Assembly: GCA_030374765.1 (NCBI GenBank)
Contig: JARGXX010000075.1
Span: 992,001 to 1,056,000, forward strand
DNA length: 64,000 nucleotides
Source of the DNA: Agarophyton chilense
Lineage: Eukaryota; Rhodophyta; Florideophyceae; Gracilariales; Gracilariaceae
Direction of reading: 5' to 3'
The notes under the pieces were generated by a model. The model had not been told where the DNA came from. It did not search any database and worked only from the letters and a program-made list of their open reading frames with translations. Below are positions 1-64,000 of the stretch, piece by piece. Both the position numbers and the translations under genes were made by a program. Positions within the stretch are counted from its first letter, which is position 1; each line of letters begins with the position of its first letter.

Positions 1-385
1 CTACTTGCAATCCGCCTCCATACACATTCACGTTCCAGCACAGTACACTAAGTCTCCTGTAATACACATGTCACGTCTCTTCTCCAAGTACATTCGTTAC
101 ACCTTGTGAGATGTGTTCATAGTACACCAGCTGGACATGTTGAACAGCGTGCACATTAGTACAAGTAGACCACGCACACACGTGTCACACAGACAAACCC
201 AATAGTGCCATACCACTTGTACACACCACATTGCATGTGCACATTTGCAGTTGCCAATCACAGCCCGAGTTCACGTTGAGATCCGACTGACACGCATATG
301 CGCTTTTCCAGAGGCACCCTTTAAAACAGCCCATGCTCCCCTGCACTTTTGGTTTTCAGTGACAGCACAGGGTCAACAGCCAACA
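1..385 (-). repeat. Copia-1 3' LTR (partial)
   Basis: Ends on the plus strand with ccaaca, so it begins TGTTGG on the element strand. It matches 4684-5068 and 21016-21400. By eye it is closer to the solo LTR at 20713-21400 than to Copia-1's own 5' LTR. About 300 bp of it should lie beyond the window's left edge. Confidence 0.92.
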
Positions 386-398
386 CTCCCCCTCTGTC
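386..398 (-). other. Copia-1 polypurine tract
   Basis: Read on the minus strand, gacagagggggag runs directly into the TGTTGG start of the 3' LTR. This is the usual position for the plus-strand DNA primer of a copia element. Confidence 0.8.
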
Positions 399-405
399 AC
401 TGACT

Positions 406-3400
406 TCAAAGGTCTAGGTGTCGGACGCCACTGTCTTCACGGAACCTCTCGTGCTTCACACGGCAAAGTGGTTTGTTGAGCATATCGGCAGTCATGCAAT
501 CGGTAGGGCAGTAGAACAACACAATCGACTTGTCACGTAGAGCTTCTCGAGTAAAGTGAAAACGAATGTCGATATGCTTGGTACGCTTGTTGACAACGCC
601 ATTCCGGGCAAGGTCAATGCACCCTTGGTTGTCAACATATACAGGCGTTGGTTCAACAAGCAACTTTACCGAATCGTCCACTTCTACTCCAATGACTATG
701 CCGATGCCATTCCACAAACGCCTAAGCCAGATGGCCTCTTTAGTACCACTGCACAGACTCACATACTCAGCTTCAGCACTAGACAGTGCAACCACTTCTT
801 GCTGACGTGAACACCATGACACAGGACCTCCAGCCATCATGAACAGGTATCCACTGGTAGACTTGCGGTTTGCAACATCGCCTGCCCAGTCAGAGTCCAC
901 GTAGCCGTGAAGTGCCAAATCGGTGTTTAAGCCGTAGGTGAGCCCAAATGTACAAGTACCGTTGAGATAGCGAAGCACACGTTTTACTGCCTTCCAGTGA
1001 ATCTCTCCAGGTTTCTCAACATACTTGGCAAGTTTGGACACCGCGTATGACATATCTGGACGAGTTCCTACAGACAAGTACATTAGAAACCCAATTGCCT
1101 GACGGTAATGCACCTCCCTGAGTACATCCTGAATCGCAGACAGATCCATGCCAACTTCCATTGGAGTGTCAACTGGTTTGGACTGGTGCATGCCAAAACG
1201 TTCCAAGACCTTTTGTGTGTACGCAGACTGAGTCAGATACAACTCTCGCTTAACTCTGTCACTGTGGATCACGAATCCGAGTACCATGCGAGCTTGATAG
1301 AGGTCTTTCATGTGGAACCGAGACGACAGCTCTGCCTTTACACGATCCATTGTCTTCATGCTCGGATTTGCAATAAGCAAGTCATCAACGTATAGAGCAA
1401 TCAGAACAATAAATCCCAGTATCTTTCCGCTGTACACACACTCATCTGCGTCATTTGGCATCAACTGCATCTCCTCAACAAGGAACGAGTACATCTTTGC
1501 ATGCCACTGTCTGGGTGCCTGTCGTAGCCCATAGATGGCTTTCTTCAAACGACACACCAGATCCTCGTTACCTTGCTGCACAAAACCTGTTGGCTGCTCC
1601 ATGTACACTGTCTCCTCAAGGTCAACGTTCAGAAAAGCTGTTTTCACATCCACCTGGTGCAAATGAAAGTCTCGTACAGCAGTCACTGACAGAATCATTC
1701 TGATCGAGGTAAACTTAACAACAGGTGCATATGTTTCAGAAAAGTCAACACCCTCGATCTGCAGGAATCCTCTAGCAACCATACGAGCCTTGTACCTGAT
1801 AGTTGGTTCACCAGATGGTGCTGCTTCATACTTCTGCACATACACCCACTTCGACGAAATCAAGTTGCTGTCTGCTGGCCTTGGCACTAAGTCCCATGTG
1901 TCATGCTCAATTAGTGGCTGGTACTCACTCTTCATTGCCTTCTTCCATGCTTCGGAATCAGGACGTGACACAGCATCATCATATGACGACGGGGTGTCAT
2001 CACTGGCTGTGAGTAAAGCAGTTGCACGCCACCATGAGCTCGGCTTCCTACGTTCACGCGTGGACCTACGAACAGGTTGTGTCTCATGCACTACAGGCTC
2101 AACTGGTGTATACGCTGCGGAATCATCAACAGAGCTGTCAGAAGCATCATCAGAGTCAGGCAAAGGCGCAGAAGGGTCATCATCGCTGGGTCCACTAGAT
2201 GTGTCAGATGTAGAGGTATCATGTGGACTAGACATATTACTAAAGTCAATGTCTGTGTAGTCCTCTTCCTCATAGCTAAACTGGTTGTCTGAGCCCGAAA
2301 ACTCAACAAACCGTACATCTCTTGACACAATCACCTTTTTCTTTTCAGAGTCCCACAACTTGTATCCGTGAGACCCTGGGGTGTACCCAATAAAGATAGC
2401 TTCCACACCACGCTCCTCTAGCTTCTTCAGCTTATGATCCACAACCTTGTACCAGCATCGGCTCCCAAACACACGCAGGTTGCTCACATCAGGCTTCTGA
2501 CCGTGCCACAGTTCATATGGTGTCACACTACTTGGAAGAGCTTTGCAAGTCACACGGTTGCGCACATACACTGCAACATTCAGTGTCTCAGCCCAAAAGT
2601 GCTTTGGCAATTTCTTGTGACATAACATCGATCTGACCAAGTCCATGAGTGTGCGGTTGAACCGTTCGGCAAGTCCATTCTGCTGAGGATTGTAAGGCAC
2701 AGTTCGCTGATGCTCAATACCGTGACGTACAAGTTCTTTGGTAAAACGATGTGACAGATATTCACCACCGTTGTCAGTGCGCAATGCTTTGAGCACACTC
2801 TCACGTGCGGTGATGGTTTTCACTTGTTTGCCAGTTTGGTTTTGAACAAACTTGAGCCACCTTAGGAACATCTGGAACACCTCATTTTTAGTTTTGAGCA
2901 TGTAGAAGAAGCAGAAACGACTGTGATCATCGATGAATGTGACGAAGTAGTGCGAGCCTCCCAAGGATTCCACACTTACTGGGCCTGACACATCGGAGTG
3001 AACAAGTTCCAGTACGTGTTTTGCTCGTTCCCCCCCTTGCTTGGGATTCGGAGCACGGGTTTCTTTTCCTACTACACATGAGCCACACACATCTGAATCC
3101 TGCGCAACGTCTACATTGAGCCCTGACACAACCTTGTTTCGAGCCATATGCTTGATACCATCCACATTCACATGAGCCATTCGAGCATGCCATAGCGACA
3201 AGTCCGAGACAAGTGCGCTGTTTACATCTGTACACTGGTGTGCAGCAGTGCAAAGGTAGTATAGGCCTTTGACGCGGCGCCCCAAGCCAACCACTTTTGA
3301 CCCCTTGTATACACATACCTTCTCTTTTTCAAACACTACTTTGCACCCCAGATCACAAATCGCCGATACAGAAAGCAAATGGTACCTTAAATTCGGTACA

Positions 3401-4380
3401 TGAACAACTTGCTTCAGCTGGCACTTTCGTTTGGACCCTTCCACAATCAGATCAAGCTCCACACTACCGTGACCAACAGACTCTAGTTTGGAATCATTGC
3501 CGATGCTTACGCCAGAAGACACCTTACTATCATATGCTTGGAACATGGATTCGTCAAAAGTCATGTGGGCAGTAGCACCAGAGTCAACAATCCAGTCACT
3601 GTTCGTGGCTTTATCAGAGCCAGTAGCAATGAGACATACAAAGTCAGAGTCGTTGTCATCCGTACCTCGCTCATCGCTGAGCTCAGTATTGACAGTTGGG
3701 TGAGCAGCACCGACCTGATTCCTGTTAGCCCCATCACGTTGCTTCTTGAAACAGTTCCTCTGGATATGACCCTTCTTATGACAATAATGACACTCGATGT
3801 TCTTCCATCGCGACTGCCTGCCAACCAAAGCTGCCTCACTTCCACCAGGATCCTCCTTGGCACGATCGTTCATTCGCTGCTCTTCTTGCAGCAGACGACT
3901 CTTCACAAACTCTAGAGTGAGTTGACGATCGCCAATCGTGGTATCAATTGCCACGATGAGGTGCTCGAATCTTTCAGGAAGTCCGCATAGGATGACCATA
4001 GCGATGTCCTCCTCCTCAACAACAACGTCCATACACTTCAGGTCCGATGCCAGATGACGTACACGGTTGATGAACTGTAGCATTTTCTCATCATCACGCA
4101 TCTTGGCAGAGTAGAAGGACCGTCGGGCGTTGATTTTGTTGAGCAGAGTCTTGCGTTGGAACACATCGCAAATGGCTTTCCACATATCGGCAGCGTTGTC
4201 GGCGTCCCGCACATGATCTAAATGCTCATCACTGAGTGTGAGACCAATAATAGCTCTGGCCTTGGCATCTTTCTTTTTCCAAGTCGACAGCTCATCTTCG
4301 TCAGTGGGTCTAACAGAGTCGAGGTGGCCGTCGAGGTCCTTGAGTGCAAGCAGCAGCTCAATCTTCTGCTTCCATACGTG
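406..4380 (-). CDS. Copia-1 Gag-Pol polyprotein, open frame with missing N terminus
   Basis: One continuous frame; the first in-frame ATG is at 4212 and gives 1268 aa. Numbered from that Met, it shows the rest of the Gag domain (1-130), a CCHC zinc knuckle CHYCHKKGHIQRNC (141-154), the aspartic protease motif DSGATAHM (210-217), an integrase with the H/C cluster and the DNGGEY segment, reverse transcriptase with YVDDLL (about 940), and RNase H with YVDSDWAGD and DNQGC near the C terminus. The frame also stays open upstream from 4212 to the LTR edge at 4380 and encodes a typical Gag motif (HVWKQKIELLL) there. That upstream part has no ATG, so the natural start of Gag is missing. The catalytic motifs look intact, so the product could be functional apart from its N terminus. 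Confidence 0.93.
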   Translation of the reverse strand, partial: HVWKQKIELLLALKDLDGHLDSVRPTDEDELSTWKKKDAKARAIIGLTLSDEHLDHVRDADNAADMWKAICDVFQRKTLLNKINARRSFYSAKMRDDEKMLQFINRVRHLASDLKCMDVVVEEEDIAMVILCGLPERFEHLIVAIDTTIGDRQLTLEFVKSRLLQEEQRMNDRAKEDPGGSEAALVGRQSRWKNIECHYCHKKGHIQRNCFKKQRDGANRNQVGAAHPTVNTELSDERGTDDNDSDFVCLIATGSDKATNSDWIVDSGATAHMTFDESMFQAYDSKVSSGVSIGNDSKLESVGHGSVELDLIVEGSKRKCQLKQVVHVPNLRYHLLSVSAICDLGCKVVFEKEKVCVYKGSKVVGLGRRVKGLYYLCTAAHQCTDVNSALVSDLSLWHARMAHVNVDGIKHMARNKVVSGLNVDVAQDSDVCGSCVVGKETRAPNPKQGGERAKHVLELVHSDVSGPVSVESLGGSHYFVTFIDDHSRFCFFYMLKTKNEVFQMFLRWLKFVQNQTGKQVKTITARESVLKALRTDNGGEYLSHRFTKELVRHGIEHQRTVPYNPQQNGLAERFNRTLMDLVRSMLCHKKLPKHFWAETLNVAVYVRNRVTCKALPSSVTPYELWHGQKPDVSNLRVFGSRCWYKVVDHKLKKLEERGVEAIFIGYTPGSHGYKLWDSEKKKVIVSRDVRFVEFSGSDNQFSYEEEDYTDIDFSNMSSPHDTSTSDTSSGPSDDDPSAPLPDSDDASDSSVDDSAAYTPVEPVVHETQPVRRSTRERRKPSSWWRATALLTASDDTPSSYDDAVSRPDSEAWKKAMKSEYQPLIEHDTWDLVPRPADSNLISSKWVYVQKYEAAPSGEPTIRYKARMVARGFLQIEGVDFSETYAPVVKFTSIRMILSVTAVRDFHLHQVDVKTAFLNVDLEETVYMEQPTGFVQQGNEDLVCRLKKAIYGLRQAPRQWHAKMYSFLVEEMQLMPNDADECVYSGKILGFIVLIALYVDDLLIANPSMKTMDRVKAELSSRFHMKDLYQARMVLGFVIHSDRVKRELYLTQSAYTQKVLERFGMHQSKPVDTPMEVGMDLSAIQDVLREVHYRQAIGFLMYLSVGTRPDMSYAVSKLAKYVEKPGEIHWKAVKRVLRYLNGTCTFGLTYGLNTDLALHGYVDSDWAGDVANRKSTSGYLFMMAGGPVSWCSRQQEVVALSSAEAEYVSLCSGTKEAIWLRRLWNGIGIVIGVEVDDSVKLLVEPTPVYVDNQGCIDLARNGVVNKRTKHIDIRFHFTREALRDKSIVLFYCPTDCMTADMLNKPLCRVKHERFREDSGVRHLDL

Positions 4381-5068
4381 TGTTGGATAAGGAAATGCTG
4401 AAGGAAAGGTTGAGGGAATGAAAAGGAAGTTCGCCAGCTCTGGCTTGGATTTACTTGGAGGCGCTCAAACTTTCACTTATATACTACTTCAAAACGTCAG
4501 CTGTCTAGACTCCAACCCAAAGTAAACCCTAGACTACAAAGCAGGGACACCCAATACTACCAATCATATTCAAGCACGACATTAACCCTAGTCAAAGTTC
4601 ATTGCAGCACACAACAAGGCAATACAACAGTGCACAGCACATCATTACACTGACGTGTGCACAAATTCAATATGCAAGCACACGCGTCTTGCAATCCGCC
4701 TCCATACACGTTCACCTTCCAGCACAGTACACCAAGTCTTCTGTGATACACATGACACGCTCTTCTCCAAGTACATTCGTTACACCTTGTGAGACGTGTA
4801 CATACTACACCAGCTGGACATCCTGAACAGCGTGCACAATAGTACAAGTAGACCACGTACACACGTGTACTCCAGAAAATCCCAATAGTGCCATACCACT
4901 TGTACACACCACATTGCATGTGCACATTTGCAGTAGCCAATCACAGCCCGAGTTCACGTTGAGATCCCACTGACACGCATATGTGCTTTTCCAGAGGCAC
5001 CCTCCAAAACAGCCCATGCTCCCCTGCACTTTTGGTTTTCAGTGACAGCACAGGGTCAACAGCCAACA
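4381..5068 (-). repeat. Copia-1 5' LTR (688 bp)
   Basis: Plus strand reads tgttggataagg at the left and cagccaaca at the right. It has the same length and boundaries as the solo LTR at 20713-21400, whose ends are fixed by a target duplication. It differs from the 3' LTR at several per cent of positions by eye. The left flank acgtg and right flank tcgtg share only four of five bases, which is not convincing as a TSD of a solo LTR here. Confidence 0.92.
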
Positions 5069-8000
5069 TCGTGCACTTGATGCCGCCTTGAGATCGTCAT
5101 CATTTGATCGTTCTGGATCGAGCAAGGGACATCATTGCGACGTCTGTGATCGCGATGGACACACACAAGATCGTTGCTTTATGAATCCGGACAACCCGGA
5201 CAACCACTTGCCGCAGAGTATCCTCGATAAACTGTCGCCACAACCCAAGCAAATGGGTGGCAGTAGTGGTAGAAGCGCCTCGAGCAAGTCTTCTGGAAAG
5301 TCTGGCAAAATCGAAATTGCTGGTGCAACTGTGGAAAGGACCACTATAGTTCCGCCGAATGACCTGAGTACCTACGCAGACAGCGGTGCGACAGTACATT
5401 GCTTCCATTTTGTTTGTGCGTTCGTGCCCGGTTCACTTGAACCTTGCGACGAAAGGGCAGTGATGCTTGCCGAAAACACATCTGTTGTATCTAAACAACG
5501 CAGAGAGGTGATCATTCCTTTGGACTATGCAAACATACGTCTGAGTGATGCCCTACTGACCCCCGCTCTGGGATACAACTTGGTTTCAACCGGGTGTTTG
5601 GCCGACAAAGGTATTGAGTCGCTCTTCGGTCGTCACAGTGTACGTTTGACGCTAGAGTCAAATGGTTTTGAGGTGGGCATTGGTGATCGTGACAAGGTAT
5701 CTCGCATTTACACACTGCCTCAACCTTTAGGGCATGCTGGTGTGGAACTTGCGCTTTCGACTAAGTCTACGGAGACGCAACTGTGGCATCGACGACTGGC
5801 TCACATCAACCAACGTGATCTGCAACATGTACACAAGTACGCAGATGGAGTGCCGCACTTGTGTGACATGGAGGAGGTATGCCGAGCATGTCGACTTGGC
5901 AAGGCTCATAAGCTTCCGTTCCCAGGTCACTTTGAACATGCATTTGCGGTTGGTGACATTGTGCACTCGGATATTGTAGGTCCTCTGGAAAAGTCTTTTC
6001 CGGACAAGTTTCAATATGCATGTACATTCCTCGATGATCACTCACGGTATGTGTTTCTAGGTCTGGTGATCCATCGCAGTGCTCTTAGTGATGTGTTTGT
6101 GGGTATTGCGGCAAAGTTTAAACAGCTTGGAGGAGTGCATATCAAAAGTTTGCACTCGGACGGTGCAGAAGAATATATTGCCCTGCAAGAGAACTTGGCA
6201 GCAGAACATGGCCTCACATCTTTCTCTGCTCCATACACCCCCGAACACAACGCTATAGCTGAGCGCAGCAATCGTACCATGGTGGAAGCTGCTCGATTGT
6301 TGCTGATCCAAGCCGATCTACCAGAATGTTTGTGGCCATATGCGCTGAAACATCTTATCTTTGTGCGTAATCGAGTGCAACATTCTACTGTTAACAACAG
6401 TCCCTACTTTCTGGTAACTGGAAATAAACCTTTGTTGAAGCACGTGCGTGTGTTTGGATGCACTGCATTCGTGCTAAGGACTCCGCGTGGACCCAAGTTC
6501 CAGTCTCGTGCACTTGAGGGAGTGTACTTGGAGACTCTTGAGCATGGTGTGTACAAGGTACTCGTCGTTGATAAAGACGGTGCTCCGCGTATTATTGAGT
6601 CACGACATGTTACTTTTGATGAATCCAAGTTCCCTGGCGCATCATCTCTTGCCAACTACATGGATGATGAAAGTGCGTCAGATGCTGACTATAGCTCCGA
6701 TATGGGATTATGTGATAGCATTGATGACGAATCGGATACCTTCTGCGTCGATAATGTTGAGGAGTAGGTGGTTCATGACGGATCCTCACACCTGATTCCA
6801 GCACTCAGGCAGTCGGAGTCAGACTCCGGCAGCAATGAAGACGATGCACAGGATTCCGAAAGTGATGACGAAAGTGCTGCTGATGACCTTGATACATCTG
6901 CCAACGCTGATACGGAACCACGCTACCAGTGGCGCACGCGCCGTCAACCTCTGAGGTGGTTCATGGCAGGGTCTGCTCACTGCACATCGCAAGTCAAAGT
7001 CACTACTAGTGATGAGCCCTCACTCAAGGAGGCAATGTCCGCCAGTGCGGAGGAGCGAACCATGTGGCAAGCAGCCGTCGATGAAGAGTTTTCATCATTG
7101 GAGTCGAAGCAAACTTGGAAACCTGATGACTCTCCTGCTTCACAACCACTACCAACTCACGTCATACTGAAGGTAAAGCGCAATGCTGATGGGTCAGTTG
7201 AACGTTTTAAGGCTCGTGTTGTAGCCGGTGGAAACCACCAAACATATGGTCAGGATTACATGGAGACTTATGCACCAGTTGTTTCGTTCTCTTTGGTTCG
7301 CATATTCTTGTATCTGACGTTATGCTTGCGCATGTATGTGGTACAGGTGGATGTGAAGACTGCGTTTCTCAATGGCGAACTTGAGGAAGATGTGTGGATC
7401 ATGTCACCTCGAGGTATACCTGGCGTGACTTCACGATGCTTCAAATTGCTCAAGGCTATCTATGGACTGAAGCAAGCGCACTTGGCATGGCACAGCAAAC
7501 TATGCGAGGATATGAAAAGCATATGTTTTGAAGAGTTACCGAGTGCACCTTGCGTGTTTCGCCGCCAAAACGAGAGCAATGAGGATGCGTTCGTGCTAGT
7601 TTATGTGGATGACTTGCTAATATTCACAACTTCTGCGATGGAACGTGATGCGATTTTGGAGGAGCTTAAGTCGTTTTACGAGCTGCGTGTTGCGGAGGAA
7701 GTGAACTTGTACCTCGGCGTTGAATTCAAATGGACTTTAGATTCAGATGGTCGACCTGTGTCGCTGTATCTTGGTCAGTCACTGTACACGGAAAGCGTGT
7801 TGCGCCGTTTTGGGTTTCAGCGATCCAAGCCGGCATGCACCCCTATGGTAGAATCTTTTTTTACCGGGTGGACATCTGAGAAAGACAAATCCATCCAGGA
7901 TACTCAGCTGTACCAGCAGATCATTGGATCGCTTTTGTATTTGGCACTGAGAACTCGGTTGGGTATATTAGCACCCGTCCTAATCTTGGCTCGTTTTCAG

Positions 8001-8588
8001 AAATCGCCCACGGCCTACTGTCACAAGGCGGCAAAGCGGGTTCTTCGTTACCTTCGCGGTACAACTGGACATGGTGTGCACTATCACTCTGCCATGGTGA
8101 AACTGGAGGCGTACGTTGACTCTGACTACGCTGCGGACACGCGTGATCGCAAGTCAATGTCTGGTTTCTTAGTGAAGCTTGGCAAAGCGACATGTATGTG
8201 GGGCGCAAGAAAACAGGCTTCGATGGCGTTGTCTACCGGAGAGGCCGAGTATTATGCTTTGACGCTTGCGTGTCAGGAGGTTATTTGGTTGAAGCGTGTG
8301 TTTAAGGAGATTGGATGGAAAGTGCAAGGTGCTGTGCCCATTCGTTCGGACAACCAGTGCGCCATTGACTGGGCAACTGGTGAACGCTTTCCGTCGGGTC
8401 GCGCTAAGCACATTGACGTTAAGTTGCACTTCGTTCCGGAACTAGTCAAGGATAGTCACATCAATGTGACGTACGTTCCAAGTGAAGACAATGATGCGGA
8501 CTTCTTAACTAAACCACTTGGCCCAGGTCTTCACAACAATAACGTAGACCGTGTTGGACTTGGCCGAGCAGTCGAGGAGGAGTGTTGA
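5069..8588 (+). pseudogene. Copia-2 Gag-Pol, truncated and with one in-frame TAG
   Basis: The frame opens at the Copia-1 junction and reads through a zinc knuckle (CDVCDRDGHTQDRC, near 5139-5180), protease (DSGATVHC, near 5380), integrase (HHCC segment near 5790-5910, then the D-D-E core with HSDGAEEY and a copia-type C terminus), reverse transcriptase (YVDDLL near 7605) and RNase H (DSDYAADTRDRKS; DNQCAIDW), stopping at 8588. A single TAG at 6765-6767, in the acidic linker between integrase and reverse transcriptase, separates two halves that are otherwise in one frame. This is probably a nonsense mutation. The last codons overlap the purine tract cgaggaggag and the first bases of the 3' LTR, as in many copia elements. 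Confidence 0.9.
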
Positions 8589-9232
8589 GGTTTGGTCGAC
8601 TCTGCCCCCAAGCCCTTTGGAGTGTTGGAAATAGTGGAAAACAAAAAGTGGATTTAAGCATGGGCACTTTTGGGCACCCTCCGCGGAAAAACGCATATGC
8701 GCCTCATCTCAATCTCAACGTGAAACGGCCATCTGATTGGCTACTGCAAATGCCCTCATGCAACGTGGTATGGACAAGTGGTCTGGTTCTAATGGGGCGT
8801 GTTGGGGCTTCGGCCCAAGTGGAGCGATTTGATTGGACGAGAGCGCTGAATGAGCACGGGCTATGCAGTTGGAGAGAATGTGCGAATGTGGGCTGGATAC
8901 GTTTGGCCGTAACAGCCGAATCTGGGCTGCGCGGGGTGCTTGGCACTGGCGCACCACTTTGGATGATTTTTTGAGTTTTTATTTGATATGCTTCATGTTT
9001 GAAATTGTTTTGGCGCGCAACTCCTCGTCGCACAGTGGCAAGGTGTGAGACGTGGGTGACCCGCCGACGGTCAGCACCGGCGGCGGAACTGCGTGCGAGG
9101 CAGATATAGTTTTCAATGACGGTCGCCAACGATCGAAGTAAATTGTCAAGGCTGACTACCTTCCTTTGTTTCTCTTCCATTTTTTTTCTCTTCTTCCTTT
9201 TCCTTTACCTAACCTGCGCTCACGTTGTGAGC
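8583..9232 (+). repeat. Copia-2 3' LTR (right end uncertain)
   Basis: Starts TGTTGAGG immediately after the purine tract at 8574-8582. Its middle (about 8660-8790) is clearly related to the Copia-1 LTR on the element strand (shared blocks around gcatatgcg, caacgtga and gattggctactgcaaatg). The two families are therefore diverged relatives. The right boundary is set only by the start of the Copia-3 LTR and may not be the true LTR end. Confidence 0.7.
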
Positions 9233-9342
9233 TGCGTCAACATGTTAAAGTGACAAACTAAGTAACGCTTATACTATAAGCACTAAGTGCATTAAGTAAG
9301 TAACTAAGAGAATAAAAGCTAAGTAAATAAGCATTACTAACA
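9233..9342 (-). repeat. Copia-3 3' LTR (110 bp)
   Basis: Starts TGTTAGTAATG on the minus strand, directly after the purine tract at 9343-9352. It differs from 14819-14928 at two positions by eye. It is AT-rich and contains a TATA-like stretch (ATAGTATAAG on the minus strand). At this size it is unusually short for a copia LTR. Confidence 0.85.
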
Positions 9343-9378
9343 CGCCCCCTCGAACTAGCACCAGCAGTTACAAACAGC

Positions 9379-12300
9379 CTAATTGACTCCTAGCATTGCG
9401 CGGAATTTTTCAAAGGCCACGCGGAGCAAAGGCTTGGTTAAAACATCTGCAACTTGATCTCCAGTTGGGCAGTAGGTCATCTCAATGCGTGTTTCGGACA
9501 CCGAGTTGCGAACAAAGCGATTTCGGATATCGATGTGTTTGTTGCGAACATTGATAGAGTTGTTGTGTGCAAGGCTCATGGAGCCCTGGTTGTCCAGTCG
9601 AAGGCAAATGGGAGTCGGGGTATTTCTATGCAACATTCCAGATAGCACATTTGACAACCAAATGGCCTCGTTGGCTGCAGAACAACTCGAGATGTATTCC
9701 GCTTCACATGAAGAGAGAGCCACGATACTTTGATTCTTGGAGCGCCAGGAGATAGCGCCCCCAGTCATTAGAAATTCAAAGGCTTCAGTGGACTTGCGAG
9801 ATTCGATACAACCAGCCCAATCGGAGTCTGATTACCCAATAATTTCGGAGTCTTTTGTCAGACCGTACGTGATTCCCGTATGCTTGGTCCCTCGAACGTA
9901 GCGGTAGATGCGTTTGACAGCGTTCCAATGAAACATGAGGGGCTTCTCGCAATACTGGGAAAGCTTCCCAGCTGCAAACCCAATGTCGGGGCGAGTGCAA
10001 ATCATCAAGTACATGAGACTGCCGATGGCGGAGCGATAGGGAAAATTCGGGGGAAGAGGATCAGAGTCAGCTGACCATGTCTGCGAGCTAAGTAATTCCA
10101 TCGGGGTGTTCATCGGCTTCGATTCCGACATCTGGAAGCGATCCAGAATCTTGTCGACATAAACTTCCTGGGACAGCTTGAGGGTGCGATTTGACGAATC
10201 CCGAGTGACTTGGATGCCAATAAATTCTTGTACTGCATTGAGATCCTTCATCTTGAAGTGCTTCTTGAGCTCGGATTTCACGCGCAGAGTCTCGGAATCA
10301 TCGTTTCCGGCGATCAGAAGGTCATCCACATAGAGAATAATGAGCAGGATGATGTCCCCAGAGTGGAAAAAATACAGGCAGGGTTCGTAGGAGCTGCTGA
10401 CAAATTGTAGTTCAAGAGTGAGGAACGAGTGTATTTTGGCATACCACTGCCGAGGTGCTTGCTTCAAACCGTAGAGGGCTTTGAGTAGTAGGAACACCTG
10501 GTTGGGCCGAGTTGGGTCGCAAAAGCCTACGGGCACCTCCATAAATATTTCTTCATCCAATTCACCATTTAGAAAGGCAGTAACAACATCCATCTGATCA
10601 CAGCGCAAGTCGAGAAAATTGACAAGGCACAGGAAAAGTCGAACAACAGCCAGGGATACCACAGGGGCATAAGTCTCGTTATACTCCACCCCAGGAACCT
10701 GTCGAAATCCCTTGGCGACAATGCGCACCTTGGGACCGACGTCCTTCTTCACTCGGAACACGTATCGACAGGGAATGAAGTGCATGTCGGGTGTGCGATC
10801 AACGAGTTCGAAGGTGTTGTTCGCACGAATGGAGTCTTCCTCCTTGCGAATTCCGGGCTCCCAAAAATCTTTGTTATGAACAGACATGGCTTCAGCGTAT
10901 GTGGTTGGGGTGTCGGAGGCGACAGTGGGCTGGGAAGATTTTTGGTGAGCCAAAAGGGAGGTCTCGGATGGATCAGAAGTTGGTGCAGAGGAGGAGGCAA
11001 GACCTGGAAGCCACCATTTGCCGGGTTTCGAGGCAAGGCGAGCTGAGCGCCGAAGAGCCGGGGGTGGCGGAGCGGAAGAAGTGATATCGGTCGGATTATT
11101 GGATATGTCCAATGGAGGTGTAGGCGAGTTGGTGATTGAGTTTGAGGGAACTTCGGGAGGGTTCGGAACGGGCTCAGAAGGTGGCAGGGAATTTTTCTGG
11201 ACGATTTCGGAGGGCATGTCAGCGCCCCCATCATCGGGAACTTCATCGTCATCACATGGAGTTTGGTTCGTGACTCCCGTTTCGTTGAAAGTTACATCCC
11301 GTGACACAACAAATTTCTTTGTTTCCGTGTCCTATAACTTGTATCCCTTGCTCTGCTGCGAGTAACCCATCATAATTGCCGACCTAGATCTAGGGTCCAA
11401 CTTGGTGACTTTAAATTTCGGAACCACAAACCAGCACGGGGCACCAAAAAAACGCATGTAAGAAAGATCAGGAGTCTTTTCTTGCCAAAAGTGGAACGGG
11501 GTTTTGTCCGAAGGGAGCGAACGGGATGTGACCCGATTTCGGACATACACTGCTGTGGCAAGAGCTTCGGCCCAGAAGTGTTTCGGGACCGATTTATGGT
11601 GCAGCATAGACCGCACTAGGTCGAGAAATGTGCGATTCATGCGCTCTTCCACCCCATTCTGCTGCGGAGTATAGGCCACTGTGAGCTGATGGCGGATGCT
11701 GTGGTGCTCCAAAAAATTCTTGAAGTCACTTGAGAGGTATTCTCCACCATTGTCCGAGCGTAGAGCCTTGAGTCGTAGCGACTGATCATCTGACGGAAGG
11801 GAGCTGCTGAAATCGTGGAAGGCGATGTTTCGCACCAAAGAGCTAGTGTGGGTCTCTGCTGACGCTTTGAATTTCTTAAAGCATTCCAGCACCTCAGACT
11901 TGCGTTGCATAGGATAGGCCACTGTCCATTTGGAAAAATAGTCAATGAACGAAACAAAGTATCTGGCACCGCCCAAGGATGGGACCTCAATCGGACCACT
12001 CACGTCGGAGTGCACAAGTTCAAGTAACTTTGTAGCACGACTATGGGATAATTTTGGAATGGCAGTGCGATGAGATTTCCCAAGAACGCAACCTTCACAA
12101 TTCGCAGATGCATGTTCACCACTAAGGTTATCACCTTCAACCACCCCGCGATCTACCATCGACCTAATCCCAGATGTGCTGACATGAGCAAGGCGCTCAT
12201 GCCACACGTTGACCGAGGTGTACGAAGCAACTTCGGAACTTTTATTTGAGGATTTGGGAGGGTCGAGGACTAAATCAAGGCTGTAAAGCCCATTGCGGAG

Positions 12301-13539
12301 GGTACCTGTCGCGACCACAGATGAGTCGGACTGACACACAAGGTGCATGTAGGTGTCGAAAAATTGTGAGCTTATCCCAAGCTTACCCATGGCAGAAGTG
12401 GAGAGTAACTGGTAGCGTAGAGCGGGAACGTGCAGCACATTGCGAACAAGGCAGTTGACGGTAGAGCCGTTGTTGCGAACAGTAAGTGCGACGTCGCCGC
12501 GGCCGACAATTGATGTGGAGGAACCAGCACCAAAGGTAAGTTGCGTAGGGGAAGCCAATTTTTCATAGGTGGTGAATGCAGAGCGGTCGTAGGTGAGATG
12601 TGAGGTGCAGGCAGAGTCAACGATCCCGGCGCGGGAGCGAGGCGTAGGCGATTCAGACGAGTGCAGCGCGACGTTTGGTGAAGCTTGAAAGCTGACTAGA
12701 CACACAAAGTCACTCGAGGGGACATTGGAAATGGTAGGAGACTGCTTTGCAATAAGGGCTTTGTTAGAAGCATCCAAACGCGCACGAGCTAGATGACCCG
12801 GAGGAGCGAAGTGGGGGTACTTGTTGTAGCAACGGCTGCTGTTACGATGTTTTCCAAAATGAACACAAGTCCCTGTAGAGCTCTGGGATCGCTTCTTAGG
12901 GGCTCTATAGACAATCAAGGCAGCATTCTCTGACTTTCGGAGTGCATCGGCATCACGGGCTACGTGGCGCTGCTCTTCCTGGATGCAACGACTTTGGACA
13001 AACTCGAAAGTGAAGTGATCGTCGTCGATGTGGGAGGGGTCCAGGGCGGAAATGAGACTGTCGAAACGATCGGGAAGTCCATTGAGCAGAGCCATAGCCA
13101 TCTCTAAGTCTTCGATAGGGACGGACATGGACTTGAGAGTGGCAGCGAGCTGGCGAATGTGAGCAGCAAAGGGGAGAACCTTTTCGTTGTCGATCATTTT
13201 GGCGGTGTAGAAGCGACGAAGAGCGGCGAGCTTGTCGAGCAGAGTGTGTTTTTCGAAGATGTCACAGATGAGAGACCACATTTTCTTTGCGGAAGTGGCA
13301 TGCTGAACTTGTTCGAGGTGATCATCGGAGAGAGTGAGACCGATGATAGCCCTTGCCTTGTTATCGCCCCTAACCCAAGCGGAGAATTCTGGAGAATCGC
13401 GGTTTGAAGGAAGCTCATCGAGATAGTGGTCGGACTCTCTGAATGAGAGAACGAGCTGGATACGAGTTTTCCAAGTATGGAAATTGAACTCTGAGAGTTT
13501 CTCGATACGGAGGAGTGAGGTTGAGGAGTCTGAAGCCAT
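9379..13539 (-). pseudogene. Copia-3 Gag-Pol, one frame with two nonsense codons
   Basis: Begins at ATG 13539 with a Gag domain (NFHTWKTRIQLVLSF near residue 20), an atypical zinc-knuckle region, a protease whose active site reads IVDSACTSH (Ala in place of the Gly of DSG), an integrase with HVSTSGI and C..C, DNGGEY and a copia C terminus, RT with YVDDLL (near 10330) and RNase H with SDSDWAG and DNQGS. The frame is the same throughout (1387 codons). It is broken by TAG at 11332-11334, where Copia-1 has Trp (YKLW), and by TAA at 9832-9834, just before SDSDWAG. Two point mutations, and perhaps the protease change, explain its inactivity. Confidence 0.9.
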
Positions 13540-13636
13540 TTTGCAAAACGTGTTGAGACGTTGGTGGTGAAGCAGACAGTGAGCAGAGAAGACTTGTCAA
13601 ATTGATAATGGAATACAAAATGACAAGAAATGAGGA

Positions 13637-14341
13637 TTATTTATTGTGTCTGCGTTTGTGGTGCCTGTCTCGATCGTGTCGAGTGAGGAAAATTTTGGAA
13701 CAACCTTGACAAGGGGTGATGGCACGCTGTCGATCTTGACGTGCTTTGCACTTCTTTGAGATTCGGTGCTGGAGGAGCTGCTTTGGACCGAAAACCTTTA
13801 GACTGCAAAGATTGCAAACTAGAAAAGATCGAATAGATGGAGCCTTGGGGACCGGAGGAAGCCTTGGAAGTGGCATGGAGTGTGGTGGAGCAGGAGCGGA
13901 AACAGGAGCAGGAGGAGGAGGATAGAATTTTCGGGGAAGGCAAACCTTGGTGGGCACACAAAAAGGCTTGATGAAGGTGGGCTGTTGGATGTTGAAGGGT
14001 GTTGGGTGTTGTGGAGCGGGAGAACCGGAGGGAGTGGTTGTTGTGGAAGATATGTTGCCGCCTTCTCCGTCAGATTCTATAGCAGAGTCGTCGATAAAAA
14101 GGTAGCGGGGACGAGGGTTGGGGTCCTTGAAGATGAGTTTCCGGATGACAGGATCACAAGTGCGAACCTTGATGCCGCGCTTGAAGACGGAGTAGGAGAT
14201 AGGCACTGGGGGATAGTTAGCAAGTGCAAGCGAGGAAGCGAATGTGGGAAGGAACGTACTGTTGCGACGAAGCGGGCTGCAAGACAAACCGAAGTGAGTA
14301 GTGCAGAGACTAGAGCGAAGCAACGGAGGTTGGCTGGCCAC
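13637..14341 (-). CDS. C2H2 zinc-finger protein inside Copia-3, upstream of gag
   Basis: ORF of 234 codons that ends 98 bp before the gag ATG and lies in a different frame from gag. The N-terminal half is Ser/Pro-rich and has one acidic patch (FIDDSAIESDGEGG, about 100-115). The middle is a proline-rich linker (about 140-180). The C terminus holds two zinc-finger-like units: C-x2-C-x12-H-x5-C (CNLC..H..C) and a classical C-x2-C-x12-H-x4-H (CQGC..H..H) ending in a very basic tail. Such a protein would be expected to bind nucleic acid. I know of no standard copia gene at this position, so it may be a captured host gene or an accessory protein. It could also be translated from a spliced transcript. 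Function not assigned. Confidence 0.65.
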   Translation of the reverse strand: MASQPPLLRSSLCTTHFGLSCSPLRRNSTFLPTFASSLALANYPPVPISYSVFKRGIKVRTCDPVIRKLIFKDPNPRPRYLFIDDSAIESDGEGGNISSTTTTPSGSPAPQHPTPFNIQQPTFIKPFCVPTKVCLPRKFYPPPPAPVSAPAPPHSMPLPRLPPVPKAPSIRSFLVCNLCSLKVFGPKQLLQHRISKKCKARQDRQRAITPCQGCSKIFLTRHDRDRHHKRRHNK

Positions 14342-14818
14342 AAGACAGACCGAAGTAAGTACAGGCGGAGACGAACACTTGAACGCTGGGAAACCACTTG
14401 AGCCTGACCTTGCTTGACACTTGATGGAGGTGTAGCTTAGGAACCTTGGCGGGAGCCTGGGGTGGGATGTGGGAAGAAGGAGCGAAGCGGAGTGAAACGG
14501 TAGAGCGAAAGCGAAGCTGGGCGCATAACCTATTGAATGAAAATGGTCGAGAGCGAAGAGGGAGACGAGGAGAGGAGAGTTGTCTGAGTTTACTTTGAGC
14601 GAGGGGGCGGAGAGTATAAGTAGACTCTCCGACCCAAGAGGTTCCGTTACATTTAAACATTTGAATAGTTACGGCTTTGTGATCTGGAGATGAGATCACG
14701 GGCTGATCCAGATGTAGACATGGATATCTTATACACGTAGAGAGCTAGTATAAACTGCTGAGTACTAGGGTGACATAAACACTGACATAAGAGACATCTG
14801 CAGTGACGTAGTGACAAC
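14342..14818 (-). other. Copia-3 5' leader
   Basis: 477 bp between the 5' LTR and the zinc-finger ORF. It has open stretches but no domain. A 7-bp stem (ggagagt/actctcc, 14609-14630) encloses a TATA-like loop. Next to the LTR the sequence is rich in GTGAC/GTCAC repeats, including a near-palindrome at about 14801-14815. I see no primer binding site complementary to an ordinary tRNA 3' end. Confidence 0.5.
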
Positions 14819-14928
14819 TGCGTCAACATGTCAAAGTGACAAACTAAGTAACGCTTATACTATAAGCACTAATTGCATTAAGTAAGTAACTAAGAGAATA
14901 AAAGCTAAGTAAATAAGCATTACTAACA
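14819..14928 (-). repeat. Copia-3 5' LTR (110 bp)
   Basis: Near-identical direct repeat of 9233-9342. It ends in ctaaca at 14928, after which Gypsy-A sequence begins at once (ggttcgaggg, aligned with the reverse complement of Gypsy-C near 55150). Confidence 0.85.
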
Positions 14929-17900
14929 GGTTCGAGGGTGCCCCCTTCTGGGCCCCAGCCGTACCACCTGACGGTGTACTTCAGACCATTGTAAGATTGC
15001 GTGTGGCCCACAAGACGGTCAACGGGAAATTCCTCTGAGGTTTGGTCCTCATCTTTCGGGGGAACGCTACCTAGAGGGTTCATATGTTCCAAATTGGGAG
15101 CTTCGTTTGTGGGAGCCGGGTCGGGAGCTACCGCTTTTACCATGTGAAGTTCCATTTCCGTCCCTGTTAGAGGGTTGTAATCCGGGTCATCTCGTTGTAG
15201 TTCATCATTCACCTCAATTGGGGTGGGGTCCTCCAAGGGCGGAGTGCGCAGAGCTACCGCTCTGGGCTCTCAGGCTGAGGTGCCCGCCTCCATGCGATGT
15301 TGAACCTTTTCAGGTGCTACCCTAATACGGTCAATTGGTATCGTATTCGGTATTCCATCTTGGTCAACAGTAACGGTGTAGTCTGATGCGTTCAATACCT
15401 TATAAGGTCTCAATGATTTGGGTAGAAGCTTCGAATTGATATCTCTGTCAATAGCTTCATCGTCTGCTTCATCGCCCGGTCGTGGTCTTTTACCTGAAGG
15501 TGAGTTGTCTTTGTAGACATATTGTCCCGAGGATATTTTGGTTACCCTACGGTCGTAGTCGGCCTTGTACCGCTTCTGGGCTGCAGTGAGGCGGCTCTCT
15601 GCATGTTTGAGAGCCCTCCTCACCCTCAGAAGGGTATTCCGCTTGACCTGGGCAGAGGTCAGTGCGTCAGCTGCAGTGCTGGTGGTAGGATCTCCCTGCA
15701 CTACAATACCTGGGGGGTGTCGCGAAAGAACCAAATCAAAGCGAGTGGTTTGCGTTGACCGGTGTACCTGAAGGTTATAGGAGTAGGTGAGCGGTTGCAC
15801 CAGCTCATCCCACCCAGTTTGGTGCTCTTACGTATAGTGTCGTAGCCTTGATACCAATGTGTGGTTAAAGCGCTCGACCTGTCCGTTCGTCTGCGGGTGG
15901 TAGGCAGTAGTAAAATAGTGCTTGATACCCAAGAGGTTACAGACTGCTTCGAAGAATTTCGATGCCAGGTTTGAACCATTATCGGTAAGTAGGTACAGTG
16001 GTGCACCATACGGGTAGACCCAATTGTTGAGGAACGCGATCGCCAGCGTGGTTGAATTCGTCTCCTTTAAAGGTATCGCTCTCATGAGCTTCGAGAACCT
16101 GTCGATGATCACTAGAATGTGCTGATACCCGTTCTTGGTCTTGGGAAGTGGTCCTGGAAGGTCTTTCGCAACAAACTCCAGTGGACCCGCTGCTGGAAAC
16201 AGCTTGAGGTACTTTCGATGCTCCCGAATACCACCGCGGGTACTAACACAAGATTCGCATTGACCTACAAAGGTATAGACATCATGGGTCATATGAGGCC
16301 AATAGAACCTTTGCCTAAAGGTGTAATACATCCTGGTGGCACCGGGGTGTCCCAATAGTCGCGGGTAGTGCGCGAGATACAAGACTCTCGGGAGCAGTGC
16401 CTTAAGAACCACCTTTTGAAGGCTACCATCCAAGGTTGACCTTCTCACGATGTACCCATTGTGGTCCACATCGAACGGTGATCCTTTGAAACCAATTTGG
16501 TCAGCCAGGGTTCAGCAATACGCATCCTGGGCATGTTCTCGTAGAAATTCCTCTCGGGTTACGGGCATGACGTTCGTTTCCTCTAAGGTCAGTATCTGCG
16601 TTGCCATGTCGGTGTTCCGCAAAGCACCTTCTTCAGGTAAGTCCCAACATTCATCTAGGTGTTTGCCGGTACCATTTTGGTTTGATGACACCAAAAAGCA
16701 AGGGATATCATCGTCCACAGGTTCTGTCTCTAACCCTGAGGTGTTTAAGCGTGACATAGCATCAGCTATGTTGTGCTTGATACCTGTACGGTATTGTACG
16801 TCGTATTCAAACTCCGACAGTCTCAACCTCCAACGGGCAAGTCTGCCAGACGCATCTGCGAGTCCGAGGATCCACCTTAAGGCGTCGTGGTCCGTGCGCA
16901 ATGTAAAGCACTCACCATAAAGATATGGACGGAGCATCAACATGCTCCACACTACTGCTAGACATTCCTTCTCGGTTACCGTGTGGTTCTGCTCCACCTC
17001 ATTCATAGCGCGGCTCCAGTATCCTATAGGTAATTTGTCTCCGTTGTGCTGCTCCTGCATGAGAAAACAACGAATTTGGGCATGGGATGCATCTGTATCC
17101 AGCGTGTATGGTAGACCTGTCTTCGGTAACGCTACGATTGGAGGCGACAACAGCGCTCGTTTCAATTCCTCAAAGTTGTTCATTTCTTCGTTCGATAGAT
17201 TCTTAAACCGTTCAGGTTCACCTTCCTGGAGCTTCTTGTTGATGGGAGCCGCTATTTTCGCGAATCCCTTCACGAAGAGACGATAGACGTTACATTAACC
17301 TATAAAGGATCGTATGTCTGTCTGGGATCGTGGCAACGTGACCTTCTGTACGGCTCTAATGTTGCTTGGAGCAACCTCTAGGGTACCAGGGCCTATGAGG
17401 TGTCCCAGGTATTCAACTGTTCTGGTAAAGAAGACGCATTTGCGTGGCTTCAGCGTCACCCCCGCCTCAAATAGGAGGGTTAGTACGGTGCGTACTTGTG
17501 CAAAGTGCTCTTCTACCGATCTGGAAGAGATGATTACATCATCGATGTATACCAAGGCGGTTGTCCATTTAACCTTCGAAAGGATGATGTCCAGCGCCCT
17601 TTGAAAGGTGGCTGGAGCATTGAACAACCCGAATGGCATCCGCGTGAAGCGAAACAAACCTGTATGTCACGTGAAGGTCGTTTTATCTCGACCTTCGTCA
17701 CCTACGGGTACCTGCCAATAACCACAATTGGCATCCAACGTGGTAAATATCTGCGCATCTCCGAAGGAGTCGATGCACTCATCCATTCTAGGTATCGGGT
17801 ACGAATCCCTGATGGTCACGCTATTGAAACTCCTGTAGTCCACACAAAGCCTCATACGGTTATCCCCTTTCTTCTGAACAAGAACCACGGGACTAGCTCA

Positions 17901-19144
17901 ATCTGAGTTGGCTGGTTCAACTACCCCTTCTTGGAGCATTCGATCCACTTCTTTGAGTTCTACTTCTCTCGACTTCGGACCTGCACGGTATGGTTGCTGA
18001 TAAATCGGCTTCGAGTCAGGGAGGAGCTCGATGCGATGCTGTGTGGCCTTAATTTGGGCCAGATGGCCTGACCACATGGTTTCAAACTCCTCTAGAAGGT
18101 CGAGAATACGGCCTCGCGGTTTGCCGTTATCTTCACAGATCTGGACTGTATCTTACCATTGCTTTTCAGGGTCAGGTTCCTTTTCTTTGTCTACCGATGC
18201 CTTATCGGTTAGCTTTGCTTCCAAGTTGGTATTTCACGATACCTTTGTGGTTGTGGACGCATTTGCGCACCGCCCTTCCTCATCGAAGGCGACCTCGCCG
18301 AGATCAGTGTAAGCTACGGTGGAGACCCCTTGTGGTGCCGGTAGTGCGATGCCAACATTGGTATTCTTCGGCAACTTCACGTCATGACTACTGAAGTTGT
18401 TGAGACTCACCTTAAAAGGTTGATTTTGGATGGTGTCGACAATCCCATTGGCCATCAAGGTGAGGTGTCGATGTGCTAACCTCGGATGTTTTGGAGTATG
18501 ACCAGCCGGGAGGTCGCACACGACACCGGTACTAATATTTGGTGCATTGGCGTGAGAACAACCTATTTGGTAATGCGCATTTTGTTGGAGACCGTTTCGG
18601 TGGATATCCTCTTCTTCGGTTTGACGAACCATCCCCGTTTGGTTTCCGTATTACCTAACATGACAATACGTCCCCCGTGACGTAGGGCGACTGTGTGGGA
18701 ACCAGGAAGGATTGCTTTGACAGGGCTTTCGATGAAGTTCGCACCTAGTAGGCAGTCTGTTGGTAACCGGTCGACCACAAAGAATTGAAGTCTTACCTTG
18801 AGGTGTCCGAGCTGCACCATAGTGGTGAGCATACCTCTTAGGTTTAATGGGCGCTCATTTGCATCCACCAGCGGGTTGTTGTCGGGAGGTCGGCTCAAGT
18901 TCCGAAGTACCGCCTCAGGTATGACGCGGGAGTTCAGGACTTTTGGGTCGGCCCCCGTATCCAGCACGCAGGTGACCGGAACCGCAAGGCGCTCGGAGAA
19001 ACACATTGAAGAACGTACTTTAGAGTTGTTGTACTTCATATGACAAACCAGACCTGGTTGTGACGTGTTCTCTTCCACCTTCAAGATTCTGGGTATCGAT
19101 TGGCCTTCCGATTGCAGGTTGGGTTCGGCCATTACGCCAACCAT
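14929..19144 (-). pseudogene. Gypsy-A Pol (protease, RT, RNase H, integrase, chromodomain), decayed
   Basis: Segments in different frames spell a Ty3-type Pol. Protease has VLDTGAD (near 18950). RT runs from VVLVQKKGDNRMR (17880) through YIDDVI (near 17540). RNase H has YTLDTDASH (near 17100) and LRTDHDALRW (near 16890). Integrase has the H..H/C..C finger with CESC (near 16250), TDNGSNLASK (near 15980) and HPQTNGQVERFNH (near 15890). The C-terminal chromodomain has the YTVRWYGWGPEGGT core (near 14960). Several stops and frameshifts break it, e.g. at about 15825, 16510, 17290 and 17660. The integrase catalytic residues are preserved and the second zinc Cys is present, unlike in Gypsy-C. Compared with Gypsy-C it is about nine-tenths identical by eye. 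Confidence 0.9.
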
Positions 19145-20598
19145 TCGGTTTTTTCTTCCTGTACGGGAGGGGTTGAGTCCAAGTTTGGTGTTTCCTCGAT
19201 GGTATTGATCTGTACCGGTGTACGGGGTTGGAACCTATTTGGTGCTTGCGTTGAAGACCCATAGAGGCGTTGGTGATTCTGCATGCGAGCCTAAATCAAC
19301 TGGTCTCTCATCCCTGGAGGTAAGTTAGCGCAATTGTTTGCCAAATGGTCTGTCGCGAGACAAAACCAGCAAACGAGGCCTCCAGTTTGGGGGTCTCGCG
19401 TTACCATTGAGGGGGGCCTCGAAACCTGGTTGGTAGGGGCAGTGGTGTAGGATGTGGGTGGCGAGTTATGGAAGCTCGCTCCCTGCATCCTATGCGAGCT
19501 CACCGCACTCGGCGGTGATTGTACCGAGTGTGGTGTAGGCGTTGACGACCATTTCCTACCGTCGAAGGTTTCGAGAACCGCCCCTGGGTCGCTACCAAGT
19601 GGATAACGGTCCCTGTGGGTACTTTGAGGTGCGAGATACCCTCTGAGGTTGTGGTATCTTCAATTTCCAAGACCGACCTTTTCGGTTTATCCTTCGAGGT
19701 TGGAGGCACGGCTGGTCTCTTTCCCAGCCGAAAGATATCTCTAAGGCCCTGGGAGAATCGAGCCAGCCCATTGTAGTCTATCTTGCAGTTAGTGGCCAGG
19801 TAATTGCGTACCTGGGAACGGATCGCTTTGTCGACATTTTCGGCAAATAGCGAGATGTAGTGAACACATTATCACAACGGGTTGCCAGATTCCAAAGCGC
19901 GAGCGAAAACTCCGATTCTTTTTGCCCAGATCTTTGATGGTAAGCGAGGACTTCCGAGTAATCCTCTTGGATAACTTCATCGGTGGCGTATGTTTCCAAA
20001 AGGAAATTGACCACCTCTGGGTATGACTCCAACATCTCTGTGCCATCCTCATCCATCGCTAAGGTATTGCCGCGGAGCCTACGCTGCAGCAAGTAGTATG
20101 CTTGTCCTTAAAGGTAAAACTGAAATAGCACCATAGCAGCGCCCTCGGAAAACCCATTTTGGTCAAATGCAAGCTTGAGCTTCTGTAGAAAGTCAATCAC
20201 CGCAATAGGATCCGTACCTGTGGAGGTTGTGTCACCCATTTAGAAGCTGAGCTTCTTGTGGTGCTTAGTAATCTTCTGAGAGACCTCTTGGGTGTATTCA
20301 GAAGACTTGTTGATCACCCGATAATTCCTGTAGTCAACCGCTTTGGTGAACCTATCGTTCAACGGTTGGTGCACCTCCAGGTCCATTTTGGTGTCCGACT
20401 CAGAGTCGGGCGACTTATTGTATCGCTTTTACCCTTTCGGGTCTTTTTCGACGACTGCTACGTCGACCTGTTCGGTTTCTTCTTCTTCTTACCTTTACGG
20501 TCATCATCCGACGATGAACTCGTATTGGAACTGGAGTCTGTCGAGTCGGGGTCTGAATCATTCTCTCGATTCTTTCCCTTCTTCGTCCTCCGCTTCTT
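19145..20598 (-). pseudogene. Gypsy-A Gag, 3' part
   Basis: Left of the Gypsy-B insertion the gag continues with an acidic/Ser-rich and Lys-rich linker, the capsid-like region (TGTDPIAVI, EVIQEDYSEVLAYHQ, LWNLATRCDNVF) and a zinc knuckle CWFCLATDHLANNC (near 19370). Stops at 20458-20460 (TAG) and 20108-20110 (TAA) occur at the same codons in Gypsy-C. The protease frame starts beyond, near 19144, in another frame. Confidence 0.85.
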
Positions 20599-20603
20599 CC
20601 CCT

Positions 20604-22210
20604 TATGGAGCAAAACCCGGCGACGGGAAGTGCTCTCAAGGTGTTCGAAGCCTTGCTCCCTGGGGGAGGCAGACTCAGAGACAGAGCCCTCCGTTCCACC
20701 CGTAGTGTGGGGTGTTGGATAAGGAAATGCTGAAGGAAAGGTTGAGGGATGAATGGAAAGTTCGCCAGCTCTGGCTTGGATTTATTTGGAGGGGCTCAAA
20801 CTTTCACTTATATACTACTTCAAAACGTCAGCTGTCTAGACTCCAACCCAAAGTAAACCCTAGACTACAAAGCAGGGACACTCAATACTACCAATCATAT
20901 TCAAGCATGACATTAACCCTAGTCAATGTTCATTGCAACGCACAACAAGGCAATACAACAGTACACAGCCCATAATTACACTGAAGTGTGCACAAATTCA
21001 ATATGCCAGCACACACTACTTGCAATCCGCCTCCATACACATTCACGTTCCAGCACAGTACATTAAGTCTCCTGTAATACACATGTCACGTCTCTTCTCC
21101 AAGTACATTCGTTACACCTTGTGAGATGTGTTCATCGTACACCAGCTGGACATGTTGAACAGCGTGCACAGTAGTACAAGTAGACCACGTACACACGTGT
21201 CCCACAGACAAACCCAATACTGCCATACCACTTGTACACACCACATTGCATGTGCACATTTGCAGTAGCCAATCACAGCCCGAGTTCACTTTGAGATCCG
21301 ACTGACACGCATATGCGCTTTTCCAGAGGCACCCTCCAAAACAGCCCATGCTCCCCTGCACTTTTGGTTTTCAGTGACAGCACAGGGTCAACAGCCAACA
21401 TGGGGTGTAACTCCCACGGGGGATTCCGGCAGTACCGACGGAGGTGAGGGGTAGAAACCGTTGGATCGGGAATGGGTATGGGTATCCCAAAGAATGGGGG
21501 AAAAACCGGCGAAGAGGAAAAACGGGGCGAGGGTCGGGCACTAACAGGCACCGGACCCGAGAACCAGAAAAGGGGCGAAACAACAAAAGAAACCCAATAC
21601 AGGGGCGAAAACCTGTACTCGAAAGGAAACACAAAAAGCACGCAACAAGTAAGCAGAACCCCCACGGGGTATCGTGCACGCAGGTCGTCTGAGCGGTCCC
21701 AAGGGGGTGGTTGCACGGAACCCAAACGTGGGCACTCTCCAAGTGGAGTCGTTTCCCTACGCAGGCGTTGCTAACCAGAGCCCGTTCCGGGTTGTAAGGG
21801 CGAAACGATGGCGACGAAGAACCTCTAAAGGTATCGAAGACCAACCTTGGTTACCATTTACTCTGAGCTTCGGACTATCAGATCTCGCCTCCCTAAGTAG
21901 GGCCCACTAACTAAACTCTACAGTAGTGCACACCTGCTCAGGGCCATACACGTGGAGATCCAACTGTCAGGGCCCAAAAGTCCAACGTTCTACAAATATC
22001 CGAAAATCGGTGCCAAAATTAAGCCACGTGTATCACGGGGCCAATCCAACCATGGGCCATCCGAATTTTCCCTTATAGGCGAAATATAACCAGAAAAAAG
22101 TGCCACCTCAGCACACCTTAGAGGGAATCATAATCATAACCCTCGGAGGGTTCAATCCTCATTCTATGAGTTGCATCTTCAAGTATCCTCTAACTGGGCG
22201 TTGCTCTACA
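20604..22210 (-). repeat. Gypsy-B 3' LTR, split by a solo LTR
   Basis: The LTR starts at 20604 (tatggagcaaaac, one base changed from tgtggagc), runs to 20712, resumes at 21406 and ends ttgctctaca at 22210. Removing the solo LTR and one copy of its TSD leaves about 914 bp, matching 28149-29061. The several ORFs on both strands inside this LTR have no domain and are not proposed as genes. Confidence 0.9.
20713..21400 (-). repeat. Solo LTR of the Copia-1 family
   Basis: 688 bp, TGTTGG..CCAACA, flanked by tgggg on both sides (20708-20712 and 21401-21405). The uninterrupted site is visible at about 28250-28262 (gtgtggggtgtaac), so insertion and a 5-bp duplication are directly shown. No internal sequence remains, as expected after LTR-LTR recombination. 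Confidence 0.95.
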
Positions 22211-22225
22211 TCTCCCCCTCCTTAA
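22211..22225 (-). other. Gypsy-B polypurine tract
   Basis: On the minus strand, aaggagggggaga leads directly into TGTAGAGCAA, the start of the 3' LTR. This fixes the element's orientation. Confidence 0.8.
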
Positions 22226-22252
22226 GACGAGGAAGAACATTCCGAGCTGCGG

Positions 22253-24148
22253 GTGTCTAACTTTCCGATTACTATACATACTTCTTTCCCAATGGGGTCC
22301 TTCACCACTTCTGAGGATCGCCACAAAACCGGCACATCGGTACAACTTTCTTCTACTCCTCCGACTTTCGGCGATAAGCAACTTCTCGCAACAGCGGTCT
22401 CGACTAGCCCTCTCAAGGGAATGAACCCATACGTCATCAACCCACTCTCGGGGCCATCGGCCTCCGCGCCGGCGGACAACGAAGCTCCCCAGCAGGGTGG
22501 ATATTTCTCCGGTTAGGATGCGGCTCCGTCAGGTACCGAACGTTCCGCCTCGGCGGGCAACCGACATCTTCAGGAGGATTTGGACATCAACGCGGTGGCG
22601 TGGAACTCCGCTAATGCGATGCCCTTGGTAGCAAACTCCAGAGGTTGGATCTCAAACGAATCCTTTCGAAGGTGGAGTCCCCTTACCGATCCGGTGATAT
22701 ATTCCCGCGCTCCGTGGTTCCATCCGACAGCGGTTCGCGACGATGAGCTCATCGACTCCTACGTGGAGGACGGCTTATTGCCGGGTGGCCTACCTGTTGA
22801 GGTTGTACGTTCTCCCGATTGGAGGGCGCGGGTAGCCATAGAGCCTCAGTATCTATACCGCAGTCGCGGGGAGTCCCTGGACAAGGCGCGCGCAGCGATG
22901 GCGGCTCTGGCCTACCAGCGATTGGAGACGTCACGCTTTGACCATCTGGTTCCCCCGGAGTACGGGTTCGATGTCGCCTATTACCGCACGTACGGTGAGG
23001 TCTCCTACGGGGATAACCTGGCAGCCTTTCCCGAAGCCGAGTTCCGCGGACCGGGTTTTCCTCTCCGAGAAGATATGCTCCAATGGAGTCGTCCCATCCT
23101 TCGGGCTGAATTCAGGTACCTTCAACGGCAGTTTACCCAGTATGGGTTCGATCGACGCGTGCGCTTCGAGCGCCGCTCGCGCTCCCGTTTCGGGTTCCTT
23201 GTCCCGTATCCTCACGTGGAACTGGAGCGTATCCGTAACACGGCGAAAGTTGGGCGATTCGTGCCCCTTCCAGCTTGGTGGAGTAAGGTCGAGGTCCCCC
23301 GATGGTGCTTTGCTGAACTGCCCCCATGCATCTACTATATCGGGTCTCGTTTGATGCACGACCCGAACTCGGGATACTGGGCCCTCGTTGCAGCCGAGTG
23401 GGCAGCCCGCGTAGCGGCGCACCTCCTCTGGGATGCTCATGACCATTTCCGTATCTGGTATATTCCTCCGATGCTACGGACCATCATGCGTCAGATCGAC
23501 CTTGTCCCAGCGTTGGGTTCGGCCAGCAACGTGCAGGACCTGTATCCAATCTTGGACGTGATCGACAACACCCAATGGGATCGAGTTCCAGTAGCAAATC
23601 AGCCCGCAGGGGAAGGATTCGCGCGAGACAAGTCTCCTGGCCCGTACGATCCGGGCTCCGGTAACTAGGTCTATTACAATCCCTTCGGAGGGGTTCGCAT
23701 CAGCGCGCCGAAAGCACGGGCGCTGATTGACTCGCCTCGACCGATGCCGGTGGGACACCCGACGGGGTTCATTTATACCGACGATTACGAGTACGAGCCT
23801 CCAGTAGACCTGGACGATCCAGCGTTGGATAACGACATTCCAGCTCCTAGTGGAGTACTCCCTGTGGAGCCATCTGCACCCTTCCAACCAGTGGGAACGA
23901 CCTCAGCTGCGGCGGCGAATGCATCCGGTGGCGGTCCATCTGCTCCCCCCGGGTGGGGTGCGAACACCCTTGCGCAGGCGCCGGTTGCCACTCCGCAAGC
24001 GGATAGTGTGCGACAAGGCCTGGTGAACGCGGGCATTCCGATTCCCCCCGGTATGACGGATGTGAGCCAGATGTCGGCTTTCGCCTCGGCGTACCATCAG
24101 GGTCAGAATCTCAACGGTGGGGCGGGTCCCTCCTCGGGCTTTCCGTAG
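22253..24148 (+). pseudogene. Antisense ORF (aORF) of Gypsy-B, 632 codons with two TAGs
   Basis: A plus-strand frame antisense to the element, between its chromodomain and 3' LTR. It starts at ATG 22253 and runs in one frame to 24148. The only interruptions are TAG at 22514-22516 and TAG at 23666-23668. The N-terminal 90 codons are Ser/Thr/Pro-rich. The central part (22580-23668) looks like a folded domain rich in Trp, Tyr and Arg (e.g. WALVAAEWAARVAAHLLWD, then WYIPP). The C-terminal part is acidic and then Gly/Pro/Ala-rich. Codon-long openness and a matching ORF in Gypsy-C (55404-57865, similar A..EAA, IPP and WD spacing) argue for a real protein. I do not recognise the family. Antisense extra ORFs at this place are known in some plant Ty3/gypsy Tat-lineage elements; a link to those is not shown. 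Confidence 0.7.
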
Positions 24149-24204
24149 TTCCGCCTTCGGGCAATTCTAGAGTCCATAGCTTGGCGACAATAGTAAACTT
24201 CTTA

Positions 24205-24362
24205 TATTTGCATAACTTCTTTTCTTCTTCCTTCCTAGGATCTTAACTTCTACTTCTTTTCTTCTTCATTCCTTCTTAGGATCTTCTTCATCTTCTGCCC
24301 TTCCTAGGGTCCAATCTTCTTCTTAATCTTCTTCTCCACTTCGTGGGTCTTCTTTTCCTTTT
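24205..24362 (-). other. Long purine-rich tract in Gypsy-B (minus strand)
   Basis: About 150 bp made almost wholly of ctt/ttc repeats on the plus strand, so GA-rich on the element strand. It lies just past the stop of the antisense ORF and before the chromodomain remnant. It could be an internal purine tract or a 3'-UTR of the antisense gene. Gypsy-C has a shorter purine-rich spacer in the same place (about 55260-55410). Confidence 0.6.
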
Positions 24363-24539
24363 TCATCATAAACTGTCCCGATAACCGGTGCTGTGTTCCC
24401 CGGTTAACGGCGCTAGGCCCAGGGCCAGTAGACATTCCCTTTCAATACGTGTTCTTCGGGATACTCTCCTCAATTCCTCTTCAGAGGTCCAACATCTTCC
24501 TCACTTCGAGGTCGCATCCACACCAGTTCCCGTGATGGC

Positions 24540-24830
24540 TTACCCGACTTGGGCACGATCCAGATTTGGAGGCAAGGTTACCCAAGCGCGTCGGTGATAG
24601 GATAAAACCTTAGACCTCGGAAGGTGCTCAATGGGTTCCACTGTATCCTCATCAGGCGAGAATCCGTACCATCGGACTTGGTAGCGAACTTCTCCCTCGG
24701 GGGTGTAGATGTGACGCACGATGCGATCGATAACGAATTCCTGCGGGTACACTTTTCCCTGTTCGGGCTTCTCTTCCATCTTGGAACGCTCTAGTTCCCT
24801 TGAGGGTGTCAACGTAGGGTCTAGACACAC
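24540..24830 (-). pseudogene. Chromodomain remnant of Pol in Gypsy-B
   Basis: A 96-codon segment whose middle reads as a chromodomain (YQVRWYGFSPDEDTVEP near residue 48), like the Pol C termini of Gypsy-A and Gypsy-C. In chromoviruses this domain guides integration to certain chromatin. Here the integrase that should precede it is absent, so it is most simply a leftover at the edge of an internal deletion. Confidence 0.75.
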
Positions 24831-25114
24831 CCCCGTGGGTTCTTTTCCGTGTTGCGAGCGGGTCTCAGAACTTCGTCCAAACGGCGCCGAGTGGCCTGTG
24901 GGCTACGTTGTAACTTCCGTCTACGGAGTCAAAACGGCCCAGTTTTGGGTTCTTCTTAAAGCTGAGATCTTCCCGATAACAAAGGGGTTCTTAGATTTCG
25001 TGACGGTTGAGAAACCGCGACGCGGTAGCGTCTCCAATCTCAGGGAAGTAAGACTTCAACGTCAACCCGAGCTGCGGGGACGAAGGTTGCTCTTGTGCAA
25101 CACGCCGTGCGACG

Positions 25115-25214
25115 GAGGCGGTTTGCACGACGGTTGGTCGTCAGAGCCTTTTGATTGGCTCAGTGAGGCGGTTTGCGCGACGGTTGGTCGTCAGAGCCTT
25201 TTGATTGGCTCGGT
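25115..25214. repeat. 50-bp tandem duplication in Gypsy-B
   Basis: Units 25115-25164 and 25165-25214 differ at two positions. Each contains gattggct, an inverted CCAAT-type box, and the pair is followed by a TATA-like cataaat at about 25232-25238. The region between gag and the chromodomain remnant (about 24831-25379) otherwise shows no ORF or domain. Confidence 0.8.
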
Positions 25215-25379
25215 GCCATTCGACGTGTGCCACATAAATGCGCGGGCGCCGGTTGCCACTCCGCAAGCGGATGTGAGGTGGCGCTTTTGGCACGCGCTAG
25301 CACTCTCCTGAGCTGTCCCCGACGGGTCTCACTCATTTCTTCCCCATTCCTTAGGGTTCCAGTGTCTCCATAGGAGTTC

Positions 25380-27921
25380 CTATTCCCATTCCATAACGGA
25401 GAGCCGAATTTGGTCAACCTCGTCGTCGAGATCTTTCCCGTGCAGGTCCGCTGACACAATTCGTTCCCGAGAAAGCGGGGTTTGAGTGTGCGACACCTCA
25501 GTGTCTCTTCCGCGGCGGCGGGTGATCGTCGGCTCTATAGGCGTTCCGGGTGCAGAGTTCTCCACACGACTCTCCCTAGGCGGGTTTTCGTTATCTTTTC
25601 TGACGTCGTGCTCGGCTGGGTCGGCAGTGATGTCGCTACCCATACGCTGGGGTTGTGACTTCTCTGTCGCCGGCTCGGTCGGGCTCGCCGTCTCACTGTG
25701 AGAACTAGATTCCCTGTTCGGGCGACTGGCTGACGCCGAAACATCGTCCTGCGAAGGAACTAAGTCCTCCTTCCCCTCCTTAGGCGGAGAGCCAGGAGGC
25801 TTGATTACCTCCGGTGGGGGAGTAACTCTGTAAGAGTTCGTTGCCTGGGCCCTTGAGGGAGCGGGCCCAGGTTCAGGAGTATCCGAAGTTTAGTTTTTCG
25901 AAGCGGACCCCACCGAATTCGGTGCAGCTGCCTCGAAGGGGACCGGTTGTTCCCCGTTCGCGGGTACAAGTTCTGTGTCCCTGTCAGCAAGGTGAGCTCG
26001 GAGTATCCTTTGTTCCTCATAGGACCTACTCGGGACTCGAGCTTTCTCCTCAGGGGTCAGAGCCTCATACTGAGCGATAATTCGTGAACCCTCCCGCAGG
26101 GGAAATGTGCAGTCTGGTGCTTTGTGACCACGGAGGTAACACAAATAGCAAATCAGCTCTGCCGGGTTCGGTTGTGGACGTGAATCCACGCGACGTGGTG
26201 CTGTATCCCTCCATCCGGGGCGAGAGAACCGAGCAGCGGTATTCGCAATAGGTAGCGATGCGGCTGGCACCCTCCGTCCTTGGGTATACAGCGCAGGGTC
26301 TTCATCCGTAGTCGGAGCGGATGTCGACGGCAACTCAGATGTACCCATAGATTCGGGGTTACTTCCCATGAAGTGAATATTATCATTGACCCTTACAGGG
26401 GCAGGGCCTCCTTCGAGTGACAAAGACAAGTTACCTCCATCGGCGAGGAGTGCACGTGTCGGCCGACTGTTTCGGTTCTGCCGGGCACGGAGAGTATCCC
26501 CCTCAGCCTGGGCGTACTGAACCAGTTCCAAGTAGGTCAGCTTGCGCTTCTCTTCCCGATGTCGGGCAACCAATGCCCTTATCGAGGGGTCCAAACCATC
26601 CACAAACATGGAGCATCTCTCGTAGGCGGGGAATACATTCCCGCATCGGTGAAACGCTTTATTCAAGCGAGTTGAATACACCGTTTTGGTTTCCATCGGC
26701 TTCTGCCGCGTATCCCTTAATGCAAGGATTGCTTCCTGAATCGCATTTCCAGTAGCGTATGACCTCAAGAGGTACTGCACCGCTTCGGGCCAGCACGTGA
26801 CTCCCCCTTCCGAGGCTCGGGATGATCCACGGACGGAGTTGAACTGGTCTTCAGCCATCCCCTTTAAGAAATAGGGTAATGCAACATACGCTTGCGCTTC
26901 ACTCATACCGAGGATGTCAGCCTCCTGGACGAACCTCGCAAGGAAATCGAGCACCAGAATTGGGTCTGTTCCTGTGAACTCCCTCTTCTGTAGGGTGATG
27001 CTCAGCCTTTTGATGTAGTCCTTGACCTTACCCCGTTCCGCGGGATGTTTGATCTCCCGAAGGGTTATCCAACCGGTAATAGCGGTACGATAGCAGCTTC
27101 CAATAGAGAGGATTCGTCGGCTTCAGCTCCCTTAATCCAAGGTGTTTCCTACCCTTCTTCCGGGTACGGATTGCCCCTTGAGAGGTGTAAGTAGCCTTCG
27201 ACCGAGTCGCCCGGGATGACCGGCGTTCATCTTCACTATCCGAAGATTCGGAGGACGAACTCGATGGCGAGCGATTGGGATCGGAATCCGATAAATCCTC
27301 TTGGAGGTAAACCCTCTTCTTGGACTTGCGGCGGTCCCGTTTAGCGGAGCGGTGTTCTTCGTCTTCCGAAACGTCGGGTTTATCCTTCGACGCTTCTGTG
27401 TCTCCGTCCATACGGATAATGGCCTCGAGGGTGTCCAGCCGAGCTCGGAAGCGTTCCGCTTGCACGCGGTGTTCCTCCACGAGACTCAGGTACTCCTGGA
27501 TAAAGATCCCAGGGGTACCGAAGCTTTCCAAAAGGGAGTTCACATCCTTCCTCAGGGTACGAAGGTCATCGGCGACTCCCCGCACCTGGGTGTCCTCCAC
27601 CTTGAGGCGGAGGGTAGTAACCTCCTGAAGGAGCTCGATGTGAGCCGCGTTGGCGATATCGATTCGAGTCTCCAGGCGCTGTAATTCAGGGTCGGCCCGA
27701 CTTCAGGGTGCTGCTGAGGGGGTCTCCACCACTGCAGCTGGGCCCACAGCCACGACCTCTCGAGGACCTGAAACCACTGAGGGTGCTCTCCGAGTGTCCG
27801 GATCGATACCGGAATCGTTCCGACCTTCGGGAATAGAGCTCCTCGACCTAGGCGGGGCCGGGGGCACTGAATCCGCTTGACGGTTCGATCCAGTCCTGTA
27901 ACCACGGGTAGGCGGGGTCAT
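25380..27921 (-). pseudogene. Gypsy-B Gag
   Basis: Starts at ATG 27921 (MTPPTRGYRTGSNRQ). A coiled-coil-like segment (LRTLRKDVNSLLE, about 27560) is followed by an acidic/Ser-rich and Arg/Lys-rich linker (about 27150-27330). Near 27050 the frame must shift once to continue into the capsid-like region (FTGTDPILVLDFL, YVALPYFLKG, YSTRLNKAFHRCGNVF). The zinc knuckle CYLCYLRGHKAPDC is near 26125. TGA at 27703-27705 and TAA at 25890-25892 interrupt it, and the frame then stays open to 25380 as an acidic, Ser/Pro/Glu-rich tail. Order and motifs match Gag of Gypsy-A and Gypsy-C, though sequence is clearly diverged. No protease follows. Confidence 0.85.
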
Positions 27922-28130
27922 GCTGCAGACACGACACCGAAGATTCGGGGTAACGATGAAATTCGATCACGAGATTCCCGGAGAACGGATGACGTAACAC
28001 AAAACAAAAATAAAAACCAATTCCACCCTTTCCAAAGGGGACCACTACAACAAATCTTCACGACGGTGCTTCCTCTTCCAAGAGATATTCCAACACGTGG
28101 ATGACTATCCCAAAAGTCCGAGAACGGATT

Positions 28131-28146
28131 CTAAGTCGGGAGACCA
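28131..28146 (-). other. Gypsy-B primer binding site
   Basis: Minus strand TGGTCTCCCGACTTAG, two bases from the LTR edge. Identical to the sites in Gypsy-A and Gypsy-C although the LTRs are of a different family. Confidence 0.8.
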
Positions 28147-28148
28147 CT

Positions 28149-29061
28149 TGTGGAGCAAAACCCGGCGACGGGAAGTGCTCTCAAGGTGTTCGAAGCCTTG
28201 CTCCCTGGGGGAGGCAGACTCAGAGACAGAGCCCTCCGTTCCACCCGTAGTGTGGGGTGTAACTCCCACAGGGGATTCCGGCAGTACCGACGGAGGTGAG
28301 GGGTAGAAACCGTTGGATCGGGAATGGGTATGGGTATCCCCAAGAATGGGGGAAAATCCGGCGAAGAGGAAAAACGGGGCGAGGGTCGGGCACTAACAGG
28401 CACCGGACCCGAGAACCAGAAAAGGGGCGAAACAACAAAAGAAACCCAATACAGGGGCGAAAACCTGTACTCGAAAGGAAACACAAAAAGCACGCAACAA
28501 GTAAGCAGAACCCCCACGGGGTATTGTGCACGCAGGTCGTCTGAGCGGTCCCAAGGGGGTGGTTGCACGGAACCCAAACGTGGGCACTCTCCAAGTGGAG
28601 TCGTGTCCCTACGCAGGCGTTGCTAACCAGAGCCCGTTCCGGGTTGTAAGGGCGAAACGATGGCGACGAAGAACCTCTAAAGGTATCGAAGACCAACCTT
28701 GGTTGTCATTTACTCTGAGCTTCGGACTGTCAGATCTCGCCTCCCTAAGTAGGGCCCACTAACTAAACTCTACAGTAGTGCACACCTGCTCAGGGCCATA
28801 CACGTGGAGATCCAACTGTCAGGGCCCAAAAGTCCAACGTTCTACAAATATCCGAAATTCGGTGCCAAATTAAGCCACGTGTATCACGGGGCCAATCCAA
28901 CCATGGGCCATCCGAATTTTCCCTTATAGGCGAAATATAACCAGAAAACAGTGCCACCTCAGCACACCATAGAGGGGATCATAATCATAACCCTCGGAGG
29001 GTTCAATCTTCATTCTATGAGTTGAATCTTCAAGTATCCCCTGACTGGGCGTTGCTCTACA
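28149..29061 (-). repeat. Gypsy-B 5' LTR (913 bp)
   Basis: Plus strand begins tgtggagcaaaacccgg and ends gcgttgctctaca. It is a direct repeat of 20604-22210 without the solo LTR. No target duplication follows at 29062; instead an inverted LTR copy begins. Confidence 0.92.
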
Positions 29062-29980
29062 GAGGGTTATGATTATGATCCCCTCTAAGGTGTGCTGAGG
29101 TGGCACTTTTTTCTGGTTATATTTCGCCTATAAGGGAAAATTCGGATGGCCCATGGTTGGATTGGCCCCGTGATACACGTGGCTTAATTTGGCACCGAAT
29201 TTCGGATATTTGTAGAACGTTGGACTTTTGGGCCCTGACAGTTGGATCTCCACGTGTATGGCCCTGAGCAGGTGTGCACTACTGTAGAGTTTAGTTAGTG
29301 GGCCCTACTTAGGGAGATGAGATCTGACAGTCCGAAGCTCAGAGTAAATGGTAACCAAGGTTGGTCTTCGATACCTTTAGAGGTTCTTCGTCGCCATCGT
29401 TTCGGCCTTACAACCCGGAACAGGCTCTGGTTAGCAACGCCTGCGTAGGGACACGACTCCACTTGGAGAGTGCCCACGTTTGGGTTCCGTGCAACCACCC
29501 CCTTGGGACCGCTCAGACAACCTGCGTGCACGATACCCCGTGGGGGTTCTGCTTACTTGTTGCGTGCTTTTTGTGTTTCCTTTCGAGTACAGGTTTTCGC
29601 CCCTGTATTGGGTTTCTTTTGTTGTTTCGCCCCTTTTTCTGGTTCTCGGGTCCGGTGCCTGTTAGTGCCCGACCCTCGCCCCGTTTTTCCTCTTCGCCGG
29701 ATTTTCCCCCATTCTTTGGGATACCCATACCCATTCCCGATCCAACGGTTTCTACCCCTCACCTCCGTCGGTACTGCCGGAATCCCCCGTGGGAGTTACA
29801 CCCCACACTACAGGTGGAACGGAGAGCTCTGTCTCTTAGTCTGCCTCCCCCAGGGAGCAAGGTTTCGAACACCTTGAGAGCACTTCCCGTCGCCGGGTTT
29901 TGCTCCACACCCTCGGAGGGTTCAATTCTCATTCTATGAGTTGCATCTTCAAGTATCCCCTAACTGGGCGTTGCTCTACA
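29062..29980. repeat. Additional Gypsy-B LTR, inverted except for its last 71 bp
   Basis: 29062-29909 is the reverse complement of the LTR from its first base to gaggg/ccctc. 29910-29980 is the remaining end of an LTR in plus orientation, finishing gctctaca and followed by the cccct TSD of Gypsy-A. The 5-bp word ccctc occurs inverted at 29062-29066 and direct at 29910-29914. See the finding on LTR inversion for the interpretation. Confidence 0.92.
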
Positions 29981-30632
29981 CCCCTTTCGGTTTCTTCGTC
30001 GCTCATCCAACGAGTCAGACGAATCGTCCTTGGGACCACCTCCATGGGTATCCTTTTGAACGAAACCAGTAATTGGTGGCAGATAAATTTCTCGAGGATC
30101 TACTTTCCCCGGGACCTCTTGACTGTATGCGCTTTGCGATGTTCACTTGTATAGGTCGGGATTCTGCGAATCCCTCGGAAACCCAAAGGTCCAGCACAGC
30201 GCGGTAAACATGCTCCCTAGCATCTGTGAAGAGATACTGTTTCACCGATTCAGGTATCCTGTCCGACAGCTCTTGAGATGCTCGGTCAACCCCAATACGG
30301 GTAAATGCATCGACGTCTATTGAGGGCGGAACCAACTGGGTATCCGACTTCTCCTCTACGGTAAATGCATCCCCGACTGCGAGGGTGACGAGCGCTTTCG
30401 CTCGCTCTTCGAGCTGAGTCTATAGCTCCTCGGCTGCAACCTCAATTGGTAATTCCCTTTGAGGTTCCATTGCCATTGGTGGCGGACCATGCACCTTTAC
30501 GGTTTTGTCCCGAGGGTGCCGGAGCAGCTCCTCGGAGTTTTCCAGAATCGGTTGAGCCAATGGGGCTCCTTTAGGACCTTTATGGCTAGGCAGGGCGCTC
30601 GCACCACGCGTATTCCGTTTAGGTCGTTCCAT
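29981..30632 (-). pseudogene. Gypsy-A Gag, 5' part
   Basis: Starts at ATG 30632 (MERPKRNTRGAS), which is also conserved in Gypsy-C at 48814. It encodes the proline/basic N terminus and a helical segment (VDAFTRI, ESVKQYLFTDAREHVYRAV). A TAG near 30420 replaces the Trp codon of Gypsy-C. The frame changes within the last 100 bp at the same place as in Gypsy-C. It stops at the Gypsy-B target site (cccct). Confidence 0.85.
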
Positions 30633-30760
30633 TTGTGACCAATAGTGGTATCCTGTATTGCTTTGCGGGATTTCCTGAAACCAAATAGGTGTGCGAGCGT
30701 CCAATCCTCCTCGGAATCTCGTGTGAACCGTGAAGGTATGACGAAACCTAAAATTAGTTT

Positions 30761-30776
30761 CTAAGTCGGGAGACCA
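30761..30776 (-). other. Gypsy-A primer binding site
   Basis: Minus strand TGGTCTCCCGACTTAG, three bases from the LTR. It begins with TGG (complement of tRNA CCA). The implied tRNA 3' end has a C at the position pairing with G53 and a plausible acceptor strand. The same 16 bases occur in Gypsy-B (28131-28146) and Gypsy-C (48670-48685). Confidence 0.8.
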
Positions 30777-30779
30777 AAA

Positions 30780-31413
30780 TGTCGTACAATCACCTCTGGG
30801 GTATGCTACGGTGTTGTCTCGGGAGCTTAGTGACGCTAAACTGTAGGGAGCGTGTTGACGCTCAACCTTAGAAGGTAGACGTAGTAAACCTTGATGGTGA
30901 CAGGGCACCGTGAAAACCCGCAGGGGCAAAAGGCGGGGCGAATAGCCTATAACGTGTAGGTGAACAATGGTAAGCGTCGACGCGCGGGAAAGCCTGTGTA
31001 GTAGTTGAGAAAAAATGAACCAAAAGGTATAGTCGTGACCCAAGTGACGCCTTTGTTTATCAGGTTAGGATGGGGGAGGTGCAGTTACCTATATGCAGTG
31101 GACTGCACTCCCCAGATCACCCGGGAGGGGCCAGCAGGGCACGGTCTCTGACCTAGTGTCAGAGACCTGGCCAACAATGGCTACAGTGCCAGGTGGCCGC
31201 TCAACTACTGTACTAAAATACATATAATTACAATTACTATTACTAACAATTACTCAACCAGAAGGTACATGTCAACACTACACGTGGCTGACAACACCTA
31301 GATGGTAGCTCGCCCGGAGCTGCATGGCCGATGATCCCTCGCACCCATCACCTACAGGTTCAGTGTAGTATATTGACAACCTCAAAGGTCAGACCATCTG
31401 CCACTATACGAAA
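30780..31413 (-). repeat. Gypsy-A 5' LTR (634 bp)
   Basis: Same family and length as 48033-48666. The plus strand begins TGTCGTACAATC and ends ctatacgaaa. The final bases are mutated from the expected acgaca. It is the right-hand border of the left repeat block. Confidence 0.9.
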
Positions 31414-34342
31414 ATTCGCATAAAGGTCTGTATTGTTTTGCCGTGGCGATTCGTAACGCAATATTCAAGGCTCATACAAACTTTTTTTTTCAACTAATTT
31501 CCTCGACAACATACCATCGTCTCTTATGTGTAGCCGAAGTGCGGGGTTAATCATGGAAGTGTCGTCAAGCATAACTCCTCTGGTTAAAATGGTTTTAGGT
31601 TGTCGCTTGAAATCAGCATCATTTAAAAGAGGTGCAATGTTCTCGGTCCACGTGTCAACAATTTCATGATCAAGTTTATCTCGATCTACGCATTTTATTA
31701 CCTATTATCTGGTACTACTCATTCTCGTATCATCAAAAAATGCAGCTTTCTACAGTACTCAACTGCTTAGAAGTCTGGACTACGTCCGTTCGCAAAGACA
31801 CTCATTGTGAGTTTCACTTCACTTGGATAAGGCTTATTTATAAACGAAAAATGTTTCATTTTCTGTGTTCAGTACATCAACATGAACCCAATGTATTGTT
31901 CCCGATTGAACTGTAAGTCGACTTATTTTAACCGTTGTAGATGGCGGACGGTACAGAATGTTGATTTATTTGATTTTTTTGGATTCAGGTGCTATCAATT
32001 GTTTTGATTGGTTTAGCGGGACTTGTCTTTGAGCCATTTTGAATTCAATGACTCTACGTTTTATTTCGACTCTTGCATTATGAGCTCTGATAACGTGTAC
32101 TGCTGTGAGAGCCTGTCTGCACTGGTCATTATAAAAGAAATTTCGTTGCGTACTTTGACTGCTTTCGACGGAGTCAACGGAGGGGATGTTGAGTTTTTTA
32201 CCATTTAAATGTTTTTGTTGTTTGATTATATGTTTGGTTGAACGCAGCTGTGCGTAGAGACATTGCCATAGTTCTTTCCGCATTCGGACAGGGTTAGCTC
32301 GTGGCGGGAAGGTGCTTGTGCTTCAATTAGACCAAAAAAGGGAGAGCACGAAAGGTGTTATCCCAGTAATGGATAGCTCAATCAATGTCACCGTCGTCAT
32401 CATCTTGCAGGCGGAATCGTTTGGGTTGCCTTCAAGATGATTACTGGGAAACGATAAGCAGAAACTGGAATTCTTTCTTTTGGTTATTACAGAATTTTCA
32501 GTTTCCGCTAATCATCTGCGTCAAGTCGGGGAACGGCTCTAAGACTCTTCTCGGAAATTAACCTGTATTTTACAAAGAAGAATTACTCATTTAGCGTCAG
32601 TGAGGGATGCGGCACTTTTTCGTGATATGCCTACCATTTTGGTGATTTATCTTGCTTATACAAAACATTCCCTATTTTTTTGCTACACTATCAATTTTTT
32701 TACCTCGCTTGACTGCAATGCCAAATATTTTATTGTTCTTCACAAACTAATCGTAAGTTTTCTCTATGTATTTGAACTTCTTCTACCCATTTAGGGCGAG
32801 CTCCGGTATTTACTGTTCCCGCTCGTCGCACCTGTTTTCCTCGGGTGAACACTCCGACTCTGTCTTAAAACTCTGAATTGCATCGTCACTTGTCACCTTT
32901 TTCGAGATGATAATCCAAACGTCATATTGTCGCTCTGATTTGCTAAATTTTACCATAAGAAACACTAAAATATCTTCAATTCCAGATAAAAGGTGTAAAT
33001 TTGAACTCCAAAGTTTGGACTGAGATTTACATCTTTTATGTGGACTCCAAACAGCACAAGGGACACTTTTATCTTCCTAAAAACATCGAAAACAGTCTTC
33101 GCAGCGCTAAGAAAAAAAAAAGAACTTCCTCATACTGACTTGATTTTGCAACAAATTGCGCAAGAGTTTAGTCATTTTTGAAAATGTTGCAAGTGTTATT
33201 AAAGAACTAAAGGCAGCGCCCTATACAAGTTTTATTCTTTTTTAATGACAACGATGCGACCAACAGCTTAAAAGCTATGGTTCAGCTCGATCATTATAGA
33301 TCATTTATTGACGACAATTTCAGAGTTCGACGTTGATGAGAATAAGAAAACATCATATGTAGAAAATTACGAGTATATGCTATCTCAATAAAAAGTTGCC
33401 ATGGTTTTGATGATTTCATGACTAGATCATGAAAGGTTCTTTACGACGTAGGCTCTGTACACATATATGTATACCCTTCGATCACTTAAGCGTTTGTAAC
33501 CGTTACGTTATGATGGGTTTGCCATATCCAACCCTGCGATCTTTAAAGTGTTTGGTAATCATTGCTCATTTTGTAATCCTACATTGTCTTTGCTGCTTAT
33601 AGAATTGTAGGGGAGAAGTGATGGGGTCTGGAACAATGGTGCTGAGAGTTACTCGGTCGGGCTAACGACTGTTTCGAGTTTTTTGGAGCCAACACTTAGC
33701 TAATCGTATCACTCGGTTTGGCGATTCTATTTATTATGATACCAGGCGATCTGCCCACATCGGGGTCTTCGTTACAGAGACTTTGCAATCCATTCTTTTT
33801 GAATGGGAACCGATGGGAATATACTGGTGGGGTGGGGATGCAATTTTCGTTCTATCACAAAAAAATACGAAATAACGTGCTCTTACTGGTGGAGATGCTC
33901 TGAGGGGGTCTTTTCCAGACCACGTGTGCGGTTTGACATGGGGGAACGAGGTGCCGAAAATCTGAAAACTTAATGCCTCGAAACCCTTATGCAATCATCA
34001 ACATATACGGACCATGTCGACGATACTCTTTCGCCAAACAGATCGATTGCGTTTTCGAAATACAAACGATCAAGCGGCCGGATGACCTGGATACGACTCA
34101 AAAACAGGAAAACGAGCATTGCTGACAGAAGCATACCCTTCGTGACTTCTACGTTTGAAGGATCGAAAGAACTGGTGAAAATTGAAAGCCGTTAAATCAG
34201 CAAGCATCATATACTTTTCGAAGCGGGAAGCAGCGAAACCATTGTATCTATTTTCCATCTCACCTACTGTACAAATCCCGCTCTTTACATTCACACTCAA
34301 AGCACTGTTATGACAAAACATAGGAATGGAGTTCTACGAATG
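31414..34342. other. Intergenic DNA without a convincing gene
   Basis: About 2.9 kb between the Gypsy-A LTR and the coiled-coil gene, visibly more AT-rich than its surroundings. The longest ORFs (e.g. minus 31966-32283, 105 codons, Lys/Gln-rich) have no recognisable domain and could be chance. Two imperfect inverted repeats are present (32453-32513 and 32986-33039). I see no tRNA, rRNA or transposase. Confidence 0.5.
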
Positions 34343-37300
34343 TTAGCTTTCGAACGATCTGCTTCCTGGAGATATCTTCGTCAGTTTGTTTCTCAATCGC
34401 ACGGCTTCTTCTTGGGCATACGCTAACTCAACCCGGGTATTGATAAGCTCATCCAAAACGGCGTCGTTTCCGTTTGAAACCTCAGCCACCATTTTCGTGT
34501 TTTCAGATCTCAGGTGCTCCAGTTCTTTTTGCTGCGTCTCAATTGTTGATAAGGCAGATTTCAATTCTCGGCGAATCTCTTGCAAGTCGTGTGCGCCCGC
34601 ATTTGCCCCTTCGATGGCAAGGTCTCGTTCTTGCTCCAAAGACTTGAGTTCGGCCTGAAGCGTTTCAAGTTCGTGATTCACAGACCTCATTTGCTTTGAG
34701 ACCGCGCTGCCCTCGCTTTTCACAATTTCCGATTCTTCCCGAACCCTTGAAAGACTATTTTGTAACGCCTCGTTCGCGCGCGTTAGTGAATGGCACTCTG
34801 ATACGGCACGATCTCTGGAGGCCATCAGATCCGCCGCATCTTCCGTGGAAAGCAGTGTTGAATTAAGCTTTCTGAGGTGATCTACTTCACCGTTCATAGC
34901 TTCGAGTTCTGTCTGCAGAGAACGGTTTTCATCCTCCAAGCCGTCTCTTTCCTCAGAGAGGCTCCTCAAAGCTGATGCCTCTATATCTTCGACAGAACGT
35001 TTGGCATCTTCAACCTCAGACAAGCGATCCCTTGTAATTCTCAAAGTTTTTCGCAGTTCTTCGAGATGCGATTCCGCAGCCACAATTTGGGTCTTGTAAT
35101 CCTTCACTTCCTTGGCAAGTTGCACCCTTGCAGTCTCTGACTCCTTGAAACGTTGCGAAGCTGTGTCTAGTTCATTCCCGCTCTCAGACAATTTCTTGTC
35201 TAGATCAGCAAGTTGGGCGGCAGCCTCCTGAACTCGAGTTTCGAGCATCTTTTTCTCATCACTAATTCTTTGTCCTTCGCTGGATTGCTTCTTCTCCAAA
35301 GATTCAAGTTCAACAACTCTTTGACGAAGAGAGGACGTCACAGACTTCATGTCACCGACACGGCTCTCCGCCGACAGCCGAGCAGAAGACTCTACTGAAA
35401 GTTTTTCCGACAGGGAAGCATTCTTTGCTTTCAATACCTGTACCATATTCTCCATATTCTTCTTAGCTGCCATTTCACTCTCTCTTGAGACCTTCTCGGT
35501 CTCTAATTGGGCGAGCTGTTCGTTGACTTCAAGCGTAAGTTCATTCAGCTGTTTGTCTCGACTCAATGTCCGTGACTGCGCATCGGCGATCTCTCTTTGA
35601 AGAGCTTCCAGCTCTTCCTGATGAGCTGAAACACTCACATTGGCTGCTTTCTTTAGAACGTCAACTTCAGCCTGCAGCAAGTTAGACTCAGCCTTACACT
35701 CCGCCAGTTCTTTCTGTGCATCCCGGAGAAGGCTCTCAGTCGAGTGTGTAGAAGATGAGACTGCAGATAGTGACTCTTTCAGTGACTTTAGTTCGGTTTC
35801 GAGTGCAGATGACCTATGACGGGCTGAGTCACGTTCTTTTGACACTTCTTCCTGGCGTTTCGACAAAGTATCAAGCGTCAGCTTCGATGTCTCCAGTTCA
35901 GAAGACAGTCGTGAGAATGCTTCTTCTTTGCTGCGCAGGTCAGCTTCAAGAGAGCCTTGGTTGACTCTCACGGCCTCTAATTGTTTCTGGAAAATCTGCT
36001 TTTCTTTCTCTAGTTGATGCAGTTTCATGCGGTTCTCGTCTTCGTTCGCAGACATAGAAGCTTCCAATCCAGCTGTCTTTGACTTCAAGACACTAAGCTC
36101 TTCTTCTCTTGTCGCAAGAGTTTCGCGCAGTGTTTTCAACTTTTCCGCCTCTGCCGCTGTCGCATCTCGCTCTACATTGACCTGTTGCTTCGCTTCTTCA
36201 ATTTGTTTCCGTAGCGAATCTAGCGCAGCTTGAAACTTTTCTCGTTCAGATTCGAATGATAAAAGTTGCGACCTTAGAGCAGCGGCCTCTTCTTCCGGTG
36301 GTCTACTTTCAAGCTTTTGGATGAGCTCCTCTCTTTCCTTCTTCATCTGGCGAATTTCTTTGTTCAGTCCCTTGCGAACACGGAACAATTCTCGAATGGC
36401 AGCATCGCGCTCCTCAAAAACGTTGTGCTCTGCTTCCTGGCTACTATGAGAGAAACTCCTCTGGATCACGGGATTTCGCACTTGGGTGTTGGGAACTACC
36501 TCCCTTGCCCTCTTTAGTTCCGTGACTGCAGCATCCCGTTCCTTGCGCAACCTCGTTACCATCTCCCGTAACTCGTCGTGTTCTCTATCTGCATTCGCGA
36601 GAAGGCTCGTTACTTCGTTGCGCTTCTCAGTCTCTGTTCTCAACATTCTTTCAAGCTCAGCAATTTGCGAGTTCAAGTTGGCGGCCATTTGCTCGGTCCC
36701 GCTTATCGGATGCTCGGATTTGACCTCACGTGGCGATTTGCGCATTTCTTCGTTTTGCGACTGTACAACCTGCAGATCTCTGCGCAATTGTTCACACTCC
36801 ATTGCATATGTCGACGCCCGCTCCGCACTCTTCATCGCTTCCATACGGAGTTTCTCTTTTTCAGAGGAAGATTCTTGACATAAGGCCTCCATCTCTCGGC
36901 TCAGCTTCTCCCTTGCAAGAACCGTGTCTTCCAACTGTTTTTGCATTTCTTTCGTTTCATTGACGTGAGACTGAGAATCAGATTTCAACGCCTCATGCTG
37001 TACTCGAAGAGAATTAAGTTCCAACTCCAGACTTGCCATGCGCTCCTCTGAGTGAGCTTTCGCGCCTTTCGATGACTCAAGCTCTTCTTCTAGTTCTCGA
37101 ACTCGGGTTTGAAACGTCTCGCTCTTTTCGGCTTCTTTTTTTTCAAACTCGGAAATAATGCTCTCAAGCTCTGCCTTTCTTTTTTTCTCGAGTTCCGCAC
37201 TGAACTTTGTGCGTTCTGTTTCCAACATCAGTTCATGCTCTGAATTCTTCTGTTCAAATTTCTCTTTGAGGATTTCGTTATATTCTCGCTGCTTCTTCGC

Positions 37301-38734
37301 CATTGCTGCTTCCAACTGCTGGGCATGAAGTTTCTTCAAGTCTTGTAACTGAGTATCAAGAGTGGCCTTCTCAGCAGTGCTAACCTGATCCCTAGCGGAA
37401 ATGAGCGCAGCTTCGTGCTCCGCCTCTTTCTCTTGTATCAGGGCTTCTGCTCTGGACAAGGAGTCCTGCTTTTCCGCTAGGAGTGACTCCTTCTTCTCAA
37501 GTTCTTGTTTCAGCGTGTCAACCATCTGCTGCAGGTCTGAAAGCGCCCTGGCGTTCTCTATAGAGCGCTTGCGCGTTTGTTCGTGATCGTTTTTTGCAGC
37601 GTCCCATTGTTCGCGAAGTTCAGCTAAGGTACGCGCCTTGCTCTCCAAAAGCTGTGAGTTGCGCGAGTTGAGTTGGTCTTTCTCAATCCGTTCTCGCTGC
37701 AAAGATTCTTTTAGTTGATCGCGCTCTTCCTGTATAGAAGATAACTTTTCATCATCGGCGCTGTGCGTAGAGCGAGAGGATGTGGTGGAATGCTCTTCGG
37801 CAGTAGTGGACTCTGATTGGGACCGAGATTTGGCCAATTTAGTCTGAAGTTCTGCGTGCTCCTGTCGAAGAGAGTTGTACCATTCGGCAAGCTGATTGTA
37901 CGTAGTGCGTATCTTCGCTGCGTGGGCAACATGAGCTGCAACTCTACGCTCAGCCTGAAGCTTTTCGCTTTCGCATTGAGCATATTGCTCTTCTAAAGTG
38001 CGCACGCGCTGTTGCAAGGCGGAAACATCGGCAGAAAGAGAATCCGCTTCCTGCAGTGATTGGTGCAACGAGTCAGCAGATTGTTCGAGATTGTCGAGAC
38101 GGCGTTGCTTTTCACGGACATCCTGACGAAGACGCTCCAACGCAAGCGCGGCGGCAGCCTCGTCCATGTCGGTAGAGGAGGAGGTATTGGGAGTGCTCGG
38201 GGATTGGAGGGACTTGACGTTGTCTGGAGCCATATCGACGTACAAGTGCAGAAACTTTTCGCCAATTTCCTTGACGGCAATAGTAAGCGTGAGAGCAATG
38301 GATGCTGGCATATTAAGGGTGGTAGTGATGGATTTGTTGGGGGAAGAGGCAATCTGGAGGATATAGTGAGCCATATCAAAAGGGACCTCCGAAATGGCTG
38401 TAGGGGCGGACGATGGATGTTGCGGGGGTGAGAGGAGAACCAATGAGGTGTGTAGCGGCTCAGAAGGGTCATCCGACGCAATTGAGCCAGCGGAGGGGCG
38501 CACACGCGCATACAGAGCCATCTGTTCGTCAAAAGAGCCGGCAGTGTCGAGAGATTTGGCGGCAGTGACCTTGGCGGCCTTTCCAGCACGCATCCACCTG
38601 AAGAAATATAGTTGTGGATGCGGAGAAACATCGCCGATAATTCTCTTCAGCGAGAGCGTCATGCGCAGCACGTGCGTTGAGTCAGGAGGGGGGCGGGCGT
38701 GTGCGCGGGCACGGGAGGGCACAACGGCCGCCAT
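34343..38734 (-). CDS. NT-C2 domain / long coiled-coil protein (1463 aa)
   Basis: Single-exon gene. I chose ATG 38734 over the upstream in-frame ATG at 38866 because its context is ccaccATGgcg, and because the extra 44 residues would be low-complexity. Residues about 20-160 resemble an N-terminal C2 (NT-C2) domain: a start like LRMTLSLKRIIG, an aromatic FFRWMRAG strand, and the late FDMAHYIL and LTLTIAVKEIG strands. From about 185 to the end it is almost continuous heptad-type coiled coil, rich in Glu, Lys, Gln, Leu and Ser. NT-C2/coiled-coil proteins (plant PMI type, animal EHBP1/EEIG type) link membranes or Rab GTPases to the cytoskeleton; that role is inferred. It is head-to-head with the RAB3GAP2-like gene. 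Stop codon TAA. Alternative: a generic golgin or motor-like coiled-coil protein. Confidence 0.85.
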   Translation of the reverse strand: MAAVVPSRARAHARPPPDSTHVLRMTLSLKRIIGDVSPHPQLYFFRWMRAGKAAKVTAAKSLDTAGSFDEQMALYARVRPSAGSIASDDPSEPLHTSLVLLSPPQHPSSAPTAISEVPFDMAHYILQIASSPNKSITTTLNMPASIALTLTIAVKEIGEKFLHLYVDMAPDNVKSLQSPSTPNTSSSTDMDEAAAALALERLRQDVREKQRRLDNLEQSADSLHQSLQEADSLSADVSALQQRVRTLEEQYAQCESEKLQAERRVAAHVAHAAKIRTTYNQLAEWYNSLRQEHAELQTKLAKSRSQSESTTAEEHSTTSSRSTHSADDEKLSSIQEERDQLKESLQRERIEKDQLNSRNSQLLESKARTLAELREQWDAAKNDHEQTRKRSIENARALSDLQQMVDTLKQELEKKESLLAEKQDSLSRAEALIQEKEAEHEAALISARDQVSTAEKATLDTQLQDLKKLHAQQLEAAMAKKQREYNEILKEKFEQKNSEHELMLETERTKFSAELEKKRKAELESIISEFEKKEAEKSETFQTRVRELEEELESSKGAKAHSEERMASLELELNSLRVQHEALKSDSQSHVNETKEMQKQLEDTVLAREKLSREMEALCQESSSEKEKLRMEAMKSAERASTYAMECEQLRRDLQVVQSQNEEMRKSPREVKSEHPISGTEQMAANLNSQIAELERMLRTETEKRNEVTSLLANADREHDELREMVTRLRKERDAAVTELKRAREVVPNTQVRNPVIQRSFSHSSQEAEHNVFEERDAAIRELFRVRKGLNKEIRQMKKEREELIQKLESRPPEEEAAALRSQLLSFESEREKFQAALDSLRKQIEEAKQQVNVERDATAAEAEKLKTLRETLATREEELSVLKSKTAGLEASMSANEDENRMKLHQLEKEKQIFQKQLEAVRVNQGSLEADLRSKEEAFSRLSSELETSKLTLDTLSKRQEEVSKERDSARHRSSALETELKSLKESLSAVSSSTHSTESLLRDAQKELAECKAESNLLQAEVDVLKKAANVSVSAHQEELEALQREIADAQSRTLSRDKQLNELTLEVNEQLAQLETEKVSRESEMAAKKNMENMVQVLKAKNASLSEKLSVESSARLSAESRVGDMKSVTSSLRQRVVELESLEKKQSSEGQRISDEKKMLETRVQEAAAQLADLDKKLSESGNELDTASQRFKESETARVQLAKEVKDYKTQIVAAESHLEELRKTLRITRDRLSEVEDAKRSVEDIEASALRSLSEERDGLEDENRSLQTELEAMNGEVDHLRKLNSTLLSTEDAADLMASRDRAVSECHSLTRANEALQNSLSRVREESEIVKSEGSAVSKQMRSVNHELETLQAELKSLEQERDLAIEGANAGAHDLQEIRRELKSALSTIETQQKELEHLRSENTKMVAEVSNGNDAVLDELINTRVELAYAQEEAVRLRNKLTKISPGSRSFES

Positions 38735-39134
38735 GGTGGGAGGGGGAGGGGGCGGAGAGACGCGCAGCCGGGCAGCGCGGCGCGGAAGAAGCAGGACGCT
38801 TGGGAACGAGCGCGCGCCCGTGGGGAGGGGAGGAAAGGGAGGGGAGGAAAGGGAGGGGTAGAGCAACAGCTGTGAGGGGGAGCCGAAAAAGAGGGCCCAG
38901 AAGAGGGGGGCTCGCTGCTCTCGCTGCCGTATGTGACGGCTGCGCCACAGCGCTCGTACTCTGTCTGTAATGCGCTCGAAGGGGCGCCTTACAGAGCGTC
39001 ACTCACTGCACGCGTTGCTTCGCTTGAAGGTTTTTTCGTTTGGCAACTATACACGTGCCTTGTTTCGCTTGGAATGCATCGCCTCGCACGACAGCGCGGG
39101 CGCGGCGCGGCGTAGCGCGGGGGGGAGCGCGGCC
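38735..39134. promoter_or_regulatory. Shared upstream region of a divergent gene pair
   Basis: About 400 bp, very GC-rich, between the two chosen start codons (38734 minus, 39135 plus). The orientation implies a bidirectional promoter. G-rich runs (ggggagg, gggaggggg) occupy the left half. No clear TATA box is visible. In-frame ATGs at 38866 and 38970 lie inside it and could give longer forms of either protein. Confidence 0.5.
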
Positions 39135-42100
39135 ATGACGGCGTTCCGACTTCGCCACCGCGCGCGCTTCGAGCCGCTGCCGCTCACGCGCAGCCTGCAC
39201 CTGCGCGCGCCGCGCCTGCACACGCCGCGCCAGTGGCACTGGGCGTGGCCGCTGCAGCTGCGCGACACTCCGTCCGCCTCCGCCTCCGCCTCCGCCTCCG
39301 CCGCCGCCGTCGCCGCCGTTGTCGCCTCTCCGCTGCGCGCGGCTTGGGCGTCTGCCATCCGCACTGCCGCCGTTTCCGACGACGCCTCCGCGCTCGCCTT
39401 CGTCTCGCAAGATGGTCGCGTCGCTCTGCTGCTTCGCGGCACTAACGCTTGCTCGCTCGCCGTCCCGCCCACAGCGCCGCCGCTCTGCAGTAACGCTACC
39501 GCGCTGGCCTTCTTCCACATTTCCGCCAGCGCCGCCGACGCCCCTCGCCATCTGCTGGCCGTCGGCTACCATTCTGGCGCCGTCGCTTTCTTCGACGTCG
39601 CCTCGCTCACCCTGCTTGCCATTTCGCGCCCCCAGTACCAGCCCGTGCGCCGACTACGCTACTACCCATCGTTCCATCTCATCCCCAACGCACCATTGTA
39701 CCCCATCGCCACCAACAACTCCGGGCTAGTTGCGCTTTATTCTTGGACCGCGGCCGTCGCCCGAATATCCGCCACCGATATTCTCACCCTGCTTGCATCC
39801 GATCCGCCCGTATACGACATGCACGCCACGCACTGGCTGCTTTGGAACCTCGGCGCCCAGCATGCGGTGCTAGATGTTGCTGCCTGCGCCACGGATCCCT
39901 CCTCCATATGCGACCCCGACCCAGTACCCCCTCAAGCACCGCTGCTCCTACTCGCCGCGGGCTTGAATCCCCCGCTGGTTGCGTACTCCGTCAGCACCGA
40001 TGCAGCCTTTTCCGCGCGCGCTGCTGCCAAACGTGCTGCCACAACTATGCTTTCTGCTGCCCGCGGCTTCCTGCTTTCAAGAATTGGCTCCTCGAGTACG
40101 CCGCAGGAGGCTGCACCATCGCCGAATTTGTCGCCCGTTGTGGGTGTTGCACGCCATTCGGCTTCTTGGGCTGATGACTTTTCGGCGTTGCATACCTCCA
40201 TCAGCATTGGCGATATGCGAGATACCGCTCGTAAATCAGTTAACGCTGTGTTGCAGCGTGGGCGAAGAGTTGCAGATGATGTGGAATTCTCGTCTGACGC
40301 CGGCATGTATGCTGCCTCCGCCATTTACAAAGCGTTGCAGTTCAGAAAGGCTGCATATGACCCATCCGCTCATTTAGCTCTCGTGGCAGACACCGCGGAA
40401 GAAGAACCTGCCGATCCAACTTTGGCGTCCTTCATCCGCAAGCGTTCCATGGATACCGAGGTCGCGGCACGCATTGCACGACTCCCACAGAACACTCGAA
40501 TTGTAGAGCGTATTATGGCTGCTCCCCTGCCCTGCAGCTTGCTAGCTTCATGCGATACGTTAGGACGTATCTTCGTGCAGGATCCGCGGGATTTGTGTGT
40601 GCTGCGGGTGTTAAAAGGTTATAGAGATGCACAAATAGCATGGTTGGCTCACGGAGGACCATTGCTTGTTTTGTATGCCCCACGGCTTAATGTCCTGGAG
40701 CTCCATCAACCTCTTGCAACGCGGCGGACTGATGCATTCCGACTGCAGCCGGGCAGTATGCTTGTTCAGAGCACTTCTCATCACGTTTTTGTCATTCTAC
40801 CCGATGGGAACCTATACGAGTTAATGAAGTCTAGGAAAGGCCATGCGCTAGCCAATCATCCTGCGAGTGAACCCGAGTCGCAGGTAAAAACTGTCATTGA
40901 AGACTGTGAAAGCACAAGTCAGATGTCAAAACCTCCTGACATGGAAAGGGAGCTAATGCCTTCTTCCAGTGAAAAAGCACCAGATGTCGAACTTGTCGAT
41001 ACTTTTATGGAAGCTGTGCGAAGGGGGCGCGTGAGCTTGGCCTATGAGTGTCTGCAACGCGTTGAAAGGGATTCATACAAACTAGCTTACCTTATGGCCT
41101 CACTTGTGACATGCACGTCCTATCTACGTACTGAGATACATGTTGCCGTTTCTTCTAAAGCGGCCGAAATCGCTTCTAACCTGAAGAACACAGATCTAGT
41201 TTCTCGATTTGAAGCCCACCGAAAGTTGGCCGAAGCGTTTGGCCTTCTTGCTGCTGACCAAATTCCCTTCGAACTTTCTGCTCAACAGGCGAGACTGAGC
41301 AAGTACGGACCTCGTCTTCTTGAAGATGAGCTTGGTGCTAATTTAGCAGAATTCGCTGTCGATGAGCTGACTGGTGGGTCCGGGTCTTCTCGCTCTTTTC
41401 GAAAGAGAAGAGCAGAAGTAAATCCGGAGACGGAGCTCATAAACTGTGAGCGGTTCATTCTTTCGCATACCATCACACCCTCCCTGGATCTACGCGCCGA
41501 AAACGACTATCGCTTGCAACCGCGACCCGACCTTCAGCATGCAGAGCGTGTGTGGCTTTCCAAGGCGTACTTCTTGAAACTTCTAGAGCTTGATTCCGTG
41601 AGCGAGCCTACTCCTGGAAGGGAGCACCCGGCGACATCAGACATTTTCGCTGCACTGAGCGAGTTTATTGGCTTATCCGAATCAGAGATCACCTGCCAGT
41701 TTGTGACGTTCTTCCTGAGTGTCCCAATCCTGTCTTTGCTGAACACCCATGTTTCTGTGTATGCCTCCCCATTGCGATGCGCAGTGATCAGATTGTGTTC
41801 GCAGTTTCCTTCGGATGTAGTGGATCCGATCATTTCGGATGCCTGCGAAACTACCAGCGCGATTCCGAATGCAGTTCTGCTTGTGCGACTATGCTCCGAG
41901 CATGCGACCGGTTTGTCAGCGTCTGAGGAGCGAAGAACATTCCTGGAGTCTTTATTTCGTCTCGACGAAGTGCTTATGTATCGCAAGTTGGTGAGAGGCT
42001 CGTCTGTTAGCCCAGAAGTCTATGAAAAGTTTGTCGCCCGGCGGTGTACAGGCGTTCCCGGTGACGCCGAGCGGCATGCTATCACTTGTCTGATTGACGC

Positions 42101-42689
42101 CAACGACTTCAACAGGGCGGGAAATATCATTGTGTCCCTCCACACTTCGAGGGCCTCAAAGAACCTCAACCGTCACCAATTTGCGTCCATCAGTGAGGCG
42201 GCTTTGCATGCGTGTCGGCGGAAAGCAGCTGAATTTATCACTAAGGAAGGCTCAAAAGTTTTACCATCGGGCGTGCTGACCTGGATTTTGGCGGCGCATG
42301 GAAGTGAGACGCAAAGTGGAGAAAAGGAATCACTGAGCTCCCGAGACCGAAGAATGAGAGAGATGCGTGCCCTTTTGTTAAACGCACATACCTATATTGC
42401 GGATTCTTCAGTTGATGCTGTGCGATGTCTCCAACTTGCTGAAGCGTTGTCGGCCCTACTAGAGCTGGAATCACAAGCTCAGAAAGTAAAATTGGCAGCA
42501 CCAAGTGCATCACAAGATCTGGAAGACATGAAGGTTGATACAGTTGACCTGAAAGATATTCAAGAATCTCGTGAAGCAATGGTTGCTCCGGACACGAAAA
42601 GGGGGGTAGATGTGGAAGAAGACGGTGTAAGTAACGAAGTATTCTTCGACGCTTCATCGGAAAGTATTCCGCGGGACCAAGGGAGTTGA
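39135..42689 (+). CDS. RAB3GAP2: RAB3GAP2-like (Rab3 GTPase-activating protein non-catalytic subunit), 1184 aa
   Basis: Single-exon gene starting at ATG 39135 (gcggccATGa context); an in-frame ATG at 38970 would add a low-complexity leader. The N-terminal half matches the family's beta-propeller-like region. The strongest signature is near residues 470-540: CDTLGRIFVQDPRDLCVLRV, then LKGYRDAQIAWL, LVLYAPRLNVLEL and a segment ending FRLQPGS. The C-terminal half is mostly helical. The known family member partners RAB3GAP1 to regulate Rab3 and to exchange nucleotide on Rab18 at the ER; the partner is not in this window. Residues about 45-62 are encoded by a 6-bp microsatellite (Ser-Ala repeats, 39270-39322). 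Length is somewhat under that of animal proteins. Stop TGA. Confidence 0.85.
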   Translation: MTAFRLRHRARFEPLPLTRSLHLRAPRLHTPRQWHWAWPLQLRDTPSASASASASAAAVAAVVASPLRAAWASAIRTAAVSDDASALAFVSQDGRVALLLRGTNACSLAVPPTAPPLCSNATALAFFHISASAADAPRHLLAVGYHSGAVAFFDVASLTLLAISRPQYQPVRRLRYYPSFHLIPNAPLYPIATNNSGLVALYSWTAAVARISATDILTLLASDPPVYDMHATHWLLWNLGAQHAVLDVAACATDPSSICDPDPVPPQAPLLLLAAGLNPPLVAYSVSTDAAFSARAAAKRAATTMLSAARGFLLSRIGSSSTPQEAAPSPNLSPVVGVARHSASWADDFSALHTSISIGDMRDTARKSVNAVLQRGRRVADDVEFSSDAGMYAASAIYKALQFRKAAYDPSAHLALVADTAEEEPADPTLASFIRKRSMDTEVAARIARLPQNTRIVERIMAAPLPCSLLASCDTLGRIFVQDPRDLCVLRVLKGYRDAQIAWLAHGGPLLVLYAPRLNVLELHQPLATRRTDAFRLQPGSMLVQSTSHHVFVILPDGNLYELMKSRKGHALANHPASEPESQVKTVIEDCESTSQMSKPPDMERELMPSSSEKAPDVELVDTFMEAVRRGRVSLAYECLQRVERDSYKLAYLMASLVTCTSYLRTEIHVAVSSKAAEIASNLKNTDLVSRFEAHRKLAEAFGLLAADQIPFELSAQQARLSKYGPRLLEDELGANLAEFAVDELTGGSGSSRSFRKRRAEVNPETELINCERFILSHTITPSLDLRAENDYRLQPRPDLQHAERVWLSKAYFLKLLELDSVSEPTPGREHPATSDIFAALSEFIGLSESEITCQFVTFFLSVPILSLLNTHVSVYASPLRCAVIRLCSQFPSDVVDPIISDACETTSAIPNAVLLVRLCSEHATGLSASEERRTFLESLFRLDEVLMYRKLVRGSSVSPEVYEKFVARRCTGVPGDAERHAITCLIDANDFNRAGNIIVSLHTSRASKNLNRHQFASISEAALHACRRKAAEFITKEGSKVLPSGVLTWILAAHGSETQSGEKESLSSRDRRMREMRALLLNAHTYIADSSVDAVRCLQLAEALSALLELESQAQKVKLAAPSASQDLEDMKVDTVDLKDIQESREAMVAPDTKRGVDVEEDGVSNEVFFDASSESIPRDQGS

Positions 42690-42859
42690 ACCCGCCATTC
42701 ATAGTGTAAACTACCGGTCACTTTCTATGACAGGTTCGATATCTACACCGCGGTAACTAAGCATCAAAACTCAACGACATGCTTGAACTAACTGGGAGTC
42801 GAAGTTCTCATAACTGCAACAATAATAAAAAGGAAAAACGTGCTCGGCTTACTTCATGC

Positions 42860-43756
42860 TTAAGAACGCACCCTATCTCTTAGAATTGCCTCAGCTATAT
42901 CCATGTCTTCTGGGGTTGTTAATTTGATATTTGAGTACTCTCCTAGAGTAATTTTGACTGGTTCTCCTAGTTGCTCTACGATAGAAGCATCATCTGTGAC
43001 TTCTAGGTTATCCTCTCGAACTTTTTCAAATCCTTTTTTTAACAGACTTGGCCTAACAACTTGTGGTGTCTGAATTTCCCAGAGCCGCTTCCGAGGAATG
43101 GTACGAAGTACAAACTCTCCGTCTGCACTTTCCTTGATTGTGGCTTTTGACGGCACTCCCAGCACGGCTGCTCCATGGGTTGCTCCATCACGAAGAACTT
43201 CTCGAACATTCTCCACAGTGACCAGTGGCCTAGCAGAATCATGAACGCAAACGAGACTAGCAGACTTCAAGACTTTACGTAGTCCGTTGTAAACAGAGTC
43301 TTGACGCTCATTCCCAGGTTCTGCGAAATGAATCTCACAGTTCACTTGGTTTTCAAAGCGTTTGAAAGCATTCTGATATGACTTGTCTACTACCAGTATG
43401 AGCTGTTGCACTTCTGGCATTTGTCCAAACATAAGTAGTGAATGCTCTACGACGGGCTTCCCAGCCAGCTCCAAGAATTGCTTTGGACGATCTGCTTTCA
43501 TTCTACTTCCAGTGCCTCCCGCCAAGAGTATTACGGATACATGTCGAACTTCCGAGACAGAAGCAACCATAGTCACATTTTCTTTCTTGCTCAAATGTGC
43601 ATTGAGAACTGGGCACTTTCTTTGAGCCGCGCTAAAACTCAGTCCTTTTCGTCGCACGAAACCATCATTGGTTTTCCTTAGCTTGGGCATGAACTGCACA
43701 TGCGATATGAACGCCCCGCGAGCCATCTCTGAAGATGTGTCACACGAATGTCTCAC
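42860..43756 (-). CDS. ispD: 2-C-methyl-D-erythritol 4-phosphate cytidylyltransferase (IspD), plastid-targeted
   Basis: 298 aa. Makes CDP-methylerythritol from MEP and CTP, the third step of the plastid MEP isoprenoid pathway. The nucleotide-binding motif LLAGGTGSRMKADRPKQF spans residues 77-94, with R85 and K92 in the places of the catalytic Arg/Lys. HDSARPL (172-178), VPSKATIKE (201-209), the TPQ segment (230-232), EVTDDAS (252-258) and NIKLTTPEDM (276-285) are all family motifs. About 70 residues precede the catalytic domain. They are basic and Ser/Ala-containing with few acids, as expected for a plastid transit peptide; MARGAF at 11-16 is an alternative start. No introns. Convergent with the RAB3GAP2-like gene (170 bp between stops) and divergent from the WDR55-like gene. 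Confidence 0.95.
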   Translation of the reverse strand: MRHSCDTSSEMARGAFISHVQFMPKLRKTNDGFVRRKGLSFSAAQRKCPVLNAHLSKKENVTMVASVSEVRHVSVILLAGGTGSRMKADRPKQFLELAGKPVVEHSLLMFGQMPEVQQLILVVDKSYQNAFKRFENQVNCEIHFAEPGNERQDSVYNGLRKVLKSASLVCVHDSARPLVTVENVREVLRDGATHGAAVLGVPSKATIKESADGEFVLRTIPRKRLWEIQTPQVVRPSLLKKGFEKVREDNLEVTDDASIVEQLGEPVKITLGEYSNIKLTTPEDMDIAEAILRDRVRS

Positions 43757-44174
43757 GCAAGGAAATATCCAAGCGAAGACGCCGACTGTTCGCGAGGACT
43801 GAGCCGAAGCCCCAGATTCTTTTTAGGCCACCATAAACCGATCCAAAATCGATGTCCTAGTTTTTTTCCGGCAGTGAGAAGTAGATGTTCTTGATGTCGA
43901 CTGGTTTCGTTAAGTCGGCAGTATTATTGGAGCGAACATCACCACGGATTGCTGAAGATATGAGATGTGGACGTGTTTCACCAAAGGTAATTTCGCCACG
44001 TTGCCCTCGAAATGCCAGTGTGCAAAATGCAGCCAGCTATGGACCGTGTGAGCCTGTTTTCACCCATTTTCGAGCTATTTTAACCTCCTCGCCTCGTAGC
44101 AGGTTTTATCGGAAGCTTTGCGCGTTTCAACTTCTTTCCAAAACCGAGATTGATTCAGGGGGCAAGACTGTTTG
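43757..44174. promoter_or_regulatory. Shared upstream region of ispD and the WDR55-like gene
   Basis: 418 bp between two divergent start codons. It contains T-rich runs near 43860 and no ORF of note. A bidirectional promoter is inferred from gene layout alone. Confidence 0.45.
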
Positions 44175-45509
44175 ATGAAAGAAACAAGCTCTCCCGAGCA
44201 ATCTCAGGATGGAGCATCTTCGAAGTTCGACATGAAAAGCGTTGGTGCGGCTTGGTACTTAGGGCTCAACGACACACCGATCTGTGTGGCTGCTCACCCG
44301 AAAAATCCATGTTTGCTCTCTGGATTCTCAGAAGGAGAAGTCGCGTTGAACGTTTTTTCAGGTGAATGTGGAGTTGAGGGTCCCCTCCTTGAACAGAAAA
44401 ACATTTTTAATGTCGGAAGTTCTTGTGTTCAGGCAACTTTTCACGGCTTCGAAAGATTTGTAGTCGCAAACTCTGAGGGAAAGCTCTTGACTTTTGATGT
44501 TTCAAAAATGGCGATTGTAGGAACTAAATGGCTTCCTCATGATGAGGAAGGTAATCATCGCACTGCAACAACGTTTAAGGCTCTGGATGACTCGAATGTC
44601 CTCGTAGGTGATGACTGTGGTGGCCTTCACATCTTCGATGCCCGGATGCCACAAATCAGGGCAGAGAAAGCGGGTACGAGCGTTAGCGGTTCATCGTACT
44701 CATGTCTGGACCAAGGGGACTACATATCTGCCATTGTTCCAGTCAGTGCATTTAACAAGGATGCGTTCTTGGTGGCGTCAGGAGACGGTACTCTTTGTGC
44801 CTATGATCTTCGATTTCAGCCAAAGCCGAAGCTAAAACTACAATATGCTTTTGACTCTTTTCAAGAAGATTTACTTTCACTTGCAGTACTTTCAAAGCAC
44901 TCGTTGGCTATCACAGGAACTCTCACTGGGCCTCTCAACATCTACAACCTGCGCTTTATGGATGATTTATTTGATCCCGATGCGGCGGCTCATGTAGATA
45001 GATTGTACGGACATCCTGAAGCCGTAAATGTTGTCATGGAATGGGAAGAAGATGAAGATGTCATAATATCAGCGAGTAGCGATGGGATCATTCGAATCAT
45101 TGATGTGCCCAGTCGAAAGCTTGTTGGAGTGCTTGACTACCCTATACACCCGCAAGAGTCAAAGCCTGACTCCCTTAGCTCTTTGAGAAGAAAGAAGACA
45201 CAGAGAGAACAGAGATGGCCCATAGAAGATATGGTTAGGATGAGAGGGTTTTCGCAACCTATTTTTGCACTTCTTGGCCATGGCTCAGGAATACAATTTT
45301 GCGATGGAAGCAGTTTAGTAGAGGGCGAGTCTGCTGAGCACGATGATTCACGAAAAGAAAAAAGAAGGGAAGCTGAAGAAAAGAATGAAGAGAAAAATGA
45401 AGCTGAGATTATAGGATCAAGTTCATCTAAAAAAAAGAAACGAAGGCGAAAGGGGTTTGAAGAGAACAAGAAGAAAACAGACCTGCCAAGCTTCTTTGAA
45501 GGTCTCTAG
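44175..45509 (+). CDS. WDR55: WD-repeat protein, WDR55/Jip5-like (444 aa)
   Basis: Single-exon ORF from ATG 44175. WD-type blades run from about residue 30 to 340. Family-typical segments include CVAAHPKNPCLLSGFSEG near the N terminus, YISAIVPV, EDLLSLAVLSKHSLAITGT, and SASSDGIIRIIDVPSRKLVG. The C terminus is strongly charged, with a Lys/Arg nuclear/nucleolar type signal (KKKKRRRKGF) and ends FFEGL, similar to the Phe-Phe tail of the family. Members act in nucleolar rRNA processing in animals and fungi. That role here is by homology. Other WD proteins are possible but fit the tail less well. Stop TAG. Confidence 0.8.
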   Translation: MKETSSPEQSQDGASSKFDMKSVGAAWYLGLNDTPICVAAHPKNPCLLSGFSEGEVALNVFSGECGVEGPLLEQKNIFNVGSSCVQATFHGFERFVVANSEGKLLTFDVSKMAIVGTKWLPHDEEGNHRTATTFKALDDSNVLVGDDCGGLHIFDARMPQIRAEKAGTSVSGSSYSCLDQGDYISAIVPVSAFNKDAFLVASGDGTLCAYDLRFQPKPKLKLQYAFDSFQEDLLSLAVLSKHSLAITGTLTGPLNIYNLRFMDDLFDPDAAAHVDRLYGHPEAVNVVMEWEEDEDVIISASSDGIIRIIDVPSRKLVGVLDYPIHPQESKPDSLSSLRRKKTQREQRWPIEDMVRMRGFSQPIFALLGHGSGIQFCDGSSLVEGESAEHDDSRKEKRREAEEKNEEKNEAEIIGSSSSKKKKRRRKGFEENKKKTDLPSFFEGL

Positions 45510-45791
45510 ATGCAAACTATCGCCATCCATGTGTTCGTTCATCTTCCAAAGGCGCTTTGTGGGCACTGGTTTTGCGTCAGTGTGGTGAGCTCTTGCAACG
45601 TTTAGACTCCAAATCATGCACATCTGACGTACTCCAGAGTTCGGAGATTTGGAGTGCAATAGTTGTGCTTCTGTGCATGGCAGGTGTGTTTAAAAAAGTG
45701 CCTTGATCGCTTTGGCTTCTGTGCTATATATGGTTCACATGAAACCCTGTCAAGGTGATCAACTCACTCAGGGCCATTCTATACAGGCGTA

Positions 45792-46439
45792 CAGTCCCCG
45801 AAATTTGATACGCAACACGCAATGTGTATACGTCGAAGCTGCAACGCTTCCTCAAATCCCAGAATAAAGCGGATGACGTCATAGCATGTCATTCACTTGC
45901 AACATAGATGCATTCCTACCCTGCGTGCTCTGGATTCCCCTTGTCCACCTGCGCTTTATCGAATATAGCGCGAACAGGACCGCGAAAATACAACGCGCAC
46001 AAACACTTCCTTTAATCATTCCCGCCAAACCAAATGGCCCATTACCATCATATCTTGCAACAGTACTCTACAAACGTGATTCTATCACGTGCGCAAATCC
46101 ATCCCTCCCGGAAAGTGCAATCATGACACCCACTGGCGACCTTTCAAACTACGAAAATGGACACATTGTAGCACTGCGCAGCGAACAAATATCGATTCGT
46201 CACATAACGGATCAACTTCGCAGGTCCCATTCGACTATGTCTTGCTTTTTAAAGCGCAACACCGAAACCAATCCCGTGTTGTCATCTAGGAAAAATGGCC
46301 AGCCCTCTGGAGGACTTCATGGCTATTTTGTAGAACGACGTTCGAAAAGGTGAAGCAAGCTGGGTTATGCTTTACCGTATGACCATGCGGAATGCGGATT
46401 ATGGGAAAGGGAAGCAAACTAGAAACAAACGTACTTGGC
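45792..46439 (+). mobile_element. Fragment of a Tc1/mariner-like element (5' part)
   Basis: Begins TA|CAGTCCCCGAAATTTG at 45790, a Tc1-type end, and contains a transposase N-terminal helix-turn-helix. It is cut at 46440 by the second Tc1-like element. No matching right end is found in the window; sequence after 47973 soon gives way to Gypsy-C. The 282 bp between WDR55 and this fragment (45510-45791) show nothing recognisable. Confidence 0.6.
46123..46353 (+). pseudogene. Tc1-like transposase N-terminal fragment
   Basis: From ATG 46123 the frame reads a transposase-type DNA-binding helix-turn-helix (YENGHIVALRSEQISI, then ITDQLRRSHSTMSCFL). The frame also runs open upstream to 45886. It stops at 46353 well before any catalytic domain, so only the DNA-binding part remains. 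Confidence 0.65.
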
Positions 46440-46441
46440 TA

Positions 46442-46455
46442 CAGTGCGCGAAATC
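46442..46455 (+). repeat. Left terminal inverted repeat of the Tc1-like element
   Basis: CAGTGCGCGAAATC directly after TA. Similarity to the right end continues for another 18 bp with changes (both reach an ACC-rich stretch). Confidence 0.88.
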
Positions 46456-46826
46456 GGGATAAAACCACCACCCTATTCCTCCTTACTGCCATCCACAGTC
46501 GGAAACTGGGACTCTTACCGTAGTCAGTACTTAGAAAACCATTAAAAAACTAGTTTCAGAGCTTTGCAGAACCAGACCTAGCCCATAGTATTCTGAACTT
46601 TACAAAATCCTGAACAAGATGGCGAAATCTAAATAAAGGCCAAAACAAAGAAACACATTTTTTTCATTCAATACTTAGTCATTTCACCCTTTTTCTCTAC
46701 CACTTGAATACAGCGCTCCTGTATAGAGCTGTAAAGTGATTTAATAAACTCTTCGCTCAAATTATTCCAACATTCAGTCACACATTCCAAAAGCGTTCCA
46801 ACATCTTGGAATTGGCGCTGATTGGC

Positions 46827-47754
46827 CTAAACGCGGCGTGCTAAAACCCCCCAAATGTTTTCCATTATCTTAAAGTCAAGTGACTTGGCTGGCCACTGTA
46901 AAACATTATCATTATGATCAGCCAACCACTTTGTAGTATACACTGAACGGTGTATAGAAACGCCGTGTTGCTGAAAATTAAAACTTTCTCCGATTGTTTC
47001 GGCCGCAAACGGAAGCAATTCTTTCTGCAACACCTTGCAGTACTTCATAGAATCCATTTTACCGACGCAAACAACCAGATTACTTAAACCATAGTAGTAA
47101 CAAGCACCCCAAAGCATCACAGAATCCGCTCCATTTTGTTGCTTAGAAACATTAATTTCTTTCTTCGTTTTATCATGCAAATAATGAAAAAATTCATCTG
47201 GTCCATCTACGTTTTTCGTCTCATCGAAAAAAGATTTTCTTTCTTTTCGTAATTGAAAAAGTCATCTTCTCTCGAGCCCAAATAAACCTTTTCTTTTTAT
47301 GTATTTTCGTCATCATTGGTACTTTTTTCATCTTTTTATAGATTAACTTTGGATCATTATGTAACATCTGTTGTATGAGCCTTACAGAAACCGAGAGAAA
47401 AAGGTCTTTACGGAGTTCTCTCGCGGAGATAGATGAGTTTGATGCCAAGCGATGAAGAGATCTTTTAGCCGTCAAACTCATTTTGTCGTTTTTAGAGCCT
47501 TTTTAGTGTTTGTTGTAGTTTTCGGAATATTTGAGGTAGTTTTGGACCACAGTGAGAGAGTTTCCAATTGTTAAAGCAATCTCTCTTTGAAAACAGCAAT
47601 TAAATGAAGCTTCAAGTATCATACCTTTTTTTTTATCCGTTAAAGGTTTTCCACGGCCCATTTTTATGTTCTTGGACATTGAAGTTGTAGGAAGTGTTGA
47701 GGAAAATTTTGTTACAGCTATTGTTTTATTCAAAATGCGCGGGCGTTTGTTCAA
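46827..47754 (-). pseudogene. Tc1-like transposase, inactivated
   Basis: Reads an N-terminal helix-turn-helix (LTDKKKGMILEASF), a second helix-turn-helix of the Tc3 type (RSLHRLASNSSISARELRKD, then LIQQMLHNDPKLIYKK) and a DDE_3-type catalytic domain (FFDETKNVDGPDEF; VMLWGACYYYGL; IMENIWG). TAA near 47503 and a frameshift near 47225, in an A/T run, break the frame. The second catalytic Asp is lost: the usual QQDN..IHRS reads QQHGVSIHRS. The C terminus is short. Confidence 0.85.
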
Positions 47755-47959
47755 AGGAAAAAATACTGTAGTGGAGTTTAATTAGATTTCGGGGTGTTTC
47801 TTGTACATGGTGTTTCTGACAGTGTAGATAAGTAGAAAAGTTTTATTAATGGCGTCTAAAGGGTTTCCTTTGTTCTTTTTAAGCGTTACTAGAGAGAAGG
47901 TTGAGAGAAAAATGAGAGAAATGGAGTGCATCAACAAAAAAGGGGGTTGGCTTTAATTG

Positions 47960-47973
47960 GATTTCGCGCACTG
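47960..47973 (-). repeat. Right terminal inverted repeat of the Tc1-like element
   Basis: gatttcgcgcactg, the reverse complement of the left end, followed by TA. Confidence 0.88.
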
Positions 47974-48032
47974 TAAATAAAGTCTGTTTCAAAAACTTAT
48001 CCCTAGCACAAAATTTTCGTAAATTGCCTTTT

Positions 48033-48666
48033 TGTCGTATAGTGGCAGAAGGTCTGACCTTTGAGGTTGACAATATACTACACTGACCCTGTTGGTGATG
48101 GATGCGAGGGATCATCGGCCATGCAGCTCCGGGCGAGCTACCATCTAGGTGTTGTCAGCCACGTGTAGTGTTGACATGTACCTTCTGGTGGAGTAATTGT
48201 TAGTAATAGTAATTGTAATTATATGTATTTTAGTACAGTAGTTGAGTGGCCACCTGGCACTGTAGCCAGTGCTGGCCAGGTCTCTGTCACTATGCCAGAG
48301 ACCGTGCCTTTCTGGCACCTCCCGAGTGATCTGGAGAGTGCAGTCCACTGTATATAGGGAACTGCACGTCCCCCATCCTAATCTGAGAAAGACAGGCATC
48401 ACTTGGGTCACGACTATACCTTTTGGTTCATTGTTTCTCAACTACCACACAGGCTTTCCCGCGCGTCGACGCCTACCATCGTTCACCTACACGGTATAGT
48501 CTAATCGCCCCGCCGTTTGCCCCTGCGGTTTTTCACGGTGCCCTGTTACCATCGAGGTTTACTACGTCTACTTTCTAAGGCTTAGCGTCAACACGCTCCC
48601 TACGGTTTAGCGTCACTAAGCTCCCAAGACAAGGCAGTAGCATACCCCAGAGGTGATTGTACGACA
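48033..48666 (+). repeat. Gypsy-C 5' LTR (634 bp)
   Basis: TGTCGTATAG..TTGTACGACA, with imperfect inverted ends. Same family and exact length as the Gypsy-A LTR. Confidence 0.93.
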
Positions 48667-48669
48667 TTT

Positions 48670-48685
48670 TGGTCTCCCGACTTAG
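48670..48685 (+). other. Gypsy-C primer binding site
   Basis: TGGTCTCCCGACTTAG, three bases after the LTR; same spacing as in Gypsy-A. Confidence 0.82.
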
Positions 48686-48813
48686 AAAGTATTTTTAGGT
48701 TTCGTCGTACCTTCACGGTCCACACGAGATTCCGAGAAGGATTGGACGCTCGTACACCTATTTGCTTTCAGGAAATCCTTCAAAGCAATACAGGATACCA
48801 CTATTGGTCACAA

Positions 48814-50944
48814 ATGGAACGACCTAAAAGGAATACGCGTGGTGCGAGCGCCCCGCCAAACCGTAAAGGTTCTAAAGGAGCCCCGTCGGCTCAACCAATC
48901 CTGGAAACCCCCGAGGGGCTGCTCCGGCACCCTCGGGACAAAACCGTAAAGGTACATGGTCCGCCGCCAATGGCAATGGAACCTCAAAGTGGAACCTCAA
49001 AGGGAGTTACCAATTGAGGTTGCAGCGGAGGAGCTATGGCCTCAGCTCGAAGAGCGAGCGAAAGCGCTCGTCACCCTCGCAGTCGGGGATGCATTTACCG
49101 TAAAGGAGAAGTCGGATACCCAGTTGATTCCGCCCTCAATGGACGTCGATGCATTTACCCGTATTGTGGTTGACCGAGCAGCTCAAGAGCTATCAGACAG
49201 GATACCTGAATCGGTGAAACAGTATCTCTTCACAGATGCTAGGGAGCATGTTTACCGCGCTGTGGAGGACCTTTGGGTCTCCGAGGGATACGCAGAATCC
49301 CGACCTACACAGGTGAACATCGCAAAGCGCATACAGTCAAGAGGTCCCGGGGAAGATAGATCTTCGAGACATTCATCTGCCACCAATTACTGGTTTCGTT
49401 CAGAAGGATACCCATGGAGGTGGTCCCAAGGACGATTCGTCTGACTCGTTGGATGAGCGACGAAGAAACCGAAAAGGGAAGAAGCGGAGGACGAAGAGGG
49501 GAAAGAATCGCGAGGATGATTCAGACCCCGACTCGTCAGACTCCAGTTCCGATACGAGTTCATCGTCGGATGATGACCGTAAAGGTAAAAAGAAGAAGAA
49601 ACCGAACAGGTCGACGTAGAAGTCGTCGAAAAACACCCGAAAGGGTGAAAAGCGATACAATAAGTCGCCCGACTCTGAGTCGGACACCAAAATGGACCTG
49701 GAGATGCACCAACCGTTGAACGATATGTTCACCAATGCGTTTGATTAACGGACTTATCGGTTGATCAACAAGTCTTCTGAGTACACCCAAGAGGTTGTTA
49801 AGAAGATTACGAAGCACCACAAGAATCTCAGCTTCCAAATAGGTGACACAACCTTCACAGGTACGGATCCTATTGCGGTGATTGAGTTTCTACAGAAGTT
49901 CAAGCTTGCATGTGACCAAAATGGTCTTTCCGAAGGCGCTGCTATGTGGCTATTTCAGTTTTACCTTTAAGGACAATCATACTACTTGCTGCAGGGTAGG
50001 CTCTACGGCAATACCTTAGCGATGGATGAGGATGGCACAGAGATGTTGGAGTCATACCCAGAGGTGGTCAATTTCTTTTTGGAAACAAACGCCACCGATG
50101 AGGTTATCCAAGAGGCTTACTCGGAAGTCCTCGCTTACCATCAAAGATCTGGGCAAAACGAATAGGAGTTTTCGCTCGCGCTTTGGAATCTGGCAACCCG
50201 TTGTGATAATGTGTTCACTACATCTAGGTTAGAGTCGCTATTTGCCGACAATGTCGACAAAGCGATCCGTTCCCAGGTACGCAATTACCTGGCCACTAAC
50301 TGCAAGGTAGACTACAATGGGCTGGCTCGATTCTCCCAGGGCCTTGGAGATATCCTTCGGCTGGGAAAGAGACCAGCCGTGCCTCCAACCTCGAAGGATA
50401 AACCGAAAAGGTCGGTCTTGGAAATTGAAGATACCACAACCTCAGAGGGTATCTCGCACCTCAAAGTACCTACAGGGACCGCTATCCACTTGGTAGCGAC
50501 CCAGGGGCGGTTCTCGAAACCTTCGACGGTAGGAAATTGGTCGTCAACGCGTACACCACACTCGGTACAATCGCCGCCGAGTGCGGTGAGCTCGCATAGG
50601 ATGCAGAGAGCGAGCTTCCATAACTCGCCACCCACATCCTACGCCACTGCCCCTACAAAACAGGTTTCGAGGCCCCCCTCAATGGTAACGCGAGACCCCC
50701 AAACTGGAGGCCTCGTTTGCTGGTTTTGTCTCGCGACAGACCATTTGGCAAACAATTGCAATATCTTACCTCCAGGGATGAGAGAGCAGTTGATTCAGGC
50801 TCGCATGCAGAATCACCAACGCCTCTATGGGTCTTCAACGCAAGCACCAAATAGGTTCCAACCCCGTACACCGGTACAGGTCAATACCATCAAGGAAACA
50901 CCAAACTTGGACTAAACCCCTCCCGTACAGGAAGAAAACACCGA
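48814..50944 (+). pseudogene. Gypsy-C Gag
   Basis: Start at ATG 48814 (MERPKRNTRGAS); an upstream in-frame ATG lies at 48742. A short 13-bp duplication near 48985 shifts the frame where Gypsy-A stays open. The helical segment (MDVDAFTRIVVDRAAQEL), the acidic/Lys-rich linker, capsid-like region and zinc knuckle CWFCLATDHLANNC (near 50725) follow in several frames. Stops at 49617-49619 (TAG) and 49968-49970 (TAA) are shared with Gypsy-A; TAA at 49746-49748 is private. Gag ends near 50915 and the protease begins in a different frame near 50945. Confidence 0.88.
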
Positions 50945-53900
50945 ATGGTTGGCGAAATGGCCGAACCCAACCTGCAATTGGAAGGCCAATCGATACCCAG
51001 AACCTTGAAAGTGGAAGAGAACACGTCACAACCAGGTCCGGTTTGTCATATGAAGTACAACAACTATAAAGTACGTGCTTCAATGTGTTTCTCCGAGCGC
51101 CTTGCGGTTCCGGTCACCTGCGTGCTGGATACGGGGGCCGGCCCAAACTTCCTGAACTCCCGCGTCATACCTGAGGCGGTACTTCGAAACTTGAGCCGAC
51201 CTCCCGACAACAACCCGCTGGTGGATGCAAATGAGCGCCCATTAAACCTTAGAGGTATGCTCACCACTGTGGTGCAGCTCGGACATTTCAAGGTAAGACT
51301 TCAATTCTTTGTGGTCGACCGGTTACCAACAGACTGCCTACTAGGTACGATCTTCATTGACAGACATGTCAAAGCAATCCTTTCTGGTTCCCGTACCGTC
51401 GCCCTACGTCACGGGGGACTAATTGCCATTTTAGGTCATACGGAAACCAAACGGGGATGGTTCGTCAAACCGAAAAAGACGATATCCACCGAAACGGTCT
51501 CCAACAAAGTGCGCATTACCAAACAGGTTGTTATCCCACCAATGCACCAAATATTGGTACCGGTGTCGTGTGCGACCTCCAGGCTGGTCATACTGCAAAA
51601 CATCCGAGGTTAGCACATCGACACCTCAGCTTGATGGCCAACGGGATTGTCGACAACATCCCAAATCAACCCTTTAAGGTGTGTCTCAGTAACTTCAGCA
51701 GTCACGACGTGAGGTTGCCTAAAAATACCAATGTTGGCATGGCACTACCGGCACCACAAGGTGATTTCACCGTAGCTCACACTGATCTCGGCGAGGTCGC
51801 CTTCGATAAGGAAGGGGGGTGCACGAATGCGTTCACAACCACAAAGGTATCGATAAACACCAACTTGGAATCAAAGATAACCGATAAGGCATCGGTAGAC
51901 AAAGAAGAGGAACCTGACCCTAAGAGGCAATGGCAAGCTACAGTCCAGATCGGTGAAGATAACGGCAAACTGCGAGGCCGTATTCTCGACCATCTAGAGG
52001 AGTTTGAAACCATGTGGGCAGGCTATCTGGGCCAAATTAAGGCCACACAGCATCGCATCGAGCTCCTCCCTGACTCGAAGCCAATTTATTAGCAACCATA
52101 CCGTGCAGGTCCGAAGTCGAGAGAAGTAGAACTCAAAGAAGTGGAGCGAATGCTCCGAGAAGGGGTAGTTGAACCAGCCAACTCGGACTGGGCTAGTCCC
52201 GTGGTTCTTGTTCAGAAGAAAGGGGATAACCATATGAGGTTTTGTGTGGACTACAGGAGTCTCAATAGCGTGACCATCAGGGATTCGTACCCGATACCTA
52301 GAATGGATGAGTGCATCGACTCCTTCGGAGATGCGCAGATATTACCACGTTGGATGCCAATTGTGGTTATTGGCAGGTACCCGTAGGTGACGAAGATCGA
52401 GACAAAACGACCTTCAAGTGCCATACTGGTTTGTCTCGCTTCACGCGGATGCCGTTCGGGTTACGCAATGCTCCAGCCACCTTTCAAAGAGCGCTGGACA
52501 TCATCCTTTCGAAGGTTAATTGGACAACCGCCTTAGTATACATCGATGATGTAATCATCTCTTCCAGATCGGTAGAAGAGCACTTTGCACAAGTACGCAC
52601 CGTACTAACACTCCTAGCTGAGGCGGGGGTGACGCTGAAGCCACGCAAATGCGTCTTCTTTACCAGAACAGTTGAATACCTGGGACACATCATAGGCCCT
52701 GGTACCCTAGAGGTTGCGCCAAGCAACATTAGAGCCGTACAGAAGGTCAAGTTGCCACAATCCCAGACAGACGTACGATCCTTTATAGGTTTCTGTAACG
52801 TCTATCGTCGCTTCGTGAAGGGATTCGCGAAAATAGCGGCTCCCCTCAACAAGAAGCTCCAGGAAGGTGAACCTGAACGGTTTGAGAATCTATCGAACGA
52901 AGAAATGGACACCTTTGAGGAATTGAAACGAGCGCTGTTGTCGCCGCCAATCTTAGCGTTACCGAAAACAGGTCTACCATACACGCTGGATACAGATGCA
53001 TCCCATGCCCAAATAGGTTGTTGTCTCATGCAGGAGAAGCACAACGGAGGCAAATTACCTATATGATACTGGAGCCGCGCTGTGAATGAGGCGGAGCAGA
53101 ACTCACGGTAATCAAGAAGGAATGTCTAGCAGTAGTGTGGAGCATGTTGATGCTCCGTCCATACCTTCATGGTGAGCGCATTACATTGCGCACGGACCAC
53201 GACGCCTTAAGGTGGATCCTCGGACTCGCAGACGCGTCTGGTAGACTTGCCCGTTGGAGGTTGAGACTCTCGGAGTTTGAATACGACTTACAGTACCGTC
53301 CAGGTATTAAGCACAACATAGCTGACGCCATGTCACGCTTACACACCTCAGGGTTAGAGACAGAACCGGTGGACGATGATATCCCTTGCTTTTTGGTGTC
53401 ATCAAACCAAAATGGTACCGGCAAACACCTAGAAGGATGTTGGGACTTACCTGAAGAAGGTGCTTTGCGGAACACCGACATGGCAATGCAGATACTGACC
53501 TTAGAGGAAACGAACGTCATGCCCGTAACCCGAGAGGAATTTCTACGAGAACATGCCCAGGATGCGTATTGCAGAACCCTGGCTGACCAAATTGGTTTCA
53601 AAGGATTACCGTTCGATGTGGACCACAATGGGTACATCGTGAGAAGGTCAACCTTTAATGGTAGCCTTCAAAGGGTGGTTCTTAAGGCACTGCGCCCGAG
53701 AGTCTTGTATCTCGCGCACTACCCGCGACTATTGGGACACCCTGGTGCCACCAGTATGTATTACACCTTTAGGCAAAGGTTCTATTGGCCTCATGTGGCC
53801 CATGATGTCTATAACTTTGTAGGTCAATGCGAATCTTTTGTTAGTACCCGCGGTGGTATTCGGAAGCATCGAAAGTACCTCAAGCTGTTTCCAGCAGCGG

Positions 53901-55170
53901 GTCCACTGGAGTTTGTTGCGATAGACCTTCCAGGACCACTTCCCAAGACCAAGAACGGGTATCAGCACATTCTAGTGATCACCGACAGGTTCTCGAAGCT
54001 CATGAGAGCGGTACCTTTAAAGGAGACGAAGTCAACCACGCTGGCGATCGCGTTCCTCAACAATTGGGTCTACCCGTATGGTGCAGCACTGTACATACTA
54101 ACCGATAACGGTTCAAACCTGGCATCGAAGATCTTCGAAGCAGTCTGTAACCTCTTGGGCATTAAGCATTATTTCACTACTGCCTACCACCCGCAGACGA
54201 ACGGACAGGTCGAGCACTTTAACCACACATTGGTATCAAGGCTACGACACTATACGGAAGAGCACCAAACTGGGTGGGATGAGCTGGTGCAACCGCTCAC
54301 CTACTACTATAACCTTCAGGTACACCGGTCAACGCAGACCACTCCCTTCGATTTGGTTCTTTCGCGACACCCCCCAGGTATTGTAGTGCAGGGAGATCAT
54401 ACCACCAGCCCTGCAGCTGGCGCACTGACCCCTGCCCAGGTCAAGCGGAATACCCTTGTGAGGTTGAGGAGGGCTCTTAAACATGCAGAGAGCCGCCTCA
54501 CTGCAGCCGAGAAGCGGTACAAGGCCGACTACGACCGTAGGGTAACCAAAGTGGTTTCTGTATCCTCGGGACAATATGTCTACATAGACAACCCACCTTC
54601 AGGTAAAATACCACGACTGGGCGATGAAGCAGACGATGAAGCTATTGACAGAGATATCAATTCGAAGCTCCTACCCAAATCAGTGGGATCTTATAAGATA
54701 TTGAACGCATTAGATCACACCATTATGGTTGACCAAGTTGGAATACCGAATACGATATCAATTGACCGTATTACGGTAGCACCTGAAACGGTTCAACATC
54801 GCATGGAGGCGGACACCTTAGCCCGAGAGCCCAGAGGGGTAGCTCTGCCCACTCGACCCTCGGAGGACCCCACCCCAATTGAGGTGAATGACGAACTACA
54901 ACGGGATGATCCGGATTACAACCCTCTAACAGGGACGGAAATGGAACCTCACATGGTAACAGCGGGAGCTCCAGACCCAGCTCCCACAAAAGAAGCTCCC
55001 AACTTGGAACATATGAACCCTCGAGGTGGCGTTTCCCCGAAAGATCAGGACCAAACCTCAGAGTAATTTCTCGTTGACCATATTGAGGGCCACACGCAAA
55101 TCTACAATGGTCTGAAGTACACCGTCAGGTGGTACGGCTGGGGCCCAGAAGGGGACACCCTCTAACCCCC
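50945..55170 (+). pseudogene. Gypsy-C Pol
   Basis: Protease CVLDTGAG (near 51120), RT from SPVVLVQKKGDNHMR (52195) through YIDDVI (near 52540), RNase H (TLDTDASHAQIG near 52985; LRTDHDALRW near 53190), and integrase in one open frame from 53135 to 55066: zinc finger, LTDNGSNLASK, and HPQTNGQVEHFNH with the catalytic Glu. One zinc-finger Cys is Phe (CESFVS against CESCVS in Gypsy-A). The chromodomain (YTVRWYGWGPEGDT) follows a TAA at about 55064 in the same frame. Other breaks: a frame change near 51590, TAG near 52090, a lost base near 52342, TGA near 53065 and a second frame change before 53135. Confidence 0.9.
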
Positions 55171-55403
55171 AGCCGCAATACCCCCACATTTCCGTATCAG
55201 ATATTGGCGCCGTCGCAAGGAGCCGATGCCTGCAGACGGCTAACCTTAGAACTTCGTGGTACTCAGGCCTAAGGAAGGGGGAGAAAAGACGTCGTTTTCC
55301 GCAGAAGGGGGATGCATATGCGTGTCAGATTACCTACAAGGGAGGGCACGAAAGAACAACCAAATGTAACAGCAGAGGAGACAAGAAGAGACAGCAATTT
55401 ACT

Positions 55404-57865
55404 TTAAGAAGGACCTGTCGGTTTAGGAGCAATGGAACCAGGAGGACCCGTGTTATTGACCATCCAAGGAGGAAAACTTGCAGAAATGCTTGGAGCCATC
55501 GACCTAGGAGGAAGCGAAGGAGCGGCAGCCCCGCGGCTGGGGAGAGGAGTGGAAACCAAAAGCGGATGAACGAAAGGAACCACCGGAGCGGGTTGCGAAG
55601 CCGCAAGGTTCAAGATAGCACCTAGAAGGGGATCCGTCAAAGGATCAGATGGCTCAGCAGCAGAGACGCTTGCCAGATTTGCAACCTGACGGGTGGCCAG
55701 TTGGTACATGTCGAACTGAAACTGATTCCAAAACTCACCAAGTTGGTCCAGCGCCTTCATGTATTGCGCATGGCGCGGCAGCAAACCTTCAAGGAGCGTT
55801 GATGCAGCAACCACGGAGGTAGGCCCAGCCCCCTCAAGTTGGTGACGCAAGACTAGCGAATTCGAGCCAGCAAACTGACCACGGCCGAAAAATCCATCAT
55901 AGGTTGAGGCGGAGGACGAGCAATACCCGCCAACAGAGGTCGAACCGGACCAGAAACCCGCGAGGAGCTCAGTTGAGTAGGAGTCACACCCGTAGGGATA
56001 GGCCACTTACAACCTTGAGGTAACGGCTCGGACGGGAGGGGACCAGCATAACGACCAACTGGTGTTTCCCCAGTACCTTGATAAGGTTCGGGGCTCGCGG
56101 GAGCTCCATAAATGGGAGGCTCCCGGGATAATATTGGGCGTGGCGAGGCACAATCTTCTAAGTTGCGGGATCGAAAGCCTCCCAACCTTGATGGTAATCC
56201 CAATGGTAATTCTTGCTCTGCTCGAGATACGAGTCCAAATCCTTCACTGTATAGTCGGTCCCCTCCACGATGTTCTCGTAACCAAATCGGAAAGTATCCT
56301 TGGCAACCCTCGGAGGTATGAAGAAGATGCGCCCTACAGGTTGAACTCCATCTCGGTATATATCAGAGTCGGGGTTGTCGCAATCCCAAGCGATACGGTA
56401 ATGGGCGGCCTCCAGAGCCAGGATGGCAACCAACACGGTCCTCTCCGAGAGCGCAATCGACCAAATGAGGTAATACCGCTCTAGGATCCGGGAAATCTGA
56501 CTCGCAAAGTACGCCAAAACCGGCGGAGTGGCCACGCTCAGCGATAACGGAACCTCATAGGACCCCCACCACTCTGGTCAAAACACGTACCAATCGCGTC
56601 TGCCCTTCGTAGGTTGTGAGAAGTACTCGACGTTATGAAACATATGCATAACGCGAGTGTAAGAGTTGCGAGTGCCAACGCGACTCTCTGCGCTGCATCC
56701 TCGCCCCACCTAATACGGTCAGCCCAATTGATAGTGGTGAAAGGCCGATTCAGGGAAACCAAGTCAGGGGAAACCGGAAGGTAAGTCTCCGGAATGGAAG
56801 GGTACTGGCACACTTGCACCACCAATCGACGGTAATAATCCAGCTCCGGTTCGATGCGCACATACGGTAAGTCGCTCGGATATGTCGGCGGGATGAAATA
56901 CCTCAAAGATGTATGACGCTGCCGACTCTGGTAACATTCCAGTCGACCCTGACGAGGTTGAGACTCTTGGTCCCGTTTCTTCAAAAGCAATAGAATGGAG
57001 CGAAGGAGCTCGCAGTCCTAACGGGACAAACCCAAGTAGGTATCCAATTATGGTCTGGTAAGAGCTGCCGGCAGTGACGAATTCCCCACCGCCACAGGCC
57101 AATCGTGCTTCAACAGGTCATTGTTCGTCACCTGTTCGAAGGTAATACGAAAAGGTCCATACTGCCTCGTCGTCCGGTTCGCCGCACCGAACGCGAGATT
57201 GTCAGCCCATTGGTTTGGGTCGCCGAAGGAAGTCCACCATTCCGTTGGTACGGGTCACCCGGAGTCCCAAGGGAGAACTGAGTCGCAGGGACAGGCATGC
57301 TGCGAAACCCAGTGTTTGTAGGCGTTCGTGAAGTCGAGCGAGTCACCTTCTTGGTAATACCACCGCATCCATGGCCACGAGATGGGCCGCTACCTGACAT
57401 GGTTGGGAAGGCCGTAGCTCGACCCGACGAACGAAGAGATGAATCGACCTCCACCGCCGCGGTGAACACCAGCGGGTATTCATCCTTCTGAAGTAGAGCC
57501 TCCTCGGTCCGTTCTGAGGAGACCGCCAACATATCCAACCTTTCCGGAAGTACCGACACTGACCTTTCGGGTACAACAGTGGCCGGCGTGCGGTCGCGAG
57601 CGGGTCCAGATCTTTGAGGTATTGTGTAACGGCACCAATCCGACCTTAAAGGCATAACTGCAGGGGTATCAATCCCCTTGGAATCTCCGACTTCTTGAAC
57701 CTCAATGATAACCGACATCTCACGTCTTTCGAGCGCTAGTGGTGCTTGTGCGGACGACCCACCCCTTTGAGGTATCGGTGACGAATCCACGATGCGGCGC
57801 GAGGTGCACCGACGTGGTACCGAATGGGTTCGAACGCGTGCGTGGAGGCAGCGCGATCCTGTCAT
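55404..57865 (-). pseudogene. Antisense ORF (aORF) of Gypsy-C, frameshifted
   Basis: Several long minus-strand segments, opposite to the element's own genes: 57128-57865, about 57040-57260 in another frame, 56538-56990, 56158-56535 and 55404-56006. The segment at 56158-56535 has the same order of features as the middle of the Gypsy-B antisense ORF: an Ala-rich LEAAHYRIAWD helix, an IPP turn, and a final HWD after a Leu-rich stretch. The N-terminal part is Ser/Thr/Pro-rich and the C-terminal part Pro/Ala/Gly-rich in both. At least three frame changes show decay. I do not recognise the family. Confidence 0.6.
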
Positions 57866-58286
57866 TGCCTTGAAGGTAAACCGGAATGCGAAACCGGAAA
57901 AAGGTCGCGTACTTACCGACGGGGCCGCTCAACACCAATAAGGTCGCACAACCGGAAGCTTCCACCACAGACCCGGGCCAACACGTCAATGGTTGTATCG
58001 ACACAAACTCAGGCCCCACCGGCGCCACGAGGCAATCCTTACAAGGTAGACGAAACCTGAAAGGTCGACAAGCCAGGAAACCTTCAGGGAAAAGCCAGAC
58101 AGCACGGTTACGTTCGCGACGCCGCCAATTAAGGGCAGTACTACCTGAAGGGTTGTCGAGCCGTGGGACGACCAGGCGGGACGGCGCTGCGCAGGGAACT
58201 AGGAGGGAACTGAAGTTTGAGTAACCTGGAAAAGGTGAGACACTAACTTGGTTAGACAGGGAGGCTATGCGGAAGCAGAATCGCAA
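57866..58286 (-). other. Upstream part of the Gypsy-C antisense region
   Basis: Open on the minus strand (57720-58286) but low in domain signal. It continues on the far side of Gypsy-E (63606-63862), where no clear start codon of the antisense ORF can be fixed. It may be its 5' UTR or a promoter region. Confidence 0.35.
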
Positions 58287-58291
58287 GCAAG

Positions 58292-58617
58292 TGTTGATCG
58301 AGTGCGATGCGTGGGCGGGATCAGACGAATGGCCAGAGGCAGTCTGAGCAAAAGCAAGGAAAGAGCAGGCACCAAGTTCTCAGAGAGGTCTCTCTCTGAG
58401 GTTGCCCCCTTCCTCCATATAGCTCTGTCTGGAGGTTGGCTTATTTATTGTGTTTCTGGGTCGCTCTATTATTCTTCTGTAGGCCACCCACGAATGCGTG
58501 GGTTGCGAGCGCCATTTCACCTCTACTCTGAATTGGTAGTTCCTTTTCGGGTGACGCTTGGTTCCCGATGCAGGTGCAATGGTTTCACGAGATTCCAGAA
58601 TGGTCGTAGCATCAACA
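58292..58617 (-). repeat. Gypsy-E 3' LTR (326 bp)
   Basis: Direct repeat of 63275-63600, with roughly a dozen differences by eye. The minus strand carries a TATA-like aataaataag. Confidence 0.92.
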
Positions 58618-58694
58618 ATCCCCCATAATCAGAAAGGTTTGTCTGGTTATTGCAAATCGATGTTACGTGCCATTCTGCGCTGCTTTTGGGTTCC

Positions 58695-61600
58695 AGACGA
58701 TAGAAGCGCTTCAATATAGTCCTTCACCAGCACCGGCACGTCATGCTTCAAAGATTCTATTGAGACCCAATCCTTTTCCTCATTGCTAAAGCCTTTCCAC
58801 TTCACGAGTATCTGGATCATACCAGCGCATCTTCGGATGTCCTGAAATTCTTCGATTGTAAGCAGCCCGTTTTCTTGATACGCTAAATGGTCCTTGACTT
58901 CCTGAGTGACTTAAAAATATTTGTTACTGAAGAACTTCACCCGGCGCCCGTGTACCCACTCCTTCTTTCCATTCGACAAGTTTTCAACTTCGAAAACGTA
59001 GTTGTCTCGGCAGAGCGTGACAAGAAAAGGTCCGTACCACTTGAGATTAATTTTAGACCGAATGTGTTTCTGTAGAACACCGCGAAGTACGAAGTCTCCT
59101 TTCGCAAAATTTGCGGGGCTTATGCCAGTCTTACGGTTATGTGCGTCGACAGATTCCTTCCTCTGCATTCTAGCCCTCTCCGCGCAATCCCTATGCATCT
59201 TAGAGAGCGATGTTTGTAGCCTTTTCACCTCGATAACTGCCTTTCTACGTTCGCTTTCCATAAACTTGACGTTCTCGACATGATAGTTTTTGACAATTAC
59301 CGAAAGCGGAGAGTACTTTGGGTGAATTGTTCAGGTCAGACTGTATGAGAGATAGTACTGATGGCCAAGCTGTTAGCGGAAGTTGAAACTCGGACAATGT
59401 TGCCCGTGCAGTTCTCAAGATTTCACGGCAGTAGACCTCCACGGATCCATTGCTCCACGGGCAGTACGGCAAAGTGAAATGGTGACGAGCCTTCAAACCG
59501 TCGGATATCTGTTTCACGAGATGGTTCTTAAAGTGGCTTGCCTTGTCCGATACCCAGCACTTTAGCACGCCGAAAGATGCAAACCAGTCCACCAAAATAG
59601 CTGCTGTGGTTTCCGCGTCTGCTTCAGCTGTGGCCTTAAGCCACACGTATCCTGACAAGTCATCCTTGACGATCAAAACATAAAGAAGATCGCCCTCTCC
59701 TTTATTCATAAAACAGTAGTCGAAATGAATCAGTTCGTTTGGTGTGCTAGCGTGCATGGTGTGTCCAAGAAGCCCGGGCACTGTAGAACCAGACTCGGTA
59801 GCAATGCAGTGAAAACAGGATCCAACAAATTTCTGAATATCCTCACGGAGTTTTTTCCACCAGAAGTGCTCAGATATGGATGCAATAGTTGGCTCGAATG
59901 CCCTATGTCCTCCTCTTCTTGTGTGTGAAGCTATCAAAATTCGAAGACGAAGTTCATGATCAGTGTCCGGTACCCAGATTCGCCCCGCAGCCAGTCTCCA
60001 TGGGCGATTTTCCTTTGAAAGCGTTTTCGGGGCTTTAGCGGCGTAGATTGTCTGCGAAGAAATGATATCTTTCTCCGTAGGCCAGTCAAAGTCCTCGTTG
60101 ATACTAGGACTGATTGGATCAACCATCAGCGCGCTTATACGTCCTATTCTTGACGGGGCTACTTTTCTTGTAGGCTGAACGGGCTATCGGGTCAGCATGT
60201 TGGCCCATACGTTCTTCTCTCCTGAAACATGTTCGATCATGTACCTGAATGCGCTAAGTTTCAAATCCCAACGCATGAGTTTGTTCTCTGTATGTCGCGC
60301 GATGCCAGGGTTCTGTCCGTAAGGGTCATAGATGTACGTACATAAGATTGGCGTGGTCTGTGAATGTTCAAGTAGTTCTTCTGGCAGTTAGGTAGTCCAG
60401 TCGGTACATGGCCTCGACGATCGCGTTTCATTCTTCCTCTGGGACGCTCCATCTCTGGGAGGAACCCGTGAAAGCTCCAGACAAAAAAACACATGGGTTC
60501 GTGCCTTTGATCTTCTATCGGTTTGCTTGCATCCTCTTCAGCCGATTCTGTCAAGATAGCCGCCCAGTGCGAATCGGAAGCGTCCGTGAACAAACATGTC
60601 CTGTAGCCTTCTTTCGGGAGAGAGAGTTTGGTAGCGGCTGCCAGTTGAGCTTTTACTGTATCGAATGCGACAGTGTGATCGGTCCCCCAAGATTCACTGA
60701 TGCGAATCTTTTCTACTGCTTTCTTTGCTCGTTTGCCGGACTTTTTGTACGCGCTTTCCAGCAAGTCTTGATGTGGTTGGACTGTCAGGGGAAAATTGGA
60801 GATAGAGTTCCGCATCCAGTTAGCGGCACACAGAAGCTTCTGTAGTTCGCTTGCCATCTCTGGCCTCCGCATATTGAGGAGGGGCTCAAGATTTCGTAGT
60901 TCGAAACGAACCCCTTCTTCTGATAAGATCCTGCCACAGAACTTCACTTCCTTGCAGGAAAAACAAGACTTAGCGGGGTTGACCTTGAAGCCTACTTCCT
61001 TACAGACAGTTAGGAAAGCTTCAATGCCCTCGAGCAGGTTTTCCTCGTATTCCGCGTACATCAGAAAATCATCTAACCACTATATCATACGCTTTACCCT
61101 CTCAGCGAAGTGTTCACTGGTACCAGACTGGAAATGATTCCCAGAGTCTGTTCCCCCTTGCAGTGTCTTCGTCGGGGCATAAACTCCGTCTGGGGTTTGA
61201 ATTGCCATGATTTCCTGAGAGACAGTATCGAGCGGTATTTGCCAATAGCCATGCGTGAAATCAATGTTCCCAAAGCACTTGCTTTCGCTACAGTCTTGAA
61301 GCATGGACTCCAGGTGAGGCATCGCTGACTGCAGAGGGAGCGTTCTGGCATTTGTTCCTCGCAGATCTACGGTGAACCGTAGTTTGTCTGTTCCAGGCTT
61401 CGGTACCGCCAGTGCTGGGCTGGCCCAACGTGCATTGGGATTCTTGTACTTAGCTCCAATTTTTTCCAGTTGCTGTACTGTGTGTCGAATAAACACCCTC
61501 TGGTTTGGGCCATAGCGACGCTGTGCACATCGAAACGGTTGTGCGTTTGGCCTTAGCTTCACAGAAAGCGGTCTTACCTTCGCAGGTTGATCCGGGCCAA

Positions 61601-62582
61601 GCTTGATCCGAAAAAAATCACGATGGCTTTCAAAAAGAGTTTTAAGCATTCCGGTTCCTTCTGAAAATATTCCATTGCTCCTGGTATCTTCGACTGCCTT
61701 CCGCATTGCCTCGTTGATAGATTCATCTGAATCGACTCCAAATCCGGCTTGCAGGCACTCCGGTGGCTCTATCGGATCGTCTTCGGCCTCTTGGTAGCTC
61801 CGCCTCTTGAAGACTGTCGAGGAAAGTCAGACAGTCTTTTCTCTCAGTTCCTTTCCTGACATACCATCAGTAGCTGTTCCTACCTCTTGGAGGTGTTCTC
61901 CGAGATCGAATCCAATGGCTTTGAGCAATGGTATTCAAAGCAGTACTTCTGCCATGCCCTCATCCACGACCAGGAATTCCACGTCCCGAATGCGTACGGG
62001 TAAGCCGGTGTTTGGTAGCACGATGGTTAGCGCCAGTTGAGTTTTTCACGACGCTGTGGGGAAACTTGCCCGGTTTTCTCCCTTGAGTGCTACCTCGAGA
62101 ATCATTGGCTTCTCGAACCGTTCGAACGGTGTACTGGGGCGTTGTTTCTGAATCCTCTCGAATACTGTTCGCGAGATTGTAGAAAAATCGGCTCCAGAGT
62201 CCCCGAGAGCCACTTCTTTCACATTGTTGAGCAGTATAGAGTACCGTCCCTCATATTCATTCGGATTAGTGTGGGAAACTGAACGTACGGACACAAGCTT
62301 CGTTTTCTTGTCTCGCCGCTTTTTGTTGCCAAACAGCTTGTTCAAAAGTTCGTTTTCCTTCTCCTTCGGGGTGATGGGGCATTTTCTGATAGGGCGGATG
62401 TCATCACAATCGTCGTTGAGAACATGGTTTGTCCCACTCCCCTTGGATGCCTTTCTTCTTTGAAGTGTCCGATTCCTCTCTCTTACCAAGGCGATCGTGG
62501 AGAGAACGGCCATTTTTCTGCTTTTTCTCCGGTGGTTCCTATGCACGACCAATCTGCATGTCTCTTTTGTGTCCGTGACCAT
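58695..62582 (-). pseudogene. Gypsy-E Pol
   Basis: Protease LGDSGADFSTIS (near 62195) starts the frame at 62582, overlapping gag by 44 bp in another frame. RT/RNase H (61080-61706 and 60261-61061) shows FGNIDFTHGYWQIPLD, LQGGTDSGNHF, WLDDFLMYA and LFTDASDSHWA. Integrase (59245-60126) has the HH/CC finger (CFHCIA), FDYCFMN, VSDKASHFKN and a CPWSNGSVEVYCRE segment with the catalytic Glu. The chromodomain (ILVKWKGFSNEEKDWV) is near 58790. A TAG at about 61079 falls between RMI and WLDDFL, immediately before the catalytic aspartates. Other stops lie near 61830 and 61930, and frameshifts near 60390 and 59260. Confidence 0.9.
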
Positions 62583-63117
62583 GTTTGCGTTTGAGCTTCA
62601 ACCCAGCAGATTGGACGGCGTGCACTTGATCTGCAAGTGATGCCAAGGTTTTCGCGAAGAAAGTAAGATTTCCCTTCTGTTCTGCGGTCCACATGCCCAT
62701 TTGGACCCTGACGAGCTGTTTAAGTTCGGAGGGTTCGAGTTTGTGTACCAGTTTCATCACCTGTTGCTTATATCGGTCTTTCTCTGTGATAACTTCCGAA
62801 GGGTTGTGTTCGTCGACAGCAGTTATGACGTCAAGCACAAATTGTTTGGCCGTTCCAGCTGGATCCCTTGGGAGCAACTGGTATTTCACTCCACCGATTG
62901 CTTCCTTAACTCGATCGTTCAGATCTCGGGAGGTATGAGCCATGCGGGGGTCGAACCATTCCTTGACGGCTTCCTCTGTTGCTCCTTCCACCCTTGCAGC
63001 CCCTGCTATCCTACCTAGGATGCAACGGCTGTGCAGGAGTTTCGGCTTGATGCACTGCCGAACGGACGCAGCCTTGATCTTCTGATTGTTCTGCCTGCCT
63101 GCGTTGATGTCGTTCAC
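62539..63117 (-). CDS. Gypsy-E Gag (192 aa)
   Basis: Intact ORF downstream of the 5' LTR. It is helical and charged (e.g. KQQVMKLVHKLEPSELKQLV, FAKTLASLADQVHAV) and ends in a His/Lys-rich tail (KRKHGHGHK). No CCHC zinc knuckle is visible; the basic His-rich tail may bind RNA instead. Assignment rests on position and on the following protease. Confidence 0.65.
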   Translation of the reverse strand: MNDINAGRQNNQKIKAASVRQCIKPKLLHSRCILGRIAGAARVEGATEEAVKEWFDPRMAHTSRDLNDRVKEAIGGVKYQLLPRDPAGTAKQFVLDVITAVDEHNPSEVITEKDRYKQQVMKLVHKLEPSELKQLVRVQMGMWTAEQKGNLTFFAKTLASLADQVHAVQSAGLKLKRKHGHGHKRDMQIGRA

Positions 63118-63274
63118 ACGCTCAATTTAAGCTGAATAATTTGTCTCGAATCGTATTAGTTCCGGTTGTCTTGCTTTCGCCAGAGTTGGAGCCTGTATAT
63201 TGATAACCAGTCCGTACGTCGACATATTTTCCCTCGCAACGAATCTGTAAGATTTACAGTCCCACAAAGCGCTT

Positions 63275-63600
63275 TGTTGATCGACTGCGATGCGTGGGCG
63301 AGATCAGACGAATGGCCAGAGGCAGTCTGAGCAAAAGCAAGGAAAGAGCAGGCACCAAGTTCTCAGAGATGTCTCTCTCTGAGGTTGCCCCCTTCCTCCA
63401 TACAGCTCTGTCTGGAGGTTGGCTTATTTATTGTGTTTCTGGGTTTCTCTATTACTCTTCTGTAGGCCACCCACGAATGCGTGGGTTGCGAGCGCCATTT
63501 CACCTCTACTCTGTATTGGTAGTTCCTTTTCGGGTAACGCTTGGTTCCCGATGCAGATGCGATGGTTTCACGAGATTCCAGAATGGTCGTAGTATCAACG
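63275..63600 (-). repeat. Gypsy-E 5' LTR (326 bp)
   Basis: Starts tgttgatcgactg and ends agtatcaacg (final base mutated from a), then TSD gcaag. No clear primer binding site could be fixed inside it. Confidence 0.9.
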
Positions 63601-63862
63601 GCAAGCAGGGCCATTACCGAAACGGTGTCCGCGAGCGCGCTAGTTACACTGCATCGCCCTCATAACAGTCCCTACCTGAATGGTTGTCGCTCAATTCGTG
63701 CGCCAACGTCGCCGCGCGCCCTCCCCAACCGATTCTGGCGCCGAGTTCTGAACCTCAAGGGATCGCGCGCCGTGCGCAGACACCACTCCGATGCCCGCGC
63801 TGCTGTCGCTCGCTACACCTCTATGGGTTGATGAAAAGAGACACGGGGCGTGCCTCACTTAT

Positions 63863-63874
63863 AAGAAGGGGGTC
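63863..63874 (+). other. Gypsy-C polypurine tract
   Basis: aagaagggggtc directly before TGTCGTACAG. It confirms that the LTR beginning at 63875 is the 3' LTR of a plus-strand element. Confidence 0.75.
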
Positions 63875-64000
63875 TGTCGTACAGTGGCAGAAGGTCTGAC
63901 CTTTGAGGTTGTCAATATACTACACTGACCCTGTTTTTGATGGATGCGAGGGATCATCGGCCATGCAGCTCCAGGCGAGCTACCATCTAGGTGTTGTCAG
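63875..64000 (+). repeat. Gypsy-C 3' LTR (first 126 bp)
   Basis: Matches 48033-48158 with about five differences; the rest lies outside the window. Confidence 0.9.

Follow-up and report, generated by a model that had tools for sequence, protein, structure and literature searches.

The antisense segments in the Gypsy-C retroelement of the window (the whole stretch of DNA analysed, 64,000 nucleotides) are very probably the remains of a real protein gene of a Ty3/Gypsy clade, a reading in which gene, orientation, ancestry and selection are taken jointly. Homologous ORFs were found in four families of this red-algal genome (Gypsy-B, Gypsy-C, E and F), in antisense orientation at the examined loci of all four. 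Homology, position and congruent divergence indicate that the common ancestor of no fewer than four families already carried the gene. The ORF lies between pol and the 3' LTR, occurs in many copies and encodes a conserved protein, as in antisense ORFs of the aORF-3R class (PMC7264820).

Gypsy elements of the window

The preliminary description placed antisense segments at 55404-57865, between the chromodomain and the 3' LTR of Gypsy-C, and treated them as the counterpart of an antisense ORF in Gypsy-B, a different LTR family on the opposite strand. The Gypsy-C copy and the element nested in it consist of the following features.

48033..48670, plus strand: 5' LTR of Gypsy-C, about 638 bp, a direct repeat with 63875-64000 that continues past the window in locus L069
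49803..50912, plus strand: gag region of Gypsy-C, broken; Gypsy-B gag matches 49803-50759 (28 %, E 2.7e-25)
52311..55063, plus strand: RT, RNase H and integrase of Gypsy-C, identified by Pfam in ORFs 52311-53063 and 53090-55063
54929..55213 (approximate), plus strand: chromodomain-like end of Gypsy-C pol; tblastn with the Gypsy-B chromodomain ORF, 29 %, E 2.4e-6
55407..57928, minus strand: antisense accessory gene of Gypsy-C, broken; tblastn with the 842-aa open ORF of another copy, L042, and homology to the Gypsy-B antisense ORF
58292..63600, minus strand: Gypsy-D, a different element with a chromodomain, inserted in the 3' part of Gypsy-C and having its own LTR pair
63875..64000, plus strand: first part of the Gypsy-C 3' LTR, which runs on past the window to about contig position 1056512

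The Gypsy-C LTR pair showed 93.6 % identity over 613 aligned bases (48058-48670 against the 3' LTR past the window), and in a self-comparison of the window the LTR start at 48033 was found again at 63875 and, inverted, at 31411-31414. Pfam matches in pol comprised RVT_1 (1.1e-25), RT_RNaseH (2.8e-15), Integrase_H2C2 (1.4e-11) and rve (5.4e-12), and the LTRs together with the domain order RT-RNase H-integrase identify Gypsy-C as a Ty3/Gypsy element. Pfam returned no chromodomain when this part of two sister copies was scanned, so that the chromodomain call for Gypsy-C is based on similarity to the Gypsy-B chromodomain, which reached E 2.4e-8 in a second Gypsy-C copy. The order on the element is gag, RT/RNase H/integrase, chromodomain-like end, antisense gene, a stretch cut at 58291, and 3' LTR.

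The open antisense ORF of L042 (842 aa) mapped by tblastn to the minus strand of the window from 57928 to 55410 in five segments with 78-88 % identity, covering nearly the whole ORF. The segments lie in different frames, which indicates that the window copy is broken, and the mapping in five pieces accounts for the segments recognized earlier: they are pieces of one gene, their placement between the chromodomain region and the 3' LTR is upheld, and the interval originally given is correct, its upstream end lying within about 60 bases of the mapped one. Another copy of Gypsy-C, on the minus strand and 93-94 % identical, occupies 14929-20604 and 29981-31414, split by the stretch that carries Gypsy-B; it ends at 14929 and its antisense region is therefore absent from the window.

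The repeats at 58292 and 63275 were considered as Gypsy-C LTRs and rejected, as they belong to the nested Gypsy-D. Its LTRs (58292-58616 and 63275-63599) are 96 % identical with GCAAG on either flank, and other Gypsy-C copies break off at 58291, the edge of the insertion. The Gypsy-D chromodomain (Pfam Chromo, 5.7e-6) belongs to an ORF that ends about 30 bases from the LTR, which leaves no room for an antisense gene, so that the gene is absent from the Gypsy-D of the window. An element without the gene in the same genome provides a built-in contrast to the families that carry it.

Gypsy-B is arranged on the opposite strand as follows.

20599..29061, minus strand: Gypsy-B element, LTR repeats at 98 %
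28144-29061 and 20599-22210, minus strand: Gypsy-B LTRs, the second interrupted by a foreign repeat at 20716-21400
25383..27702, minus strand: gag and residue of the pol C-terminus; 28 % to Gypsy-C gag, E 2.7e-25
24540..24902, minus strand: chromodomain ORF, Pfam Chromo 2.8e-8
22226..24148, plus strand: antisense accessory gene of Gypsy-B, with two in-frame stops in the window copy

The LTRs of Gypsy-B and Gypsy-C had no match to each other in the self-comparison of the window, and the ORF is antisense to gag-pol in both elements, in agreement with the assignment to different families on opposite strands. RT, RNase H and integrase are absent from the Gypsy-B of the window, where Gypsy-C pol as query matched nothing between 22210 and 28149; the residue of pol at 25383-25889 is 93 % identical to the end of a 1444-aa pol ORF in a longer copy, L070. 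This ORF contains RVT_1, RNase H, H2C2 and rve domains, with a protease only at E 0.19 (Pfam), and its best solved relative is Ty3 (PDB 7q5b, E 9.2e-109), which places Gypsy-B among Ty3/Gypsy elements by way of the L070 pol.

Among the matches listed, gag and antisense ORF of Gypsy-B were found on opposite strands and in the expected order in 35 pairs, compared with a single same-strand pair within 12 kb. The spacing between the two was 6.17-6.36 kb in 25 of the 35 listed pairs, 4.7-5.5 kb in five and 2.2 kb in five, the last group including the window copy. Twenty-five listed pairs with room for a whole pol, together with the L070 ORF, indicate that Gypsy-B includes pol-bearing copies and that the window copy is a deletion form. 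A wholly pol-less Gypsy-B family was accordingly rejected.

Several further repeats adjoin these elements. A near-perfect inverted repeat spans 28149-29909, where a second, inverted Gypsy-B LTR abuts the upstream one with 96 % identity across 1768 bases, and the LTR edge at 22139-22210 recurs at 29909-29980. A repeat of about 690 bp, perhaps a Copia LTR, is present at 4380-5069 and, within the Gypsy-B 3' LTR, at 20712-21401 (94 %), with a part also at 1-385.

The window also contains a host gene, IspD of the MEP isoprenoid pathway (ORF 42866-43822, minus strand, E 1.4e-57); the 94 residues ahead of the domain in its stop-to-stop ORF could accommodate a plastid-targeting peptide. At 34349-42683, two very long ORFs, each in a single frame, meet head to head and share about 60 bases: one of 1550 aa on the minus strand with weak coiled-coil matches and one of 1249 aa on the plus strand with a RAB3GAP2_N match (2.7e-18). 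Elsewhere in the genome, 13 phycobilisome-linker matches were found, seven on the plastid-like contig C39 and six on six other contigs; three of those on C39 repeat at a spacing of 185,684 bases, as might be expected if the plastid genome had been read more than once round. A fungal host was considered and rejected, since IspD in combination with these linkers points to a red alga.

Open copies of the antisense ORF

The searched assembly comprised 79.8 Mb in 135 contigs, and 30 Gypsy-B and 30 Gypsy-C copies were fetched, best protein score first. The antisense ORF was open for 636-650 aa in 16 of the 30 fetched Gypsy-B copies and for 842-861 aa in three of the 30 fetched Gypsy-C copies. Stops or frame breaks were present in many copies, both window copies among them. 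Identical or near-identical matches recurred on contigs C40, C46, C47, C54 and C55 and on C13, C109 and C110, suggesting that the assembly contains redundant contigs.

Open runs in first-order Markov DNA did not exceed 328 and 335 codons (500 trials each), compared with 650 for Gypsy-B and 842 for Gypsy-C. The longest sense-strand runs over the antisense-gene region were 299 codons in the 30 Gypsy-B copies and 401 codons in the 30 Gypsy-C copies; the latter likewise exceeds the Markov maximum of 335, a point against the protein-gene reading. No sense frame was open across the whole region in any of the 30 Gypsy-B and 30 Gypsy-C copies, making a sense gene an unlikely cause of the codon-position pattern described below.

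Homology of the Gypsy-B and Gypsy-C antisense proteins

Comparison of the long antisense ORFs of Gypsy-B and Gypsy-C by blastp gave a best E value of 1.4e-11, with 22-26 % identity over about 250-277 aa. The profile-profile check that had been proposed for the two proteins was positive, with hhalign returning 3.4e-6 at a probability of 87.7 % for 16 Gypsy-B against five Gypsy-C sequences. The window pieces themselves, on whose similarity the preliminary description had staked its case, matched at E 3e-5 (Gypsy-B 23270-23581 against Gypsy-C 56577-56197). When both ORF regions were compared in all six frames, antisense against antisense alone was significant (E 1.9e-11; next best 0.084), and 500 shuffles of the Gypsy-B sequence gave a top score of 28 bits as against 56 for the real one. 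Elsewhere the two elements shared 28 % identity in gag (E 2.7e-25), 29-35 % in the chromodomain region, 53 % in RT and 39 % in RNase H-integrase. Derivation of the antisense ORF from Gypsy-B gag or pol was also considered and rejected, as matches did not extend beyond 44 residues or improve on E 0.26.

A shared pattern of features had been proposed for the two proteins, and part of it stands: the IPP and WD motifs are common to Gypsy-B and Gypsy-C, whereas the aligned E and F proteins lack IPP.

Families E and F and the age of the gene

An old component of the lineage should be present in pol relatives, and regions downstream of three integrases were therefore examined. Of eight integrase loci compared with Gypsy-B and Gypsy-C pol, six were B-like (50-57 % over the longest matches), one (L005) was about 40 % identical to both and one (L006) was D-like (24 %); two B-like loci and L005 were chosen by pol similarity. 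A homologous antisense ORF was found in all three fetched regions, defining family E (two copies, one of which carries a stop) and family F (one copy). The family E ORFs were 35-42 % identical to Gypsy-B (E 2e-75 and 3e-66) and the family F ORF was 24 % identical to Gypsy-C (E 4e-13 and 3e-13). Without a profile, pairwise similarity of the antisense proteins was weak between E and C (6e-4) and between B and F (0.04), and an E-F match was absent (E 2.9), so that the membership of F is based on its match to Gypsy-C and on the profile. Leave-one-out profiles, built from three families and searched against the fourth, gave E values of 5e-41 (B), 6e-13 (C), 1e-42 (E) and 4e-8 (F), while the best value in any run of the shuffle control, 200 for each profile, was 0.41. 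Thirteen residues were invariant across nine aligned antisense proteins.

A tree reconstructed from integrase sequences (eight rows, 152 columns) grouped B, E, C and F together, apart from two D-type rows, with support of 100/100, and paired B and E at 95/99. B is nearest to E in the integrase and in the antisense gene alike. Chromodomains scored above the Pfam cut-off in B (2.8e-8) and E (3.4e-8) and below it in F (8e-4), and none was found in two Gypsy-C copies. A survey of the genome placed chromodomains at 150 sites or more; matches at G000:C128:807275, C21:173757 and C68:2317981 fell within open frames some 1800 codons in length, which may be long gag-pol frames belonging to additional Gypsy families.

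Orientation was counted against a set of 150 integrases among the matches listed. Antisense-protein matches lay within 5 kb downstream of a listed integrase in at least 11 of 150 listed for Gypsy-C and in at least five of 82 listed for F, every one antisense, without a same-strand case; for Gypsy-B none of the 107 listed was near a listed integrase in either orientation. Four families with the gene in the same place and orientation, grouped in the integrase tree apart from the D type, thus support the proposal of an antisense gene of long standing in this lineage.

Selection on the antisense protein

Differences between copies were concentrated at third codon positions, with an excess ratio of 1.75 in 30 Gypsy-B copies and 1.22 in 30 Gypsy-C copies (0 of 2000 permutations each). 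The ratio was higher in the core, at 1.92 for Gypsy-B (three of 2000 permutations) and 1.49 for Gypsy-C (0 of 2000). As fetching by protein score could favour such a pattern, the ratios were recomputed outside the search-query stretch, which removes only part of this lean; they remained at 1.78 and 1.16 (0 of 2000 permutations each). The flanks in Gypsy-B were without excess, as were codons 600-700 and those after 800 in Gypsy-C. The single family E pair showed no third-position excess, with 40 differences at first, 25 at second and 27 at third positions.

Estimates of dN/dS (NG86), obtained from pairs of open copies and therefore leaning towards conserved proteins, were 0.31-0.41 in three F pairs (copies chosen open), a median of 0.57 in 28 Gypsy-B pairs (eight of the 16 long copies) and 0.60-0.64 in three Gypsy-C pairs. 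These substitution patterns show that selection acted on the antisense protein of B, C and F during the active life of the copies.

The element's own transcript is read from the strand opposite to this gene, and a role for antisense RNA rather than protein has been published as an alternative for other elements (PMC7264820): the RNA would pair with genomic RNA and tune silencing or copy number, and the ORF would be incidental. Such an RNA would not be expected to show frame-specific amino-acid homology between families, a third-position excess in B, C and F or open frames of 636-861 codons, and this explanation is accordingly considered improbable in comparison with a protein-coding gene.

Protein features and putative function

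The antisense protein is about 520-860 aa long, with a conserved core of about 250 residues that includes conserved W, Y and R and is flanked by arms rich in Pro, Ser and Ala. Five antisense proteins of the four families gave nothing better than E 0.16 in Pfam, and searches with the antisense protein returned no match in NCBIfam at E 0.1 and nothing beyond E 0.53 in PDB. No CxxC motif was present in the B and C proteins examined. AlphaFold2 models of three window pieces had a pLDDT of 37.

LTR elements are known to acquire extra ORFs by gene capture (PMC7264820), and the stops in many F copies and in one of the two E copies would suit a captured host gene fragment or passenger that was spread by the elements without a role. 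A passenger would hardly keep the same place and orientation in four families that have diverged to about 39 % in RNase H-integrase, or show selection in three of them; moreover, no Pfam, NCBIfam or PDB relative of the protein was found. A host homologue may still lie beyond the genome matches listed, which were largely taken up by element copies. A passenger origin is unlikely, if slightly less so than a purely RNA-based role. The site between pol and the 3' LTR is also that of env, which raises the idea of a reversed env-like gene for an entry or membrane protein. However, an env-like third ORF is read in the sense orientation and this gene is antisense to gag-pol, no Pfam envelope match was obtained, and of the B and C proteins examined the former lacks a hydrophobic stretch (its highest 19-residue hydropathy is 0.94) while the stretch in the latter (2.09) is not shared by B; an env origin is very hard to credit.

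For a protein-coding accessory gene, the simplest source of mRNA would be a promoter inside the LTR, since the first Met of the Gypsy-B ORF, at 22292, is only about 80 bases from the LTR edge at 22210. The gene reads away from the 3' LTR. In the most likely mechanism, an antisense transcript starting in or near this LTR would yield a soluble accessory protein that serves the element in trans, for instance in regulation or anti-silencing. By analogy with proposals for plant elements (PMC7264820, PMC11963269), such a role is the leading suggestion, though a tentative one and, against all other roles taken together, somewhat doubtful. A fuller scenario can be drawn for the red-algal Gypsy elements, in which an ancestral antisense gene, independent of those in plants and fungi and encoding an undescribed protein family, would be expressed from a bidirectional 3' LTR to give a trans-acting nuclear product that opposes silencing by the host or guides the integrase, and in which pol-less Gypsy-B derivatives would keep gag and the gene because both are wanted in cis; taken as a whole this is speculative and rather unlikely.

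Comparison with known antisense ORFs

Antisense accessory ORFs as such are already known. Genes of this type at the site between pol and the 3' LTR are on record for flowering plants and for Botrytis/Sclerotinia, with their function given as unknown (PMC7264820). In a literature search conducted below full-text level, no antisense ORF of LTR elements was found for algae. What is new here is the host group, the red algae, and a protein family that matched nothing in the databases searched, with good evidence of ancestry and past selection.

The antisense gene brtn of Boty-like Ty3/Gypsy elements in Botrytis cinerea is credited to Zhao et al. 2011 (PMC7264820, PMC8365987, PMC4227169, PMC5987419). 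As described there, brtn, like the algal gene, lies antisense after pol and ahead of the 3' LTR, in an element whose gag-pol has a chromodomain as in B and E, which makes it a closer parallel than the plant Tat elements named in the preliminary description. Unlike the algal gene it belongs to a fungal host, and the likeness considered here is one of position and orientation. In plants, elements of the Retand lineage, some of them non-autonomous, carry antisense ORFs with a TRP28 domain, which is reported in that account from flowering plants only (PMC11963269). Retand is described as a non-chromovirus lineage, in contrast to the chromodomains above the Pfam cut-off in B and E.

Descent of the algal gene from one very ancient antisense gene, homologous to those of the plant Tat/Retand elements or to Boty brtn, would explain why position and orientation are alike (PMC7264820, PMC11963269), and a chromodomain is reported for Boty (PMC4227169) as it is found in B and E. 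However, TRP28 (PF04195) was matched by none of five antisense proteins from the four families, at E values up to 5; a genome-wide search with PF04195 gave no match either, but as its control search was equally silent this carries no weight of its own. Such deep homology is improbable, to much the same degree as an RNA-based role, and the link to plant Tat elements raised in the preliminary description is not supported, given the red-algal host, the chromodomains in B and E and the lack of a TRP28 match in these proteins.

Other plant genes of this kind are maize Grande gene23 and the antisense ORF of RIRE2, which occupy the same place and are common to families and species (PMC7264820). Nuclear localisation of GENE23 and transcription from a promoter upstream of gene23 have been reported (PMC7264820). 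Compared by description only, these genes of plant elements share place and orientation with the algal gene. The occurrence of such a gene in at least four red-algal families, with a protein under measurable selection, suggests that it solves a recurrent problem of Gypsy elements, and the algal families offer a fresh case in which the function of antisense genes can be studied.
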